This document shows, piece by piece, positions 1 through 64,000 of a stretch of DNA of 64,000 bases. This DNA is from Niallia taxi (lineage in GTDB: Bacteria; Bacillota; Bacilli; Bacillales; Cytobacillaceae), in NCBI RefSeq assembly GCF_032818155.1, contig NZ_CP102590.1, forward strand, positions 372,001 to 436,000, written 5' to 3'. The translations under genes were made by a program, and so were the position numbers. Under the pieces are notes generated by a model that had not been told where the DNA came from, did not search any database, and saw only the letters and a list, made by a program, of their open reading frames with translations. The number at the start of each line of letters is the position of its first letter. Positions within the stretch are counted from its first letter, which is position 1.

Positions 1-318
1 TATTTCTTAACAACTAGCTAAATCACTTGCTTATGAAAATATATACCCCAATTATTTTCGATAAAACAAAAGTGTCAGGCACTTTTAATGGTGCCTGACA
101 CTTTTTGTATATTATATTGGAATCTCCACACTAAACTTGTATTACATTAAAAAGGTCTGTAACTCGCATTCTTCTAGCATTAAGTATCCTAGTGCTTCAT
201 TAAATTTGAGTTTTAAATAGTTCTAGAGAAGTAACATGCTCTCCCATTCAGAATTAATTTATGTAGATTGCTTTCCACCGTCAATAATTGCATAAATAAA
301 TTCTTAAAAGCGATTATA
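1..318. other. Gene-free stretch at window start
   Basis: AT-rich sequence with no open frame carrying a credible ribosome site on either strand. The only clear structure is the hairpin at 68-106, listed separately. It lies downstream of the metallophosphoesterase-like gene, which reads toward the window start, so much of this stretch is probably the 3' flank of that operon. Confidence 0.5.
68..106. terminator. Strong hairpin built from GTGTCAGGCAC
   Basis: The arm AAAAGTGTCAGGCAC is followed by an 8-nt loop and its perfect complement ending in TTTTT. It would stop transcription in either direction and most likely ends the minus-strand operon upstream of it. The core GTGTCAGGCACC is, as I recall, common in intergenic hairpins of Bacillus genomes, so this may also be a dispersed repeat unit. 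Confidence 0.7.
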
Positions 319-1251
319 TTACTTCGTCTTCAAAGTGATTAACCCTATGCTTGGTGTGTTAAATACGCGAAATTTCATAAATAATGGTCCACTTACACCT
401 AATCCGTTATTTACATATTGAGTGTGGTTTTCAATAGTATGAACACCTGTAACGTTCACTTTACCTGGAAATAAGCCGAAATTAGGGGCATACAGCGGGC
501 CAAGAATCGGCAGTCTAAATTGGCCTCCAAGTGTATGTCCATTAAGACTAACATCCCAATGTCTCCATTCCTCTCCTGTATCATTTAATGTTGTTGTCCG
601 ATAATCATGAAGATCTGGATTTTCGCTATCAATTTCAGTTGGGCGGTGGGATATTTCGATTGTAAATGGGTCTTGCTGCTCCTTGTATTGAGCTTCAAAC
701 TCTTCCTTTTCCTGAATTAATTGACTTGAAATTTCACTTCCCCCTACTTCATTCAAGCCTACATAAGGGTTTGTTTTTAACCAAATAGATTCATTGCCCT
801 TTTTAATCTCCATCCCTGGATATAATGGCTTAACATTATATTTTGTAAATAAATCATAAAAACGATCGCCTTTTTTCAATGCTGCAGTACTGTTATCTGC
901 ATCCTTATCACCTAAAATATAATACATTTCTTTATTTTTCGGCATTCCCTTTAATAGATTTTCGAGAGGCTGTAAATCCTTTGGCTCTTCAGATATGTAG
1001 TCTCCTGTAAAAACTACTAAATCATATTGCTGTTTTTTGATTAAGTTTACTAATCTCTTTTGGTTGCTGCCGAATTCTTTTCCCTGTAAATCGGAAATCT
1101 GCAGGATCTTATAGTTATCAAATGCTGCTGGTAAACGATTATGTGTGAGTGTCACTTTATTAACTGTTACATGTGAATTGCTCCAAATTGTCCCGAGAAT
1201 AAATATAATAAGTGCACCAATAATAATCCAAACAAGTTTTAACCTTTTCAT
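319..1251 (-). CDS. Metallophosphoesterase-fold membrane-anchored protein with degenerate active site
   Basis: A 310-residue protein with an N-terminal membrane anchor (about residues 6-23) and a calcineurin-like phosphoesterase fold. The family blocks can be followed: QISDLQG near residue 53, TGDY near 83, LGDKD near 113, ISHRP near 200 and NGHTLGGQ near 238. In active members these normally read DxH, GD, GNHE, GH and GHTHGGQ. Three metal-ligand positions are therefore replaced (H to Q, NH to DK, last H to L). The start has the ribosome site AAGGAG. It lies 12 bp downstream of the ABC permease and is probably cotranscribed with it. The fold assignment is firm. Catalysis is doubtful, and a binding or accessory role with the transporter is my inference. 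Confidence 0.75.
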   Translation of the reverse strand: MKRLKLVWIIIGALIIFILGTIWSNSHVTVNKVTLTHNRLPAAFDNYKILQISDLQGKEFGSNQKRLVNLIKKQQYDLVVFTGDYISEEPKDLQPLENLLKGMPKNKEMYYILGDKDADNSTAALKKGDRFYDLFTKYNVKPLYPGMEIKKGNESIWLKTNPYVGLNEVGGSEISSQLIQEKEEFEAQYKEQQDPFTIEISHRPTEIDSENPDLHDYRTTTLNDTGEEWRHWDVSLNGHTLGGQFRLPILGPLYAPNFGLFPGKVNVTGVHTIENHTQYVNNGLGVSGPLFMKFRVFNTPSIGLITLKTK

Positions 1252-1263
1252 TTACATTCTCCT

Positions 1264-3183
1264 TTAATACTTCACGATTTTTTTATAATTTTTTTCTGTA
1301 AATATATAAGTCACACCGTAAATAACAGTGAAAATGATGGCTGCAAAAATCCCACTGCCAACCACTACAAGCCAATTATCCATCGCAGCTATTCCAATGA
1401 TTTTTGTTACGAGTGGCAAGCCTGCTCCTAAATGCACAATTGCGACTGTGAGTGGAGAAAAAAACATGATCAGCGTTTGTTTTTTTATTGTTTGGAGAAT
1501 TTCTTTATCACTCATTCCAACTTTTTTCATAATGGCAAACCGATTCCGATCATCAAAGCCTTCCGAAATCTGCTTATAAAAAATCATAAGAGCTGTTTCC
1601 ACAAATAAAACGACACTAATAAAAATCCCTAAAAACAGCAGCCCGCCAAAACGCACTAACAAAGATTCCTTGTAAATCGACTTTGCTTCAACATCCACAT
1701 TGCCAATTGCTTGCGCTTTTGTTGCAACTGCATGGGAAAAATCATTGATTGCATCCGTATCACCCTGCACATTAAAATCTTGATACATGGTCAAGGAGTT
1801 CTCTAAATCTACTTTTCGAGCAAATTCACCAGTTAATGGAGCGATGACATACATCCAATTTGCATCAGTATTATCTGCAAGGGAGGTATCAATTGGCAGC
1901 TCATCTACCGTAGCTTTCACTTGGAATGATTTATTGTCTAAGCTGATGCTTTGTAATGTTGCACTTTCTTTATCTTTTAGAAGCATTACTTCATCTGAAG
2001 CTAACGATATATTTTCGTTTGTTAGTTTATTAAAGTCCACTAATGGCAGTATAAGGAAGAAGTCATCCTTTCCATCTCCAGTTAAATCTGCGGCAAATTG
2101 TCCGCCTTGGTAGGCTGCTGCTTTTGTAATTTCAACATCGTAACGGGCTTTAGTCTTGTCAATAAATGCTTGCAGCTGTTGCTGCTCAGAGACGTTTTCT
2201 GCTGGATTTGTAATAGACACATCAAACTGAAAGCTATTGTTAAGCATCGTATTAACACCTAAATATAAGGAAATCGTTGTGGTCAATACAATCAAGGTTG
2301 CTGTACTTAATACAGCAATATTGGATAAACCGACGGCATTTTGCTTCATCCTGTAAAGCATTGTTGAAATGAGCGTAAAATTACTTTTGTTATAATAAAT
2401 GCCATCTTTTTTGCGCAGTATTTTAAGGAGAACAATACTTACTGCTATAAAAAGCAAGTATGTCGCAGCAACAACAAACACTATCGCTGTAATAATTTCA
2501 GCTAAATCTAATTTGGGATCTTTCACAGAAAAAGATAATAGATAGCCGGCTATTAACAGGATGCTGCCAAGCATCGCTAGAAAAAGCTTCGCCTTCGGTT
2601 CCCGCTCCCCAATTTGTGCACCCTTCATAAGTTCAATCACACGAACAGAGTGAATCTGTTTTAAGTTAAAAACATGGATAATCATAAAGACTATCATGAA
2701 TGTAACCACCGTTTTAATAATTGCTGATAGAGAAATGATGTTAACGGTTAACGGTACCTTCATCATGGCAGACATCATTATGCCGACAACCTGATTGAAT
2801 ACTAGACCAATTGCAATACCGACAAGCATGGAGAAGAATGCCAACAGCGAGCTCTCTAGTATTAATAATTTTCTAATATGCTTTCTCTCCAAGCCTAACA
2901 AATTGTAAAGACCAATTTCCTTCTTGCGTTTTTTAAAAATAAAGCTGTTGGCATACAGTAAAAAGAACAGAGATAATACTGTAAACAATATGCTGCCAAA
3001 CTTCATTACATCGATTGTAAAGTTCCCACCTGAAATGGTTTTAAGAGCATGATTATTCACCAAGCTGTTAATCGTATAGAACAGCGCTATAACAACAACA
3101 CAAGTAAAAAGGTATGGGAGAAACAATAGGCTATTATTTTTGATATTTGTTACTGCTAGCTTTACATACAGTTTTTTATTCAT
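1264..3183 (-). CDS. BceB-like FtsX-family ABC transporter permease
   Basis: A 639-residue integral membrane protein with the Bce-type layout: one N-terminal segment, a group of segments with an FtsX-type core (residues about 60-180), further segments to about 310, one large extracellular domain (about 315-505), and a final FtsX-like core to the C-terminus. Such permeases, with a dedicated ATPase, detect and detoxify cell-wall-active peptide antibiotics in Firmicutes. Its ATG overlaps the stop of the ATPase gene by four bases, which indicates translational coupling. Unusually, the neighbouring kinase is VanS-type with its own spanning segments and not a short BceS-type intramembrane sensor. 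The peptide substrate cannot be read from the sequence. Confidence 0.88.
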   Translation of the reverse strand: MNKKLYVKLAVTNIKNNSLLFLPYLFTCVVVIALFYTINSLVNNHALKTISGGNFTIDVMKFGSILFTVLSLFFLLYANSFIFKKRKKEIGLYNLLGLERKHIRKLLILESSLLAFFSMLVGIAIGLVFNQVVGIMMSAMMKVPLTVNIISLSAIIKTVVTFMIVFMIIHVFNLKQIHSVRVIELMKGAQIGEREPKAKLFLAMLGSILLIAGYLLSFSVKDPKLDLAEIITAIVFVVAATYLLFIAVSIVLLKILRKKDGIYYNKSNFTLISTMLYRMKQNAVGLSNIAVLSTATLIVLTTTISLYLGVNTMLNNSFQFDVSITNPAENVSEQQQLQAFIDKTKARYDVEITKAAAYQGGQFAADLTGDGKDDFFLILPLVDFNKLTNENISLASDEVMLLKDKESATLQSISLDNKSFQVKATVDELPIDTSLADNTDANWMYVIAPLTGEFARKVDLENSLTMYQDFNVQGDTDAINDFSHAVATKAQAIGNVDVEAKSIYKESLLVRFGGLLFLGIFISVVLFVETALMIFYKQISEGFDDRNRFAIMKKVGMSDKEILQTIKKQTLIMFFSPLTVAIVHLGAGLPLVTKIIGIAAMDNWLVVVGSGIFAAIIFTVIYGVTYIFTEKNYKKIVKY

Positions 3184-3938
3184 ACTGTACTCCTTTTCGC
3201 AACCGCTGCTGACTGCATCTCAAAAATCTGTTGAGTAATATCCTCATCCATATTGGTTTTATGAATCTCGCTGTTGATTTTTCCATCTTTTATAAACAGC
3301 ACACGGCCTGCTTTACTCGCTGCATGCACACTATGTGTGACCATAATAATGGTCTGGCCGGATTTGTGAAGCTTTGCAAATAAATCTAACAGCTCCTGTG
3401 CTGAACGTGAATCGAGTGCGCCAGTCGGTTCATCTGCTAAAATTAGGCTTGGTGCGGTGATTAAAGCCCTTGCAACAGCGGCTCGCTGCTGCTGGCCACC
3501 TGATACTTCGTACGGATATTTCTCTAAAATATGCTCAATTCCCAATATGCCGGCTAACCCCTTAAGCTTTGCATTCATCTCTTTTAAGGACACATCAGCA
3601 AGTACTAGCGGCAAAAAGATATTATCCTTTAAACTGAATTGATCTAATAAATTAAAATCCTGAAACACAAAGCCTAAATGCTTGCGCCGAAATGCAGCCA
3701 ATTGATCATTTTCGATATTTTGGTAGTTCACGCCCTCAAGCTTCACTTCCCCTTCTGTCACATCATCTAAAGAAGCTAAAATATTTAAAAGTGTTGATTT
3801 CCCAGAGCCTGATTCTCCCATAATCGCAATATATTCCCCTTTATTTACGGTGAAGCTTATATCAACCAATGCCTCGACACTTGCACCTCTGCGAGATTGG
3901 TATACCTTTTTTACATTTTGAACCTTTAATATTTCCAT
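3180..3938 (-). CDS. BceA-like ABC transporter ATPase
   Basis: A cytoplasmic ATPase of about 252 residues in the MacB/BceA (LolD-like) class. It has Walker A GESGSGKST, Q-loop FVFQDFNL, signature VSGGQQQR, Walker B LILADEPTGALD and a switch histidine in VTHS. Two ATG codons are adjacent. The second (3938) is better spaced from GGAGGG, so it is used here; the first adds one Met. It is the first gene of the transporter unit and is separated from the upstream two-component genes by a terminator hairpin, so the transporter has its own promoter in that 125-bp gap, plausibly controlled by the adjacent response regulator. Confidence 0.92.
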   Translation of the reverse strand: MEILKVQNVKKVYQSRRGASVEALVDISFTVNKGEYIAIMGESGSGKSTLLNILASLDDVTEGEVKLEGVNYQNIENDQLAAFRRKHLGFVFQDFNLLDQFSLKDNIFLPLVLADVSLKEMNAKLKGLAGILGIEHILEKYPYEVSGGQQQRAAVARALITAPSLILADEPTGALDSRSAQELLDLFAKLHKSGQTIIMVTHSVHAASKAGRVLFIKDGKINSEIHKTNMDEDITQQIFEMQSAAVAKRSTV

Positions 3939-3958
3939 CATTATCCCTCCAAAATAAA

Positions 3959-4005
3959 AAAACCTTTGCTCTCAGTACATTAATCATACTGAAAACAAAG
4001 GTTTT
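3959..4005 (-). terminator. Terminator between kinase and transporter genes
   Basis: AAAACCTTTG and CAAAGGTTTT pair, with inner complementarity TCAGTA/TACTGA. On the minus strand the hairpin is followed by a run of U. It separates the regulator pair from the transporter genes. Confidence 0.75.
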
Positions 4006-4065
4006 CTTTATTTGGGTTATATAACAATTTCCTGCTTTTTTTCTGCGTAAAATCTTACGAAAATC

Positions 4066-5148
4066 TTACGATAATGGCAGACGCACTGTAAAACTAATAT
4101 TTTGCCCAGCTGATTCTGCTGAAATTGTGCCGTGATGCTGTTCCATAATTTGCTTCGCAATAGCAAGCCCTATTCCAGCTCCGCCATTTCGAGTCGACCT
4201 TGATTCGTCTAACCGATAAAATTGCTCAAAAATACGGTCCAGCTTTTCACGCTCAATTGGATAGCCTTTATTACTGAATTGAATCACTGCATTATCTTCC
4301 TCCTGCTTAACGGAAATAACAATTTCACTGTTTTCAAAGCTATAATGCACGGCATTGCTAACTAGATTGTCAAGCACTCTCTGAATTTTCTCCGCATCAC
4401 AAACAATCTCCATATTATTACTGCCTTCAAGCCGATAGGTTAAGTTCTTAGCTGTAAGTACAGGCTGAAATTCAAACAGCAGCTGCTCAAGCATTAAGGA
4501 CACATTCACTTTGCTATAATTTAACGGTATCGTCGATAAATTAAAACGGGTTATTTCAAAAAATTCATTAATTAAATCATCTAAGCGTTCTGCATTAGTC
4601 ATCGTAACATGGATAAACTTTTGATACATCTCATCTGAAATATTCTTTTCATCCCTCAGCAGTGTCAAATAACCAATTATAGAGGAAATTGGTGTTTTTA
4701 AATCATGTGCAAGATAAACAATTAAATCATTTTTGCGCTGCTCAGCTTCCTTTGCCACACGCTCATTTTCCTTCAACTCGAAACGCAATTTTTCCAAGCC
4801 TGCTTCCGCATCCTTTAAAATAGGTGGAAGCTGTACATCTTGTTTATCCTCGAGTGTGATTGTTTCTAAATTCGCTGACAAGACACCCAAATACTTTATC
4901 AGCTGTCTGCGCTGAATCAATAAAATGATAAAAACACAAGCAGCAAATAAACTTGGTGCAAGTACTAATAAGCGGTTACTTAACCAGTTAATCGTATCAC
5001 CCAATAAACCAGCTACCCCTTGTGCATCGTTTAAACTAACTAGAATAAAAGACAAAAGAAAAATAATAACAAAACAAGAAAGGGTCATGATAATAAAGCG
5101 TACTGCTAGGTAATTGGAAATTTTCGCAACGTTTGCTTTCTTATTCAA
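4066..5148 (-). CDS. VanS-type sensor histidine kinase
   Basis: Membrane sensor kinase with two spanning segments (about residues 14-39 and 58-79), a very short external loop, a HisKA domain with the H-box YLAHDLKTPISS (phospho-acceptor about His148 from this start) and a HATPase domain with N, G1 (DRIFEQFYR) and G2 (GGAGIGLAIAK) boxes. The H-box and length match VanS-family kinases. I chose the TTG at 5148 because GGAGTGGG lies 8 nt upstream and the start overlaps the regulator stop. An upstream ATG at 5181 lacks a good ribosome site. No vanHAX-type genes are in the window, so the partner is probably the neighbouring ABC transporter and not glycopeptide resistance. Confidence 0.9.
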   Translation of the reverse strand: MNKKANVAKISNYLAVRFIIMTLSCFVIIFLLSFILVSLNDAQGVAGLLGDTINWLSNRLLVLAPSLFAACVFIILLIQRRQLIKYLGVLSANLETITLEDKQDVQLPPILKDAEAGLEKLRFELKENERVAKEAEQRKNDLIVYLAHDLKTPISSIIGYLTLLRDEKNISDEMYQKFIHVTMTNAERLDDLINEFFEITRFNLSTIPLNYSKVNVSLMLEQLLFEFQPVLTAKNLTYRLEGSNNMEIVCDAEKIQRVLDNLVSNAVHYSFENSEIVISVKQEEDNAVIQFSNKGYPIEREKLDRIFEQFYRLDESRSTRNGGAGIGLAIAKQIMEQHHGTISAESAGQNISFTVRLPLS

Positions 5149-5836
5149 TTTTATATCCCACTCCCCAAACTGTTTTAACATATTTTGGCTTTTTTACAGG
5201 TTCCTTCAGCTTCTCACGCAGCCTGGCAATATGAGCCATAACCGTATTGTTATTTTCTATAAACTTCTCTCCCCAAACCTTCTCAAAAAGCTCCTCAGAA
5301 GAGATAACCTTCCCCTGATTTTCGGATAGGCACCATAAAATAGAAAACTCAATTGGAGTTAACTCGATAGGCTCACCAAATAAGGAACAGCTATGTGTAG
5401 CTTTATTAATTTTCAAGCCTCTAATATCATATTCATCCACTTCTTTAACACTAACTGCCTTTTCATTATATCGCTTATATCTCCGCAATTGAGTTTTGAC
5501 TCTTGCCACGACCTCAAGTGGGTTAAAGGGCTTCGTCATATAATCATCTGCGCCGATTGTCAGTCCAGTTATTTTATCAATATCCTCGATTTTGGCTGTT
5601 AACATAATAATCGGATAAAAATAGTGCTCGCGGATTTTTTTACATAGCTCAAACCCGTTTATTCCTGGCACCATTACATCCAATATCGCTAAATCATATT
5701 CCGTTTTCTTGATACTCTCTAATGCATCCTGTCCATTATTATAAGTGTCAACAACATAGCCTTGATCACTCAAGTAGATTTCCAACAAGTTAGAAATATC
5801 CTCTTCATCTTCAACAAGTAATATTTTTTGATTCAC
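5141..5836 (-). CDS. VanR-type OmpR-family response regulator
   Basis: A 231-residue regulator with a receiver domain (acidic pocket EDEED at 9-13, phospho-acceptor Asp53 in LDVM, Lys in TKPF) and a C-terminal winged helix ending VKTVWGVGYKIE, the hallmark of VanR relatives. It starts with GTG behind AAAGGGGAA. It is the first gene of a two-gene operon with the kinase (8-bp overlap). Two copies of TACAGTT with a 9-bp period lie just upstream at 5854-5869 (reverse AACTGTA on the coding strand), a possible tandem binding site for autoregulation. The likely target is the transporter operon that follows. No antibiotic specificity can be claimed. Confidence 0.92.
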   Translation of the reverse strand: MNQKILLVEDEEDISNLLEIYLSDQGYVVDTYNNGQDALESIKKTEYDLAILDVMVPGINGFELCKKIREHYFYPIIMLTAKIEDIDKITGLTIGADDYMTKPFNPLEVVARVKTQLRRYKRYNEKAVSVKEVDEYDIRGLKINKATHSCSLFGEPIELTPIEFSILWCLSENQGKVISSEELFEKVWGEKFIENNNTVMAHIARLREKLKEPVKKPKYVKTVWGVGYKIE

Positions 5837-5853
5837 TACAATTTCCCCTTTAA

Positions 5854-5869
5854 TACAGTTTTTACAGTT
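5854..5869 (-). promoter_or_regulatory. Tandem AACTGTA repeats before the response-regulator gene
   Basis: Two direct copies of TACAGTT on the plus strand, 9 bp start to start, 18 bp before the GTG of the response regulator. OmpR-family regulators commonly bind direct repeats at about 10-11 bp. The short spacing and lack of a second example in the window keep this tentative. Confidence 0.25.
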
Positions 5870-6148
5870 TCTATTTTTTGTATAGTTAAAGTTTTATTTC
5901 CTTTTTATTAGTATACATTAACTTGCGTTATACCAAGAAGGAAAACTCGATAGACTTTTTCTTCATTTAGAATAAGGTTTTTAGTAGTGAGGTTGGGATT
6001 GTTGCGGGATTTATCTTCAGACAAGGCCTGAGATGGCGTAATTTGTCTTTGGAGACTTTTCATATTTTTCATGTCCTTCACCTTGGACATGTTCCAATAT
6101 TAAATAGTAATTGCCACCCTTAAATTCTTTACCACACTAAAAACATAA

Positions 6149-6177
6149 TTGAAATTATCAAATAATAGTGTTACAAT
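6149..6177 (+). promoter_or_regulatory. SigA-type promoter of amino-acid ABC operon
   Basis: TTGAAA at 6149-6154 and TACAAT at 6172-6177 are separated by exactly 17 bp and lie 73 bp before the ATG of the binding-protein gene. No T-box or S-box leader is present between promoter and gene, so control, if any, is by a protein. Confidence 0.55.
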
Positions 6178-6250
6178 ACTGTAGTCTTCTAACATATTAG
6201 CAGACTAAAGCGAAATGCAATTACACTTAATTAAAGGTGGTCTATATAAT

Positions 6251-7024
6251 ATGAAACGTTTATTAACTATGATTCTATTAGTGGCTGCGGTTTTCTCGAT
6301 CGTTGCTGGTTGTTCTAAGTCATCTTCAAAAGAGGACGATACATTGGTAATTGGGATTGATGATAAGTTTGCTCCGATGGGATTCCGTGATGAAAATAAT
6401 GAGGTTGTTGGCTTTGACATTGATTATGCGAAGGCTGCTGCTGAGAAAATGGACATGAAGGTTGAGTTTCAACCAATTGACTGGGAAACAAAAGAGTCTG
6501 AGCTAAGCAGCGGACGTATTGACCTTATTTGGAATGGTTACACGATCACAGATGAGCGTAAGAAAAAGGTTCTTTTCACAAAGCCTTATTTGAAAAATGC
6601 ACAGGTTGTAGTTACTCTTGCTGATTCAAAGGTTACTAAACTAGCTGATTTAGAAGGAAAAGTGGTTGGTCTTCAATCATTATCTTCTGCAGCAGATGCA
6701 CTTGATGCTGATCCAATTAAATCTAAAATTAAAACAGTAACAGAGTTCTCCGATAATGTGTCTGCATTAAATGACTTAAAAAATGGCCGTTTAGATGCTG
6801 TAGTTATTGATGAAATTGTTATTGATTACTATATGACGAAAGAGGAAGGTTCATTTAAGATTCTTGATGAGTCACTTGCTCCAGAGGAATATGGTGTAGG
6901 TGTGAAAAAAGGAAATGAAGAGCTGCTTGAAAAGCTGCAAAAAGCGCTTGATGAGATGAATGAGGACGGCACTGCTGCTGAAATCTCTGATAAGTGGTTC
7001 GGCGACGATATCGTAATAAAATAA
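6251..7024 (+). CDS. Polar amino-acid ABC transporter substrate-binding lipoprotein
   Basis: Extracellular solute-binding protein of family 3, about 257 residues. It has a lipoprotein signal with lipobox near VAGC, then the family-3 landmarks VIGIDDKFAPMGFRD, VGFDIDYAKA, WNGYTITDERKK and VVIDEIVIDYY. The start is the ATG at 6251 behind AAAGGTGG; an in-frame upstream ATG would add 12 residues before the signal peptide. It captures the ligand outside the membrane and delivers it to the permease encoded 69 bp downstream. The family covers cystine, arginine, glutamine and similar ligands. The sequence resembles the TcyA/YxeM side of the family, but the ligand cannot be fixed by eye. Confidence 0.92.
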   Translation: MKRLLTMILLVAAVFSIVAGCSKSSSKEDDTLVIGIDDKFAPMGFRDENNEVVGFDIDYAKAAAEKMDMKVEFQPIDWETKESELSSGRIDLIWNGYTITDERKKKVLFTKPYLKNAQVVVTLADSKVTKLADLEGKVVGLQSLSSAADALDADPIKSKIKTVTEFSDNVSALNDLKNGRLDAVVIDEIVIDYYMTKEEGSFKILDESLAPEEYGVGVKKGNEELLEKLQKALDEMNEDGTAAEISDKWFGDDIVIK

Positions 7025-7093
7025 TAACCAATTTTAAGATGATGCAGGATTTCCATTAGGGGAATCCTGTATTGTGTTCGGAGGTAACCTTTT

Positions 7094-7753
7094 ATGTCTT
7101 TTGATTATATTAAATCCATTACAATGCCTCTCCTTGAAGGGGCACAGATGACCGTTCTATTGTTTATCATTGCCATCGTGGTTTCGATACCACTTGGTTT
7201 TCTATTAACACTTGCTGTAAGAAGCAGCTTCAAGCCACTTTCTTGGTTTGCTCAAGGCTATATTTACATCCTGCGCGGCACACCGCTGTTGCTGCAGCTT
7301 CTGTTTATCTGTTTTGGTTTGCCGATGCTTCCAGTAGTTGGTGAGTATTTGGTATTAGATAGATTTGTTGCCGCTTGTTTAGGATTTATCTTAAACTATG
7401 CCGCTTATTTCGCAGAAATTTTCCGAGGCGGACTTATTGCTATTGATAAGGGCCAATACGAAGCATCCCAGGTTCTGGGCTTGAACAAATTCCAAACGTT
7501 GCGCAAAATCATTCTTCCGCAAATGTTCCGCATCGCTCTTCCGGCTGTGGCGAATGAATCTGTTACACTTGTTAAGGATACTGCACTGCTTTATGCCGTT
7601 GCTGTACCAGAATTACTGCATTTTGCTCAAGCGGCTGTCAATCGCGACTTTTCTATTGCTCCGTTTGTAGTTGCAGGTGTTATCTATTTAATTATGACAC
7701 TAGTACTTACGATTATCTTTAAATGGCTCGAACGCCGATTCAAATTTGAATAA
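7094..7753 (+). CDS. Polar amino-acid ABC transporter permease
   Basis: A 219-residue HEAT-family inner-membrane permease with about five spanning helices. It carries the family EAA motif in [21 protein letters not shown], which docks on the ATPase, and the N-terminal block [14 protein letters not shown] typical of His/Glu/Gln/Cys permeases. The ribosome site CGGAGG is 8 nt before the ATG. Only one permease gene is present, so the channel is probably a homodimer. It sits between the binding protein and ATPase genes in one operon. Confidence 0.93.
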
Positions 7754-7769
7754 GAAGGAGTTGGTGAAC

Positions 7770-8516
7770 ATGGCTATTATTGAAATCTCCAACCTAAAAA
7801 AATCATATGGTAATCTCGACGTATTAAAGCAGATTACATTTAATGTTAATAAAAATGAAGTAGTCGCAGTAATTGGTCCGTCTGGATCTGGAAAAAGCAC
7901 GATGCTGCGCAGTCTTGTTAATCTCGAACAAATCGACAACGGCAATATATGTGTTAGCGGTAATTATTTAGTGAAAGATGGGGCTTATGTAAAACCGCAA
8001 GAGATTAAACAAATCACTAGCAAAATGGGGATGGTTTTCCAGCATTTCAACCTCTTCCCTCATTTAACTGTGAGAGAGAATTTAGAGCTTGCTCCAAAAA
8101 CGGTGAAAAAGGAAGATTCCAAAGAAATTCATCGCAGAAGCAGTGAGCTTCTGGAGAAAATCGGATTAACTGCTTGGGCTGATTCATTCCCGGCCAAACT
8201 TTCAGGCGGTCAAAAACAACGGGTTGCCATTGCAAGAGCTCTTATGATGAACCCGGAAATTATGTTATTCGATGAGCCAACCTCTGCCCTTGATCCAGAA
8301 TTGACTGGCGAGGTATTACAGGTGATGAAGGACCTTGCTCAAGAAAACATGACAATGATTGTGGTAACACATGAAATGGGCTTTGCAAGAGAGGTTGCAG
8401 ACAGAGTCGTGTTCATGGACAACGGAGAGATTGTGGAGTCTGGCACTCCAGCCGAGTTGTTTACAAACCCAAAGTTTGAACGAACTAAAGCGTTCTTAAA
8501 CCGCAGTTTGAAATAA
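7770..8516 (+). CDS. Polar amino-acid ABC transporter ATPase
   Basis: A 248-residue ATPase from this start, with Walker [11 protein letters not shown]-loop [12 protein letters not shown], signature LSGGQKQR, Walker [15 protein letters not shown] and H-loop VVTHEMGFA, all typical of the GlnQ/TcyC group. The ATG at 7770 follows GAAGGAG with 9-nt spacing. It lies 16 bp beyond the permease stop and is the last gene of the three-gene importer operon. A bidirectional terminator follows at once. Confidence 0.94.
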
Positions 8517-8522
8517 TAGCAA

Positions 8523-8560
8523 AAGAAGAAACCTCCCAAAAAGGAGGTTTCTTCTTTTTT
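8523..8560. terminator. Bidirectional terminator after the ABC importer
   Basis: A 14-bp perfect stem (AAGAAGAAACCTCC with its complement) and a T-run on both sides. It lies between convergent genes and serves both. Confidence 0.9.
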
Positions 8561-8565
8561 TATAC

Positions 8566-8856
8566 CTATTTATTATTTTTAACCCATTCGATGATTTCAT
8601 CTATATTATCTTCCAGATCAATTGCGACTGTACCATCTTCCGGTATTTGACTAAGGCCGTTTTCCAGTTCATTTATCTTTGTGCTTAATTCCGCTAAGCT
8701 TGAATCTGCACCCTTCTTTTTCGCCTTTTCCATCAGTTCGATGAATTGCGCGTCTTCCTCAAGCTCACCAACAAGACTCCATAATTCATGAAGCACTGTT
8801 TCTAATTGCACTGCTGATTGCTGTACCTTTTGTAGTGTTGCGATTGTTTTTTCCAT
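8566..8856 (-). CDS. Small acidic helical protein of unknown function
   Basis: A 96-residue, mostly alpha-helical, acidic and probably cytoplasmic protein with heptad-like leucines (QLETVLHELWSLVGELEE) and a lysine cluster KAKKKG near the middle. There is no signal peptide, Cys or recognised motif. The ribosome site AAGGAAGG precedes the ATG. It is monocistronic, converging on the ABC importer. I do not recognise the family. Composition suggests a small dimeric coiled-coil protein. Confidence 0.6.
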   Translation of the reverse strand: MEKTIATLQKVQQSAVQLETVLHELWSLVGELEEDAQFIELMEKAKKKGADSSLAELSTKINELENGLSQIPEDGTVAIDLEDNIDEIIEWVKNNK

Positions 8857-8944
8857 ATGTAATCCTTCCTTGTTTAAGACTAGTAAGTATATATAGAATA
8901 TCTCTTTCTATCAGTTATTACAAATAATTCTCGATTTTTAGGCT

Positions 8945-8970
8945 GTTTCAATTTTCTTTAAAAAAGGTAT
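8945..8970 (+). promoter_or_regulatory. SigB-like promoter before DUF378 gene
   Basis: GTTTCA, 14-bp spacer, AGGTAT. This matches the general-stress sigma factor consensus GTTTAA/GGGTAT at 5 of 6 positions in each box and lies 43 bp before the ATG. Confidence 0.45.
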
Positions 8971-9013
8971 ATATAAAGTACACTTAAATAATTATTTTAT
9001 AGGAGGTCTAAAC

Positions 9014-9253
9014 ATGTCCTTGTCCATATTACAAAAAATCACCCTAATTCTAAGTATTATCGGTGCCATCAACTGGGGCTTAATCGGCTTCTTCCAATTT
9101 GATCTTGTCGCAGCCATCTTTGGTGGCGAGGATGCCGGAATGGCGAGATTTATCTTTATTCTTGTAGGAATTTCTGGTCTTATTAGTATTAGTATTTTAA
9201 ATAATAGTAGAACAAGCCTGGAAGCTGGGCGCAGCTACACTACAAATCACTAA
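9014..9253 (+). CDS. DUF378 family small membrane protein (YuzA-like)
   Basis: A 79-residue membrane protein with two predicted helices (about 7-28 and 43-63). The signature INWGLIGFFQFDLVAAIFGG is the DUF378 family core found in YuzA-type proteins. The ribosome site AGGAGG is well placed. It is probably a single-gene unit under the SigB-like promoter noted upstream, which would make it a general-stress membrane protein. The molecular function of the family is unknown. Confidence 0.85.
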   Translation: MSLSILQKITLILSIIGAINWGLIGFFQFDLVAAIFGGEDAGMARFIFILVGISGLISISILNNSRTSLEAGRSYTTNH

Positions 9254-9348
9254 TGTTTTCGGAGTTGGTATGCTTGCCAGCTCCTTTTCATGCATTCATG
9301 CAAAAAGACATCCAGCTGGATGCCTGATTTTTTCCTTATTTATATGTA

Positions 9349-9543
9349 TTAACGAACTTCTAAAGCCTCTTCATTCGTAACTGGTCCATCCATTTCATTG
9401 ATGATTTCAAGCATTTCTGCTCTTAGCTCCTCCCATTCGTTTAAGGGCAGTGCTACAATTTTTTTCCCGTTAGCATTCTCATTTACTCTTTGTGCTTGAT
9501 CAATCCAACGCCAAACTTGAAATAAAAATTGTCTATCCTTCAT
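9349..9543 (-). CDS. Small hypothetical protein (64 aa)
   Basis: A 64-residue cytoplasmic protein rich in Glu and Trp (VWRWIDQAQRV and LNEWEELRAEM) with an AAAGGAG ribosome site at ideal spacing before the ATG. No domain is recognised and it has no obvious operon partners. The strong ribosome site and biased amino-acid composition support a real gene. Function unknown. Confidence 0.6.
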   Translation of the reverse strand: MKDRQFLFQVWRWIDQAQRVNENANGKKIVALPLNEWEELRAEMLEIINEMDGPVTNEEALEVR

Positions 9544-9691
9544 TATTGCATCTCCTTTATGAGTTATTGACCCCTTACTATATACAATAATTCTGTGCGC
9601 AATTCTTAAATACCTCTAGCTTAATAGAAGCTTTACAAAATATTAAAAAAAGAGAAAAAGCTAATGCTTCTCCTCTAATTTATATTCCTTA

Positions 9692-10753
9692 TTAATGTCG
9701 CTTATGCAGCCAAAGTACACCGCTTTTTGCCAGTCTTGGCAATAGTCCTGTAAATGACTTTTCGAACATGTTGCCGAAGCCGTCGTTTTTACCAAGTGAA
9801 CCTAAAGTACCGCGCAGTTTAATCTCACCTGGCGCTTTTGGCTCTCTGCCTGATAGAATATCATACAGGATATTGGCAATTTGTTCTCCTTGGTGCTGTG
9901 CTAATTGTCCGCTTGGCGAGAAGGTCGATGACGCGCAATCCCCAACAATATATACAGTCGGTTTGTCTGGAACTTGGTGGAATTGATTGACGACAATCTT
10001 TTCATATCTGTCCTTTTCAAACGGCAGCTCTCTTACTAAACGGTTCGGTCTTACGCCTGCCGTCCAAAGTGTTACATCTGTTAATGTACAAACGCCATTA
10101 TTACAGATTGCGCCTTGCTCCAAATATTCAACATTTGCATGATGAATAATATTTACATCGTTTTCCTTGAACCATTTTTCCACATATTGCTGAACCTTTG
10201 GTGCAAATGGACTAAGCACTGCACTTCCTCTGTCAAAAAGACTAATGTTTAAATCCGGGCGGCTTTCTCTTATTTCAGAAGCAACCTCTACCCCACTCAA
10301 GCCTGCACCAATAACGGCAACATGCTGATAGGACTTCAATTCATTCACTGCCAGAGCCGCTCTTCTCGCTTTAGAGATAGTCTGAACACTGTCTGAAAAT
10401 TGTTCTGCACCTTCAACATTGTGATAATTATCTTCACAGCCTAAGCCAATAATCAAATAATCATACGGAACTGTTTCGGTACTGTCTTTCATGACGATTT
10501 CATCTTTATCACTATCAATTTTAACTACTTCTCCCCAAACATAATCCACTTGGTCATGCTTAGGAAAATTCATTCTTACCTGTCTATCAGACACCGTTCC
10601 TGCAGCTAATGCATAAAACTCTGTCTTCAAACAATGGTACGGATTCCGGTCAATTACTGTAATTTGAACATCTCTTGGTAATTGTTTATTTAATAGGTCC
10701 TGCAGTATCTGGAATCCTCCATAACCTCCGCCTAATATTACTAGTTTCTTCAT
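9692..10753 (-). CDS. yutJ: NAD(P)/FAD-dependent oxidoreductase, NADH dehydrogenase-like (YutJ)
   Basis: A flavoprotein of about 353 residues in the two-dinucleotide-binding-domain family. It has an N-terminal FAD Rossmann motif LGGGYGG, the block RNPYHCLKTEFYALAAGT, a second nucleotide motif VIGAGLSGVE near residue 145 and the FAD-binding VGDCASS near 275. Overall it closely follows B. subtilis YutJ as I recall it, including the C-terminal GTLGSLGKN and LWLHKRH. The ATG at 10753 is chosen because AAGGTG lies in front; a longer in-frame start adds 21 unrelated residues. The C-terminal amphipathic helix of true NDH-2 enzymes is short here, so a respiratory role is plausible but not certain. 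Confidence 0.85.
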   Translation of the reverse strand: MKKLVILGGGYGGFQILQDLLNKQLPRDVQITVIDRNPYHCLKTEFYALAAGTVSDRQVRMNFPKHDQVDYVWGEVVKIDSDKDEIVMKDSTETVPYDYLIIGLGCEDNYHNVEGAEQFSDSVQTISKARRAALAVNELKSYQHVAVIGAGLSGVEVASEIRESRPDLNISLFDRGSAVLSPFAPKVQQYVEKWFKENDVNIIHHANVEYLEQGAICNNGVCTLTDVTLWTAGVRPNRLVRELPFEKDRYEKIVVNQFHQVPDKPTVYIVGDCASSTFSPSGQLAQHQGEQIANILYDILSGREPKAPGEIKLRGTLGSLGKNDGFGNMFEKSFTGLLPRLAKSGVLWLHKRH

Positions 10754-10928
10754 GTAAACACACCTTACCTTGTCAGCAAATTTAGATACATAATCAAAAC
10801 ATATAAAGTAAATCAAGCAATCTACTTAATTGTATCTGTTTCTGATATTTTCCGCAATTCCACTTTGGAAATAGTGTATTCCTTATATACTAGATTGTTA
10901 ATTACCGTTTAATTTTCAGCACCGTAAA

Positions 10929-11171
10929 TTACTTATCTGGCTTTTCACCCTCTTTTTCATCCATATAAGCCTGGAAACGTCCTTCCTCGCCAATTCCAGT
11001 ATCAATAAAATAATTAACTTTATTTGTATCTTGATCAACAATCGGTTTTACTGTATGTATCGGTTCTAATATTCCACCACCATACGGACGATTAGGAAGG
11101 TGCAGAAGTACATTTATATCCGTATCTGGGTCACAGTCTTGTAAAATCTCTATAAGTTCTTTTACCTTCAT
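10929..11171 (-). CDS. Small hypothetical protein (80 aa)
   Basis: An 80-residue soluble protein beginning MKVKELIEILQDCDPDTDINV, a start shared by many small proteins of phages and mobile islands in Firmicutes. It continues with a central beta-rich part and a charged Lys/Glu tail. The ribosome site AAGGAG lies upstream. It sits between the yutJ-like gene and an Mrr-like nuclease gene, both on the same strand, but the gaps make an operon uncertain. Function unknown. Confidence 0.6.
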   Translation of the reverse strand: MKVKELIEILQDCDPDTDINVLLHLPNRPYGGGILEPIHTVKPIVDQDTNKVNYFIDTGIGEEGRFQAYMDEKEGEKPDK

Positions 11172-11218
11172 TTGCTACTCCTTATTAATTGATGCGACAG
11201 CTTAAAGTACATATGGAT

Positions 11219-11746
11219 TTAAGCACTTTTCCTCATTTGAATCATCCACTTTATAAGTTTATCACGGTCAACTAAATCAACATTATTTGATTTAGCCAAT
11301 CCTATAGCGGGCTTAGTATTATAATTATTCGTTATAACCCAGCACTCATCTGCTTTATAATGACTTTTTGCCGCTGCAATTTCCTGTACAACTTTAATTC
11401 CTACTTTATTTTTATACCTTTTAGCTTGGACAATAATCTTTTTATTATTGCCATGCAAAACTAAATCAGCACCATAATCACCAGTTACCGGTGTTTTTTG
11501 AACGCTATATCCTTTAGACTTTAGTAACGTATATAAATAATCCTCAAACACGCTTTCTTTCATTTTATCAACATCTAAAATGCCTGATTTTTTCAGGTTA
11601 TAATACCTTATTAAATTCACTATAAACACTAATAGTAATCCCGTTCCAAAAAATACTAGCAATCCAATAGTTAAACCAGGATCTGCAGTTAACATCCCCC
11701 ACATCAGTTCAAAACTCATACCAAATGATTCTGAAAAACTTGGCAA
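11219..11746 (-). CDS. Membrane-anchored Mrr-like restriction endonuclease
   Basis: About 175 residues from the TTG at 11746, which has GAGGAG six bases upstream; an ATG at 11788 or 11719 is possible. One membrane helix (about residues 24-44) precedes a Mrr catalytic domain with GDYGADLVL (catalytic Asp) and IVQAKRYKNKVG (the QxK of the PD-(D/E)xK fold), then a helix-rich tail. Mrr-type nucleases cleave foreign or modified DNA. Membrane-tethered versions are widespread in Firmicutes and act alone. No methylase or specificity subunit is nearby, consistent with a modification-dependent or house-cleaning nuclease. Confidence 0.8.
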   Translation of the reverse strand: MPSFSESFGMSFELMWGMLTADPGLTIGLLVFFGTGLLLVFIVNLIRYYNLKKSGILDVDKMKESVFEDYLYTLLKSKGYSVQKTPVTGDYGADLVLHGNNKKIIVQAKRYKNKVGIKVVQEIAAAKSHYKADECWVITNNYNTKPAIGLAKSNNVDLVDRDKLIKWMIQMRKSA

Positions 11747-12052
11747 ACAAATCTCCTCATAATACAAATTACCTATACATAATATCACATTCCTCCCAAT
11801 AAATTTCTAATAAATAGAAATTTATACCAATATTTAACCACATATGTTAACAATACAAATATATCCATTGGTTACTTCCTGTTTTATGCCTAAAAAATTA
11901 AACTTTGCTATTACAAATTTGGTACGGGACAGAATTATTTCGATTTAATATGAACCAAAGAGATGCTTAAAAGGAAAGTGATAATATAAGATTACTAAAA
12001 ATGCGAATATTATTTGTTGCGCTGCTATGTCTTTAAAAATATCCAAACAAAA
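11747..12052. other. AT-rich spacer
   Basis: No gene, repeat or convincing promoter seen. It holds the upstream region of the Mrr-like gene and the 3' flank of the drug exporter. Confidence 0.4.
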
Positions 12053-12080
12053 AAGAGCGCCGAGTTTCCTCAACGCTCTT
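12053..12080 (-). terminator. Terminator of the DHA2 exporter gene
   Basis: AAGAGCG pairs with CGCTCTT, with a U-run on the minus strand (12045-12054). The stem ends just before the stop codon region of the exporter. Confidence 0.75.
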
Positions 12081-12088
12081 CCACCATA

Positions 12089-13555
12089 TTAAGCCTTCTT
12101 CTCCCCAGGCTTAGATCCTTTAATAAAGAAAGCTAACACGAAAGCAACTACTGTCAAGTAAGTGGCAACCATAAATGCATCATTGATTCCCATTACTGTT
12201 CCTTCCTTCGCTGCTTGTGCAATGCCTAGTTTATCTGTTTTCAGGATGTTATGCAGCTTCATCCAGTCTTCAGCATGGTTTGCACCTTGGTTTGTCATGA
12301 TTGATACGAAGAAGGCCATGCCGATTGCTCCGGCTACCATTCTGAATGTATTAACCATAGCTGTTCCATATTTATTCAATTTCAAGCCTAAATCATTAAG
12401 TCCTGCCGTAAAGATCGGCATCATGATTAGTGACATTCCTAACATTCTGATTGTATATACCCATAAGATGTAAGAGTAGCTAGTATGAACTTCTAATCTT
12501 GTTAATGCATATGTTGTCACCATTGTGATTGCCAAACCGATAACAGCAAGCCATCTTGCACCATATTTATCAAACAGCTTACCTGTAATCGGAGACATGA
12601 TACCCATAACGATTCCGCCGGGCAGCAGCATAAACCCTGCCTCTAATGCACTGAAACCGTGAATGTTTTGCATATAGATTGGCATTAGGATCATACCAGA
12701 GAACATCGACATTGTTACAGCAACATTAATGATTGTTGTTAATGTAAAGAGCTTGTACTTGAAGATTCTAAACTCCAATATTGGATGTTTAACAACAAAC
12801 TGGCGCCATACGAACAGAATAAGGCTGATTCCACCAACGATAAACATTGTTACTACTTCTGTTGATGACCAGCCTTTTGAGCCAGCTGTTGAAAAGGCGT
12901 ATAGTACTCCGCCAAATCCGATTGTTGATAAAATAACTCCTAATGTATCTAGCTTCGGTCTGCTTGTTTGTGTGACATTTTTCACGAAGAAAATTGCGAG
13001 AATAAAGTCAATGAGAGCAATTGGGGCAATAATATAGAATATAACACGCCAATTGTAGGATTCAATAATCCAGCCAGCCCATGTTGGACCGATTGCAGGA
13101 GCGAAGTTCATTGCCACACCGAAAATACCCATGGCGAATCCGCGTCTGTTTAGTGGGAAAATAGTGAAAATCACATTTGTAATCAATGGGAATAGAATTC
13201 CTGCACCGATTGCTTGTACGACCCGTCCAACGAGCATAATCGGGAATGTGCCAGCCATTGCACATATTAACGTACCAATCGCAAATACGCCGATTGAAAA
13301 TAAAAATAATTGCCTTGTCGTAAATCTCTCCATTAGGAAAGCTGTCACCGGAATAACAATACCATTTGTTAACAGAAATATTGTACTTAACCAGTTCGCT
13401 TTCACTGCATCAATGTGGAAATGTGCCATGATATCAGGCAATGCGACATTTATAACAGTCTGATTTAAAAACGCAACAAAAGCCCCTGCCAGCAAAACAG
13501 CAAAAATTGGTGTTGTACTAATAGGTTTTGTTGCAGATTTTGCCATAGTATTCAA
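12089..13555 (-). CDS. DHA2-family multidrug MFS transporter (LmrB/EmrB-like)
   Basis: A 488-residue integral membrane protein with 14 predicted helices. It has the DHA2 hallmarks LNQTVINVALPDI (motif D1), GRVVQAIGAGILFPL (motif C region) and LFDKYGARW (motif A-like loop). It exports drugs by proton antiport. The best start is the TTG at 13555, eight bases after AAAGGAG; an ATG three codons on is less well spaced. It is monocistronic, and no regulator gene lies next to it. LmrB of B. subtilis (lincomycin and puromycin export) is the closest recalled relative, but substrate range cannot be assigned. Confidence 0.9.
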   Translation of the reverse strand: MNTMAKSATKPISTTPIFAVLLAGAFVAFLNQTVINVALPDIMAHFHIDAVKANWLSTIFLLTNGIVIPVTAFLMERFTTRQLFLFSIGVFAIGTLICAMAGTFPIMLVGRVVQAIGAGILFPLITNVIFTIFPLNRRGFAMGIFGVAMNFAPAIGPTWAGWIIESYNWRVIFYIIAPIALIDFILAIFFVKNVTQTSRPKLDTLGVILSTIGFGGVLYAFSTAGSKGWSSTEVVTMFIVGGISLILFVWRQFVVKHPILEFRIFKYKLFTLTTIINVAVTMSMFSGMILMPIYMQNIHGFSALEAGFMLLPGGIVMGIMSPITGKLFDKYGARWLAVIGLAITMVTTYALTRLEVHTSYSYILWVYTIRMLGMSLIMMPIFTAGLNDLGLKLNKYGTAMVNTFRMVAGAIGMAFFVSIMTNQGANHAEDWMKLHNILKTDKLGIAQAAKEGTVMGINDAFMVATYLTVVAFVLAFFIKGSKPGEKKA

Positions 13556-13918
13556 TTGTATTTTCTCCTTTATTATTTCATTTATAAGTCAACTGAGAAC
13601 GACTGATAGTCAAATTCTAATATGCTCATAAAGAGAAATACTATACTAGTAGAATTAAAATTGGATTAAAATTTATTAAAATCTTTGTGAATCAGCTTAT
13701 AATTAGGAAATTTAGTTCTTACGCAGAATATTTCAGTTATGCTGCTAAAATCCCCCAGTCAACAAAAGATAGATTTTTGTTTGACATGGGAAGATCAATT
13801 TCTACAATTTACTCATCAATTTTTTTTGTCGAAACATCTTCCATAAAATCAGAAAACAACTAATATGTTTTTTTGGCTAAAATATTAAAATGTAAGTAGA
13901 TTGAGTGGTAAAATAAAA
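13556..13918. other. Upstream region of the drug exporter
   Basis: No gene seen. On the minus strand a TTGACT box lies in front of ACTTATAAAT with a suboptimal spacer, and two TTGAC copies are 21 bp apart, a possible promoter with a repressor site. The remainder is AT-rich without clear structure. Confidence 0.35.
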
Positions 13919-13941
13919 AACTCCCTAATTTTAAGGGAGTT
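13919..13941. terminator. Terminator (AACTCCCT stem)
   Basis: AACTCCCT/AGGGAGTT with a U-run on the minus strand, ending the gene at 13952-14671. A T-run on the plus side makes it potentially bidirectional. Confidence 0.8.
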
Positions 13942-13951
13942 AAATTTTTTC

Positions 13952-14671
13952 TTATTCAATTGTATCAGCTAAAACTGCAGGTAAAGTTATATCCCAACCA
14001 GCTTGAGATTCATAATTGTAAGATCCATAGACTTCTCCATATATAGTTACTACATCCTCTTCTACAAAGTCTGTTAGACCATCATATTCAACAAAGATAA
14101 GGTCGTTGGAATTCCATCCGAAGGAATCTTGGGTAACAGCTAACCTTATTTGTGTAAGGTCGTCGCCTTCCATAATTTGAATTATTTGCCCCTCATACTT
14201 AACGTATTCACCGGTATGACGGTCAGGGTTTTTCTTAAATTGGGCATATTCTATAGGTTGGGCATTAGCTTTCTTTTCTTCAGCTTCTTTTTTCGCCTTT
14301 TCCTCAGCCTTAGCAGCTGCCATAGCTTCTTCTTCTGCTTTAGCCTTAGCTTCTGCCTCAGCTTTTACTTTCTCTTCTTCAGCCTTTTTTGCTTCTTCTT
14401 CTGCTTGTTGTTTCTCCTCAGCTTCACGAACAGCCTTTTCTTCAGCGGATTCCTCGGAAGCTTTACTACTTGCAGATTCTGATGTTGTACTGTCTGAAGT
14501 TGCCCCAACAACAACTGCTGCAATAATGATCACTGCAAGAGACATAAGTGAATACTTAAATTTCTTTTTAGCCGTTCCGTTTTTCTTAACTAAAGCGAGT
14601 AAGCCCATGATTAAAAAAGTTATAAATCCAAGCATTCCTAGAAATGCTAATATACTTCCCAAAACTTCCAT
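13952..14671 (-). CDS. Membrane protein with Ala/Glu/Lys coiled coil and OB-like domain
   Basis: A 239-residue protein in three parts. Two membrane helices (about 5-27 and 42-60) come first, then a long charged coiled coil of EEAKKAEEEKVKAEAEAK type (about 75-135), then a folded C-terminal domain (about 140-239) whose blocks YAQFKKNPDRHTGEYVKYEG and DVVTIYGEVYGSYNYES match the tRNA_anti-like/OB-fold domains of Gram-positive secreted and prophage proteins. The C-terminal domain probably faces outward. It is a single gene with a terminator just downstream. It lies next to a decayed region and could be a remnant of an island. Function unknown. Confidence 0.75.
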   Translation of the reverse strand: MEVLGSILAFLGMLGFITFLIMGLLALVKKNGTAKKKFKYSLMSLAVIIIAAVVVGATSDSTTSESASSKASEESAEEKAVREAEEKQQAEEEAKKAEEEKVKAEAEAKAKAEEEAMAAAKAEEKAKKEAEEKKANAQPIEYAQFKKNPDRHTGEYVKYEGQIIQIMEGDDLTQIRLAVTQDSFGWNSNDLIFVEYDGLTDFVEEDVVTIYGEVYGSYNYESQAGWDITLPAVLADTIE

Positions 14672-15670
14672 TAAATATTTCCCCCTATTTTATATAATCA
14701 ATTAAACCGCTTACATTTTTTACAATTGATAATATTGTCTTTTTAAAAATTGCTTAGTATATAGATTGTATCTATAAAAGTATCTACCAAAAAATATATG
14801 TTTATTTACGATATATCCATTTTTTTCTTACATTTTAAGAATCATTTACTTATATTTTTCTCCCCCTGTGATTATCTTGTTGTTGCCTTCTTTTTTATAA
14901 TAATTCTAATTAAATACAAAAGCAATACTCTAGTACATAACAAAGTTTACCATTCTAATTTGCTATATTGCGCCAATTTTCTTACTATTTTATTCTAAGT
15001 GAGGTAGTTAAGCTTTAAGCTATTATAAAAATGGAATAAAAGAGGAGCAATTTATTAATAAAAGGAACAATAATACGCCAGGAGTTGGCCTTTAAGGGAT
15101 AATAAAATACTATCAATTAACTAGAAATAGTAAAGTTTTGGGCATAATTATTAAATGGATTGATGAACAATTTTAACAGATACTCGTTAAAAAAATGTAA
15201 ATAAAATGGTTCAAATGCTAACACCTTCGTATTTATACGAAGAAACTAAATATCCAACAAATTTACCTTATTTAGAACGCGCGATTTGGCGTATACAACA
15301 AAAATTTTGTGTTTGGATTTGAAAATCACCAAAAATTATAGGATAATGCGCTAATTATAAGTGTTTTACCGTTAGCAAAGATTGGTCTGTTACTAAAAAA
15401 TCCCGAGGAATATTTACACAGTTAGATCTATCAGCTGTCAAGTCAATTAAAGTGATATTCAAAGCACTAAAAAGGCGTTACCAGATGGAATATTGCGTTG
15501 TTCGTTGCTTACCTCCCTAATTATTGTTGTTCTCTTTTCTGGGAAAATAAAAAAACGCTGAATATTCAACGTTTTTTTCCTATTTTATTTTTTAGCTGTT
15601 AGATAGATGGGCTAAGAACATTAGTGCAATTTATACGTGTTTCCTCACTCTAACCAAACCATGCCTGATA
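14672..15670. other. Gene-poor 1-kb stretch with decayed-looking frames
   Basis: No intact gene. On the plus strand a 38-codon frame at about 15207-15320 reads like coding sequence (SYLYEETKYPTNLPYLERAI in part) and stops. In another frame LIISVLPLAKIGLLLKNPEE continues nearby, suggesting a frameshifted, decayed gene of unknown identity. A palindrome CTTCGTAT/ATACGAAG lies at 15226-15243. A terminator-like hairpin is at 15551-15577. Confidence 0.3.
15551..15577. terminator. Terminator-like hairpin
   Basis: AAAAACG(C)TGAATATTCA(A)CGTTTTT with T-runs on both sides. No intact gene ends here on the plus strand; it may have served the decayed frames upstream or the small membrane gene on the minus strand. 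Confidence 0.5.
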
Positions 15671-15997
15671 TTATCCCTTAATTATTATGGAGGTAATAAA
15701 AGCTACAAGAAAAGTTAAAATTAACACTACAGTTAAGTCCAAGTTAAAGAAAGTAGTGATAACTAGAAAAAATAATACTATAATTACTAAACAGGTTAGA
15801 CTTAGCAAAATACCTCTTTTTATAGGAACTACAAATAGATAGTTGGAGAAATAAACCATACCAAACATAAGAATTAGCAAAAACGGTATCGTAATAGGTG
15901 TTAACTCATCGGGCATAAAAAGAATTATTACTATTGGTAAGTATGTTAAAAATTTTTCTAATATTATATTACCTCGGATTATATTTATAATTCTCAT
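15671..15997 (-). CDS. Small four-helix membrane protein
   Basis: A 108-residue, strongly hydrophobic protein with about four predicted helices and a short Lys/Gly C-terminus. The ATG follows TAGGAGAGA at good spacing. I recognise no family. It sits between a decayed stretch and a broken immunity-like gene, the kind of place where small membrane immunity proteins occur, but nothing in the sequence proves such a role. Confidence 0.55.
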   Translation of the reverse strand: MRIINIIRGNIILEKFLTYLPIVIILFMPDELTPITIPFLLILMFGMVYFSNYLFVVPIKRGILLSLTCLVIIVLFFLVITTFFNLDLTVVLILTFLVAFITSIIIKG

Positions 15998-16059
15998 TCG
16001 ATTCTCTCCTAGTATGAATGTTTTGGAATCTGAAATCGCCTATCCTAATAACCTTATCT

Positions 16060-16283
16060 TTCTACTGTTAATCTTTTTATCGGCGAGAATTATTTTTTGT
16101 CCTCTATATTCGCTCCTAGTTTGTTCATTTCGCGTAAATGTGTTTTTTTTGGTCTCCATGTTCCTCTTAGTGGGACTTACTTTCAAGTTCTAGTAAAGCT
16201 TCTTCAGGAGATTCCATATCTTAATGAAAATACCCAGCTAGTAACTCAAAAACTGGGTTCTCCATTCTTATGGAAGATAACAT
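16060..16283 (-). pseudogene. Broken CdiI-like immunity protein remnant
   Basis: In one minus-strand frame the sequence reads ENPVFELLAGYFH, a TAA stop at 16223-16221, then DMESPEEALLELESKS before another stop. The pair YFHQD and PEEAL is characteristic of CdiI_2-type contact-dependent-inhibition immunity proteins, and the first stop sits exactly where the conserved Gln codon (CAA) is expected, so a single C-to-T change explains it. A further coding-like piece (HLREMNKLGAN) follows in another frame. This looks like a decayed immunity gene. Family recognition is from motif memory only. Confidence 0.4.
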
Positions 16284-16496
16284 AAAAACATTCTCTTATT
16301 ATTACATGTATAAATTTTCAGCCTATTGGTTTCCTTTAATTTTAACTTTAAAAGAAGTTTACCTAAACCTTAGTATTTAATATTTAGAACCAATGCTATT
16401 GCCACTGTACTACAAAATCACATTTCTCAAATGTATTTTTGAAATTCACCATATTTATATTAAAAATTGTATAAATAAGCCCAGTTAAAGATTGAA

Positions 16497-16835
16497 TTAT
16501 TCATCACTAGGAGCCCTCTCCAATAAATGCTCTTCATTATCCTTGTCTATAACAATGATATATTGATCTGTACCTTGCACAGAGTATATCTTGGAACCAA
16601 CCTCAAAGCTATTAGATTGATTATTCTCAGGCATTACATCTACTGGTGTCTCTTTTTCAATCTCTCCTATCATTTCACCCATTTTAATCCCTTCGTCTTT
16701 CACTGTTTCAGTTCCGTTATATTCCTTGTTATTAACTACAACGATCATGGCATAAGTAATATTGTCTGTTTGTCCGTTACACGCATTTAATAATATTGTG
16801 CTCATAATGAATAGAAAAATGGAGAATTTCCTCAA
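16497..16835 (-). CDS. Small putative lipoprotein
   Basis: A 112-residue protein with a lipoprotein signal (lipobox LNAC near residue 19) and a small beta-rich extracytoplasmic part with KIYSVQGTDQYIIVIDKDNEE toward the end. It starts at TTG behind AGAGGTG. The mature protein would be anchored on the outer membrane face. No family with known function is recognised, and no operon partner is evident. Confidence 0.6.
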   Translation of the reverse strand: MRKFSIFLFIMSTILLNACNGQTDNITYAMIVVVNNKEYNGTETVKDEGIKMGEMIGEIEKETPVDVMPENNQSNSFEVGSKIYSVQGTDQYIIVIDKDNEEHLLERAPSDE

Positions 16836-16932
16836 CTAGTACACCTCTGCTATCTGTAATATTATGCATATATTTTAATGTATTGCCACTAATATGTAAA
16901 ATATTAACAACGTATTCCCATATACAATAAAA

Positions 16933-16965
16933 AAGGACATATTAACATTAAGCTAAAATGTCCTT
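16933..16965 (-). terminator. Terminator of PAS histidine kinase
   Basis: AAGGACAT pairs with ATGTCCTT, followed by a U-run on the minus strand. It lies 8 bp after the kinase stop. Confidence 0.8.
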
Positions 16966-16972
16966 CCTCCTA

Positions 16973-18601
16973 TTAATCTATTGTTACTGGCAGTAAAATT
17001 TCCACCTCTGTACCTTCATTAACCTCACTTGCATACCGAACCTGTCCTTTATGTGCCTGAACAATCCGGTAACTGACTGTTAATCCTAACCCTGTGCCTT
17101 TTTCTTTCGCTGAATAGAATGGCTCCCCTAAGCGTTTAATGCGATCTTTTTCGATTCCGCAGCCATTGTCTTTTACGATTATTTGCACAAATCCGTTGTC
17201 TGTGTTTTTAATTGTTATGTTTACTTTTGTGGATTCTGCTTCTATTGAGTTTTTGATGATGTTGATGAACAGCTGTTTTAATTGGTTTGGTTCGCAGTCA
17301 ATCTCAGGAAGTGTGCCAATTATTTTTGAGTTCAATTCTACACCGTATAGGTTTGATTGTGATTCAAGCAGACCGAAAACTGAGCTCATAATGCTCTCTA
17401 CTCTAGCCTTTACATAGTTCAGCTCCTGTGGTTTTGCCAATAATAACAGCTCACTGACGATATCATTAATTCTGTCGATTTCATCTAGTAGAATATTGTG
17501 AAAAGCTTTATTTGAAGCTGTTTCTTCCGATTTCATTAATTGGATAAAGCCGCGAATGGATGTCAGTGGATTGCGAATTTCGTGTGCAACACTTGCGGCT
17601 AGTTCTCCGGCGACAGACAGTTTTTCTGCTTTTCGAAGCATTGCTTCTGTTTCCTTAATAGCTGTTATATCCCTGCCATAGCCAATAACACCGACGATTT
17701 CACCATCAAGCATCATTGGAAATGTTGTACAGGAAATATCACTGATACTGCCGTCCTTTTTAATAATTTTTGTTTCTTTTGTAGTTGATTTACCTTGAAG
17801 TATCGAGTTTAACAAATTCTCACGAAGAAGCTCCTGAAACTCCTCCGTCACTAAGCTTACAATTCTTTTCCCATTAAATTCATCTGCACTATAACCAGTA
17901 ATCTTCTCAAACTGACGGTTCACATTAACAACATTCCCGTCTAAATCGAGTACATACACCATGTCTGGGTTATTCTCGAAAAGTGATTGGTATTGCTGCT
18001 TCGTCATGCTGAGATCTTTTTCTGTATTTAGGTGCTCTGTAATATCACGGCCAATTACTACCAGTGAGTGGCGGCTGCCATCGTCGTTAAAATTGGGAAC
18101 TTTTATCGTATCAATCGTTCTTATTTCCCCGTTAGGTAGGGGAATATATTCAAGACATCTGGTAACTTCTTTTGCCTTCCAAGCCTCTTTATCAGAAGTT
18201 TCGCAATACATTAGTGCATCATGATAAAAATCTGTATATTTAGCGAGCTCAGAGTCCTTTTTCCCTCTAAAATCAACCCCATCAAGCTGAAAAAGCTTCA
18301 AGCCAGCTTCATTTGCCTCAAGCCAGCGACCATTACCATCCTTAAAGTTAACAAAATCAACCATTGAATTAATCAGTGTCTTTAGCTGCTTTTTCTCTTC
18401 TGTTACTGTCTCAAACTCTTCTTTCCTGACAATAAGTACATAAATTAGTACACTAGTAAAACAAACATATAATATTCCTTTTAATTTTTGCAGAAAAAGC
18501 ATTGTCGACTGACTATCAACAAATGTAAGCAAAAAGTCTGTTCCGAAAATCCAGAGTAAACTTACTACGATATATAAATAAAGAAAGTTCTTTTTAGACA
18601 T
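16973..18601 (-). CDS. PAS-domain sensor histidine kinase (sporulation-kinase-like)
   Basis: A 542-residue membrane kinase with two N-terminal helices (about 6-25 and 40-58), a first PAS domain (about 75-192), a second PAS domain (about 200-318, with FEKITGYSADEF and GYGRDIT), then HisKA with H-box ASVAHEIRNPLTSIRGFIQL (His340) and HATPase with DNGCGI and GTGLGL boxes. The H-box and PAS architecture are those of the phosphorelay kinases KinB-KinE, which feed Spo0F. No response regulator is adjacent, as is usual for these orphan kinases. The signal sensed cannot be inferred. Confidence 0.88.
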   Translation of the reverse strand: MSKKNFLYLYIVVSLLWIFGTDFLLTFVDSQSTMLFLQKLKGILYVCFTSVLIYVLIVRKEEFETVTEEKKQLKTLINSMVDFVNFKDGNGRWLEANEAGLKLFQLDGVDFRGKKDSELAKYTDFYHDALMYCETSDKEAWKAKEVTRCLEYIPLPNGEIRTIDTIKVPNFNDDGSRHSLVVIGRDITEHLNTEKDLSMTKQQYQSLFENNPDMVYVLDLDGNVVNVNRQFEKITGYSADEFNGKRIVSLVTEEFQELLRENLLNSILQGKSTTKETKIIKKDGSISDISCTTFPMMLDGEIVGVIGYGRDITAIKETEAMLRKAEKLSVAGELAASVAHEIRNPLTSIRGFIQLMKSEETASNKAFHNILLDEIDRINDIVSELLLLAKPQELNYVKARVESIMSSVFGLLESQSNLYGVELNSKIIGTLPEIDCEPNQLKQLFINIIKNSIEAESTKVNITIKNTDNGFVQIIVKDNGCGIEKDRIKRLGEPFYSAKEKGTGLGLTVSYRIVQAHKGQVRYASEVNEGTEVEILLPVTID

Positions 18602-18713
18602 TGTATTTCTCCTTACATCTCAATAGTGCTATTCTACTATATCTAGCATAGGAAAGAACATGGTTGAAATATCCAAATCCAAGAGAATAACTATAAAAAA
18701 GTGGCAAATTAAA

Positions 18714-18733
18714 AACCAGAGACAACTCTGGTT
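18714..18733 (-). terminator. Terminator of DUF6241-like gene
   Basis: AACCAGAG, 4-nt loop, CTCTGGTT, then U-rich on the minus strand. It begins directly at the stop codon of the gene. Confidence 0.75.
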
Positions 18734-19314
18734 CAAAACACCCGCTCTACAAACTCCTTCTCTTCTTCCTCTGTAAATACCCCTGTCGCTTCCCCAACAT
18801 TTCCGCCATGCAGCTTCCACAAATAATTATGATCGTCATCAACCAAATTAAAGTCTTTGTTCTGCCATTTTTGTAAAATATACAGAAGTCCCTCTTTATT
18901 TTCAAAGTCGCTATTTTCTACAATGATATACAGCTGATTGACTCTTGCACTAGTCATTTCCACCGCGCCCCATTTTTTGCTGGAAACGACTTTTTGATGT
19001 GTCATTTTGTGCATGGTTGTAATGACTTCGTCTTCATTAAAGTCTGCGTACTTTATGTCTTCGGTATTTGTTCCATTCGGGTCCTCCTCGACTAAATAAT
19101 CGAGCTTTTTCCCTTCAGCTGATTCCATTGCACCATTTGTAAATTGTCCTGCCGTATATACCTTATACAGCTTAAATCCTCCGAAAATTAGTACCGTTAA
19201 AGCAACTACCCCTATTATCATTAATATTTGTTTAGGGAGCTTTTTCCTGGTTTTTTTCTTATTATCTGATTTCTCCAAGCTCTTTTTATTTTCTGCTTTT
19301 GCTTCTTGAGTCAT
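18733..19314 (-). CDS. DUF6241-like single-pass membrane protein
   Basis: About 193 residues. A Lys-rich cytoplasmic N-terminus is followed by one membrane helix (about 30-50) and an extracytoplasmic domain. The blocks MHKMTHQKV, KKWGAVEMTSARVNQL and NYLWKLHGGNVGEATG recall DUF6241 proteins of Bacilli. The ATG at 19314 is used because AAAGGA is 8 nt upstream; the ATG three codons earlier abuts the ribosome site. It is monocistronic with its own terminator. Function unknown. Confidence 0.75.
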   Translation of the reverse strand: MTQEAKAENKKSLEKSDNKKKTRKKLPKQILMIIGVVALTVLIFGGFKLYKVYTAGQFTNGAMESAEGKKLDYLVEEDPNGTNTEDIKYADFNEDEVITTMHKMTHQKVVSSKKWGAVEMTSARVNQLYIIVENSDFENKEGLLYILQKWQNKDFNLVDDDHNYLWKLHGGNVGEATGVFTEEEEKEFVERVF

Positions 19315-19444
19315 TATATTCATCCTTTATGTATGAAAGTCAGGTATTTAGGATTACGCAATAATAATCTTTAATTCTATTATTAAAGATATTTATCATC
19401 TAAACAATTCCTTATCGTTCATCAAATTACGACAAACAAAACAA

Positions 19445-19466
19445 GCCTTCCGAGCACTCGGAAGGC
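19445..19466 (-). terminator. Terminator of the beta-glucoside operon end
   Basis: GCCTTCCGA/TCGGAAGGC with a 4-nt loop and a U-rich tail on the minus strand, just after the YczE-like gene. Confidence 0.8.
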
Positions 19467-19479
19467 CATGTGAGGTGTT

Positions 19480-21592
<2,113 letters not shown>

Positions 21593-21602
21593 CTATGTTT
21601 TT

Positions 21603-23570
<1,968 letters not shown>

Positions 23571-23573
<3 letters not shown>

Positions 23574-23595
23574 TTTGCCTTTAAGGTAACAATCC
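23571..23595 (-). promoter_or_regulatory. Ribonucleic antiterminator (RAT) for LicT/BglG-type protein
   Basis: On the minus strand the sequence begins GGATTGTTAC and ends GGCAAAACC, the conserved halves of RAT elements. The apical stem CCT-TAA-AGG is shorter than in the standard 29-nt element, giving 25 nt overall. It starts within the stop codon of the antiterminator gene and runs into the terminator. Confidence 0.88.
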
Positions 23596-24431
23596 TAACA
23601 ACTTTCTTTCACAATTCGTTCTATATGAATAATTAAATAAAATTTTTCATCGATGGTTAGCTTATGATCATAATGCTCTAACAACATTTTTTCAATTTTG
23701 TGGGCACATTTTTCAGCTTCAGGAAATCTGTCGGCAATAATGCTTAACAGCTCCTTATCCTCAACTAAGCTTGGCTTTTGGGTTAATATCCGATAGCTGA
23801 AGAATTTCAAATGGGTAATAAAACGGCCATAGCTAATACTGTCCTCATCATAGCTGATTTTAAAATGGTATTTGACGATATTTAAAATATCGTTAATAAC
23901 AATCGTAATACTCGCTACGTCATTGACGTTATTATCGAGCTCAGCATTCACGAAATGCATTGCTATGAATGCAGCTTCATCGTCAAGTAAATCCAACTGA
24001 AACACTTGTCTGATTTTATCAACAGCTTTTTCTCCGACTTTAAATTCTTCTTTATATAATCGTTTAATATCCCAGTATAAGTCATTTTTAAGCTTAATTT
24101 GCTGGCGATAGCGCTCACATGTACTGTAAATATGATCTGTGAGAGTTACATAGATAGTATCGTTTATTTCTTTTCCAATTGTTCGTTTGGCATAATCAAT
24201 GATCTTCTCGCTGATATCCATATACTCAATTGGAATCTGTGATACAACCTCCTGGAACTTCTTCTTCACCGTTGAGTTATTTAAGGTATAAACTTTAATG
24301 TCTGATGCTGTTTCAATTTCATCGCCTTTAATCTTTTGAAAGGCGATCCCTTTGCCTGTAACAATAATATCGTTCAGTTCAGCATCTTTACATATAACAA
24401 CATTATTGTTGAGTACCTTATGTATCAACAA
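23595..24431 (-). CDS. licT: BglG/LicT-family transcription antiterminator
   Basis: A 278-residue cytoplasmic RNA-binding regulator. The N-terminal co-antiterminator domain (1-55) shows KVLNNNVV and GKGIAFQKIKGD, the RNA-contact blocks. PRD1 (about 65-170) and PRD2 (about 175-278) carry the regulatory histidines (DHIYSTCER, FVNAELD, YRILT, YLIIHIERI). When substrate is present and HPr phosphorylates it, it binds RAT RNA and prevents termination before bglP. It starts at one of two adjacent TTG codons behind GGGAGG. A second RAT-like element lies in its own leader at 24473-24517, implying autoregulation. Confidence 0.93.
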   Translation of the reverse strand: MLIHKVLNNNVVICKDAELNDIIVTGKGIAFQKIKGDEIETASDIKVYTLNNSTVKKKFQEVVSQIPIEYMDISEKIIDYAKRTIGKEINDTIYVTLTDHIYSTCERYRQQIKLKNDLYWDIKRLYKEEFKVGEKAVDKIRQVFQLDLLDDEAAFIAMHFVNAELDNNVNDVASITIVINDILNIVKYHFKISYDEDSISYGRFITHLKFFSYRILTQKPSLVEDKELLSIIADRFPEAEKCAHKIEKMLLEHYDHKLTIDEKFYLIIHIERIVKESC

Positions 24432-24472
24432 AACGGCGACCTCCCATATTTATTTTGCTTGAAACGTATGAT

Positions 24473-24517
24473 GGGTTTTGCCTAATAAACTATAAATATA
24501 GTATTAGTAACAATGCC
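24473..24517 (-). promoter_or_regulatory. RAT-like element in the leader of the antiterminator gene
   Basis: On the minus strand GGCATTGTTAC begins and GGCAAAACCC ends a hairpin whose apical stem is extended (CTAATA with TATTAG, inner ACTATA/TATAGT). The conserved halves match RAT elements apart from one inserted base. No terminator follows. Instead, the 3' half (CAAAACCCAT) can pair with ATGGG and GTTTTG around the ribosome site and TTG start. Confidence 0.55.
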
Positions 24518-24593
24518 ACTTATTGCTAAAATATATCGTAAACCGTTTTCATTGTCAAATGGAATATTCCGAAAAATCTATTTTACGAAAAAA

Positions 24594-24616
24594 AACAGCC
24601 CTTGTTTAAGGCTGTT
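24594..24616 (-). terminator. Terminator overlapping end of HNH gene
   Basis: AACAGCC pairs with GGCTGTT, with eight U following on the minus strand. The upstream arm contains the last codons and stop of the HNH gene, which insulates the antiterminator operon from it. Confidence 0.85.
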
Positions 24617-25583
24617 CTATTACTTCTTCTTCTTGGCTTTCTGTTTCTTCATTTGTGCCGATTGCTTTGCTCCAGATGTTTCTTTTATGCCATTTGAAGT
24701 ATACCTTATTGTCTTGGTTTAACTTAATTTTCTTTTTCGTCAATAACCCGTATTTTAAGTAATCTTCTTCATTAATCTCAGGTGAGATGTGGAGTCTGCC
24801 TTGACCGTCAAAGGCAATTTTACCGTTTTCGTATAAGGCGTCGTGATTACTGCATAGCAGGATACCGTTGTATGGATCGTTTCGTTCTTCGTTTGTGCTG
24901 TCTTTCCATGGTTTGGAGCGGCTTGCTTTCAGCAGCTCTGGCAATTCGATATCGCATAATGCACATTTGCAGCCCCATAAGGACATTAAGTCCTTCTTGA
25001 ATCGTTGCTGTCCTAAACGGATTTTTGTTTTCACTTCTGATTCTGTTTCGGCAATAACTGGTATTAATGTGTTATGCTCTGTTACTTTGATGTAATCCAT
25101 CGATAATTCGAGCTGCTCTGTATCTATTAAGTAAATATTTAATTCGCCAATCAGCTCTAACAACTTGATCGCTAGTTCTTCATTACATGGGTACAAATAG
25201 CCTGAATTTCCACTTGCATCGTCTTGGAAAGGTGAATATTTGATTGGAAGCAGTGGTGAAATAACGGCGAATTTCTCTTTTACATTTACCGATTTGTCCA
25301 GTTCATAATACTCGACCTCAACTAGGTACCCAGCTTCATCATCAAAAAGGTCTGATTGCAAAATTAGTGGCCTTGTTGCTTCCACACAATCCTCTTTCGC
25401 AATACTAATCGCCACAATATTTCCTTTCACATAATGAAAAATGCGGTCGCCCTTTTTCACTTCCTTCATTCTTTCCCACGAATGCTCGATACTGCCACCT
25501 TTAGCGATTTTCGGTGACCAGATTATTCCCATGTCCCTTACTTCATGGTATTTGCTTCCTTGCATGACTATATATGTGTTCAA
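24606..25583 (-). CDS. EVE-like domain fused to HNH endonuclease domain, HNH His replaced
   Basis: A 325-residue protein. The N-terminal half (about 1-160) has the feel of an EVE/YTH-type modified-base reader (YIVMQGSKY, WERMKEVKKGDRIFHYVKG). The C-terminal part (about 185-290) is an HNH_2-type nuclease domain with CKCALC zinc-type cysteines, LLKASRSKPW, NGILLCSNHDALYENGKI. Family members normally read ASHxxPW; here His is Arg222 (codon CGC), so the catalytic general-base position is lost. The start is TTG after AGGAGG. EVE-HNH fusions are modification-dependent (type IV) restriction enzymes; this copy may be inactive or act as a binder. Confidence 0.72.
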   Translation of the reverse strand: MNTYIVMQGSKYHEVRDMGIIWSPKIAKGGSIEHSWERMKEVKKGDRIFHYVKGNIVAISIAKEDCVEATRPLILQSDLFDDEAGYLVEVEYYELDKSVNVKEKFAVISPLLPIKYSPFQDDASGNSGYLYPCNEELAIKLLELIGELNIYLIDTEQLELSMDYIKVTEHNTLIPVIAETESEVKTKIRLGQQRFKKDLMSLWGCKCALCDIELPELLKASRSKPWKDSTNEERNDPYNGILLCSNHDALYENGKIAFDGQGRLHISPEINEEDYLKYGLLTKKKIKLNQDNKVYFKWHKRNIWSKAIGTNEETESQEEEVIEQP

Positions 25584-26288
25584 GCTAACTTCCTCCTGTA
25601 TATCTGCTTGCTTAAATCCTGTTATTTTCGTTTGTTAACATTACCTTTTATATATGCTTATTTTATTAATTTATTATTATATTGGATGCGTATAATTTTT
25701 TAGACTTTACTGAGTTAGTTTTTGTGCAGCTACATGTTGTGTGCAAACACGGATGCAGTAATTATATCTCGTACACTTGTTCCATAAGTAATTATAACAT
25801 AAGCTGTACTGATTATTGTCTCCTTACGTGCTTATATTCGACTTTTTTTGACATGGTTAGCAGATGGATTTTAATTGCTTAATACTTCTGTAATTTATTT
25901 CTTTTCAAGCGAGTCTCGACAGTAAGTGTCTTTATCTTTTCACTCGTGTATTCATATACATAAAAACATTTTATTGTTTCAGTATTATCAATGGTTTTAA
26001 TATAGTGACTATATATAGCCACTATTACTTCTACATTACAATTCCTATATCCTAAATGGCATAAATCAATGTGTTTTGCATACTATTTTTTAGGAAAGTG
26101 TCCGTCTAGTAAGTCACCTTACTAATTAATATGTAATGCCAGATTTTTTCGCAAAACCTATACAAAATTTTTGAAACACATTAAACTAGATGTAATTACG
26201 AGATAGTTCAGCTAAGGATAAGCTGCCAATCTTGTTCATTATTACATTTTAAATGGAATAGAAATTCAACTTTTACTGAGGGATATAT
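25584..26288. other. 700-bp gene-free spacer with palindromic repeat copy 1
   Basis: No credible gene on either strand. It contains one copy of the 24-bp palindrome at 26002-26025 and otherwise AT-rich sequence. A short plus-strand frame at about 25682-25882 lacks a ribosome site and was not called. Confidence 0.5.
26002..26025. repeat. Dispersed 24-bp palindrome, copy 1
   Basis: Arms ATAGTGAC and GCCACTAT around TATATATA. It matches copies at 38537, 50282 and 52426 in length and dyad geometry. It is not followed by a T-run, so it is not a standard terminator. Confidence 0.7.
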
Positions 26289-26726
26289 ATGACATCAAAA
26301 TCAAATAATTCAAAAAAGCAAAAAACTTCCGTTCCTCTGATAGCAAACAAAAGGCAGCAAGATATGGAAAATGACTACTTAACAAAACTAGAATTGCTTA
26401 TGTCTAAACAAGAAAACATCACCAATCAAGACAAAGCCAAAATAGTCTATGAATTAAGGAAGCAATATCCGGTAACAGCTCTTGTGAAGTACGTTAATAT
26501 TCCACGAAGCACTTATTATAACCTGCTGAAACAAATGAGCCGACCTGATAAGGATGCTGATATAAAGGTTGAAATACAAACAATTTTTGATGAGCATGAA
26601 GGCCGGTATGGCTACCGCCGAATTCGCGAGGAGCTTGCAAAGCGTGGACAAAACGTTAATCATAAGAAGGTTTTGCGAATCATGAAAATTTTAGGAATAA
26701 AAAGTTCTTCTAGCAGAAAAAAATAA
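26289..26726 (+). CDS. IS3/IS150-family transposase fragment lacking the DDE domain
   Basis: A 145-residue basic protein. Residues about 25-145 match the junction of OrfA and OrfB of IS150-type elements: the leucine-zipper-like NDYLTKLELLM, then KAKIVYELRKQYPV, IPRSTYYNLLKQM, and the HTH_21 block FDEHEGRYGYRRIREELAKR ending at KVLRIMKILGIKS. The integrase (DDE) domain that should follow is absent. The frame ends cleanly, has GAGGG before the ATG, and is followed by a terminator. No terminal inverted repeats were recognised. It is either a remnant or a domesticated DNA-binding protein. Confidence 0.75.
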   Translation: MTSKSNNSKKQKTSVPLIANKRQQDMENDYLTKLELLMSKQENITNQDKAKIVYELRKQYPVTALVKYVNIPRSTYYNLLKQMSRPDKDADIKVEIQTIFDEHEGRYGYRRIREELAKRGQNVNHKKVLRIMKILGIKSSSSRKK

Positions 26727-26751
26727 TCGTTTTTTTAAAATACCTTTAATA

Positions 26752-26790
26752 AAAAAAGTGAGTCCGATAAAATATCGAACTCACTTTTTT
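26752..26790. terminator. Bidirectional terminator
   Basis: AAAAAGTGAGT...ACTCACTTTTTTT with inner CGATA/TATCG. It ends both the IS3-fragment gene (plus) and the sulfatase operon (minus). Confidence 0.9.
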
Positions 26791-26792
26791 TG

Positions 26793-28289
26793 TTAGTGTG
26801 CTTTCGCTTCCCTGCTCGATCTTTTATGTGGAACAACGTCACAGGTTTGCTGGTAAAAATCTAGCATTTTTTCTTTTAAATCGAACAGAACGGAAGTTAA
26901 ATTTGGATCATTTATACGATTAGTAGTTTCTTCTGGATCTTGCTTAATGTCGTATAATTCATCTTCTTCGTACACTCTTTTTACATATTTATAGTCTTTT
27001 GTGCGAATCATCGTTGCTTTAGTGTGCTCTGGTCCTTCACTGCGCTGCATTTCACCTCTTGGCCAATAAAGCATTGATGTGTCTTCATTTGCAGGTGCAG
27101 ACTCATTGCAATGATATTCCCCATGCATTCTACCGCCTTCACAAAATACTGCTTCACGATGTTCTTCTTTTATTCCTGCAATTAATGGTGAAAGAGACTG
27201 TCCGAAATGGGTGTAATCTGCCTCTATCCCTGCCATTTCATGTACTGTCGCAGCCAAGTCCACAAGCTCGATTAATGCATCGCTGATTCCTGGTTTGATT
27301 TGGTGGTGTGCTGGTGGTTTAACGATAAATGGTACTCTTGTCAAACAATCTTGAAAAGTATTTTGCGTTTTTTCTACTAATCCATAATCGCCTGTAAAGT
27401 CACCATGATCGGAAAAGAAAAAGACAGCTGTATCATCATAAATCCCCGCCTCTTTTAGTGCTTGCATTAATAGTCCAAATTGGTAATCAACGCGAGCACA
27501 CATGCTGTAGTACACCGACCTTAGCTCAGTCCAGCGCTCCTCAGACCACCCTTCCATGTTATATCTTTCCCGCAGTCCTGCCAGCATTGACGGCATATCT
27601 TTTGAAAGGTCCTCTGCTTTGATACGGTTAGGCAGTTTTGATTTATCTATCATACTGTACCAAGGGTCCTCCACCGCATATGGGGGGTGGGGATAAAGTA
27701 TAGGCAAGTAAATGCAAAGCGGCTTATCCTCTGGCGCGTTTTTAATCTGTTCAATTGCGCCAAAGATATTGGCCCAATCACTGTCATAATAGCATTCTTC
27801 TCCTTGCTCCTTTTCCAGCTTGCCAACTAAAAACGAGTAATACGTGTCACTGCCAGGCAACCCCCGCCAGTTATCCTCACCACCTGTGAACATACCGCCA
27901 AACATCGGCTTTGGCTGATTTTCCGGTTCATACTTCATATCGCAATACGCATCAAAGCCATTTTCTGAAGGGACAAGATCATTTTTCCCACCCCACCAGA
28001 CATGATATCCATTATTCTTTAATGTCTTTAATAGTACAGGCTCCTCTTCGCTCATCATGTGATACATAGTGCGATGCCCTCTTACATGAGGATACCAGCC
28101 AAACATAAACGAACAGCGGCTTGGTGTACATACAGGATTTTGGCAAAATGCGTTACGAAAGGATACACCGTCCTCTCTTGTCATTTTATCTAAATTAGGA
28201 GTAACTGCAGCTGGGTTCCCCATATGGCCGAGCACGTCCCCACGCCATTGATCTGGATTAAACAAAATAATATGCGGCCTTTTCTTCAT
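26793..28289 (-). CDS. Sulfatase 1 (formylglycine-dependent, cytoplasmic)
   Basis: About 498 residues, type I sulfatase fold. The metal and substrate blocks include LFNPDQWRGD near the N-terminus, the maturation motif CTPSR with the formylglycine cysteine at position 54, and FFFSDHGDFTGDYGL near 300. There is no signal peptide, so it acts in the cytoplasm. The ATG at 28289 is better spaced from GGGAGG than one three codons upstream. It follows a GPH symporter gene by 24 bp in the same operon. It would remove sulfate from an imported sulfated sugar; the substrate is unknown. It depends on the FGE encoded at 35499. Confidence 0.9.
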   Translation of the reverse strand: MKKRPHIILFNPDQWRGDVLGHMGNPAAVTPNLDKMTREDGVSFRNAFCQNPVCTPSRCSFMFGWYPHVRGHRTMYHMMSEEEPVLLKTLKNNGYHVWWGGKNDLVPSENGFDAYCDMKYEPENQPKPMFGGMFTGGEDNWRGLPGSDTYYSFLVGKLEKEQGEECYYDSDWANIFGAIEQIKNAPEDKPLCIYLPILYPHPPYAVEDPWYSMIDKSKLPNRIKAEDLSKDMPSMLAGLRERYNMEGWSEERWTELRSVYYSMCARVDYQFGLLMQALKEAGIYDDTAVFFFSDHGDFTGDYGLVEKTQNTFQDCLTRVPFIVKPPAHHQIKPGISDALIELVDLAATVHEMAGIEADYTHFGQSLSPLIAGIKEEHREAVFCEGGRMHGEYHCNESAPANEDTSMLYWPRGEMQRSEGPEHTKATMIRTKDYKYVKRVYEEDELYDIKQDPEETTNRINDPNLTSVLFDLKEKMLDFYQQTCDVVPHKRSSREAKAH

Positions 28290-28313
28290 CGTAATCATTA
28301 CCCTCCCTTAAAT

Positions 28314-29702
28314 TTATAGAGCAGGTGGCTGGCTATTCATGTCTTTTTTATTTATTTTTGCTAGTATTTTAGAATGGTAGTCATTGTTTATCGGATAGAA
28401 CTTCATAAATACTAAGCCAAGTGCATAACCAATAATCGGAACAAGGAAGTACACATAGTTAATCATGCTCAATACTTCTGGAGGCTGCTGTGGTCCTGCA
28501 ACGTAACCGACAACACCAAGCAGTACACCAGACAAAAGTCCGCCGATTGCTGCTCCAACCTTATTAATAAAAATCATCATGGAATGGACTGTTGCAGAGC
28601 CGTTTATGCCTGTTTTAAGTTTTCCATAGTCCACACAGTCTGGTAGCATCATCCACGGCAATACAGTTGTGAATGGACCGAGGACTTTAACGAAAACTGA
28701 TAATACAAAGATTGTCATTACATATTCTGACGGTGTAAATAAAAGAATCGCTGATGGTATAATCGTTATAAAACAGCTGAAATTATACAGTGCTTTTTTT
28801 CCGTATTTTTTGGCGAGATAGGGTGTCACAAAATAAGCAGGAATAGCAAGAATTGTTCCCCAAATAAATAGCTGTGAATATAAATCAGGTCTGCCAATAT
28901 TATATTGCCAATAATAAATAGCAATCGATGAGGTGGACATTAAGGCTGCCATTTTAACTACAGTTGCAAGTAAAAGAATGGCAAGTGGTTTGTTTGTAGA
29001 GATTAATTTCAGCTGTTCTTTAATAGTAGGATGCTCTTTTTGTTCGACCATTGACCTTAGGTTGTTAATTTCTTTATTATCATGCTGCTTTGAACCGTAA
29101 GCACAAAGCCAATAGGAGAAAATAGACGCAATCGAGAACAAGAGTGTGGCAAAAAACCAGCCTTTCTGTCCACTTCCGAAAAAAGCTACTAATGGCAGCA
29201 CAGAGCCTGAAACTGCTAAGCTTCCAAGGTTACCCATAAAATTCTTTGCTGTAACAATCCAGTTTCTCTGTGTTGTTTCTTGACTTAACACCGCACTAAG
29301 TGCGTGATAAGGTATATTAACGATTGATGAAACAAAGGAATATCCGACGTATACGGCAATCGCATAGGCGATTTTACCTGTTGGACTTAATTCAGGTGCT
29401 GTAAACAGCAGCAATGTTGACATTGCCAGCAGTGGCGAGCCAAAGATTAACCATGGTCTATATGTGCCCCATCTGCTCCTCGTTCTATCTGCAAGCATAC
29501 CTAAAAAAGGATCTAAAAAGGCATCTATCAATCTAACAACCAAAAACACAGTACCAACAGCTGCAGGTGAAATCTTAAATACATCTGTGTAGAAAAACAT
29601 TAAAAAGGAAGTAGTAAATACGAATAATAAATTTGAACCAAACCCGCCAAAAGAATAAAATACAACCTCACTCTTCTTTACACTTGCATTTGCGCTTTGC
29701 AT
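28314..29702 (-). CDS. GPH-family sugar:cation symporter 1
   Basis: A 462-residue transporter with 12 predicted helices and glycoside-pentoside-hexuronide signatures: FGSNLLFVFTTSFLMFFYTDVF near the N-terminus, RLIDAFLDPFLGMLADRT and SRWGTYRPWLIFG. It moves a sugar or glycoside with a cation. The ribosome site AAGGGGG precedes the ATG. It is the first gene of a two-gene unit with sulfatase 1, and the 15-bp LacI-type operator lies 78 bp upstream. It is closely similar to the second GPH gene along its length (tandem paralogues). Pairing with a sulfatase suggests a sulfated substrate (inference). Confidence 0.9.
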   Translation of the reverse strand: MQSANASVKKSEVVFYSFGGFGSNLLFVFTTSFLMFFYTDVFKISPAAVGTVFLVVRLIDAFLDPFLGMLADRTRSRWGTYRPWLIFGSPLLAMSTLLLFTAPELSPTGKIAYAIAVYVGYSFVSSIVNIPYHALSAVLSQETTQRNWIVTAKNFMGNLGSLAVSGSVLPLVAFFGSGQKGWFFATLLFSIASIFSYWLCAYGSKQHDNKEINNLRSMVEQKEHPTIKEQLKLISTNKPLAILLLATVVKMAALMSTSSIAIYYWQYNIGRPDLYSQLFIWGTILAIPAYFVTPYLAKKYGKKALYNFSCFITIIPSAILLFTPSEYVMTIFVLSVFVKVLGPFTTVLPWMMLPDCVDYGKLKTGINGSATVHSMMIFINKVGAAIGGLLSGVLLGVVGYVAGPQQPPEVLSMINYVYFLVPIIGYALGLVFMKFYPINNDYHSKILAKINKKDMNSQPPAL

Positions 29703-29779
29703 ACGTTTCCCCCTTATGATTTCATACCGATTTATCCTAACTTACTTGAATTAGTACTTTAATCACCTCCACGCTTATA

Positions 29780-29794
29780 TAGAAGCGCTTCCAC
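29780..29794. promoter_or_regulatory. LacI-type operator, copy 1
   Basis: TAGAAGCGCTTCCAC, identical over 15 bp to three other sites in this locus. It stands upstream of the symporter 1/sulfatase 1 unit. Confidence 0.8.
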
Positions 29795-29860
29795 ACTTGT
29801 GTTGTAAGCACTTTCATTATTGGTGTTAGCACAAATTTATCAGAATAAACGCTCTTCTGC

Positions 29861-29900
29861 AATATCATTAAATTTATAGGGTATAACGAATTTTTATATA
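29861..29900. repeat. Duplicated upstream element, copy 1
   Basis: A 40-bp block containing TTATAGGGTATAACGAA. It matches 34291-34330 at about 35 of 40 positions without gaps, with weaker similarity 30 bp further left. Both copies lie upstream of minus-strand sulfatase-locus units. Confidence 0.7.
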
Positions 29901-29910
29901 CAAATAGTTT

Positions 29911-29928
29911 AAAGGAAGCGCTTTCTTT
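29911..29928. promoter_or_regulatory. cre-like site
   Basis: AAAGGAAGCGCTTTCTTT resembles the CcpA site but misses outer bases. It lies upstream of the symporter 1 unit. Confidence 0.35.
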
Positions 29929-29936
29929 CTTTCTCT

Positions 29937-29974
29937 CAAATAAGCCAGACTTAACAGAAAGTGTGGCTTATTTG
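29937..29974 (-). terminator. Hairpin after symporter 2
   Basis: CAAATAAGCCA pairs with TGGCTTATTTG across a 16-nt loop, just downstream of the symporter 2 stop. There is no U-run, so termination would be weak; it may stabilise the 3' end. Confidence 0.4.
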
Positions 29975-29982
29975 AGAAAATA

Positions 29983-31365
29983 TTAACTTACTACACTATT
30001 TGGATTCTCTTTTTCGTCTATTTCTTTTGCCATTTTAGCTTGTACCTCTGGCGTAATGCCATAAAATTTAAACGCAATTATAGCGATAATATAGCCAATA
30101 ACAGGGGCAAGGAAGTAAAGGTAGGTAATCATATTTAATGCTTCTGTTGATTGCTCCTGACCTGCCACATAACCGGCAGCGCCAAGGAGAGCACCAGCAA
30201 GAATCCCGCCAAGTGCTGCAGCTAATTTATTTGTAAACAGCATCATCGAGTGAATAGTTGCTGATCCGTTAATGCCTGTTTTCCATTTTCCATAATCAAC
30301 ACAGTCTGCAATCATTATCCATGGCAGAACACCTGATAACGGACCGAGAACCTTCACTAAAACAGATAGTGTAAAAATTTCCGCTATATTTTCATAGGAA
30401 GAGAATAACAAAATGACAAGCGGTAATATAGTTATCAAGCACGAAACAATAAACACTCTTTTCTTACCAAATTTGTTGACAAACCATGGAATAGACAGAA
30501 ACGCAGGAATTGATAACAATGTCCCCCAAATAAATAATTGGGAGTATAAATCCTCTCTGCCAATATTATATTGCCAGTAATAAATAGCAGTTTGCGAGTT
30601 GACAATTTGTGCTGTCATATTTGCAAATCCAGCAATTAATAATGCAAGTAACGGACCATTTTTTGAAATAATTTTCAGCTGTTCCTTAAGCGGAGGATGT
30701 CCGTCATGTGAATTCATTGCTTTTTGATTATTAACTTCTTCATTATCTGCATTTCTAGCACCGACTGCACAGAACCAATAGGATGCAATCGTTACGACAG
30801 AAAATGCTAATGTGGTGAAGAACCAGCCTTTTTCGCCACTGCCAAAGAAAGCGACGACAGGCAGTGCAGCACCAGAAATCAACAATGTTCCGAGGCTGCC
30901 CATAAGCTGTTTAGCTGTAACAATGACTGTCCGCTGACTTGGGTCCTGACTCAAAATTGGTGTTAAGGCATGATAAGGAATATTAACGATTGAAGAAACT
31001 AAAGAATAACCAACATATACAGCAATCGCATAAATGATTTTATTAGATGAACTTAAATCAGGTGCACTGAATAACAGCAATGTCATAGCTGCTAATAATG
31101 GCGAACCAAACATTAACCACGGACGATATGTACCCCACCTGCTTCTTGTTCTGTCTGCTAGCATACCAATAAATGGATCTAAAATTGCATCAATAACCCT
31201 AACAATCAAAAATACCGAACCTACTGCCAAAGGTGATATTTTAAATACATCTGTGTAGAAATACATTAAAAATGACGTTGTTAATGTGAATAAAAGATTG
31301 GAACCAAAACCGCCAAGTGAATAGAAAAATATATCGCTTTTTTGGGCTCTTGATTTTGTACTCAT
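29983..31365 (-). CDS. GPH-family sugar:cation symporter 2
   Basis: A 460-residue protein with 12 predicted helices, paralogous to symporter 1 (shared RSRWGTYRPWL, STIHSMMLFTNK versus STVHSMMIFINK, and loops throughout). It is transcribed alone from a promoter in which TTGTGG and TATAAT flank the LacI-type operator at 31400, so a bound repressor would block it directly. Two near-duplicate symporters in one locus suggest two related substrates, such as a sulfated and a non-sulfated sugar, or different chain lengths. This is inference. Confidence 0.9.
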   Translation of the reverse strand: MSTKSRAQKSDIFFYSLGGFGSNLLFTLTTSFLMYFYTDVFKISPLAVGSVFLIVRVIDAILDPFIGMLADRTRSRWGTYRPWLMFGSPLLAAMTLLLFSAPDLSSSNKIIYAIAVYVGYSLVSSIVNIPYHALTPILSQDPSQRTVIVTAKQLMGSLGTLLISGAALPVVAFFGSGEKGWFFTTLAFSVVTIASYWFCAVGARNADNEEVNNQKAMNSHDGHPPLKEQLKIISKNGPLLALLIAGFANMTAQIVNSQTAIYYWQYNIGREDLYSQLFIWGTLLSIPAFLSIPWFVNKFGKKRVFIVSCLITILPLVILLFSSYENIAEIFTLSVLVKVLGPLSGVLPWIMIADCVDYGKWKTGINGSATIHSMMLFTNKLAAALGGILAGALLGAAGYVAGQEQSTEALNMITYLYFLAPVIGYIIAIIAFKFYGITPEVQAKMAKEIDEKENPNSVVS

Positions 31366-31399
31366 CTGTTTTCCCTCCGTAAAGTTACATTATAAAGTA

Positions 31400-31414
31400 T
31401 AGAAGCGCTTCCAC
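31400..31414. promoter_or_regulatory. LacI-type operator, copy 2, inside a promoter
   Basis: TAGAAGCGCTTCCAC. On the minus strand TTGTGG (-35) and TATAAT (-10) are separated by 16 bp and the operator fills the -35 and spacer, a classic repression geometry for symporter 2. Confidence 0.85.
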
Positions 31415-31462
31415 AAATATTTACATAATGTGGAGACAGCAAAATTCTGCCTCCATCCTTTT

Positions 31463-32368
31463 TCAGTTTACAAATGCTCCCTCTTTGCTAACAAAGAAAT
31501 GGTACAATGCTCCATATAGGTTAGCGTCATTGCGGAAATGACAAGCAACAATACCCGGGTTTGCCATATGCATCGGGTTTGCCTGTTTAATTTCCCCCAC
31601 TGCCCACTTAATTCGCTCTAATACAATCCTTTGAGCACTGACACCACCGCCAATGGCAAATATCTCTGGGTCTAAAATATATTGAAGATTAAGGATTTGA
31701 CCTGCTACATGTATGCAGAATTCATCAAAAATTTTCATTGCTTCTACATCGCCATTGTTTATATAATTAAATACGGCCTCACCATCCGTTAAGTCATCAA
31801 GCTGCTTAACTTCCGCTATTCTTCGTACCATTAATGCCCCAGAGCCTAAAGCGCCCATAAAGCTTGTTTCTTTCGTGTTTGGATCTAAATTGCTCATAAC
31901 ATAGCTGATTTCCCCTGCTGAAAGATTCACTCCGCGATGCAGTTTTCCATCTAAAATAACTCCACCACCAACGCCGCTCCCAAGCACTAATACAACAGCA
32001 TCTTTTTTTCCTTTTATACTGCCAAGCCAAAGTTCAGCCAATGCCGCACATTTCCCATCGTTTTCCACAGTTGTTTCTATGTTATATCTGCTTTTTATCA
32101 TGCCAGCAAGATTTACCTCATGCAAAAATGGGAAGGAGCCACCATAATAGATAACTCCGCTATTAACATCCACTGTACCTGGACAGCTTATCGCAATCCC
32201 TTTGATGCTAGTTAAATCATGCTCTTCAATGATGGAAAATAAAGCTTCCTTAAAATCAGGCAGATTTGTTTTAACTGTCGGCTTTTTGTTTTTGGTGATA
32301 ATCGTTCCTGCAGAATTAAGCAGGGCATATTTAATAAATGTTCCTCCCATATCCATAACAAGATACAT
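31463..32368 (-). CDS. ROK-family sugar kinase without zinc motif
   Basis: About 301 residues from the ATG at 32368 (AAAGGATG upstream). It has the phosphate-1 motif MDMGGTFIKYALL, catalytic Asp in VENDGKCAALAE, LVLGSGVGGGVI and AGEISYVM. The usual ROK zinc cluster (GHxxxxxxxxxCxCGxxGCxE) is absent, as in the BglK-like branch. It phosphorylates a hexose, amino sugar or disaccharide with ATP. Its gene follows sulfatase 2 by 30 bp in one operon, so the natural reading is that it phosphorylates the sugar freed by desulfation. A transcriptional-repressor ROK is excluded because there is no HTH. Confidence 0.88.
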   Translation of the reverse strand: MYLVMDMGGTFIKYALLNSAGTIITKNKKPTVKTNLPDFKEALFSIIEEHDLTSIKGIAISCPGTVDVNSGVIYYGGSFPFLHEVNLAGMIKSRYNIETTVENDGKCAALAELWLGSIKGKKDAVVLVLGSGVGGGVILDGKLHRGVNLSAGEISYVMSNLDPNTKETSFMGALGSGALMVRRIAEVKQLDDLTDGEAVFNYINNGDVEAMKIFDEFCIHVAGQILNLQYILDPEIFAIGGGVSAQRIVLERIKWAVGEIKQANPMHMANPGIVACHFRNDANLYGALYHFFVSKEGAFVN

Positions 32369-32398
32369 TGTCATCATCCTTTCTTAGCAAAATTCCTG

Positions 32399-34177
32399 TT
32401 AGCTTGTTCTTCCTGCCAAGCCTGTAAAGTACTGGGCCATTGCTTTATGCTCCTTTTCATAAGTTGTCTCAATGAACTCATGGACAGTCTCTGTTGACAC
32501 TCCATCTAACGCTGACATTAAGACAAATTCTTCAAACTGGTTCAATAATTCAACGCGCTTTTCTTCTGGAGTAATATTCAATAATGCACGCAGCTGATTT
32601 TGGGCAGCCCTTTCCCATGGATGATTTGGAAGCACTAATAATTTTTCTTTTTTCCGAACCTCTTCTTTCTGCCTTTGTAGCTCTTCTGCTGTCATGTGGC
32701 CATCCTCTGGTATGCCTAATCGTGCGAATTGTTCTACAGGAGCATTATTTTTCCGCATTTGTGCAGCCATCTTTTCAATAAGCTGTAATTCTACTTCTAT
32801 ATTTTCAAGTTCTTCGATTTGGTTTGGATCATTATGAACATCGAAAAGCTTAGAACCAAATTGAAATGCATTCACAAAGCCGTCGCCTGCCTTAATTTTC
32901 ATTGTCTGGCAGCCCTTCGTAAAAGGAAACGGTTGTTGAATTTCAATGTTTTGCAGCTCTTCTGGTGCAAATGGCTGCCTCATATGTGTTGGCATCAATG
33001 TATATTCATAGAGTGGCTCATTTTTTGGTGCGACAGGTGCCCGCATGTATACATAATTACCATCTGTTATATTTACATGACCTCCATGGTATCCAAATAA
33101 TGCTGTTTCCCTTATAGGTACATCTGCTTGAATGGTTTGGCGTAGGGGCTGTCCATCCATATTGTCAGGCAGTGAAACACCAAAGAATTCGAGCAATGTT
33201 GGCGCTATATCAACTGTTTGTACAATCGACTGTCGTCTTTCCCCTGTAACGCCTACTCGCGGGTCCCAAACGAATAATGGTGTATGCGCAATTTCTTCAT
33301 AAACAGGCATCACACTTTTCGACCACCAGCCATGCTCTCCTAATAAATAGCCGTGATCTGTATTGACGATAAGCATCGTGTCTTTCCACATATCATTTTT
33401 GTCCATTAAATCAATTACTTGGCCTAAGTAATGGTCGCACATGCTCAATAATGCTGCATATTCGTACTTCCCATGTGAGACGACTTCTTCACCTTCCTGG
33501 ACAAAATAATATGGCGGCCAATCAAAGTGCTTACCACTATATTCATGAGGATAAAGTTCTTTGTAGTACGAATAAGAGAAAAATGGTTCATGCGGGTCAA
33601 ATGTTTCGAGCTGTAAAAACCAATTATCTTCCTCCTTATTCTTTTCAATAAATTGCATGCCCAAGTTGAATGTTGTAGTCTGCGGGTGATTTTGCTCTTC
33701 TTCAAAATAGGTCCGGTTAACTAAGTCCTGTCTGTACATATTACTACTCGCAAGGGACTTTGCTGTTTCTGTTTCCGGATAATCCGGGTCCTTAACATGC
33801 CCTTTCCATGGATCTCCCTCTTGTCCTCTAACTAATTCGAAGGAGTTGTATCTTGTATGGTAAGTTGCTCCCCCATCCTCCCAATAATGCTGATGATCTG
33901 TTACTAAATGGGTATAGACGCCATTTTTTTTCAAGATTTCAGGCATGGAATTGTCAAAAGGTTCAATTGGGCCCCAGCTGCGGTGCAGAAAATTGTATCT
34001 GCCTGTATGCAGCTCTCTTCTTGCCGGCATGCATGGCAAACTGCCTGCATAGGACTGATCAAACACTACTGTTTTTTCCCCTAGCTTTTTAAAATTAGGT
34101 GCATGGATCCAATCACATCCGTAGTTTGGAAGCATGTGTCTATTTAACGTATCAAACATCACCATTATGGCTCGCAT
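32399..34177 (-). CDS. Sulfatase 2 (formylglycine-dependent, cytoplasmic)
   Basis: A 592-residue sulfatase. N-terminal MVMFDTLNRH supplies metal ligands, the maturation motif is CMPAR with the formylglycine cysteine at position 49, and LIVNTDHGYLLGEHGWW near 275 completes the metal site. The long C-terminal helical tail (about 490-592, Glu/Lys-rich) is not typical of short sulfatases. There is no signal peptide, so it is cytoplasmic. It is only distantly similar to sulfatase 1, so different sulfate positions or sugars are likely. It is the first gene of the unit with the ROK kinase. Operator copy 3 is 27 bp upstream of its ATG. Confidence 0.9.
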   Translation of the reverse strand: MRAIMVMFDTLNRHMLPNYGCDWIHAPNFKKLGEKTVVFDQSYAGSLPCMPARRELHTGRYNFLHRSWGPIEPFDNSMPEILKKNGVYTHLVTDHQHYWEDGGATYHTRYNSFELVRGQEGDPWKGHVKDPDYPETETAKSLASSNMYRQDLVNRTYFEEEQNHPQTTTFNLGMQFIEKNKEEDNWFLQLETFDPHEPFFSYSYYKELYPHEYSGKHFDWPPYYFVQEGEEVVSHGKYEYAALLSMCDHYLGQVIDLMDKNDMWKDTMLIVNTDHGYLLGEHGWWSKSVMPVYEEIAHTPLFVWDPRVGVTGERRQSIVQTVDIAPTLLEFFGVSLPDNMDGQPLRQTIQADVPIRETALFGYHGGHVNITDGNYVYMRAPVAPKNEPLYEYTLMPTHMRQPFAPEELQNIEIQQPFPFTKGCQTMKIKAGDGFVNAFQFGSKLFDVHNDPNQIEELENIEVELQLIEKMAAQMRKNNAPVEQFARLGIPEDGHMTAEELQRQKEEVRKKEKLLVLPNHPWERAAQNQLRALLNITPEEKRVELLNQFEEFVLMSALDGVSTETVHEFIETTYEKEHKAMAQYFTGLAGRTS

Positions 34178-34203
34178 ATGTATCTCTCCTCTATTTTCAA
34201 ATG

Positions 34204-34218
34204 TAGAAGCGCTTCCAC
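34204..34218. promoter_or_regulatory. LacI-type operator, copy 3
   Basis: TAGAAGCGCTTCCAC, between the divergent sulfatase 2 and lacI-type genes, close to the sulfatase start. A cre-like TTGAAAGCGCTTAT lies 17 bp further out (34235-34248). Confidence 0.85.
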
Positions 34219-34234
34219 ATTTTAATGAATAAAT

Positions 34235-34248
34235 TTGAAAGCGCTTAT
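34235..34248. promoter_or_regulatory. cre-like site in sulfatase 2 promoter region
   Basis: TTGAAAGCGCTTAT resembles the CcpA consensus TGWAANCGNTNWCA except for the last positions. It would add glucose repression to the LacI control. Confidence 0.4.
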
Positions 34249-34290
34249 CGTTTTGTTATGTACAATTTATCAAAATTGTTAAACGCTTGC

Positions 34291-34330
34291 AATAACAATA
34301 TATTTATAGGGTATAACGAACTTTTATACA
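34291..34330. repeat. Duplicated upstream element, copy 2
   Basis: Contains TTATAGGGTATAACGAA like copy 1 at 29861-29900, same orientation relative to the controlled minus-strand genes. A shared activator site or promoter module is likely. Confidence 0.7.
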
Positions 34331-34375
34331 CGATTGACCTGTTCATGCTTTAATGATAAATTAACATTATTAATA

Positions 34376-34390
34376 TAGAAGCGCTTCCAC
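34376..34390. promoter_or_regulatory. LacI-type operator, copy 4 (autoregulatory)
   Basis: TAGAAGCGCTTCCAC, 54 bp before the TTG start of the LacI-type gene and directly after a TTAACA...TATTAATATAG stretch that could be its promoter. Confidence 0.85.
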
Positions 34391-34444
34391 AGTTCCCTTT
34401 TAAGGCTTCTATCTATCAATAAATATAAAAAAGTGGTGAGTATA

Positions 34445-35497
34445 TTGAAGGTATCTATCTATGATGTTGCAAATCTAGCAGGAGTTTCTATCTCCACTGT
34501 TTCTAGAGTACTAAATAAAAGTGGCTACACAAGCAGCAAAACAGAAAAAAAGGTAATGGATGCTGTGGAGAAGCTGAATTTTACACCAAGCTCCATCGCT
34601 CAAAATCTAGCGAATAATGAAACGAAACTAATTGGTCTTTATTTTCCGTTTCAAACCTCTTCTATTGAAGGCACATCCAATACATATTTACTTGAATTCA
34701 TTAATGGAGTTAACAAACTATTGATAAAGTATGGGTATCACCTCTTATTAATCAATGAAACAGCTACTAAAGAGCAAATTCAAGGAAATGATTGCCCTCC
34801 CCAGTATTACAGCTTTATTAAACAAAAGAAAATTGACGGACTCATATTGGGTGGAACCCCGCTTATCTGCGACGCCTTCCTGGAGCTTCTCCAATTAAAA
34901 ATGCCGATGGTCTATATTGGAGAGAAAACAGTCGACCATATTGGGTTAAATGTATATGCAAAGTACAAGCAATACAACAAAGACCTGCTAGATCATTTTA
35001 CTAGCCATCATCATAAACATATTGCCATCATCAGCACAGAGGAAAAAATAATCAAAAGCGTCACGCACGAATATTCAGCAGCAAATAAAGACTTGCTGCA
35101 AATTGATGTTCATAATCATACAGGCAGTCTTGAAGCTTATATCCAGTTATTAAATCATATTTTTAGTAAAGATGATAAGCCTACTGCCCTTTTAGTACAA
35201 GATATTTCCATCGTCCAGCAGACAATCAATTATTTAAACAATCTTCAATTAATGGTTCCACATGATGTATCAATTGCTACAATTGAGCATCGATTCGGTG
35301 ACGGAGAACAATGCTTTCCCGCTGTGACTAGTGTGTATGTTCCAGCCTTTCAAATGGGGATGGAAGCAGCAAGTCTTTTATTCCGTTATCTGCAGGGTAC
35401 TGTAGAATTTAATGAAGAAGTTCTTATAGATTCGACTATTATAGACCGAAAGTCAGTCATTCACCGAAACAACCTAACACAAGGGGAAGTGATATGA
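34445..35497 (+). CDS. LacI-family transcriptional regulator of the sulfatase locus
   Basis: About 350 residues. The N-terminal HTH reads VSIYDVANLAGVSISTVSRVLN with hinge helix SSIAQNLANN (about residues 1-56), followed by a periplasmic-binding-protein-like effector domain. The TTG at 34445 gives the normal LacI N-terminus; a GTG four codons upstream lacks spacing from the ribosome site. The operator half-site GAAGCG/CGCTTC is typical of LacI proteins, and four copies surround this gene, so it almost certainly controls the locus and itself. The effector is probably the imported or phosphorylated sugar. The FGE gene follows at once. Confidence 0.9.
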   Translation: MKVSIYDVANLAGVSISTVSRVLNKSGYTSSKTEKKVMDAVEKLNFTPSSIAQNLANNETKLIGLYFPFQTSSIEGTSNTYLLEFINGVNKLLIKYGYHLLLINETATKEQIQGNDCPPQYYSFIKQKKIDGLILGGTPLICDAFLELLQLKMPMVYIGEKTVDHIGLNVYAKYKQYNKDLLDHFTSHHHKHIAIISTEEKIIKSVTHEYSAANKDLLQIDVHNHTGSLEAYIQLLNHIFSKDDKPTALLVQDISIVQQTINYLNNLQLMVPHDVSIATIEHRFGDGEQCFPAVTSVYVPAFQMGMEAASLLFRYLQGTVEFNEEVLIDSTIIDRKSVIHRNNLTQGEVI

Positions 35498-35498
35498 A

Positions 35499-36458
35499 AT
35501 GAAGGAAATACAGTCATGCTGTGCAGTTCGGAGAAAAGAAACAGAAAGGAAAAGTATGCAAACATATGTTGAACTACCTGCAGCTAATCTGGATGTGAAG
35601 TTTAGAAATAAAATGGTCCAGTTACAAGGAGGTGAGTTTTTTATGGGGACAACAGAAAAGGAAGGGTTTCCAGCAGACGGTGAAGGTCCCGTCCGCAAAA
35701 TTGAGCTTGATTCCTTTCTAATAGATTCTTATTGTGTCACAAATGAAGAGTTTGCAGCATTTGTGGAGGATACGGGCTATGTAACAGAAGCCGAAAACTT
35801 CGGCTGGTCCTTTGTTTTTTATCTGTTCCTCTCACCGATACAGCTGAGGCAAACACCGCCTGTTCCCAATACGCCTTGGTGGCACGGTGTTAACGGAGCA
35901 TATTGGAAAGCACCTGAAGGTCCTGGCTCTCATATTGAAGATCGTATGAACCACCCTGTTGTGCATATTTCTTGGAATGATGCCAATGCATTTTCCCGCT
36001 GGGCAGGCAAGCGACTCCCTACTGAAGCCGAGTGGGAATATGCTGCCAGAGGCGGACTTGAAAGAAAAAAATATCCTTGGGGAGACGAACTAACACCAAA
36101 CGGCGAGCATTATTGCAATATATGGCAAGGTGTATTCCCAAGAATAAATACAAAGGAAGACGGCTATGCAGGAACTGCTCCGGCTCAGTCTTTCCCGCCG
36201 AACGGATACGGGCTGTATAATACTTCCGGCAATGTATGGGAATGGTGCTCCGACTGGTTTAGCAGAAGCATTCATGATCGAGGCGGACGGACAAATCCGC
36301 AAGGCCCTTTAAACGGGGAAACAAGAATTATGAGGGGTGGCTCCTACCTTTGTCATGAATCCTATTGCAATCGTTATCGTGTTGCTGCCCGGACCTCCAA
36401 TACACCAGACAGTTCATCTGGGCATCTTGGCTTTCGATGTGTTGCAGATGTTAAGTAA
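35499..36458 (+). CDS. Formylglycine-generating enzyme (sulfatase maturation, aerobic type)
   Basis: A 319-residue FGE/SUMF1 fold protein. It has GGEFFMGT near residue 45, WNDANAFSRWAGKRLPTEAEWE in the middle, TSGNVWEWCSDW, and the C-terminal core MRGGSYLC-HESYC-NRYRVAAR with the copper-binding active-site cysteines at 285 and 290, then GHLGFRC. It oxidises the Cys of CxPxR to formylglycine using O2. There is no signal peptide, so it works on sulfatases in the cytoplasm, matching the two sulfatases here. It overlaps the operon of the LacI regulator (1 bp gap), so it is induced together with its clients. Confidence 0.95.
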   Translation: MKEIQSCCAVRRKETERKSMQTYVELPAANLDVKFRNKMVQLQGGEFFMGTTEKEGFPADGEGPVRKIELDSFLIDSYCVTNEEFAAFVEDTGYVTEAENFGWSFVFYLFLSPIQLRQTPPVPNTPWWHGVNGAYWKAPEGPGSHIEDRMNHPVVHISWNDANAFSRWAGKRLPTEAEWEYAARGGLERKKYPWGDELTPNGEHYCNIWQGVFPRINTKEDGYAGTAPAQSFPPNGYGLYNTSGNVWEWCSDWFSRSIHDRGGRTNPQGPLNGETRIMRGGSYLCHESYCNRYRVAARTSNTPDSSSGHLGFRCVADVK

Positions 36459-36503
36459 TAGCTTCATTCTGGATAAATTACTTTTTAAGGTGGAGATTAT
36501 TAC

Positions 36504-37385
36504 GTGAATATAGAAAGTTTGAAAATGTTTTGCCTTGTTGTTGAGGAAGGCACGATTAGTCAGGCGGCTCGCTTAAGCTTTGTCACACAGCCAGCAGTGA
36601 CAAGGCAAATACGACAATTAGAGGAAGTCTATAAAGCACAGCTGTTTGAACGAAATGCCGGGAAATTAACGTTATCTAAAGCAGGTGAAATTCTCTATCC
36701 ATTTGCAAAGGAAATCGTAGAGTATTCCAAGCTTTCCTTTGCGGCAATCCAGGAATTGACCGGAAATGAGGAGATTGTCTTAAATATCGGGGCAAGCTCG
36801 ACGATCGGCGAATATTTATTGCCTGGTTTACTCGGAGAATTCAGCAGAAGCTATCCAGACTTAAAGTTTAGCCTTTCCATTGGCAACACCCCTACCATAT
36901 TGGCAAAACTTGAAAATAATGAAATTGACATTGCCTTTGTTGAAGGAGCTGTAGAAAATAAAGAGCTTATCCGCGAAAAGTTTGCAGATGATGAACTAAT
37001 TCTCATCACCTCCCCTGCTCATTTTTGGAGCAGCAGGGATCATATCAGTATCCAAGAGCTTTCTGAAGCAAAAATGATTTGGAGAGAAATAGATTCTGGT
37101 ACAAGACTAATTGTGGAAACTGCTTTAAACGAGCATGGTGTGCTAGCTAATATTAAAAGCGCGATGGAGCTAGGAAGCTATCAATCAATAAAAAGTGCTG
37201 TTGAAGCCGATTTAGGTGTCAGCATCATGCCAAGATTAACTGTAACAAAGGAATTAAAGAGCGGTACACTGCATGAAGTAAAGATTACTAATTTCCTTAT
37301 ATCCCGTGATTTATGGATGGTACAGAAATCCCATCGCTTTAAAAAATCTGGTTTGAAATATTTCGTCCAATTTATTCGCCAGTAA
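36504..37385 (+). CDS. LysR-family regulator (CysL-like)
   Basis: A 293-residue regulator with N-terminal winged HTH (about 1-60, GTISQAARLSFVTQPAVTRQIRQLE) and a substrate-binding co-inducer domain. It starts at GTG behind AAGGTGGAG. It resembles the CysL/YwfK subgroup that responds to sulfur or carbon metabolites. It lies between the FGE gene and a TauE/SafE exporter gene on the same strand with a terminator after it, so it probably controls the exporter. The position beside sulfatases fits a sensor of released sulfur oxyanion (inference). Confidence 0.88.
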   Translation: MNIESLKMFCLVVEEGTISQAARLSFVTQPAVTRQIRQLEEVYKAQLFERNAGKLTLSKAGEILYPFAKEIVEYSKLSFAAIQELTGNEEIVLNIGASSTIGEYLLPGLLGEFSRSYPDLKFSLSIGNTPTILAKLENNEIDIAFVEGAVENKELIREKFADDELILITSPAHFWSSRDHISIQELSEAKMIWREIDSGTRLIVETALNEHGVLANIKSAMELGSYQSIKSAVEADLGVSIMPRLTVTKELKSGTLHEVKITNFLISRDLWMVQKSHRFKKSGLKYFVQFIRQ

Positions 37386-37392
37386 ATTTTTC

Positions 37393-37426
37393 AGCAGGCG
37401 TTTTATCTAAAAACAGCCTGCTTTTT
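37393..37426 (+). terminator. Terminator after LysR gene
   Basis: AGCAGGC/GCCTGCT stem with a T-run. It separates the LysR gene from the exporter gene. Confidence 0.85.
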
Positions 37427-37466
37427 CCTATTAACTTTAGGTTTATATAATGGGTATAACAGTTGC

Positions 37467-37479
37467 TTATAGGCTATAA
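37467..37479. promoter_or_regulatory. Candidate LysR-type box before exporter
   Basis: TTATAG-G-CTATAA is a perfect dyad with the T-N11-A pattern of LysR boxes, 68 bp before the exporter start. Confidence 0.4.
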
Positions 37480-37547
37480 AATTATTCAAATATACAATCG
37501 TCCCCTCCTTTGATAGCCTTAAGGTATAAGAAAAAGGAGGAACGATG

Positions 37548-38381
37548 ATGGATATCCTAACAGGTTTATTATTGGTTATCATTGGCATTATTGCAGGTGG
37601 CTATGGAACAATTGTCGGTGCTGGTGGCGGCTTTATCTTTGTTCCTGCATTATTGCTGGTGTTTCAAATGAATCCTGCCCTTGCTGCTGGTTCTGGAATC
37701 GTGATTGTTTTAATTAACTCCCTATCAGGGGTAGTCGGCTATGCAAAACAAAAACGAATTCATTACCGCACAGGCATAACACTTAGTGCTGGTGCAATCC
37801 CTGGTTCTATCCTCGGTGTATGGCTTCTGCAAATCTACTCATCGAGTTACTTTTATGTTATTTTCGCAACAATATTAGTTGCTTTAGGAATATTTCTATT
37901 CGCCAAAAATTCTCCGTTTGCAAATCTAAGAAGAAAAAAAGCTCTTCAATTAGGGCAAGACGGCACGGCGAAGGATGAAATTGCTGCCGCAAGTGAAGAA
38001 TACGCTGTTTTGGAAGATGCTGCACATTTACCAATAGCCTACATCCTCCCAATTGGATTTCTGATGGGGGTGCTTTCCAGCTATTTAGGAATTGGTGGCG
38101 GTTGGCTACTTGTACCAATATTGATATATGGCTTTAAGGTTCCAACACATATCGCTACCGCAACGTCCATATTTTCACTTACCATTTATTCATCAGTAGG
38201 AGCTATATCGCAAATCTTTTATAGCAGTATTGATTGGCAAATTGTATTATGGGGTGGCTTCGGCGTACTAATCGGCTCCCAGCTTGGCGTACTGCTATCG
38301 AAAAAAATACCAGGCAAAGTCATATTGCAGATGCTGTCTGTGCTGTTAATTATTATTGGCTTTCGTTTGTATTTAAGCTAA
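37548..38381 (+). CDS. TauE/SafE-family anion exporter
   Basis: About 277 residues with eight or nine predicted helices in two repeats, each opening with the glycine-rich motif GTIVGAGGGFIFVPALLL or LGIGGGWLLVPILIYG. The central cytoplasmic loop (about 125-165) is hydrophilic. The ribosome site GGAGG stands before two ATG codons; the second is better spaced. The family exports sulfite, sulfonates or related anions. Its position with sulfatases, FGE and a CysL-like regulator points to export of sulfate or sulfite produced by desulfation, though other anions are possible. Confidence 0.88.
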   Translation: MDILTGLLLVIIGIIAGGYGTIVGAGGGFIFVPALLLVFQMNPALAAGSGIVIVLINSLSGVVGYAKQKRIHYRTGITLSAGAIPGSILGVWLLQIYSSSYFYVIFATILVALGIFLFAKNSPFANLRRKKALQLGQDGTAKDEIAAASEEYAVLEDAAHLPIAYILPIGFLMGVLSSYLGIGGGWLLVPILIYGFKVPTHIATATSIFSLTIYSSVGAISQIFYSSIDWQIVLWGGFGVLIGSQLGVLLSKKIPGKVILQMLSVLLIIIGFRLYLS

Positions 38382-38536
38382 GCTTCTTCTTTCACTGCCT
38401 CCCTCTTCTGAGTTGTGGGTTAAGGCAATACTAGAACATAGCGACGCTTAGAGAATTTATTTAGTGGCTGTACCTATTTACGGGATTTTTTCAAAAGTAT
38501 ATTTTTATAAAAACTCTTTATTATCAAGCTTTATTT

Positions 38537-38560
38537 ATGGTGTCTATATTTAGACACTAT
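38537..38560. repeat. Dispersed 24-bp palindrome, copy 2
   Basis: ATGGTGTC-TATATTTA-GACACTAT. One arm base differs from perfect symmetry. Confidence 0.7.
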
Positions 38561-38634
38561 TTTGTTTGGTTGTGTAAAAAACGTTCCTTAGCAAGCGAAG
38601 ATTTTGAGGATTAAACACTGCATTTTAATAATTA

Positions 38635-38654
38635 AGTGACTACGTTTGGTCACT
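38635..38654. repeat. Divergent copy of the palindrome
   Basis: AGTGAC-TACGTTTG-GTCACT keeps the 6-8-6 geometry and AGTGnC/GnCACT arms but has a different core and lacks the outer AT/AT pairs. 98 bp from copy 2. Confidence 0.5.
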
Positions 38655-38680
38655 AAATACTATTGCTTAACTAAAAAAAA

Positions 38681-38708
38681 GAGCTGTTAGGATTAACACT
38701 AATAGCTC
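38681..38708 (-). terminator. Orphan minus-strand terminator
   Basis: GAGCTGTTAG pairs with CTAATAGCTC (one G-U), followed by eight U on the minus strand. No minus-strand protein gene lies upstream within 700 bp, so it may end a small RNA. Confidence 0.6.
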
Positions 38709-38878
38709 CTTCAATTTTATTTATATCATGTAGCTCGGTCCTCTAAAAACCTCCTTCACATGCCAATTCAAAAACATTATTTAATTATTCGGACTGGAAC
38801 CATATAGCCTCTTTCAAATCTACAAATAGGACTCGCCTATCTATTGTATTAACTATGGCTATAGCAGATTATTAATTT

Positions 38879-38908
38879 GTTCATATTTCCAAATATACTG
38901 TATAATGT
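38879..38908 (+). promoter_or_regulatory. Promoter of DUF6366 gene
   Basis: TTGTTC and TATAAT with an 18-bp spacer, the latter followed by G. It lies about 30 bp before the ATG at 38938. Confidence 0.6.
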
Positions 38909-38937
38909 AAAAAATAAACAAATTGGAGGTTCTTCCT

Positions 38938-39159
38938 ATGACTGGTAAACAAACATCTGCTGAAAAACGCGAGCAACTACGTCAGCAAGAGTTAAAAAAC
39001 AATCCGACAGGAACATTAAAGGATTCAATAGATAAAGCAGACAATGGCAGCACAGTAGAGTTTACTGGTAACAGCAATTGGAAAGAAACTGGCTTTACGA
39101 TTTTATTAATTGTAGTTGCTGTTTTAGGCTATTTTGGTTATCGATTACTTTTTAGCTGA
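38938..39159 (+). CDS. DUF6366 family small membrane protein
   Basis: A 73-residue protein from the ATG at 38938, which has GGAGG 8 nt upstream; an in-frame TTG lies within the ribosome site. The charged N-terminus (EKREQLRQQELKNNPTGTLKDSI) and single C-terminal helix after NWKETGF match DUF6366 of Bacillus. It would sit in the cytoplasmic membrane with a long cytoplasmic tail. It is monocistronic with its own promoter and terminator. Function unknown. Confidence 0.8.
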   Translation: MTGKQTSAEKREQLRQQELKNNPTGTLKDSIDKADNGSTVEFTGNSNWKETGFTILLIVVAVLGYFGYRLLFS

Positions 39160-39265
39160 TATTGTTTTAGATATTCGTTTATAGAGCTTTAGGAAGTTGA
39201 ATTTAGATTATTGCTTGTTTGCGTACAGCTTACTTTCATTTCCTTTCCTATCTTATCTATACCTA

Positions 39266-39292
39266 AATCCTCCAATAAATGGAGGTTTTTTT
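39266..39292 (+). terminator. Terminator of DUF6366 gene
   Basis: AATCCTCCA/TGGAGGTTTTTTT hairpin with a 5-nt loop and a T-run. Confidence 0.8.
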
Positions 39293-39449
39293 GATCATTA
39301 TCACAACTAAGTTCTGTTCTACTATTTGCTGCAGGAATAATGCTTATCACCAACAAGCCAAGCTAATGATAAAACGGAAACTGTAATTAATATTGCTGGT
39401 AATATAACTTGTTCACCTTTTTTCAATTTATATGTACTGCTTCATTCAC

Positions 39450-39596
39450 TTATTGTGTTTTAGTTGGCCTGGGCTTACTATATACTGCGGCAAGAAACAA
39501 AAAGTATAATGACAATAAGATTCCAGTAGCTCCTTTTTCAAATAAAGCAAAAAATGGCGGACTGACAGCTGCGAGCACAAAAAATAGTTTCATCAT
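39450..39596 (-). CDS. Possible small membrane peptide (48 aa)
   Basis: On the minus strand, five bases after the stop of the 37-residue gene upstream, a frame of 48 residues encodes two hydrophobic stretches (FFVLAAVSPPFFALF and ILLSLYFLFLAAVY) ending in the basic tail SKPRPTKTQ. No clear ribosome site is seen, so translation may be coupled to the preceding gene. An overlapping plus-strand frame of 75 codons lacks a ribosome site and is less convincing. Confidence 0.35.
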   Translation of the reverse strand: MMKLFFVLAAVSPPFFALFEKGATGILLSLYFLFLAAVYSKPRPTKTQ

Positions 39597-39600
39597 ATTG

Positions 39601-39714
39601 TTAAGACGTCTTACTTTTTTTAGATTTTTCCTCTAACCATTTTGCTCTTGATAATTGTCCCCATAAACCAAATCCGCCTAAAATAATAACAATTCCAAGT
39701 GTAATCCAGATCAT
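39601..39714 (-). CDS. Small membrane peptide (37 aa)
   Basis: A 37-residue peptide with one N-terminal membrane helix (IWITLGIVIILGGFGLW) and a basic tail (KWLEEKSKKSKTS). GGAGGA stands 6-7 nt before the ATG at 39714, which is the main support. Peptides of this form, one helix plus a charged tail, are common as stress or regulatory membrane peptides. I do not recognise the family. Confidence 0.55.
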   Translation of the reverse strand: MIWITLGIVIILGGFGLWGQLSRAKWLEEKSKKSKTS

Positions 39715-39877
39715 CTGTACTCCTCCTATGTGGAATTCACCGATACCATTTTACTTATTCTTCCACTGTCTACTAATTTACTACGTGCGACTGTTAAAAA
39801 AGATTCATACCCTTTTACATAATAAAGATAAATAACAATTTCTGATTATTTTTCGAAAAACAATCTAATTTTAATAT

Positions 39878-39906
39878 TTGTTTAATCTCATATTGAGATA
39901 TATAAT
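39878..39906 (+). promoter_or_regulatory. Promoter with palindromic operator in the spacer
   Basis: TTGTTT, 17 bp, TATAAT. The spacer holds ATCTCA-TAT-TGAGAT, a perfect 6-3-6 dyad, suggesting repression by a dimeric protein. It lies 75 bp before the 48-residue gene. Confidence 0.55.
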
Positions 39907-39980
39907 AAAGATAAGAACAGAAGGAAAACGTTTTCAACTCAACCAATTCGTTACTTCTCATACTAAAGGGAGGATTTAAA

Positions 39981-40127
39981 ATGAGCCGAGTAGAAAGAAA
40001 TTCCAAAGTACAGAAATTAATGGAGCAAACAAAATTCAATGAAAATGACATTTCAAACATGACAGATTCCCAGATTGAATATTATCACTGGCTCTATTTT
40101 GTAGACTCAGAATATGACTATATGTAA
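39981..40127 (+). CDS. Small BH0509-like protein (48 aa)
   Basis: A 48-residue soluble peptide starting MSRVERNSKVQKLMEQTKF and containing MTDSQIEYYHWLY. The SR(x)ER start and the MTDxxxEY block resemble the BH0509 family of short Bacillus proteins. GGGAGG is well placed before the ATG, with a good promoter and strong terminator around it, so it is a real single-gene unit despite its size. Function unknown. Confidence 0.7.
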   Translation: MSRVERNSKVQKLMEQTKFNENDISNMTDSQIEYYHWLYFVDSEYDYM

Positions 40128-40146
40128 ATAAACTATATGCAAAATA

Positions 40147-40187
40147 AAAACCGGGACAATCTTGTTAAATAGATTGTCCCGGTTTTG
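40147..40187 (+). terminator. Strong terminator
   Basis: A 15-bp perfect stem AAAACCGGGACAATC with its complement, 10-nt loop, then TTTT. Ends the 48-residue gene. Confidence 0.9.
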
Positions 40188-40345
40188 CTTTGCCATGATC
40201 CCCTTGTAATCCACCAAAATGGAAACCCGCTTAAACATCCATCTTAGATTATTCAATGCTCCGTATTCTTTTTCAATTCTATAAACGTTGAAACCTTTTA
40301 ACCTCTCCTACGTATTAACTTTAAACAATACCAAGGAGACAAAAA

Positions 40346-40708
40346 ATGAGAAAAATAGCCGTTTTTCCATTATTAATTTTCATATTATTTTTAATTGGCT
40401 GTAACAACACGGAAAAGTCCATAATCATCGGCGCAGATTATGGTGGTACAATTCTTGAGGTTGACGATGATAGCATCGTTATAGGCACACATCCAGACGA
40501 TATGTCTCTAGCGGCCTCCTATGAAGGACCAGTTGAAGTTGTTATTGATGATATCACAGAGTTTACAGGTGATATTTCAAGTTTGGAACAACTTAAGGAG
40601 CAATTTAACGAGGATAAAAAATTGTTTGCTAGTATTTTGGCTAAAGAAAAAGGTAAAAATAATGACTTCAATAATCAGGTTTTAACCAAGATACATATTG
40701 AGAAGTAA
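40346..40708 (+). CDS. Small putative lipoprotein
   Basis: A 120-residue protein with a lipoprotein signal (lipobox LIGC near residue 19) and an extracytoplasmic acidic domain (EVDDDSIVIGTHPDD, VVIDDITEF). AAGGAG precedes the ATG. The layout resembles small Bacillus DUF lipoproteins that bind to the membrane exterior. It is a single gene. No function can be proposed from sequence. Confidence 0.65.
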   Translation: MRKIAVFPLLIFILFLIGCNNTEKSIIIGADYGGTILEVDDDSIVIGTHPDDMSLAASYEGPVEVVIDDITEFTGDISSLEQLKEQFNEDKKLFASILAKEKGKNNDFNNQVLTKIHIEK

Positions 40709-40800
40709 TTGTCAGGCAAGAGAATTAAAGTAAGCCAGTGAAGCAACCTATCACTGGCATTGAGACGAAAATTATATTGTTAAAATAAATATAGTGTCAC

Positions 40801-41556
40801 CTACTTTTTACTGCAAACAACAATATAGTTTAAGCTTTTTCCTGACTGGTTAAAAAACTTGAACATGCTTTTAAACGTTTGTCTATTTTCCTTTTTCAGA
40901 CCATTTTTAATAATCGTTAGCATGCCAAGAAATCCTTCATCTCGGATCATTCCTTTAGGGTTCATCAACGACATGGCTCCAGAGTTCGTTTTTACTTCAT
41001 TAAAGCCGATTACTTTAAATGTATGCATCCATTCGTCCTGCGGCAGTGGCGAGACATTAACATGAATGATGTCTCTTAATGTATTCACTAGTGTTTGCGG
41101 TGTACCTTTTGTCAGCATAATATCATGTGTTAATAGTACTCCTCCTGGTTTTAAGACACGATAATATTCGGAAATTGCTTTCTTTTTTGCTGATTCATTA
41201 AACATTGTTAGCATTGCTTCATTAAATACGACATCAAATGTATTGTCTGCATAGGGAAGATTCATAGCATTCCCTTGCTGCACAGTGATATAGTTTTGAA
41301 GCTGCGCTTTTTCGATATTCTTTTTTCCCTTTTCTATTGCTTTTGTATCCATATCAACAGCTGTTATGTGACACTTGTATGTTTTTGCAAGTTCAATCGA
41401 GGTTGTACACATATTGCAAGCAACCTCTAATACTTTTGATTTGTTCGTTAAGTTAGCTTCTTTTATTAACCTATTGGTTGCTGCAATTCCGCCTGGTCTT
41501 AAGCGCTTTTTACCTAATCTCGCTAAAAAGGTATGTCCAACTTCCTTTTTCCCCAT
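40801..41556 (-). CDS. SAM-dependent class I methyltransferase
   Basis: A 251-residue methyltransferase with motif I VLEVACNMCTTSIELA (near 40, with the usual DxGxGxG replaced by EVACNMC), motif II ITAVDMDTKAIE, FDVVFNEAML and motif III EYYRVLKPGGVLL. The substrate is unknown. It is the last gene of a three-gene minus-strand unit behind two cupin genes, under a Fur-box-containing divergent promoter region shared with a Crp/Fnr regulator. The unusual Cys-containing motif I might bind SAM differently or react to redox or metal state (inference). Confidence 0.82.
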   Translation of the reverse strand: MGKKEVGHTFLARLGKKRLRPGGIAATNRLIKEANLTNKSKVLEVACNMCTTSIELAKTYKCHITAVDMDTKAIEKGKKNIEKAQLQNYITVQQGNAMNLPYADNTFDVVFNEAMLTMFNESAKKKAISEYYRVLKPGGVLLTHDIMLTKGTPQTLVNTLRDIIHVNVSPLPQDEWMHTFKVIGFNEVKTNSGAMSLMNPKGMIRDEGFLGMLTIIKNGLKKENRQTFKSMFKFFNQSGKSLNYIVVCSKK

Positions 41557-41571
41557 TTCGCTGCACCTCTC

Positions 41572-41922
41572 TTATTGTTTGTCTGGTTTCACAACAATTA
41601 ACAGCATTTGAAACGATTTGATCGCATGTAATGCATGTGGTATATTTGCTGGTAAAATTATTGTTTCGCCTCCATGAACAAGGTGTTTTTCCTCGCCAAT
41701 CATAATCTCTGCAATGCCAGACAGTATTTGCACCATAGCATCTCCTGGTGATGTATGCATTTTTATACCTTCCCCTTCACCTAAGGAAAATAAGGTCATT
41801 CCAATAGAAGGTCTTTGTACTAATGTCATACTCGAAACTTGATTGGCATCAACTGCAACCATATCCTCCAATTTAATTACTTGTGAATGTGGTATTTTTT
41901 TCATTAAGCTGTCTGCTCCCAT
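41572..41922 (-). CDS. Cupin-domain protein 2
   Basis: About 116 residues from the ATG at 41922 behind TAAGGAG, a single conserved-barrel cupin. The metal-binding block GEGEGIKMHTSPGDAMVQILSG gives His/Asp ligands and the second block NIPHALHAIKS completes the site. It begins two bases after the stop of cupin 1, so the two are coupled and may form a heterodimeric barrel. It probably binds a metal or small ligand and could sense it. No enzyme activity can be stated. Confidence 0.82.
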   Translation of the reverse strand: MGADSLMKKIPHSQVIKLEDMVAVDANQVSSMTLVQRPSIGMTLFSLGEGEGIKMHTSPGDAMVQILSGIAEIMIGEEKHLVHGGETIILPANIPHALHAIKSFQMLLIVVKPDKQ

Positions 41923-41923
41923 G

Positions 41924-42253
41924 TTAAATCTCCTTATTGTTATAATTGATTTGAACGAACTTACATCTTTCAAGTGCCTCAATTGCATGCTGCGTGTTTT
42001 TATCTATGATGAATGAATCTCCTATATTTAAAGCATAGGAAGTTTGGTTAATAGTTATATTTAAGCTCCCATCTAATACAAACACCATTTTCCTATTTGG
42101 TGAGGATTCACTGCTGATGCTTTCTTCTGAATCCATTGCATACAGCACAATATTGGTATTATTTTCACTTATTAATACAGTGCTCGTTATTTGGTTATGA
42201 CGATAAGCTATGGCAGCACTTAACGAAAATACCTGTTCTATCGGAAAATTCAT
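41924..42253 (-). CDS. Cupin-domain protein 1
   Basis: A 109-residue single-domain cupin, divergent in sequence, with VFVLDGSLNITINQ and LNIGDSFIIDKNTQHAIEAL. The histidines of the first motif are poorly kept (EESISSESSPN), so metal binding may rely on the second half only. The ribosome site precedes the ATG at 42253. It is the first gene of the cupin-cupin-methyltransferase unit, reading away from the Crp/Fnr regulator with the Fur-like box between them. Confidence 0.78.
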   Translation of the reverse strand: MNFPIEQVFSLSAAIAYRHNQITSTVLISENNTNIVLYAMDSEESISSESSPNRKMVFVLDGSLNITINQTSYALNIGDSFIIDKNTQHAIEALERCKFVQINYNNKEI

Positions 42254-42325
42254 TTGTTCCCCCTTCTATTACAAAGAATGTATTGAATATTTCAGGCAAT
42301 TAGCTATAATGATATCAACCAATAA

Positions 42326-42340
42326 TGATAATCTTTATCA
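42326..42340. promoter_or_regulatory. Fur box between divergent genes
   Basis: TGATAATCTTTATCA matches the Bacillus 7-1-7 Fur box TGATAATnATTATCA at all but one defined base. It lies between the cupin operon and the Crp/Fnr gene and could control both in response to iron. Confidence 0.65.
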
Positions 42341-42405
42341 ATTAATTGGAGTATAACAGACGGAATAGTAAATTTCGGTTGCCTAGGCAACAAGAGGTGA
42401 GACTT

Positions 42406-43065
42406 TTGCAAAATTCATTTGAAATCTTACAAAACATCGATTTATTTAACGGTTTTTCTGAGGAAGAAATCAGGGAATCTATCCATTGCTTAAAGGGATA
42501 TACAAAAAAATATCAAAAAAGGGAGATTATTTTTAGTAAGGAAGCCCCTCTTCCGACCTTTGGAATCGTTCTGACAGGGACTATCTTCTTAAGCAGTGAG
42601 GATATTACAGGATCAACGTTTATTTTCACTGAATTAAGCGCAGGGGAAATTGTTGGCGAGACAGCTCTTCAATTCACTCAAACTGGAGTGGAGTATGATG
42701 TAACCGCGGCAACTGACTGCGAAATTCTCTTTTTTCATAAAGAAAATATCGTTCAGCCTAATAAAGTCATTTGTGCGTTACGAGCACGAATTATCGAAAA
42801 CCTTTTTACACTGCTATTACAAAAAAACCAAGAGTTATATCATAAATTAGACATTGTTTCCCATAAAAATCTCCGCAACAAAATTCTGCATTATTTACAT
42901 TTGCAATCACAAAAAAGTGATACCCAGCACTTTACGATTCCTTTTTCCCGAGAGGAGCTAGCCAATTATTTAATCGTGGACAGAAGTGCATTATCAAGAG
43001 AACTCAGTCGCATGCAGGATGATGGGTTGATTACATTTTCTCGTAATACATTTCAGCTTTTGTGA
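42406..43065 (+). CDS. Crp/Fnr-family transcriptional regulator
   Basis: About 219 residues from the TTG at 42406, which has GAGGTG at 7 nt; an upstream in-frame TTG is not well placed. It has a cyclic-nucleotide-binding-like beta barrel (about 10-125) and a C-terminal winged HTH with FSREELANYLIVDRSALSRELSRMQ. No iron-sulfur cysteine cluster is present, so it is not a classic Fnr. Family members regulate anaerobic, nitric-oxide or oxidative responses. It stands divergent to the cupin operon and presumably regulates it, perhaps downstream of iron state through the Fur-like box. Confidence 0.88.
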   Translation: MQNSFEILQNIDLFNGFSEEEIRESIHCLKGYTKKYQKREIIFSKEAPLPTFGIVLTGTIFLSSEDITGSTFIFTELSAGEIVGETALQFTQTGVEYDVTAATDCEILFFHKENIVQPNKVICALRARIIENLFTLLLQKNQELYHKLDIVSHKNLRNKILHYLHLQSQKSDTQHFTIPFSREELANYLIVDRSALSRELSRMQDDGLITFSRNTFQLL

Positions 43066-43087
43066 GTAAATGATACAGTGATACATA

Positions 43088-43117
43088 AAAACGGATGAAA
43101 TGAGCTTCATCCGTTTT
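43088..43117. terminator. Terminator between convergent genes
   Basis: AAAACGGATGAA/TTCATCCGTTTT perfect stem after the Crp/Fnr gene. It also serves the minus-strand gene at 43165. Confidence 0.75.
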
Positions 43118-43164
43118 CATCAATATTATAGTAGTTTTTTTGTAATCCCTAATTTGACTTTAAA

Positions 43165-43422
43165 TTACATCATTAAAATACCTTCCACACCAACATAAAA
43201 AACAAAAAGCGAACTGCCTAAATAAAGGATTCCCCACCCCAGCTTCTTCGTTCGTTTATATTCCTGCACCCCAATAATAATTAACCATGCACTTAAAAGG
43301 ATAAATACAAACGGTTGTAAGCTGAAGTTTTTTGTAACAGAACTATAAATACTACCAAATAAAACCAGTGTTCCGATAATTAATTGAACTATTACTAAAC
43401 CAGTAAGTTTTCTTCTTTTCAC
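43165..43422 (-). CDS. DUF3953 small membrane protein (YczI-like)
   Basis: An 85-residue protein with three predicted helices (about 8-25, 37-53, 62-82). It resembles the DUF3953/YczI family of Bacillus through the spacing of helices and QEYKRTKKLGWGILYL. It starts at GTG behind AGGAGG. It is a single gene. Function unknown. Confidence 0.72.
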   Translation of the reverse strand: MKRRKLTGLVIVQLIIGTLVLFGSIYSSVTKNFSLQPFVFILLSAWLIIIGVQEYKRTKKLGWGILYLGSSLFVFYVGVEGILMM

Positions 43423-43572
43423 TTTTCTACCTCCTGTAAACAGGTAACCTCTTAACTTATTACGGATAAGTCCGAGAAATGTTTCAACTTACAAGCATGC
43501 TGATAAGAAGAGCGTAACAAAAAAGCGCATAGACTTTTCATCCCTGCCCCTAAAACATTAAGTAAAACTTAC

Positions 43573-43998
43573 TCATTCTTCAGTAATATCCTCGTCTCGT
43601 TTTAATCGTAAATAATATAAATATATAATCGGAGCAATACCACAAATAAATATAATTCCACCGATCATTAACCCCATGTTTATTCCATCTGTAAGGGACA
43701 CCACCAGGACAAAAATTGCCGTAATTAAGGAGAGCACAGCAATGGAAATCCATAAGCTCTTTTTTGGGTTTTTCTTAGTGCTCTCATGGTCTGCACTAAT
43801 GCTCATTGATAAATAGGCTGAGACAATTGTTGAAATCATAAACACAAACCATAAGGGATTATCCATCATTTCGTCAAACCCTTTTGTTACTAAGTCATAC
43901 CCTAAAATGGCAAGTATACCAGCTGTTTGAATGATGTAGGCAATGCGGATGTTTTTTAGATTTTGAATTTTTAAGCGTTCATCTTTAATCATTTTCAT
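43573..43998 (-). CDS. Four-helix membrane protein paired with XRE regulator
   Basis: A 141-residue membrane protein with four predicted helices (about 18-37, 48-68, 84-104, 110-130) and charged ends. Its ATG overlaps the stop of the XRE regulator gene by four bases, so they are translated together. Such two-gene pairs (small HTH_3 regulator plus a DUF2178-like membrane protein) recur in Bacilli and Archaea, sometimes where the membrane protein sequesters the regulator. That role is inference. Confidence 0.75.
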   Translation of the reverse strand: MKMIKDERLKIQNLKNIRIAYIIQTAGILAILGYDLVTKGFDEMMDNPLWFVFMISTIVSAYLSMSISADHESTKKNPKKSLWISIAVLSLITAIFVLVVSLTDGINMGLMIGGIIFICGIAPIIYLYYLRLKRDEDITEE

Positions 43999-44204
43999 TC
44001 AACATTTTCCTCCTTTTCTGGCCAAAATACATCGTCAAGCGTTTTATTAACTGCACGACAAATATCTATACATAACTTTAAGGATGGATTATATTTTCCC
44101 TTCTCAATTAAACTAATTGTTTGACGGGTAACGTTGATCTTTTCTGCCAGCTGCTGCTGTGTTAAATTAACTTGAAGACGAGAAATTTTCACTTTATTTT
44201 CCAA
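43995..44204 (-). CDS. XRE-family HTH regulator (short)
   Basis: About 69 residues from the TTG at 44204, with AAGGAGGG upstream at slightly long spacing. It is almost only an HTH_3 domain: QVNLTQQQLAEKINVTRQTISLIEKGKYNPSLKLCIDI, then LDDVFWPEKEE. The upstream stretch 44230-44266 holds two ATATATAT-rich arms flanked by GTAAC/ATTAC that could be its operator. It pairs with the membrane protein gene downstream. Confidence 0.85.
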   Translation of the reverse strand: MENKVKISRLQVNLTQQQLAEKINVTRQTISLIEKGKYNPSLKLCIDICRAVNKTLDDVFWPEKEENVE

Positions 44205-44279
44205 ATAAGTAAATCCCTCCTTACTTATATAGTAACATATATATAACATTATTCCATATATATATTACATTTCGCACAA

Positions 44280-44314
44280 AAAATGGATTGTCCAATAATC
44301 AGACAATCCATTTT
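44280..44314. terminator. Terminator of the general stress protein gene
   Basis: AAAATGGATTGTC/GACAATCCATTTT perfect 13-bp stem with a U-run on the minus strand. It sits just after the stop at 44319. Confidence 0.88.
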
Positions 44315-44318
44315 ATTA

Positions 44319-44807
44319 TTAATTTTTCAATTCAACTGTTTCATTAACATCAGTCGAATCAGAGCTTTGTCCTGTCATGCGTTTATAGAAGAAAGCCATT
44401 TTCTTTGTTAAATTACCCGTTTCCCAATATTCGGCTGCTTCTGCTTTGATCTTAATCAAAACAACACTAGGATCATCATAGGAGGTTTGCATAATTTTCT
44501 CATATGCTTTGCTCCAAAGTTCCTTTTTCTTGTTTAAATCCTCCACGATTTCTGCTCTTCCTCGGACAGAAACATAGGATTTACCTGCGTAAGCGACATT
44601 CACATCTTGATCATGTAAAATTTCTTCATATTTATCTGTCTCTTTTTTAGTGAAAAACCATAGGTCTCCATCAAACTCGACTTCCTGCGTTTTCATTGGG
44701 CGAGACACAAGCCCTTCTTCTGTTACGGTCGTTAGCATGGCCGTGTCTATATCCTTGATTAACTCTCTTAATGTTTCAAGCTCTTCTTGTTTTATCATGT
44801 TAGACAT
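44319..44807 (-). CDS. ydaG: General stress protein 26-type flavin-binding protein (YdaG-like)
   Basis: About 162 residues, PNPOx-like split-barrel. Blocks TAMLTTVTEEGLVSRPM, LWFFTKKETDKYEEI, VNVAYAGKSYVSVRGRAEI and AEYWETGN are those of the Gsp26/YdaG group. The ATG at 44807 is best spaced from GAGGTG; two earlier starts lie in the ribosome site. A SigB-type promoter stands upstream, consistent with the SigB control of B. subtilis ydaG. It probably binds a flavin in the cytoplasm; the reaction is unknown. Confidence 0.85.
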   Translation of the reverse strand: MSNMIKQEELETLRELIKDIDTAMLTTVTEEGLVSRPMKTQEVEFDGDLWFFTKKETDKYEEILHDQDVNVAYAGKSYVSVRGRAEIVEDLNKKKELWSKAYEKIMQTSYDDPSVVLIKIKAEAAEYWETGNLTKKMAFFYKRMTGQSSDSTDVNETVELKN

Positions 44808-44840
44808 TTCCATCACCTCATTATTTGTTATAGAGGTATA

Positions 44841-44865
44841 TTACCCTTTGTACCAGCTTTTAATC
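44841..44865 (-). promoter_or_regulatory. SigB-like promoter of gsp26 gene
   Basis: On the minus strand GATTAA, 13-bp spacer, GGGTAA. It matches GTTTAA/GGGTAT at 5 of 6 positions in each box and lies 33 bp before the gene. Confidence 0.6.
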
Positions 44866-45178
44866 ATTTTTAAGATATATTGTTTACCTGAATCCCCTAT
44901 TTGTATAAGGAAATACAACTGCAAATGGAACAATTGAGGACATCCTACATAACCCCAAAAGAGCATTATTCCAGATTGGAATCAATGCTTTTACCTGTGA
45001 ATGAAACTTATCGAGTTAATTAATTAAAGGAATTTCTTATGTATCCACTTTTTGTACGACAAATAGATCAAAGATAAAGCGGCATACAAAGAGTAGCAAG
45101 ACAAGAGCTTTTCGTTTTCTTCATAAAAGCAAGGCTTCCTTGATGAAAGAAAGCCCTCTGCAGCAAATATTTCATAGC
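44866..45178. other. Spacer without gene
   Basis: No gene seen. Weak hairpin GGCTT/AAGCC at about 45133-45155, followed by a few U on the minus strand, may end the PadR/DUF2812 unit. Confidence 0.35.
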
Positions 45179-45901
45179 CTAATTATTTCCTCGCACCCTT
45201 ATATATAACGACATTATAACCCAAATAATCATTGGAGCGACAATACCACCTATTAGCATAGCAGCTAATATAGAAACAGAATAACTTATACTTTCAAACA
45301 CTTGGAAAATTATCAACACAACGAAAAGAAGAAATACTATTGGTAAAGCCTTCACCACTGTTACTAAGCCTTTTCTTCCTTCTGCTGTCCATTTATTACT
45401 GTATGTGGCAATCAATGTCCAAGAGGCGGGAATGGCGACAATGAGGAATACGACAGCAAGTATATTAAATACCAATTGTAATGTGCCTGTGCTTATAAGT
45501 GCTCCTAGACAAGCGAATACTGTCAGGAAAACCATTGAAATTACGAGCCATCTCATTGATTTTATAGAGTTCACATGCTTTTCAGCCGTAGTCTCACGAT
45601 CACTGTAAATAGGCTTCGTACCAGGTAATGCTCGGAAGAGATGTATGCTGCCTTCCGATGAAATATGTGTCCAGCCTGAGGAAGCAAAAAATTCAAAATA
45701 CTCCTCGGCTTCCATATCCTTTAATGAACGATAATCTACACTATATATATAATCAGCACTTTCACCTTTTTTTAAGGTATACCCCATAAATTTAAACCCA
45801 CTAACATGCCAGCCATCATTAGAAAGCTTTCGTAATTGCTTCATGTCCTTTTCCTCAGCAAAAGCTAAACCGCCTGACAAAACATATTTAGTCTGCTTCA
45901 T
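45179..45901 (-). CDS. DUF2812 membrane protein
   Basis: A 240-residue protein. The N-terminal soluble DUF2812 domain (about 1-105) shows KKGESADYIYSVDYR and EEYFEFFASSGWTHI, then four predicted helices (about 118-135, 142-160, 178-198, 205-232). The ATG overlaps the PadR stop by four bases. DUF2812 genes very often follow PadR regulators in Firmicutes, and the PadR protein usually represses the pair. It is thought to respond to cell-envelope stress. Function of the membrane part unknown. Confidence 0.85.
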   Translation of the reverse strand: MKQTKYVLSGGLAFAEEKDMKQLRKLSNDGWHVSGFKFMGYTLKKGESADYIYSVDYRSLKDMEAEEYFEFFASSGWTHISSEGSIHLFRALPGTKPIYSDRETTAEKHVNSIKSMRWLVISMVFLTVFACLGALISTGTLQLVFNILAVVFLIVAIPASWTLIATYSNKWTAEGRKGLVTVVKALPIVFLLFVVLIIFQVFESISYSVSILAAMLIGGIVAPMIIWVIMSLYIRVRGNN

Positions 45902-46215
45902 TCTTCAGCCTCCTTTAACCCTATTTCTGCCAATTGAATCATTACTTTTCTTAGACTTACATCTGCCTTTAAGACATCTTTGCCTTTTTCAGTCAGCAGA
46001 TATGTTTTCCGTCTTGGGTCAGAATCATCATAAAGGTAAATCCATTCATGCTTTAATAACTTCTTAATTATCGTATACATGGAAGCAGGTCCGATCGTTA
46101 TTGCTCCGTCTGTTCGTTCTTCGATAAGGCTCATTATTGCATAGCCATGTCTTGGTTTAGTTAGTGCTGACATAATATAGAACATGGAATCTGTTAATTG
46201 TTCCGTTGTTTTCAA
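45898..46215 (-). CDS. PadR-family transcriptional regulator
   Basis: A 105-residue winged-helix repressor with LTDSMFYIMSALTKPRHGYAIMSLIEERTDG, GPASMYTIIKKLLKHEWIYLYDD and RRKTYLLTEKGKDVL, typical PadR-s1 subfamily. It starts at TTG behind AGGAGGTGAT. Three copies of the palindrome TATCACnnnGTGATA-type sites stand directly upstream, so strong autorepression is expected, with relief by an unknown ligand. Confidence 0.92.
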   Translation of the reverse strand: MKTTEQLTDSMFYIMSALTKPRHGYAIMSLIEERTDGAITIGPASMYTIIKKLLKHEWIYLYDDSDPRRKTYLLTEKGKDVLKADVSLRKVMIQLAEIGLKEAEE

Positions 46216-46242
46216 TCAATCACCTCCTGTATCCTTTTTTGA

Positions 46243-46331
46243 TATATCACAAAGTGATACATTATGTTATTTTTAATATATCACTTTGTGATATATATGT
46301 CTACATTTAAATATATCATAAAGTGATATAT
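46243..46331. promoter_or_regulatory. Three PadR operators, 34 and 35 bp apart
   Basis: TATCACAAAGTGATA centred at 46252, TATCACTTTGTGATA at 46286 and TATCATAAAGTGATA at 46321. Each is a 15-bp dyad matching other PadR-type sites, and spacing of about 3.3 helical turns is regular. They fill the promoter of the padR-DUF2812 unit. Confidence 0.88.
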
Positions 46332-46420
46332 TTTTTTGGTGTCAATTGCCATTTGTCCAACAACTTTATTTGTGTTATTTCTGTGTTAACAATTGAAATG
46401 TGCCAACAAATGGGGAATAC

Positions 46421-46457
46421 AAAAAACACCTCCTAATTAACAGGAGGTGTTTTTTTG
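46421..46457. terminator. Terminator of the mannose-family PTS operon
   Basis: AAACACCTCCT/AGGAGGTGTTT stem with T-runs on both sides, ending the IID gene. Confidence 0.9.
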
Positions 46458-46485
46458 TGTTTCATTATTTAATTAAAGCTATTCA

Positions 46486-47397
46486 TTACATTAGATGAAT
46501 TAAGTGGAACACGATACCAACCACGAATAATCCAAGGATCATAACGATTGGAGACACCTTTTTCTTAAGCAGCCACATGCACAGAAGTGTTAGCAGCAAT
46601 CCAGCTAAACCAGGAATTAAGCTGTCTAAGTTTGCTTGTAATGTGGTGACCTTCATAGGGTCTAATGATAATCCGGCAGCTTGCTGTTCGAGCGCTGTTT
46701 TTATGCCTTGTGCACCATCAGGTAGTTTATCCCATTCGATAAATGCACCTTTGTCGAGTTCAACGGACGATACAACTGGGGTGAATTGGACGGATACCCA
46801 CCTGTTAACAAGGGCTCCGAGTATGAACATACCGAGTATGGAGGCACCTTTTGTAATGCTTTGCAGGATGCCGCCAGATAAGTCGTCCGTAATTTTAGAG
46901 CCTGCTTTGTAACCAAATTCCTGTGTATACCATGTGAAAGCCATTCGAATTATATTCCAAGCAAAGAAGTAAATAATTGGACCAAGGATATTACCAGTTA
47001 ATGCAAGTGAAGCTGCTAATGCACCAAGGATTGGTTTAACCGTGAACCAGAAAACTGGATCTCCGATACCTGCTAAAGGTCCCATCATTCCGACTTTAAC
47101 ACCTTGAACTGCTGTGTCTTCAACTGGTGCACCATTTGCACGTTCTTCTTCAAGAGCTAAAGTAACACCAATAATCGGTGAAGCAACATATGGGTGTGTA
47201 TTGAAGAACTCTAAGTGACGTTTTAATGCGTCAGAACGATCTTCTTTTGTTTTATATAATTTTTTGATGGCAGGAATCATAGAAAATGCCCAACCACCGT
47301 TTTGCATACGTTCATAGTTCCAAGAACCTTGAAGGAAAGTGGAACGCCACCAAACAGAAACACGATCTCTTTTCGATAATCTTAATTCTTTTTCCAT
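46486..47397 (-). CDS. manZ: PTS mannose/fructose/sorbose family IID component
   Basis: A 303-residue membrane protein of EIID-man type. It shows SRDRVSVWWRSTFLQGSWNYERMQNGGWAFSMIPAIKKLY-like N-terminal part, GVTLALEEERANGAPV and LAGIGDPVFWFTVKPI, with a membrane anchor region near the C-terminus. It forms the channel with IIC. It is the last gene of the IIAB-IIC-IID operon. The sugar is glucose or mannose in close relatives. Confidence 0.93.
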   Translation of the reverse strand: MEKELRLSKRDRVSVWWRSTFLQGSWNYERMQNGGWAFSMIPAIKKLYKTKEDRSDALKRHLEFFNTHPYVASPIIGVTLALEEERANGAPVEDTAVQGVKVGMMGPLAGIGDPVFWFTVKPILGALAASLALTGNILGPIIYFFAWNIIRMAFTWYTQEFGYKAGSKITDDLSGGILQSITKGASILGMFILGALVNRWVSVQFTPVVSSVELDKGAFIEWDKLPDGAQGIKTALEQQAAGLSLDPMKVTTLQANLDSLIPGLAGLLLTLLCMWLLKKKVSPIVMILGLFVVGIVFHLIHLM

Positions 47398-47415
47398 TGT
47401 TTATTCCCCTCCTTC

Positions 47416-48222
47416 TTAGTAATTATCAATAATATCGCCTAATGGATCTCCATTGTTGGAGTTTCCGCCGCCACCTGAGCCGCCTTGCTTAGATAGTGCT
47501 AAGTAAATAAGTGCAAGCGCCACACCGATAGCTCCAAGACCGATAAGTGTGATTTGTGAAACTGTCGCTAATACGAAACCGATTGCGAAGAATGGCCATA
47601 CTTCTTTTGTAGCCATCATGTTGATTACCATTGCATAACCAACTGCTACAACCATTCCCCCACCTATTGCCAAGCCGCTTGTTAACCAAGTTGGCATTGC
47701 TTCAAGCATTTCTCTAACAGGACCTGCTCCAATAGCTAAAATTAATACAGCTGGGATTGCGATACGCAAACCTTGCATACAAATTGCGACGATATGCCAT
47801 AATTCAACTTTCCGTATATTACCTTCTCTTGCTGCAGCATCCATTAAATGCACCAATGCTGTTGCAATTGTACGAACGATGATAGTTAATAGCAAACCAG
47901 CAACTGCAAGAGGAACTGCAATCGCGATGGCAGAAGATACTCCAGCTTCTCCCTGCCCACTTAAGACTAAAATAATAGCAGATGCAATTGATGCTAATGC
48001 AGCATCCGGAGCTACGGCTGCTCCAATGTTTGCCCAACCTAAGGCGATCATTTGCAGCGTACCACCTAAGATAAGACATGGTACTAAGTTTCCAGTAACT
48101 AAGCCGATTAACGTACATGCAATGATAGGTTGGTGGAAGTGGAACTCATCCAAAATCCCTTCGACACCAGCTAAAAATGCGACGATAATGACTAATATTA
48201 TTTGAATCATATTTAAATCCAT
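47416..48222 (-). CDS. manY: PTS mannose/fructose/sorbose family IIC component
   Basis: A 268-residue membrane protein with about seven to eight helices. GILDEFHFHQPIIACTLIG, ALGWANIGAAVAPDAALAS and ATALVHLMDAAAREGN are the EIIC-man hallmarks of the ManM/ManY group of streptococci and Listeria. It carries sugar across with the IID subunit, 18 bp downstream. The tail GGSGGGGNSNNGDP is low-complexity. In LAB this protein pair is also the class IIa bacteriocin receptor; whether this copy is a target is unknown. Confidence 0.93.
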   Translation of the reverse strand: MDLNMIQIILVIIVAFLAGVEGILDEFHFHQPIIACTLIGLVTGNLVPCLILGGTLQMIALGWANIGAAVAPDAALASIASAIILVLSGQGEAGVSSAIAIAVPLAVAGLLLTIIVRTIATALVHLMDAAAREGNIRKVELWHIVAICMQGLRIAIPAVLILAIGAGPVREMLEAMPTWLTSGLAIGGGMVVAVGYAMVINMMATKEVWPFFAIGFVLATVSQITLIGLGAIGVALALIYLALSKQGGSGGGGNSNNGDPLGDIIDNY

Positions 48223-48257
48223 GTTATTAGTCCTCCCGTTTTCTCTGATTTATACGA

Positions 48258-49229
48258 TTATTTTTGTTTATTTAATTCTTCCTGTGCCTTTTTGAGAATG
48301 TCATCCATATTGCCTTTTGAATCGTTCGGTACCTTCCGTACATCGAAGTTCAAACCAGCTTCCTTAAGCTTAGCGAATGTATGGATGTCTTCCTGACTAA
48401 AAGCCAATACCTTATTCGGCTGAACTTTACCAGGTGAGTGGGCCATTGAACCGACATTAATGGTTTTTAATGGAACGCCACCTTGGACTGCTTTCAGCGT
48501 ATCCTGCGGGTTTTCAAACAGAAGCAACGCACGCTGACCGCCAAAGTGTTTATCATCCTTAGCAAGCTCAATCATTTTATTGATTGGTACAACATGTGCC
48601 TTAACGCCCGGAGGAGCTGCCTGTTGAATCAATTTCTTCCGTAAATCATCTTTAGCTACTGCATCTGACACAACGATAATTCGTGTTGGCTGTGTCGTTT
48701 TTGTCCAAGCAGTCGCTACTTGACCATGAAGTAAACGAGAGTCGATACGTGCTAACACGTATTCAAATTTACCAGGTGCACCTGCATTAACTGGTTTAGC
48801 TGCAGCTGCAGCAGTGGTTTCTGCTGGTTCTAATTCTTCTGGTTTTACTTTAACCCCTTCTTTTGCTGTCCCTAGAATATGTGCAGCAATTTCATGGGCT
48901 GTGTTCATGGAGAAGCGTGATGCATATGCTTCAATCAACATAGGTAAGTTCATACCTGCAACAATCGCCCATTTGTCTTTGTGATTTTCTAACAAGCTGT
49001 TGGCTTGGTTGAATGGAGTTCCACCCCAAAGATCGACTAAGAATAATACTTCGTCTTGATTGTCGAAAGAGGCGATTGCTTCTTGCATTTTTGCCTTGAC
49101 ATTTTCAGGTCCTTCGCTCGGCATCAATGTTACAGCTTTTACATTTTCTTGCTCTCCGAAAATCATCGCTCCAGATTGCATGATACCAGTGGCGAATTCA
49201 CCATGACTAGCAATGATAATTCCTACCAT
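48258..49229 (-). CDS. manX: PTS mannose/fructose/sorbose family IIAB component
   Basis: A 323-residue cytoplasmic protein: IIA domain (1-130, active His9 in IIASHGEFA), Ala/Pro linker (about 131-155) and IIB domain (156-323, active His168 in RIDSRLLHGQVATAW). The order and sequence match the ManL/ManX type. It receives phosphate from HPr and passes it to the sugar. AGGAGG precedes the ATG. It is the first gene of the operon and has a long leader with a terminator and cre-like sites. Confidence 0.94.
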   Translation of the reverse strand: MVGIIIASHGEFATGIMQSGAMIFGEQENVKAVTLMPSEGPENVKAKMQEAIASFDNQDEVLFLVDLWGGTPFNQANSLLENHKDKWAIVAGMNLPMLIEAYASRFSMNTAHEIAAHILGTAKEGVKVKPEELEPAETTAAAAAKPVNAGAPGKFEYVLARIDSRLLHGQVATAWTKTTQPTRIIVVSDAVAKDDLRKKLIQQAAPPGVKAHVVPINKMIELAKDDKHFGGQRALLLFENPQDTLKAVQGGVPLKTINVGSMAHSPGKVQPNKVLAFSQEDIHTFAKLKEAGLNFDVRKVPNDSKGNMDDILKKAQEELNKQK

Positions 49230-49312
49230 CTTTTTACCTCCTATTATTATTTACAGCTAAATTACTAAAGTGATTATATCAAGTGTAGTTCAGCTGTATT
49301 TCTTCAGCTCAT

Positions 49313-49326
49313 TTAAAGCGGTTACA
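49313..49326. promoter_or_regulatory. cre-like site in manX leader
   Basis: On the minus strand TGTAACCGCTTTAA, one base off TGWAANCGNTNWCA. Confidence 0.55.
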
Positions 49327-49347
49327 TCTTCGATGAAATAACAAAAA

Positions 49348-49436
49348 AGGCATGAGTAAAAAGTCGATTTAAATGAGAATATAGGTATAGAGTGCCCCTT
49401 ATCCTTCATTTCAATCACTACTTTTAACTCATGCCT
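49348..49436 (-). terminator. Long-range attenuator-like terminator in manX leader
   Basis: On the minus strand AGGCATGAGTTAAAAGT at 49436-49420 can pair with ACTTTTTACTCATGCCT at 49364-49348 (17 bp, one mismatch) across a 55-nt loop, followed by TTTTTTGT. It lies about 120 bp before manX, so it is either an attenuator or the end of a leader transcript. Confidence 0.65.
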
Positions 49437-49484
49437 GATCGAATCAGTAACACGTAAAAAATATGACGATGATATTTAGTTTTA

Positions 49485-49498
49485 TGTAAACGCTTTAA
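49485..49498. promoter_or_regulatory. cre-like site upstream of the man leader
   Basis: TGTAAACGCTTTAA on the plus strand, one base off the CcpA consensus. Confidence 0.6.
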
Positions 49499-49705
49499 GT
49501 TTAGAATAAAAAATTTTTGCATCGCTTTAATGAGCTTGCAAAAATATTGTAGCATACTTAATTGTCATCTTACAAGGGGAATTTTATTCTTTTTTTTCGC
49601 AGCCTTATCACAAAGGTTGCGTTTACAATTGTAATAGCAAAAAAGCAATAAGCAGCTGCTATTTTTTAGTCTCTTTTTCAACTTCAATTACAAATTGCCA
49701 AACTA

Positions 49706-50077
49706 TTATTTTTTAATTTTCCCTTTTACACCGCGTTTAACAACATCAAAGAAGCTTAAAGATTGCACCATTTTGCTTGCATCAATGTAATTACGAACTT
49801 CTCGCAATACTTTTTTTGGATCCTTTGAAGAAAAAATATATTTTCCATTACGCTTAGTTTGAACAGCATATCGAGGTATCCATTTCCCTTTGAACATAAC
49901 AGAGGCTGTCACGATATCGACTTCTTCCCAAGGAATTTGAATAAATTTACGAGCATCACGAGTATTGAAGAATTCAAACCCCTTATCTCCAATCATGATT
50001 TTACCGTACTCAGAAATTCCCATATGTGAGGTTGCATCTGTAACAAAATCGACCTTAGTGTTAATTGACTGGACCAT
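49706..50077 (-). CDS. manO: DUF956 / ManO-type protein
   Basis: A 123-residue cytoplasmic protein, DUF956 family: DATSHMGISEYGKIMIGDKGFEFFN and VDIVTASVMFKGKWIPRYAV. It is encoded next to mannose-family PTS operons in Lactobacillales and Listeria, where it is called ManO and is thought to influence PTS expression. Here it precedes the operon, separated by the long leader. The neighbourhood fits ManO well; the mechanism is not established. Confidence 0.85.
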   Translation of the reverse strand: MVQSINTKVDFVTDATSHMGISEYGKIMIGDKGFEFFNTRDARKFIQIPWEEVDIVTASVMFKGKWIPRYAVQTKRNGKYIFSSKDPKKVLREVRNYIDASKMVQSLSFFDVVKRGVKGKIKK

Positions 50078-50502
50078 TTGATGTACTCCATTTCTTTATA
50101 TTTACTAATCATTATACGTATTTTTTTATTTTTAGCAAAAAATACTTAGGATTACATGGAGAATTTTTATGAAAAAAGAGTGGCATGTCCGAAAATATTG
50201 TTAAATGATAGGCATGGTAGTTAACGTCCCACTTACTTGCTTGTATACTGCGTGAATTATCTTATTTACAAGGGTCGGTTTATAGTGTCTTTATATAGGC
50301 ACTATTATTTGTGCACCATAACAATTCAGCTCGAAGGAATAAATAAAACTCTTCTATTTTTTCGAACTGCTTCTAATTTTATCCATAAATTGTGCCTTTT
50401 GCGCTAAAATTTTACTAGGTATAAAAATACAAGAGTATTTAAATACAGCTTACAAGGAATAAAGCTCCGTAATTTAGCACTAAAATCGAAGCTTCACTTA
50501 AT
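50078..50502. other. Gene-free spacer with palindrome copy 3
   Basis: AT-rich with the 24-bp palindrome at 50282-50305 as the only clear structure. Confidence 0.5.
50282..50305. repeat. Dispersed 24-bp palindrome, copy 3
   Basis: ATAGTGTC-TTTATATA-GGCACTAT, two positions away from perfect symmetry. Confidence 0.7.
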
Positions 50503-51465
50503 TTACAGGCGAACCTCTGTTAATGGAACATCACCATTCAGCACCCTTATTATATTATCTACTGCAAGATATGCCATTTTCATTCTTGTTTTAAGACTTG
50601 CACTACCGATATGCGGCAATGTAACCACATTAGTTAAAGTTAATAAGTGATGATCAACTGGTACTGGTTCCTGTTCGAAAACATCTAAGCCAGCACCCCA
50701 AATTTCGCCGCTTTTTAAAGCATGATATAATGCCTCTTCATCGACTAGGCCGCCTCTGGCTGTGTTGATAAGAATGGCATTTCGTTTCATTAAAGACAAT
50801 TCCTCTTTCCCAATTAGATGGTGGACTTCTGGACTATATGGAAGCATGAGACATACGTAATCAGATCTTTGCAAAAGTTCCGATTGCTCTGCATATGTGA
50901 TACCAAGCTCACGTTCTTTATCATACTTTCGGGTGCGATTATAATAAAGCACATTCATGTTAAATCCTTGTGCCCTCTTCACAAGTGCTTCACCAATTCT
51001 ACCTAAGCCAATAATCCCTAATGTTGCTTCAAATATATCTTGACCAGTAAATTCCATTAACGACCAAGCCCCCCATTGTCCACCACGCAAAGCATCAGAG
51101 GCAGCAGGTATGCCGCGAGCAGCTGCCATTAACAGCGTAAAAGTTAAATCTGCTGTCGTTTCTGTTAAAACTCCAGGGGTATTAGTCACGATTATTCCTT
51201 TTTTCGTTGCTGCTTGAACATCAATATTGTTGTAGCCTACCGCTACATTACTTATAATCTGTAAATGCTTCGCCCTGCTTATGACCTCTTCATCTATCGT
51301 GTCTGTTAATAAACAGATAAGCCCGTTTACATTTTCAACTTCTTTAAGCAGAATTTCCCTTGGTACTGGTTTCCCTTCTTCTTCCCACATTCGCACTTGA
51401 AATTGCGATAGCTTCTCAACGATTTCATTTGGCAGCTTTCTAGTAATGTAAACAGTCTGTTTCAT
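50503..51465 (-). CDS. D-2-hydroxyacid dehydrogenase (glyoxylate/2-ketogluconate reductase type)
   Basis: A 320-residue NAD(P)-dependent reductase. NAD-binding Rossmann motif LGIIGLGRIG near residue 148, catalytic Arg in NTARGGLVDE, Glu and the final His in LPHIGSAS near 285. The substrate-side block NVAVGYNNIDVQAA is of the glyoxylate/hydroxypyruvate/2-ketogluconate reductase group, like B. subtilis YvcT. Single gene, no linked partner. Substrate is one of the small 2-keto acids; the exact one is undecided. Confidence 0.88.
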   Translation of the reverse strand: MKQTVYITRKLPNEIVEKLSQFQVRMWEEEGKPVPREILLKEVENVNGLICLLTDTIDEEVISRAKHLQIISNVAVGYNNIDVQAATKKGIIVTNTPGVLTETTADLTFTLLMAAARGIPAASDALRGGQWGAWSLMEFTGQDIFEATLGIIGLGRIGEALVKRAQGFNMNVLYYNRTRKYDKERELGITYAEQSELLQRSDYVCLMLPYSPEVHHLIGKEELSLMKRNAILINTARGGLVDEEALYHALKSGEIWGAGLDVFEQEPVPVDHHLLTLTNVVTLPHIGSASLKTRMKMAYLAVDNIIRVLNGDVPLTEVRL

Positions 51466-51603
51466 TGAATCTCCACCTTTTCCACTGGAAAGTTTTTCAA
51501 TCCTACTACAGATAGATTACAACAAATCAAGATATTGGGAAACTATCCTGTTCCTTTAAGCATCACCATTTATTATTGTGAGCTATTTATAAAAACGCAA
51601 AAA

Positions 51604-51634
51604 AAGAGAGGTATACAAAATCGGTACCTCTCTT
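51604..51634 (-). terminator. Terminator after the lipoprotein gene
   Basis: AAGAGAGGTA/TACCTCTCTT stem, with six or more U following on the minus strand. Confidence 0.85.
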
Positions 51635-51640
51635 CCTGAA

Positions 51641-52171
51641 TTATTGTTCAGATTGATAGTCAATATCATACTTTTTCGCTAATTTACCCATATCTTCATG
51701 ATAATCTTTAATCAACAGCAAGTACTCCTGCGCTTTTGCGTTTGATTGACCAAATAAATCTTCTTCTTTCGTTTCTAAGCCTTGTTTTTCAAGCTGCAGT
51801 GCATCGTAATATGTGCTTGTTGCTTCTTCCATTTGTTTTTTCAAGGGCTTTAATTCGGAAGAAGTGACTTCCATATTTTTTGCTTCATTAACTGCTTTTT
51901 CATATGTCGGGATGACTTGGTTAATCAGCACTTTATACAGCTCTTCATCTGATTTAAAGTTATCACCTGTCACAGTTTCCAGTGCTTCATTTGCTTCTGT
52001 TTCATAAGCAGAAATCTTCGCAACATCATTGTTAATGAAATCCACTACTTCTTTTTGCGTTTCATCAAAAGAAGCTTCTTCCTTTGTATCCTCTTCTTTT
52101 GTCGTTGAATTATTGCTGCAGCCTACAAGCAATATAAGTACAGCAATTAAACTGTAAAATAATTTTGCCAA
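51641..52171 (-). CDS. Helical lipoprotein of unknown function
   Basis: A 176-residue lipoprotein with lipobox LVGC near residue 18, then an acidic linker (TTKEEDTKEEAS) and a long helical domain (about 45-170) likely to form a helical bundle. It starts at TTG; GAGG stands 9 nt upstream. The mature protein is anchored outside the membrane. Resembles YkyA-type coiled lipoproteins in shape, though I could not match a family. Monocistronic. Confidence 0.7.
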   Translation of the reverse strand: MAKLFYSLIAVLILLVGCSNNSTTKEEDTKEEASFDETQKEVVDFINNDVAKISAYETEANEALETVTGDNFKSDEELYKVLINQVIPTYEKAVNEAKNMEVTSSELKPLKKQMEEATSTYYDALQLEKQGLETKEEDLFGQSNAKAQEYLLLIKDYHEDMGKLAKKYDIDYQSEQ

Positions 52172-52585
52172 AACACCTTACCTCACTATTCTATGATATC
52201 TAAATTGCTTCTTTCTTTACTATAACATACTGAAATATTGGATACAGGTAAAAAGCTCGAATCAATATAACTAATAGTATTCCCAAATAACTTTCGTGCT
52301 CGCTATTTTTTTATTGTTACGTGCATAAGTATAAGGTCTAAACAAAGTGACTATTAGTTGAAAAGATAACCAAATCACGTAAATGAACGAGACTATTTAT
52401 GTATATTTACAAACTCTCACTCTTTATAGTCGCTATATATAGACACTATAAATTTTACCCTATTTTAGTAATATTTTAATAATAACTTAAACTACTGCAC
52501 TACACTAAAAAATGCAGGGGATTTCCATAAGACACTAACTATAGTTACTAGAAAACCGTTCTCGTGAATCCTTTAAGTAAAAAAA
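52172..52585. other. Gene-free spacer with palindrome copy 4
   Basis: AT-rich, no gene. Contains the 24-bp palindrome at 52426-52449. Confidence 0.5.
52426..52449. repeat. Dispersed 24-bp palindrome, copy 4
   Basis: ATAGTCGC-TATATATA-GACACTAT. One arm has two changed bases. Confidence 0.7.
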
Positions 52586-52606
52586 GGCTCTAGTAACCCT
52601 AGAGCC
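52586..52606 (-). terminator. Terminator of alpha-amylase gene
   Basis: GGCTCTAG/CTAGAGCC with a 5-nt loop and a U-run on the minus strand. Confidence 0.88.
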
Positions 52607-52628
52607 CTACGATTGAAATCAATAATTA

Positions 52629-54176
52629 TTATTTCACTAAAACAGTTGTGTGAGCAGGAATGGTTAGTGAAGATTTCGTGTTCTTAACTCCCTGTTCACT
52701 TGCGAAAATAACTTTCCCTATAAGTGGAGTCTTTACAACAACTGTTTCATTTGCGATATTATGAAAAATCTGAATCGAGCTTTTTTTATACGTGCGATTA
52801 TAAGCAACAACTTTGGCATTATTCACTTCGATAGTTTCTAAATTGCCTTTGCCTAACTCCTCATACTGCTGCCGAATACGAATCATTTTACGGTAGTGAC
52901 TTAACAGCGAATTTTCCCTATCGTCTTGTCCTTCGACTGAAATACCGTTATTGCCAATATTATAAACAGGTGACTGCCAGCTTGTTTGGCCTTCACCATC
53001 ACCCTCGTACCACCGAAATGGTTCACGAATTAGCTCATCTGGTTTTTCGCCTGTCATGCCGATTTCTTCTCCATAATATAGGAATGGATTACCAGGCAAT
53101 GTTAAGAGAATGGAGGCTGCAGATTTGCCCTTTTTTATATCTCCATTTAATTCGCTCATAACTCGAATTTGATCATGGTTTGTTAAGAAGGTTGCATCGA
53201 TTTTGTTTGGGTTATAGGTTCTGTAAAGTTCATCTGTAGCTATTGCGGCGGCAGCTATTCCTTCATCTATACCGTTTTTAACAGAATGAACGATTTTGCT
53301 GGCTAAATCAAAGTTAAATGCAGAATCTAATGACTTGTAGTATGGTGCAACCACCTCTGCCACATCCCAAACCTCTCCAACCAAATATACATCTGGTTTT
53401 ACCTCTAGCATCGCTGCTCTGAATTGCTCCCACCATTTTAGGTTGTTTAATGCACCATCTGTTGTTTGTCCTTTATAAATATGCATAGCCGCATCTAACC
53501 TGAAACCGTCCGCCCCCTGCTTTAACCAATACTGGCCAATCTTTATTAGCTCTTCTCTTACATGAGGATTAGTAAAGTTTAAGTCAGGCATCCCAGACCA
53601 AAAAGTGCCGTAATAATAGCCTGCTCCATTCAGATTTTTATACCACACCTGCTGGCCCCATGATCCAGTTTCACTTAAATCAGTATGTTCATCTGACCAA
53701 ACATAATAATCATGATATTTACTAGTAACATCTCGGCTGGCTTCTATAAACCAAGGATGTTCACTGCTTGTATGATTGATTACTAAATCTATAATAACTT
53801 TAACGTCACGTTTATGTGCTTCTAATGTAAGTTCATGAAAATCTGCCAATGTTCCATATTCAGGATCGATACTATAGTAATCTGTCACATCATATTTATG
53901 GTAGCTTGGAGAGGTATTAATCGGCATTAACCACAAGCCATTAACTTGTAAATCCTTGTTCGTATTTCTATTTCCATCATTTAAATAATCCAGCTTCTTA
54001 ATAACCCCTTTTAAATCGCCATGGCCATTTCCATCAGAATCATAAAAAGACTTCACATAGATTTCATAAAAAACACCGTCTTTATCATTTTGGTTTTTCT
54101 CTTCCTTAACACTTACCCTGGATGATAAACTAGCTGCTAACGGCAATGATAATGATACAGCGTACCATTTTTTCAT
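52629..54176 (-). CDS. Secreted alpha-amylase (GH13)
   Basis: A 515-residue GH13 enzyme with a signal peptide (about 1-22, no lipobox Cys). Conserved regions are [10 protein letters not shown] (I), GFRLDAAMH (II, nucleophile Asp), LVGEVWD (III, acid/base Glu) and TNHDQ (IV, Asp). The C-terminal beta domain ends [10 protein letters not shown]. It closely follows the B. megaterium-type alpha-amylase as I recall it. It degrades starch outside the cell. Two perfect cre sites lie upstream, so CcpA repression is expected. Confidence 0.94.
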
Positions 54177-54194
54177 TAGTTATCCTCCCTTTTA

Positions 54195-54208
54195 TGAAAT
54201 CGCTTACA
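54195..54208. promoter_or_regulatory. cre site before alpha-amylase gene
   Basis: TGAAATCGCTTACA fits TGWAANCGNTNWCA perfectly. It lies 19 bp before the start codon on the mRNA side, a road-block position. Confidence 0.85.
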
Positions 54209-54392
54209 ATCTAAATATACAGCTTATTATAACTAGTTGCAAACATTTGTAAAAAACTGAAGCTTTTTACATTGCAAAAGCCGATTTAGGTGTTATCACC
54301 TCACCATTCCTTTTTTAGCATTCTAATTTTTACGAAAGTTGTCACAAGTTATTAGGACTTTTAATCTAAAAATATCAAAATAAGCCACATTT

Positions 54393-54406
54393 TGAAAACG
54401 TTAACA
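54393..54406. promoter_or_regulatory. Second cre site in the divergent region
   Basis: TGAAAACGTTAACA fits the CcpA consensus perfectly. It could act on the amylase promoter or on the plus-strand operon. Confidence 0.75.
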
Positions 54407-54505
54407 AATTTGTCGAATTTTCTTGGTACTTGTCGTGTTATATTGTAAACGTAATCTGACATGCAGGTCCCTGCCAGATTATTAATACAGTAACAGGAGG
54501 AAAAC

Positions 54506-54910
54506 ATGAAAAAGAAACTTATTCCAGGTTTATTAATTACCGCTTTTCTTTTTTCAATCGTAGCTCCAACTGGGTTTGCACAAAAGAAATCCTTTTCCTT
54601 TAATGTAACTCCGAATCAAAATAGTGGTGTAGCGTATTCTGCACCTAATCCGAAAGATGATTCTGAACAAAAAGCTTATATTTATACGACAAAACATAAT
54701 GTTATCTCCGCAGATAGATTTTACTACAATGTAAGAAAAACACCGTCAATTAGCTCAACATCCTATACTGGTTATATTAGAGTAACTTCAGCGAATGTCA
54801 AAAAAATTGTGAAATCCTATAGTATAAAAGCGAACAAAGGTCAAAGCTTAATTCTGCAAGCAGATACAGATACTTACTCTGTACATTCAGAGGGTTATTG
54901 GTATTCCTAA
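54506..54910 (+). CDS. Small secreted protein (DUF2712-like)
   Basis: A 134-residue protein with a classical signal peptide (about 1-25, cleavage near GFAQ-KK). The mature part is beta-rich and begins SFSFNVTPNQNSGVAYSA. Its start, length, and lack of Cys resemble DUF2712-type secreted proteins encoded with small ABC transporters in Bacilli and streptococci. AGGAGG stands 7 nt before the ATG. It is the first gene of a five-gene plus-strand operon with lipoprotein and ABC transporter genes. Function unknown; bacteriocin-like or stress-sensing roles are speculation. Confidence 0.7.
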   Translation: MKKKLIPGLLITAFLFSIVAPTGFAQKKSFSFNVTPNQNSGVAYSAPNPKDDSEQKAYIYTTKHNVISADRFYYNVRKTPSISSTSYTGYIRVTSANVKKIVKSYSIKANKGQSLILQADTDTYSVHSEGYWYS

Positions 54911-54994
54911 AAGCTAAAACGGCTAAGTTAGCAAAGACCGACCACCTGCATCGGTCTATGTTTAATATTATTAATATTGAAAGGAGCATAAGTC

Positions 54995-56128
54995 TTGAAA
55001 AAAATACGGTTATTGTTGCTTTGCACATTACTAGTCGTGCTTTCAGGCTGCTTTCCAACAGGTGAACAAAACGCTGCTTCTGATTCAGAAAAGGTAAACA
55101 TAGCAAATGAACCAATACCTGACAATCTTAATATGGAATTGGACAAAAACTTACTTATTAAAGCAGATATAACAGGGGGAGAAAATAACGAATATCCCTC
55201 CCTCTCCATCTCATTGAAGGACTTAAACAGCGATCCGTTAAAGCAGGATTTGGTAACAGACAAAAAATTATTAGAAACCTTCAAAAGCAACAGTGATATT
55301 AAACCAGACTATAAAGATACCTACTTTGAATTTACAGATGGATCGCATATGTCCATACAATTAGGTGCTGTTCGTTTTGAAGATACGTTCTACAGTGATC
55401 GTGAATATTTTGATGTTATATATGGAGCAAAACCTTATATTCGCGCTGATTTGCACGATATATACAAAAAAACAACACTTGAAAATATTAATAGCAATGA
55501 AGCCATTGAACAAGTGAAAAAGGCAGCAACTGAATTTGGTGTAATTAATCTTGGAAATCCAGATGTGGTTGCTTTAGATTTAGAGACATTAAAAAGTGAA
55601 TGGGAAGACTATGAACAAAAGGACGGCAGCCATCCTCGCAAATGGGAAAAGGCTGATGAAGCATATGTAGTCACCTTTCCTGTTGTCCATAACAATCTAA
55701 ACATAACAAATAAAGGTTATTTAAGTAATGCTGCCAACATAGCAGTTATTGGAAGCCGGGTTATAGGTGTTGTTAATAAAGATGGAATAATCGCCTTAAC
55801 TTTAGACGGCATTTACGATACAGGCACAACAATAAAGGATAAAGTAAATCCAAGTTCCTTGGAAGATGCCTTAAAAATGGTGAAAACCAAGTATAAGGAC
55901 GTCGTATTAACAGACCCCATAACAATTTCTAAAATAGCATTAGAATATGTTCCAATTGTGTCCAAGCAGGATTCCATTAGCTATGAACTAATCCCTGCAT
56001 GGGTTTTTACTGCCAAACAAGATGTAACGTCCACTGATGGAAAAGATACGTACACTGCACCCGTTTATTTTACTATTATAATTGATGCTGATACTGGCCA
56101 AGAAATGCGTATTGGAAGTGACTATTAA
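54995..56128 (+). CDS. Lipoprotein of the ABC-transporter operon
   Basis: A 377-residue lipoprotein (lipobox LSGC near residue 19) starting at TTG behind AAGGAG. The mature protein has a mainly beta structure, with a C-terminal PepSY-like segment (WVFTAKQD...YFTIIIDADTGQEM) shared with regulatory lipoproteins such as YycI-type proteins. It follows the secreted-protein gene by 84 bp and precedes the permease gene by one base. It could be the extracellular sensor or binding component for the transporter, which is inference. Confidence 0.72.
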   Translation: MKKIRLLLLCTLLVVLSGCFPTGEQNAASDSEKVNIANEPIPDNLNMELDKNLLIKADITGGENNEYPSLSISLKDLNSDPLKQDLVTDKKLLETFKSNSDIKPDYKDTYFEFTDGSHMSIQLGAVRFEDTFYSDREYFDVIYGAKPYIRADLHDIYKKTTLENINSNEAIEQVKKAATEFGVINLGNPDVVALDLETLKSEWEDYEQKDGSHPRKWEKADEAYVVTFPVVHNNLNITNKGYLSNAANIAVIGSRVIGVVNKDGIIALTLDGIYDTGTTIKDKVNPSSLEDALKMVKTKYKDVVLTDPITISKIALEYVPIVSKQDSISYELIPAWVFTAKQDVTSTDGKDTYTAPVYFTIIIDADTGQEMRIGSDY

Positions 56129-56129
56129 T

Positions 56130-56909
56130 ATGAAAAGAAGAGCATTAACTATGTCGTTTATGCAAGTATTTTCGTCGCCTGTTTTTTACCTTTCCATCAT
56201 CGGTGTTACTGTGCTTTGTTTTATAAGTGTTTGGCAAGAAATAAACAATGGCGGTGGGGATGTAGCTTATTTATTTGATATCTTCATAGGTTTAACAATG
56301 TTTAAAAAATTAGTTGTTTTATTTGCAGCATTTCCTTATGTAGCCAGCTTCTGCAGTGATTGGAAATGCCAATTTATAAAACCAGTTGTCATCCGCACAG
56401 GGATAAGCAAATATGTATGGTCAAAATTTATTACTTGTTTTGTCAGTGGGATATTAACTGTATTTATAGGTCAAATCCTATTTATCATCATATTGTCATT
56501 TAAGTTTCCCTTGTTTCCAAATGAAGATTTAAACGAAGTGTTGCTTCTACCATTTAAATCACTTAGTACTGGTTTTTTCCCGCCTTTATATTTATTAGCA
56601 CAAAGTTTTGTTTTTAGTATGGCAGCAGCATTATGGACAGTTGTTGGTTTAACATTATCTGCATTCATCCCCGTTCACTTTGCCGCAATAGCTGCACCCG
56701 TAATTGCCAGTTATCTATTAGAAGAAGTTACCACCCTACTTCCAAATGCATTTAACCTTTATTTACTTACAAGAAGTTCAGATGTCATTCAGCAGGGTCC
56801 CCTCGTTAGTTTTATCTACTTTTGTTTTATTTTTATTATGTTATCAGTACTCGCTGGCTGGCTGTTTTCTTATCAAGTTAAAAGGAGGGTGCGTAATGAA
56901 GTTGTTTAA
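56130..56909 (+). CDS. ABC transporter permease subunit 1
   Basis: About 259 residues with six predicted helices. An upstream in-frame start overlaps the lipoprotein gene, but the ATG at 56130 gives a natural Arg/Lys-rich N-terminus (KRRALTMSF). It resembles the membrane proteins of the yybJKLM-type operon of B. subtilis. It ends by overlapping the second permease start by 14 bp, showing coupling. It likely forms a two-permease ABC exporter. Confidence 0.78.
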   Translation: MKRRALTMSFMQVFSSPVFYLSIIGVTVLCFISVWQEINNGGGDVAYLFDIFIGLTMFKKLVVLFAAFPYVASFCSDWKCQFIKPVVIRTGISKYVWSKFITCFVSGILTVFIGQILFIIILSFKFPLFPNEDLNEVLLLPFKSLSTGFFPPLYLLAQSFVFSMAAALWTVVGLTLSAFIPVHFAAIAAPVIASYLLEEVTTLLPNAFNLYLLTRSSDVIQQGPLVSFIYFCFIFIMLSVLAGWLFSYQVKRRVRNEVV

Positions 56910-57747
56910 TACAGCAAGATTTGTATGTTTTCAAAATTTCCGTAAATGGTCCTCCAATTACCGCGTTTGGATTATCGCTATTCTGCTGATCATATTGACA
57001 CATAGCTTTACGAAGGAAATCATAGATTTTGGAAAAGACATTGATATTAATGTCTCGCCATGGATGTTTCCGTTTCTTTTTACACAGAAGTTTATTAAGC
57101 TACTTTTCTTTTTTCCATTAATATTACTGTTTAGTGATGCTCCGTTTATTGACGAGAACCAGCCCTATATAATCGCAAGAAGCGGCAGAATTCCGTGGAG
57201 CATCGGGCAAATAGGGTATATTTTCATCGCATCAGCAGTTTATTTTATCTTTCTCCTGCTTCTATCTATCGGGCTTAACTTATTTAATATTCAATTTACG
57301 ATGGAATGGGGAAAGGTTCTTGGCACACTTGCAAATACAAATGCTGCCCATGTAGTTAACTTAAAAACATATATTCCTTCAGATGTTTTACACTATTTTT
57401 CGCCTGTTCAAGCATTGTGGTTTTCTCTCCTGCTTTCCTGGTTAACCGGAGTATTATTAGGGCTTATCATTTATGTTATTAATTCCTTTTCGAATACTAG
57501 AGTGTTTGGCATATTAACAGCATCTTTCCTGCTAGTTTTAGATGCGACTGTAACTAATAACGATAATTTGTACCGTTTTTCACCTGTGTCATGGAGCAAT
57601 CTTGCCCGGATTGATATTAATGGCACAACACCAATGCCGTCGATAACCTATATTTATATTTGTTTTGCTCTACTGATTGGAGCATTGTTAGTATCAGCCA
57701 TTGTAATAAACCGTAAACAAACGATTAATGTATTACCACCTATTTAA
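56896..57747 (+). CDS. ABC transporter permease subunit 2
   Basis: 283 residues with six predicted helices and a larger loop between helices 3 and 4. The ATG at 56896 has AAAGGAGG just upstream, within the first permease gene. Paralogous in layout to subunit 1, though sequence similarity is low. The ATPase gene follows 20 bp later. Confidence 0.78.
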   Translation: MKLFNTARFVCFQNFRKWSSNYRVWIIAILLIILTHSFTKEIIDFGKDIDINVSPWMFPFLFTQKFIKLLFFFPLILLFSDAPFIDENQPYIIARSGRIPWSIGQIGYIFIASAVYFIFLLLLSIGLNLFNIQFTMEWGKVLGTLANTNAAHVVNLKTYIPSDVLHYFSPVQALWFSLLLSWLTGVLLGLIIYVINSFSNTRVFGILTASFLLVLDATVTNNDNLYRFSPVSWSNLARIDINGTTPMPSITYIYICFALLIGALLVSAIVINRKQTINVLPPI

Positions 57748-57767
57748 ACAAGAAAGGAGTAATTAAG

Positions 57768-58421
57768 ATGCAAGCAGGTATAGAGGTCCATGATTTAACA
57801 GTAAGCTTTGGAGAAACGACTGTATTAAATAATATTTCCTTATCATTTGAAGAAAATAAGATCCACGGTTTAGTTGGCAGGAATGGTTCTGGGAAAACAA
57901 TGCTCTTAAAATGTATTTGCGGGTTCGTTCTCCCTGCGGCTGGAAGTATTAAGATAGCTCATCAGCAAATCGGGAAGGATTGTGACGTACCAGAGAATAT
58001 TGGAATAATTATTGAAGCACCGGGTTTTCTTCCTAATTATGATGGGTACACCAATTTAAAATTTCTTGCTGCAATCAAAAAGCAAATCTCAAAAGAACAG
58101 ATTCTGCAAGTAATTGAAAAGGTTGGATTAGATTCTAAAAGCAAAAAGCATGTCGGCAAATATTCACTTGGAATGAGGCAGCGACTTGGTCTCGCTCAGG
58201 CACTGATGGAGAATCCTGATATTCTTATTCTTGATGAACCGATGAATGGCTTGGATAATCAAGGTGTGAAAGATATTCGCAAGGTCCTTTTAGAGCTGAA
58301 AAATCAAGGAAAAACAATATTACTCGCAAGCCATAGTAGAGAGGATATCGAAATTCTGTGTGACACAGTAAATGAATTGGATCACGGCAAAATAATAAAC
58401 TCGTATACTAAAAATGGTTGA
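57768..58421 (+). CDS. ABC transporter ATPase of the small-protein operon
   Basis: A 217-residue ATPase: Walker A GRNGSGKTM, signature YSLGMRQRLGLA, Walker B DILILDEPMNGLD and H-loop ASHSRED. It belongs to the CcmA/BcrA-type group used for export or for resistance to peptides. The Q-loop region (EAPGFLPNYDG) is typical. It is the last gene of the five-gene operon, ended by a strong terminator. Direction of transport is probably export. Confidence 0.9.
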   Translation: MQAGIEVHDLTVSFGETTVLNNISLSFEENKIHGLVGRNGSGKTMLLKCICGFVLPAAGSIKIAHQQIGKDCDVPENIGIIIEAPGFLPNYDGYTNLKFLAAIKKQISKEQILQVIEKVGLDSKSKKHVGKYSLGMRQRLGLAQALMENPDILILDEPMNGLDNQGVKDIRKVLLELKNQGKTILLASHSREDIEILCDTVNELDHGKIINSYTKNG

Positions 58422-58436
58422 TTAGTGTTTATAAAA

Positions 58437-58469
58437 AAAATGACTCAAGACAGCTCTTGAGTCATTTTT
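58437..58469. terminator. Bidirectional terminator
   Basis: AAAATGACTCAAGA/TCTTGAGTCATTTT perfect 14-bp stem, T-runs on both sides, between the ABC operon and the lipase gene. Confidence 0.92.
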
Positions 58470-58482
58470 CTTATATCTTATA

Positions 58483-59118
58483 TTAGTTCGTATTCTGGCC
58501 CCCGCCATTTAATCCTGCCTTAATAAGCTCATTGACCTTGCTGTTAGCAACCAATCCTAAATGGCCAATCCCACTAAGCTGAACGTTTTTCGCTCCTTTT
58601 AGGTTAGATAGCCATGTTGGTACTAAATAATCACTTGAACTGTAAATAGATGTATACAAAATTTTATGATTAGAGTCTTTTCCAACAGGTGCTGTTGATG
58701 TAATGAAGCGGTTAGGTGAACCTAATGTCACAACATCATTGACTTTTGTTCCGCCTGTATTCAAGATATACGTCAGTGTATTAATTCCGCCGGCACTATG
58801 ACCGATAATATCGACTTTGCTCTTGCCTGTTTTCTTTAACACTTGATCAACATATGTTGCAAGCTGTTTTGCATTTGTGTAGCTGTTACCTGTTTTATCG
58901 ATTAGTTCAATCGCATAAAGCTCGTTATCTGCCCAGCCCTGTGACTTTAGATAGCTTTTAATCGCAAAGAAGTTGGTGCTGTTCCCGCCTGTACCATGGA
59001 CATAAATGACTGGATCATGACTTGATGCTGCTTTAGATACAGAAGGCTTAATGCCAACAACAGAAACAAAAATAGCCATACACGCAACTAATGAAATTAG
59101 TAATTTAGTATTCTTCAT
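58483..59118 (-). CDS. Secreted small lipase/esterase 1 (LipA/LipB-type)
   Basis: A 211-residue secreted alpha/beta hydrolase with signal peptide (about 1-30, SKAASSHD). The oxyanion region is VIYVHGTGGNSTNF, nucleophile Ser in DIIGHSAGGINTL (about 107), catalytic Asp in SSDYLVP, catalytic His in GIGHLGLVAN. It matches the small lidless B. subtilis lipases. Here the nucleophile elbow reads GHSAG. It hydrolyses short- to medium-chain esters outside the cell. Confidence 0.92.
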   Translation of the reverse strand: MKNTKLLISLVACMAIFVSVVGIKPSVSKAASSHDPVIYVHGTGGNSTNFFAIKSYLKSQGWADNELYAIELIDKTGNSYTNAKQLATYVDQVLKKTGKSKVDIIGHSAGGINTLTYILNTGGTKVNDVVTLGSPNRFITSTAPVGKDSNHKILYTSIYSSSDYLVPTWLSNLKGAKNVQLSGIGHLGLVANSKVNELIKAGLNGGGQNTN

Positions 59119-59314
59119 TATTTCCTCCCTGTTTTCAAAAAGTTATCTTGCTATAACTAATTGTTATCTATTTCGGGAGGAGAAACAACCGGTAAGATTT
59201 GCTAGGTTGGTAATTTGCTAGGTAAAATAAAAGATTCAAACCACTAATATATAGAGGATCATAGATGCAGTTTAGTAAGAATTCTACTTGTAATATGTTC
59301 ATTTTTTCTTAAAA

Positions 59315-59347
59315 AAACTCTTATTGACCTTTCATCAATAAGAGTTT
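59315..59347 (-). terminator. Terminator of lipase 2 gene
   Basis: AAACTCTTATTGA/TCAATAAGAGTTT stem with a U-run on the minus strand. Confidence 0.85.
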
Positions 59348-59366
59348 CGGATGTCCTATGCAATAA

Positions 59367-59999
59367 CTATTTATTCGTATTCAAACCGCCGCCATCTAAT
59401 CCAGCCTTAATTAACTCGTTCACCTTTTTACTAGCAACTAGCCCCAAATGGTCAACGCCACTGATTTGGATATTTTTCGCTCCATCAAGGATGGAAAGAC
59501 GGTATGGTGTTATATAATCGGTTGTGCTGTAAATGGAAGTATACAAAATCTTGCGGTTAGGATCTGTTCCTACAGGTGCTTTTGTTGTTATTACACGATT
59601 TGGAGACCCTAATGTCACAACATCACTAACCTTGCTTCCACCTGTATTAAGGATATATGTTAAGGCATTAATGCCGCCTGCACTGTGACCGATAATATCG
59701 ACTTTCTTTTTCCCTGTTTTCTTTAGTACATCATCTACATAAGTGGCAAGCTGTTTTGCATTAGTAATACTGTTGCCTGTTTTATCAACTAATTCAATGG
59801 CATAAAGCTCATTGTCTGCCCAGCCTTGCTGCTTCAAGTAGGTTTTTATGAAATAAAAGTTCGTACTGTTTCCGCCTAAACCATGAACGAAAATAACGGG
59901 ATCATGTGTAACTCGTTGTGCTTCGGAGACAGTAGGATTTAAACCGACTGAGCATAAAAGGATTGTCATGCATGCTATTAGTGAATGTACCACTCTCAT
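59367..59999 (-). CDS. Secreted small lipase/esterase 2 (LipA/LipB-type)
   Basis: 210 residues from the ATG at 59999 (AGGAGG in front; a longer start adds unrelated residues). It is a tandem paralogue of lipase 1, with the same catalytic blocks (VIFVHGLGGNSTNF, DIIGHSAGGINAL, TTDYITP, GVDHLGLVAS). The genes are 248 bp apart with separate terminators, so they are expressed independently. They may differ in substrate or conditions of expression. Confidence 0.92.
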   Translation of the reverse strand: MRVVHSLIACMTILLCSVGLNPTVSEAQRVTHDPVIFVHGLGGNSTNFYFIKTYLKQQGWADNELYAIELVDKTGNSITNAKQLATYVDDVLKKTGKKKVDIIGHSAGGINALTYILNTGGSKVSDVVTLGSPNRVITTKAPVGTDPNRKILYTSIYSTTDYITPYRLSILDGAKNIQISGVDHLGLVASKKVNELIKAGLDGGGLNTNK

Positions 60000-60394
60000 T
60001 TTTTTATTTCCTCCTAGAAACTGTGCTGTTTTTGCCTGTTTATTATGTACACTTTTCAAGGAGAAGCCTCAGGTAATTTTTGTTAGCAAAACAGAAATTT
60101 TTTTACCTTACGGACTCTGAGATGGATAAAGTAAAATAAGTGGAGAATAATAATAATAATGATAAAAAATATCCATCTAACTTTTGACCTTTTGAGAATT
60201 AATATAGTATGTCTTTAAGATTAATACGTTTCATTTCGTTGCGCTGCACCCACTCGCTTTCCGATGGTCCTCGTCTTTGTCTGCGGGGTTTAGAGCATCT
60301 TCTAATTACGGCTAGAATCGAGTGACCTCCGCTCCATTCCACTAAGATTTTTATTTCTTGTATTTAAACCGTAAACAATAACATAAAAAAAACC
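60000..60394. other. Gene-free spacer with GC-rich intergenic repeat
   Basis: No gene. At about 60225-60345 base composition rises (GCGCTGCACCCACTCGC..., ...CCTCCGCTCCATTCC) with a short inverted pair CACTCG/CGAGTG. This is the look of a dispersed Bacillus intergenic repeat. The first 200 bp holds the promoter side of lipase 2. Confidence 0.4.
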
Positions 60395-60419
60395 GAACTA
60401 TTAATAAATATAATAGTTC
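60395..60419 (-). terminator. Terminator of the amino-sugar-acid operon
   Basis: GAACTATTA/TAATAGTTC stem with eight U on the minus strand. Confidence 0.85.
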
Positions 60420-60464
60420 AGCTTTAACCTAGACTTAACTACACAAGTCCTGTTCTTTACTATT

Positions 60465-61481
60465 TCACCTTTCAATATCTCCTACTGATTCTGTGATCGC
60501 CCGCAATATTTCCGACTCTGTCGACATTGGTGTGTCTCCTGCGATTGTATGTGCGAGCATTCCCGCGGCGGCGGCAAATTCAACTGTTTTCTCAGGTGGA
60601 AATCCTTCCATTTCACCATGTATAATCCCGCTTGTATAGGCATCTCCTGCTCCAATTCTGTCATAGACAGAAAAAGATAATGTTTTTGAAAAGCTGAATG
60701 CTTGATTCTTAAAGATAAAACCTTGTAAGGAATGTGTATTGTCACCGTTGATTGTCCGGTGTGTGCCAGCAATGACAGAGATGTTATAGGTTTTTGCAAC
60801 AATTGGAATTAATTCCTTCAGCTGCTCACTGCGATCATTCTTCTCTGTTTTCAAGTTTAGTACAAACTGTGCATCCATTTCATTCATCATGACAATGTCA
60901 GCTAACTGCAGCATTTCTTCGTAATGTGGCTTCGCTTTTATATATCCGGCCTCACCCCAGAGCGATGGACGGTAGTTACAATCAAAAACAATTGTCCCCC
61001 CATTTTCCTTTACCGCTTTGGCTAATGTTTTCATAAGATGACGGACAGTATCATTCATTGCTAGCGTGATGCCACAAAAATGTACAATATCGACTTGCTT
61101 TACGATGGCGTTAAAATCATACGTTCCCTCAGCTGCGGTATTAAAACTGCTTTCAAGCCGATTGGTATATGTAACCCTACTTGGCCTGGCACCAAAGCCA
61201 TTTTCTAATACGTACATACCAACATACTTTCCATCTCGTCTAATGAATGATGTTGTGATTCCAAGTTTTTGAAGGTAGGAAAGAGCTGCATCACCAATTG
61301 GATTTTCTGGCAATGTGGACACAAGCAGCCCCGTATGGCCAAATCTTGCTAGTGCTGCGGTTACGTTCACTCCTGTACCAGAAAAGGAATAGTTTAAAGT
61401 GCTTCCTTGGGAGAGAAGTTTGTATCCAGGCACCTGCAGACGCATCATAACCTCTCCAAATGCTGCAACATTCTTAGGCAT
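60465..61481 (-). CDS. kdgK: 2-dehydro-3-deoxygluconokinase (PfkB family)
   Basis: About 338 residues, PfkB/ribokinase fold. N-terminal FGEVMMRLQVPG, central IVFDCNYRPSLWG, and the anion hole/catalytic motif DRIGAGDAYTSGI near 283 (catalytic Asp). It phosphorylates 2-keto-3-deoxygluconate to KDPG. The ATG at 61481 overlaps the aldolase stop by 8 bp. It is the last gene of the operon. Confidence 0.88.
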   Translation of the reverse strand: MPKNVAAFGEVMMRLQVPGYKLLSQGSTLNYSFSGTGVNVTAALARFGHTGLLVSTLPENPIGDAALSYLQKLGITTSFIRRDGKYVGMYVLENGFGARPSRVTYTNRLESSFNTAAEGTYDFNAIVKQVDIVHFCGITLAMNDTVRHLMKTLAKAVKENGGTIVFDCNYRPSLWGEAGYIKAKPHYEEMLQLADIVMMNEMDAQFVLNLKTEKNDRSEQLKELIPIVAKTYNISVIAGTHRTINGDNTHSLQGFIFKNQAFSFSKTLSFSVYDRIGAGDAYTSGIIHGEMEGFPPEKTVEFAAAAGMLAHTIAGDTPMSTESEILRAITESVGDIER

Positions 61482-62229
61482 GTTGATCAACCAATTTCTT
61501 TATAGTTGCAAGTAATTCACGTACATCCTCGATATTTGTATTTCCTTTGTTTTTGTCGATAATCGAGGAATACACATGTGGAATAACCTGCGGGACATTG
61601 GCTTCTAAAGCAATACGCAAAATTTGTTCAAAATTCTCTTTGTCAATCCCGCCTGTAGGCTCTAATGCAAAGCCTTCTTCACCACATGCTTGTGCAACAG
61701 CGCGGAATTCGTCTTCACTGCTTAACCCATTCATTGGGAAGTATTTTAATGCATTTCCGCCCATGTCGCGTACAAGCGCAATAGCAGTTTTGATTGGTAC
61801 AATTGCATGCTCTTCGTGTGCTGCACTAATTGGCCCTGTTGATATATTCACATAACCTACCCGTCCTGTTGGTGATACCAAGCTGTTAATCCAACTATCT
61901 TTTTCACCAAGATTGGCACGTGTAGCTCCAACAGAAGGAAACACTTGGTTTATATGACTGCCGGAATAGTATTTTGCAATCTCTGCAACAACAGCAGCTT
62001 GACGGTTGTCACCTGCACCCAATCCAATCGATACAGCTTCATCTATTTCTTTCCCATATTCCTTCATTGCTGTGACTGCTTCTTCTACAGTAGAATAATC
62101 CTTCGAAAGAACACCAACTAACACATAGCCTTCAGCAGCTTCAAAAACCTCTTTTGCATTCTCAACACTATTTGCTAAAACATTTAAGGCAACACGATTC
62201 CTGTAAAAACGGTTTGAGATATTGGACAT
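61474..62229 (-). CDS. dgaF: KDPG aldolase, DgaF family
   Basis: A 251-residue cytoplasmic aldolase of the DgaF (DUF1341) family. Blocks SIGLGAGDNRQA, HINQVFPSVGATRA, GNALKYFPMNGL and LEPTGGID are typical. It cleaves 2-keto-3-deoxy-6-phosphogluconate into pyruvate and glyceraldehyde-3-phosphate. It is one base after the lyase gene stop and overlaps the kinase gene, so the genes are strongly coupled. Confidence 0.88.
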   Translation of the reverse strand: MSNISNRFYRNRVALNVLANSVENAKEVFEAAEGYVLVGVLSKDYSTVEEAVTAMKEYGKEIDEAVSIGLGAGDNRQAAVVAEIAKYYSGSHINQVFPSVGATRANLGEKDSWINSLVSPTGRVGYVNISTGPISAAHEEHAIVPIKTAIALVRDMGGNALKYFPMNGLSSEDEFRAVAQACGEEGFALEPTGGIDKENFEQILRIALEANVPQVIPHVYSSIIDKNKGNTNIEDVRELLATIKKLVDQHA

Positions 62230-62230
62230 T

Positions 62231-63334
62231 TTATTTTCCTCCCACTATTTCACGTAGCTTAGATTCAATTACCTGAATATCATCATGCTGCAGCGGACGG
62301 GGATCGATATCGAAATAGCCCTGTCTCACACCATAATCACGTGTATAAATGGCAATCTCACCCTCTCGCAGTCTTGTATTCACTTCTTTTGCTGTTAATT
62401 GAACTTGTTCAGCATCAATTTGAATTCTGGCACGGAAAATGGCACGGCCCGCTTCATCCTGAACAATCGTTACGGTGACGCCATCAAGCTTATTAAGTGA
62501 CATTAATATTTGCAATGCTTCTTTCTCTTGTTCGCTTTTGTCTTCTTTATTGCCGTATTCATCAAGTGCCTGAAGTAAGCCGAATGTTGTTTCTTTCCCG
62601 ACTTTCATACTTCGTCCAATCCCATGTAATTGTGTCTTTAGCCACTCCATATAGATTCGTTTGCCAGCAACAATTCCTGAAGTTGGTCCTTCGATCGCCT
62701 TTGAACCACTGTAGATCGCAAGGTCAGAGAATTTCACATATTTTTGCAGGTCCTCTTCTGCTGCTGCATCAACGATAAGTGGAATTTCATTCCGTTTGGC
62801 AACCTCCCATGCTTCCTCAACAGAAATCATATTTTTTTGAACGGCATGATGTGATTTGACATAGAGGATAGCTGCTGTGTTCTCAGAAATGGCATCTTCG
62901 ATATGCTCCGCTTTCCCTTCATTGGCATAGCCAACCTCAACAGGCTTTCCACCGCCTAAATAAATCATCGTTTCCACTGGTGCTCCGTACTGTACATTGT
63001 GACCCTTTAGCATGATGATGTCACTTTTCGGAATATTCTCTTGATGAAGTCGCTCACTTTTACGGCGATTGCCCTGTGTTACAATTGCAGCAACAGAAAG
63101 AGCAATCCCGCTTGATGCCGAGTTTACGATTACTGCTGCCTCTGAACCTAGGATTTTTGCAACATAATCACCTGCTTTATCGACTAAATCTGCGATCTCC
63201 ACATAGTTTTGTCCACCATGCTTCATGGCATCCATCACCGTATCAGTTGGTGCTGACACACCTAAGATACTCATTCGCCCACTTGCATTAATTACACGCT
63301 TAAGCCCATATTTAGCATTTAATGAATTCTCCAT
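62231..63334 (-). CDS. dgaE: PLP-dependent lyase, DgaE/SelA-like
   Basis: A 367-residue PLP enzyme of the SelA-like fold, DgaE branch: VINASGRMSILGVS, VIVNSASSGIALSVAAI, and the PLP lysine in YSGSKAIEGPTSG (Lys212). DgaE eliminates ammonia from D-glucosaminate-6-phosphate to give KDPG. AAGGAG stands before the ATG. It overlaps the upstream metallohydrolase gene by 23 bp. With kdgK in the operon, it might instead act on an unphosphorylated amino-sugar acid. Confidence 0.88.
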   Translation of the reverse strand: MENSLNAKYGLKRVINASGRMSILGVSAPTDTVMDAMKHGGQNYVEIADLVDKAGDYVAKILGSEAAVIVNSASSGIALSVAAIVTQGNRRKSERLHQENIPKSDIIMLKGHNVQYGAPVETMIYLGGGKPVEVGYANEGKAEHIEDAISENTAAILYVKSHHAVQKNMISVEEAWEVAKRNEIPLIVDAAAEEDLQKYVKFSDLAIYSGSKAIEGPTSGIVAGKRIYMEWLKTQLHGIGRSMKVGKETTFGLLQALDEYGNKEDKSEQEKEALQILMSLNKLDGVTVTIVQDEAGRAIFRARIQIDAEQVQLTAKEVNTRLREGEIAIYTRDYGVRQGYFDIDPRPLQHDDIQVIESKLREIVGGK

Positions 63335-64000
63335 TTATAACCACTCCTTTTGTTTCTATTCTTTGCTTCGCTTCCCGCTTTTCACCTTCAGAATCAGTGA
63401 GGGTAATCTGTTCATTCCGAACAGTAAAAAGGGTCAAATTCGCAACAGCACCAACCTTTATGCAAGCAAGCTCAGGTTTTTTTAGCCAGTTAGCAGCATT
63501 TGTCGTAACTGCCATGATTACTTCCTCCAGCGAATATCCTAGGGAAAGGAATTTTGTTAGAACATTAGCCAAGCTATATACAGGACCGTTTATCCGATTG
63601 TTTCGATAAATATCTGTACTAATTGTATTTAATCCAATGTTATGACGTTTTGCCGATTGTGCAACCTTAAAGGAAAAGCTTGCTGTACCATGCCCAACAT
63701 CCAAATGCACACCGCGTTCAATGGCATTTTTTAACACTTGGAGCGGTTTTCCTTGTGTATCGAAAAGATTATTTTGTTTCCCATTGAGATAATGTGTAAT
63801 GATATCTCTTTTCTCTAGGAGAGGAATAATTTCATCGATGAATGGTGGACCAGAACCGATGTGGACCATTAACGGCAATGCTGTTTCATTTGAAAGTGAC
63901 CGTGCAATCCTTAAGGGTTCAATCCCATTATCACAAACCACGCTTTTACTAATCCGTGCCTTTAAGCCAACGATTAATTCCTTATAATCGTTTACGGCTT
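63312..64000 (-). CDS. Amidohydrolase/deacetylase-family metallohydrolase (5' end beyond window)
   Basis: At least 229 residues. The gene enters from the window's right edge with no start inside, so it is partial. It is the C-terminal part of an amidohydrolase-superfamily TIM barrel: VGLKARISKSVVCDNG (carboxylatable Lys), LMVHIGSGPP, DIITHYLNG, LDVGHGTASF and NTISTDIY, each with expected metal-ligand positions. Relatives are annotated as deacetylase-like and are encoded with DgaE and DgaF. It might remove an acyl group from an N-acyl amino-sugar acid. Confidence 0.85.
   Translation of the reverse strand, partial: AVNDYKELIVGLKARISKSVVCDNGIEPLRIARSLSNETALPLMVHIGSGPPFIDEIIPLLEKRDIITHYLNGKQNNLFDTQGKPLQVLKNAIERGVHLDVGHGTASFSFKVAQSAKRHNIGLNTISTDIYRNNRINGPVYSLANVLTKFLSLGYSLEEVIMAVTTNAANWLKKPELACIKVGAVANLTLFTVRNEQITLTDSEGEKREAKQRIETKGVVINGEFIKC

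Follow-up and report, generated by a model that had tools for sequence, protein, structure and literature searches.

Known sulfatase systems

In bacteria the formylglycine-generating enzyme (FGE) is as a rule cytoplasmic, and the choline sulfatase BetC and the phosphonate monoester hydrolases (PMHs) are cytoplasmic, formylglycine-dependent enzymes. The ats clusters of Bifidobacterium breve UCC2003, a 2016 subject of Egan, are said to serve the import of N-acetylglucosamine (GlcNAc) 6-sulfate and its desulfation in the cytoplasm; they reportedly have an anaerobic maturase and another transporter than the cluster described here. The S1 carbohydrate sulfatases of Bacteroides are mostly periplasmic, and some are at the cell surface, according to a review (PMC10154612). 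An accessory island of Streptococcus pneumoniae, reported in 2012, contains a ROK protein, a cellobiose-type PTS, a sulfatase, a sulfatase-modifying factor and a TauE-family protein, and no sulfatase activity was detected with 4-methylumbelliferyl sulfate (PMC3283741).

Gene content of the Niallia taxi cluster

The window, which is the whole stretch of 64,000 nucleotides of Niallia taxi DNA that was analysed, contains nine intact genes at 26793-38381 (Table 1). All nine frames are open and all nine products pass the Pfam cut-offs of their named families. The preliminary description had listed here two sulfatases (CTPSR and CMPAR), an FGE, two GPH symporters, a ROK kinase, LacI and LysR regulators and a TauE protein, and open reading frames, Pfam matches and motifs agree with this list throughout. 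Its statement that no glycoside hydrolase is present holds within the cluster, but a licT-PTS-GH1 operon adjoins it.

Table 1. Genes and operator-like sites of the cluster, with the neighbouring operon
Feature	Coordinates	Strand	Evidence
S1, 501-aa formylglycine-type sulfatase, accessory	26793..28298	-	CTPSR from residue 57; signal peptide not seen
GPH1, GPH-family sugar symporter, accessory	28314..29702	-	TIGR00792 369.7 bits, cut-off 231.35
Operator-like site TAGAAGCGCTTCCA upstream of GPH1-S1	29780..29793	.	motif match
GPH2, GPH-family sugar symporter, core	29983..31365	-	TIGR00792 380.1 bits, cut-off 231.35
Operator-like site TAGAAGCGCTTCCA upstream of GPH2	31400..31413	.	motif match
ROK-family sugar kinase, 304 aa	31463..32377	-	PF00480, ATP-site motif DxGGT at residue 9
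S2, 592-aa formylglycine-type sulfatase, core	32399..34177	-	CMPAR from residue 49; C-terminal extension, helical, at about 490-592
Operator-like site TAGAAGCGCTTCCA upstream of S2-ROK	34204..34217	.	motif match
Operator-like site TAGAAGCGCTTCCA upstream of LacI-FGE-LysR	34376..34389	.	motif match
LacI-family repressor	34433..35497	+	PF00356, PF13377
FGE, aerobic formylglycine-generating enzyme	35499..36458	+	PF03781 287.4 bits, cut-off 23.3; C285/C290
LysR-family regulator	36504..37385	+	Pfam match
TauE/SafE-family membrane protein, accessory, presumed to export anions	37545..38381	+	PF01925 169.6 bits
licT - beta-glucoside PTS - GH1 operon, context only	20135..24431	-	GH1 of 6-phospho-beta-glucosidase type

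GPH1 and GPH2 are 63% identical to each other, both lie above the TIGR00792 cut-off, and the nearest solved structures of GPH2 are melibiose permeases. The ROK domain is the only one found in the ROK product, with no HTH domain, and the zinc motif CxCGxxGC, which is common in ROK proteins, is absent from it. Its best PDB match is 2gup, a ROK protein, and it reaches no named ROK equivalog cut-off.

Sulfatases and their maturase

S1 and S2 have the formylglycine-type sulfatase fold (PF00884) and a CxPxR/CxAxR maturation motif. CTPSR is found in all 120 S1 homologues listed, and the 120 S2 homologues listed have CMPAR (117) or CIPAR (3). Signal peptides were judged from the position of the active site, N-terminal hydropathy and upstream in-frame stops. 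Each sulfatase has its first active-site stretch near residue 9; the Asp of this motif occupies position 9 in 102 of the 120 S2 homologues listed (motif not fitted in 10), and 8-10 residues precede the motif in 106 of the 120 listed for S1 (not fitted in 5). The maximal 12-residue mean hydropathy within the first 40 residues is 0.66 for S1, 0.88 for S2 and 0.53 for FGE, and the nearest in-frame stop upstream leaves room for only 3 more codons in S1 and 26 in S2. These short conserved N-termini, hydropathies and near stops bear out the claim that the sulfatases have no signal peptide. With no room for such peptides, the sequences also favour the accompanying proposal that FGE maturation and desulfation would both occur in the cytoplasm.

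The FGE was said to have both active-site cysteines, and C285 and C290 are indeed found inside GGSYLCHESYC, together with a PF03781 domain. This cysteine pattern recurs in 118 of the 120 homologues listed, and the best PDB match is 5nxl (E 2.6e-128). The protein has a Cys-Cys pair at residues 7-8 and its frame starts directly after the LacI stop codon. It is the only PF03781 match in the genome, in which no match to the anaerobic maturase model TIGR03942 was found at 1e-20. PF00884 has four matches in the genome, two of them being frames of 650 and 665 aa outside the cluster.

The sulfate-ester specificity of S1 and S2 is only putative, because neither reaches an NCBIfam sulfatase equivalog cut-off and their structural neighbours, which include phosphonate hydrolases, are 11-27% identical. 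Identity as choline sulfatase was rejected (TIGR03417, 153.2 for S1 and 108.7 for S2, cut-off 433.45), as was identity as the phosphoric/sulfuric ester hydrolase PehA (NF045661, 147.6 and 107.9, cut-off 900). Against the PDB, the S2 profile matches the GlcNAc-6-sulfatase 5g2v (E 1.9e-29), SpAS1 (E 2.4e-29) and a PMH, all three nearly tied, and gives no match at a stricter limit. Assignment of the sugar from solved structures was discarded, the neighbours being so distant and tied.

Shared site and proposed pathway

A 14-base near-palindrome, TAGAAGCGCTTCCA, has exactly four copies in the 5.29-Mb genome, all within the cluster, upstream of GPH1-S1, GPH2, S2-ROK and LacI-FGE-LysR. One further place in the genome matches at one mismatch, and the pattern read backwards has 0 copies there. 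Four of 13 Niallia genomes carry the site (4, 4, 4 and 2 copies), and these are the only four with a cluster of the window type; all 14 copies fall in gaps of the cluster. No copy precedes the TauE gene of the window. A dedicated LacI regulon with four operator-like sites is likely from this distribution, and we infer that LacI is the partner of the four sites. The core GAAGCGCTTC resembles CcpA cre elements, therefore CcpA could bind the site. The preliminary description had proposed a route of import, desulfation, phosphorylation and disposal; the shared site and the families encoded support one co-regulated set for the first three steps, accompanied by an anion-exporter-family gene.

The cluster is probably a self-contained regulon, under the control of LacI, that serves growth on a small sulfated sugar. 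In the absence of the sugar, LacI bound to the four sites would silence S2-ROK, LacI-FGE-LysR, GPH2 and GPH1-S1. We infer the biochemical steps, including the direction of TauE and its anion, as follows. When present, the sulfated sugar would be taken up intact by the GPH symporters, FGE would mature S2 (and S1) in the cytoplasm by turning the active-site Cys into formylglycine, and S2 would remove a sulfate ester. The freed sugar would be phosphorylated by ROK and would then pass to central metabolism, since the regulon has no downstream enzymes. The released sulfur anion would be exported by TauE, probably under LysR, and S1-GPH1 may be an addition that handles a second sulfated form of the sugar or a second sulfate position. 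The substrate may be a mono- or disaccharide that carries sulfate, the best guess being a sulfated hexose or beta-glucoside. With such a route inside the cell, competitors would gain neither the sugar nor the sulfate, and the cell would require sulfated-sugar transporters and a way out for the anion. Being compact and self-contained, the regulon could be tested as a whole in a laboratory Bacillus.

Conservation and wider S2-family loci

The cluster genes are under purifying selection and are not chance frames, with dN/dS of 0.04-0.14 against genome G006 (nine genes) and 0.05-0.13 against G007 (five of six genes, dS of LysR being saturated). The core order LacI-FGE-LysR // S2-ROK-GPH2 is kept in G006, G002 and G007. 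In the N. taxi assembly compared, both sulfatases are broken and the other cluster genes are open. The nine genes do not, as had been supposed, form one conserved unit: the G007 cluster is without S1, GPH1 and TauE, and locus L045, a relative of the core cluster, has an anSME instead of FGE and no ROK match. Class-wide searches for S1 and S2 were poor in yield, matching 2 of 398 genomes for S2 (1e-150) and 1 of 398 for S1 (1e-170), the window's own genome included; S1 has no match in G886. PF00884 matches also occur in G014, G015 and G033 (L035-L037), in stretches that no cluster probe matched, and in L034 an FGE gene adjoins another sulfatase.

Sulfatases of the S2 family, accompanied by FGE and/or anSME and by TauE+LysR or a ChrA pair, are also found beside beta-glucoside PTS genes. 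TauE, ChrA or SulP genes are present in 13 of 23 S2 loci. A TauE-family gene is present in seven, three of which are near-identical Niallia clusters, and all seven have a LysR relative of at least 51% identity. No maturase is found in 8 of the 23 within the stretch read, some loci being cut by contig ends. In L047 a ula (ascorbate) operon holds the sulfatase gene between its PTS IIB and UlaG genes, and in L046 the sulfatase gene adjoins an iol (inositol) operon, positions from which ascorbate 2-sulfate and inositol sulfate are predicted as the respective substrates.

We suggest tentatively, at somewhat less than even chances, that the window cluster exemplifies a portable module for desulfation in the cytoplasm, composed of an S2-family sulfatase, FGE and/or anSME and either TauE plus LysR or a ChrA pair, which is plugged into various carbon pathways. 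The L047 and L046 copies would then belong to pathways for ascorbate 2-sulfate and inositol sulfates, the ChrA "chromate transporter" family would export sulfate there, and each transporter would import its own sugar still sulfated. From the ula and iol loci come concrete predictions (ascorbate 2-sulfate, inositol sulfate), and these loci also hint at the physiological role of TauE and ChrA proteins.

Alternative functions

The neighbouring licT-PTS-GH1 operon may itself be part of the pathway, with S2 desulfating a sulfated beta-glucoside that GH1 then splits, a possible but rather doubtful reading. Beta-glucoside-type PTS genes accompany S2 relatives in 9 of the 23 loci (in L022 at only 51% over 448 aa), a count in which the window stretch began at 24000, so that its own PTS is left out. 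GH1 genes do so in L014 and L026, and in L030 by the look of the first residues. GH3 genes adjoin GPH-S2 in L045, but they are in pieces. The nearest model of the ROK product is BglK (137.9, under the cut-off of 550), its second PDB match, 4htl, is a beta-glucoside kinase, and the bgl operon adjoins the cluster in G006 too. This adjacency is weak evidence, because S1 and the bgl operon share a nearly identical tract in G006 (dS 0.02-0.05, compared with 0.23-0.39 in the remaining genes of the cluster). The S2 of the window, however, falls outside the PTS clades of the tree, and neither the N. taxi nor the G007 stretch showed the bgl operon next to the cluster. This operon has no copy of the 14-mer and was on that ground rejected as a regulon member.

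GlcNAc 6-sulfate, from keratan sulfate or mucin, is an unlikely substrate: 5g2v is the top PDB match of S2 and Bacillus circulans has a keratanase II, but the tie with SpAS1 is within noise and no hexosaminidase is found among the regulon genes. Sulfur scavenging, in which sulfate is freed for assimilation and the sugar is not used as carbon, is slightly less credible still. Sulfatases often serve sulfur nutrition, and the LysR product matches YeiE and CysB-family models at scores that fall far short of their cut-offs; against this, the kinase and the two sugar symporters have the operator-like site in common, the exporter-family gene would serve to dispose of the anion, and a relative sits inside the ula carbon operon. 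It is very improbable that S1 and S2 are PMH-like phosphonate or phosphodiester hydrolases, given their low PehA scores and the TauE, ChrA or SulP genes of so many S2 loci.

Comparison with known systems

The layout had been considered unusual. This stands for its GPH/ROK form, which, like the wider S2-family pattern (bgl PTS, ula, iol), was not found in print, and it does not stand for a cytoplasmic FGE, the bacterial rule. Nor does it stand for the association of PTS, sulfatase, maturase and TauE, which has a precedent in a Firmicute; cytoplasmic desulfation as an idea was already in print in 2012 (PMC3283741).

S1 and S2 have their fold in common with BetC and the PMHs, but they score far under the BetC and PehA cut-offs and their cluster context is sugar transport. 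Fold and formylglycine motif are also common to the Bacteroides S1 sulfatases, which the review describes as mostly periplasmic, with some at the cell surface (PMC10154612), whereas those of the window are predicted to be cytoplasmic. The pneumococcal island is alike in being a Firmicute set of a sugar transporter, a sulfatase, its own maturase and a TauE-family protein (PMC3283741). It differs in its transporter, a PTS, while GPH symporters and no PTS are found among the shared-site genes of the window, and in its ROK protein, which was judged to be an HTH repressor, while the window encodes a ROK protein of kinase length and a separate LacI (PMC3283741).

Organization and conservation of the cluster

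The cluster is real, coherent and under selection. All nine genes named in the preliminary description are open reading frames at the positions it reported, and its family names hold, as each gene passes its own Pfam cut-off (sulfatase for S1 and S2, MFS_2/GPH for the symporters GPH1 and GPH2, ROK, LacI, FGE-sulfatase, LysR and TauE). The minus strand carries, from 5' to 3', S2, ROK, GPH2, GPH1 and S1, while LacI, FGE, LysR and TauE lie on the plus strand, divergent from the S2 side, with the LacI stop codon directly before the FGE start. The maturation motifs are CTPSR at residue 57 of S1 and CMPAR at residue 49 of S2. S2 has a helical C-terminal extension (residues about 490-592), which is present in relatives of about 590 residues and absent from those of about 490. 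S1 reads GKND at residues 105-107, against GKMH in the aligned solved sulfatase 7oz8, and its D107 is invariant in 43 aligned rows. An ORF of the HTH_21 type, as in IS3-like transposases, marks the cluster edge and is kept in the relative genome G006 and in N. taxi.

The dN/dS values, 0.04-0.14 for nine genes against G006 and 0.05-0.13 for five of six genes against G007 (the synonymous sites of LysR being saturated), show purifying selection. The distribution of S2 is patchy, and its matches, own genome counted, number 6 among 41 relatives (threshold 1e-20), 8 among 397 genomes from the order (1e-130), 9 among the 193 from the family (1e-140) and 2 among the 398 from the class (1e-150). Co-occurrence of the nine families stood in part: all nine genes are kept in G006 and N. 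taxi, but the G007 locus, which keeps LacI-FGE-LysR and, divergently, S2-ROK-GPH2, has no S1, GPH1 or TauE, and the GPH1 probe reaches only 62% at that locus, the level of its paralogue. N. taxi M5HDSG1-1 has the same nine-gene order, with S2 at 95% identity, and shares its genus with the window, which is thus Niallia DNA. In the N. taxi assembly (L017/L012), S2 is split between two reading frames and S1 is interrupted by an internal stop codon, the other cluster genes being open. Among the matches listed, paired by the length of the longest contig, S1 and S2 homologues apparently stand together in six cases, with contigs of 5822575, 1308093, 308505, 122220, 101406 and 67499 bases, and S2 and FGE homologues in seven, down to a contig of 6433 bases, which hints at association. 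Both the bgl operon and S1 match G006 almost exactly (dS 0.02-0.05), whereas the other cluster genes have dS of 0.23-0.39, which suggests recent exchange of this tract.

Coordinates of features in the window and in surveyed loci
Feature	Sequence	Location	Coordinates	Context
Repeated near-palindrome	TAGAAGCGCTTCCA	window	29780	gap upstream of GPH1-S1
Repeated near-palindrome	TAGAAGCGCTTCCA	window	31400	gap upstream of GPH2
Repeated near-palindrome	TAGAAGCGCTTCCA	window	34204	gap upstream of S2-ROK
Repeated near-palindrome	TAGAAGCGCTTCCA	window	34376	gap upstream of LacI-FGE-LysR
bgl operon (licT-PTS-GH1)		window	20135-24431 (-)	neighbouring genes
Low-dS tract		window	~16365-28298	bgl operon and S1
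HTH_21-type ORF		window	26289-26726	cluster edge
FGE Cys-Cys pair		window	35517-35522	FGE residues 7-8, N-terminal
FGE and anSME		L014	7293-12635	near one sulfatase
FGE and anSME		L015	6852-12191	near one sulfatase
FGE and anSME		L048	8204-15468	near one sulfatase
FGE and anSME		L047	3842-14059	near one sulfatase; anSME in pieces
ula (ascorbate) operon		L047	5511-18198	sulfatase inside; FGE, LysR, TauE near
Region around the S2 relative (59%)		L046	3-14883	transporter, ChrA and iol genes

Location and maturation of the sulfatases

The absence of signal peptides from both sulfatases is borne out by their N-termini. The active-site region starts at about residue 9 in each, too close to the N-terminus for a signal peptide to fit; an in-frame stop upstream allows an extension by only 3 (S1) and 26 (S2) codons, and hydropathy is low over the first 40 residues. 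The short N-terminus is conserved in 106 of the best 120 listed homologues of S1 (5 others misfit the motif and 9 start at other places) and in 102 of the best 120 of S2 (10 and 8, respectively). Judged from these sequence features, a cytoplasmic location of S1 and S2 is well supported.

The FGE, whose best solved-structure match is at 2.6e-128, has its active-site cysteines at residues 285 and 290, as previously proposed. Ahead of its domain, CCxxxR occurs in 104 of 120 listed homologues (P0241-P0360), the rest of the tail being variable; speculatively, the Cys-Cys pair might pick up copper or act as a pseudo-substrate motif. This FGE is the only PF03781 match in the genome, the anaerobic maturase TIGR03942 has no match at 1e-20 in the whole genome, and PF00884 has four matches at 1e-8: S1, S2 and two frames of 650 and 665 residues, about as long as LtaS-type proteins. 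FGE therefore probably acts on S1 and S2, and the pathway should need oxygen.

Operator-like sites

A repeated 14-mer, a proposed LacI site with a core similar to CcpA cre sites, came to light when the S2-LacI gap was aligned across four genomes and the other gaps were read. Its window matches number 8, each place counted once per strand, shuffled sequences averaging 0.37, with no fifth place at up to two mismatches and no copy before TauE. All four exact copies in the 5.29-Mb genome lie within the cluster; one mismatch adds one place elsewhere, and the pattern read backwards has no match in the genome. Among 13 Niallia genomes, the 14-mer is present in the four that have the window-type cluster (4, 4, 4 and 2 copies), and 14 of 14 copies are in cluster gaps. 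The cluster is apparently regulated as one unit. As this regulon has no downstream enzyme, ROK is predicted to yield a common intermediate.

Sulfatase loci in other genomes

The survey comprised 23 loci with an S2 relative, of 11.8-21.5 kb each and several truncated where a contig stops. L017 and L012 are one place; L028, which adjoins L027 and holds another copy of S2, was left out. Several probes came from the surveyed loci themselves, with the gene families checked. A maturase was found in 15 loci (FGE in 13, anSME in 6, both in 4) and none in the stretches read of the other 8, some of which are truncated. Oxygen-dependent and oxygen-independent maturation stand side by side in L014, L015, L048 and L047.

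Among anion-family transporters, TauE occurs in 7 of the 23 loci, a ChrA pair in 5 (L013, L014, L015, L046 and, weakly, L022) and SulP in 1, and ten loci have none of the three. Since ChrA pairs take the place of TauE and the two never share a locus in this sample, a role of ChrA pairs in sulfate export is suggested. A LysR gene of at least 51% identity accompanies TauE in all 7 of its loci and is present also in L011, 8 loci in total; none of the ChrA loci has one. Because the window, L010 and L012 are closely related, the TauE loci represent about 5 independent cases rather than 7.

Locus contexts broadly track the sulfatase tree (37 rows; 11 of 34 inner branches open). The window's clade has 8 rows (100/99), with GPH in all 4 whose surroundings were read. 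Beta-glucoside PTS loci form two clades, one of 6 rows and one of 4 with Lachnospira (100/99); an iol/MFS pair and an Opp-type ABC pair are each at 100/100, and the ula copy stands alone. This copy (L047, 53%) lies between genes for PTS IIB and UlaG (score 653, cut-off 306) in the same orientation, and UlaD-, UlaE- and UlaF-type genes follow; its PTS IIC reaches the general cut-off (751 of 583) and misses that of ascorbate IIC (336 of 380). Ascorbate 2-sulfate would be the obvious candidate substrate, and no bacterial work on it was found in the open-licence library searched. L046 is a candidate inositol sulfate route. Its sulfatase is flanked by TctC-type transporter genes with LacI and by the ChrA pair with FGE; further on come a second LacI gene and then genes for IolG, IolC, methylmalonate-semialdehyde dehydrogenase and IolD, which may be a separate unit because that LacI gene precedes them. 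L045 is related to the window cluster (S2 78%, LacI 63%, LysR 74%, TauE 69%), with FGE replaced by anSME, no match to ROK, and a GPH gene followed by fragments of GH3 genes and a HAD hydrolase; its genome has one further PF00884 match.

Comparison with known systems

Of greatest interest is the proposed wider module, which is testable with small compounds. In Bifidobacterium breve, desulfation takes place in the cytoplasm. Carbohydrate sulfatases are described as mostly periplasmic in a review whose main text uses none of the terms cytoplasm, intracellular, Firmicutes or Bifidobacterium (PMC10154612). Of the published arrangements found, the closest is a pneumococcal island that combines a ROK protein, a cellobiose-type PTS, a sulfatase, a modifying factor and a TauE-family protein, for which its authors did not detect activity on 4-methylumbelliferyl sulfate (PMC3283741). 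In the open-licence library searched, Niallia and sulfatase came up together in one paper, each word mentioned once, and neither the GPH/ROK/FGE form nor the plug-in pattern was found there. The idea of cytoplasmic desulfation is already known from the pneumococcal island and the bifidobacterial case.
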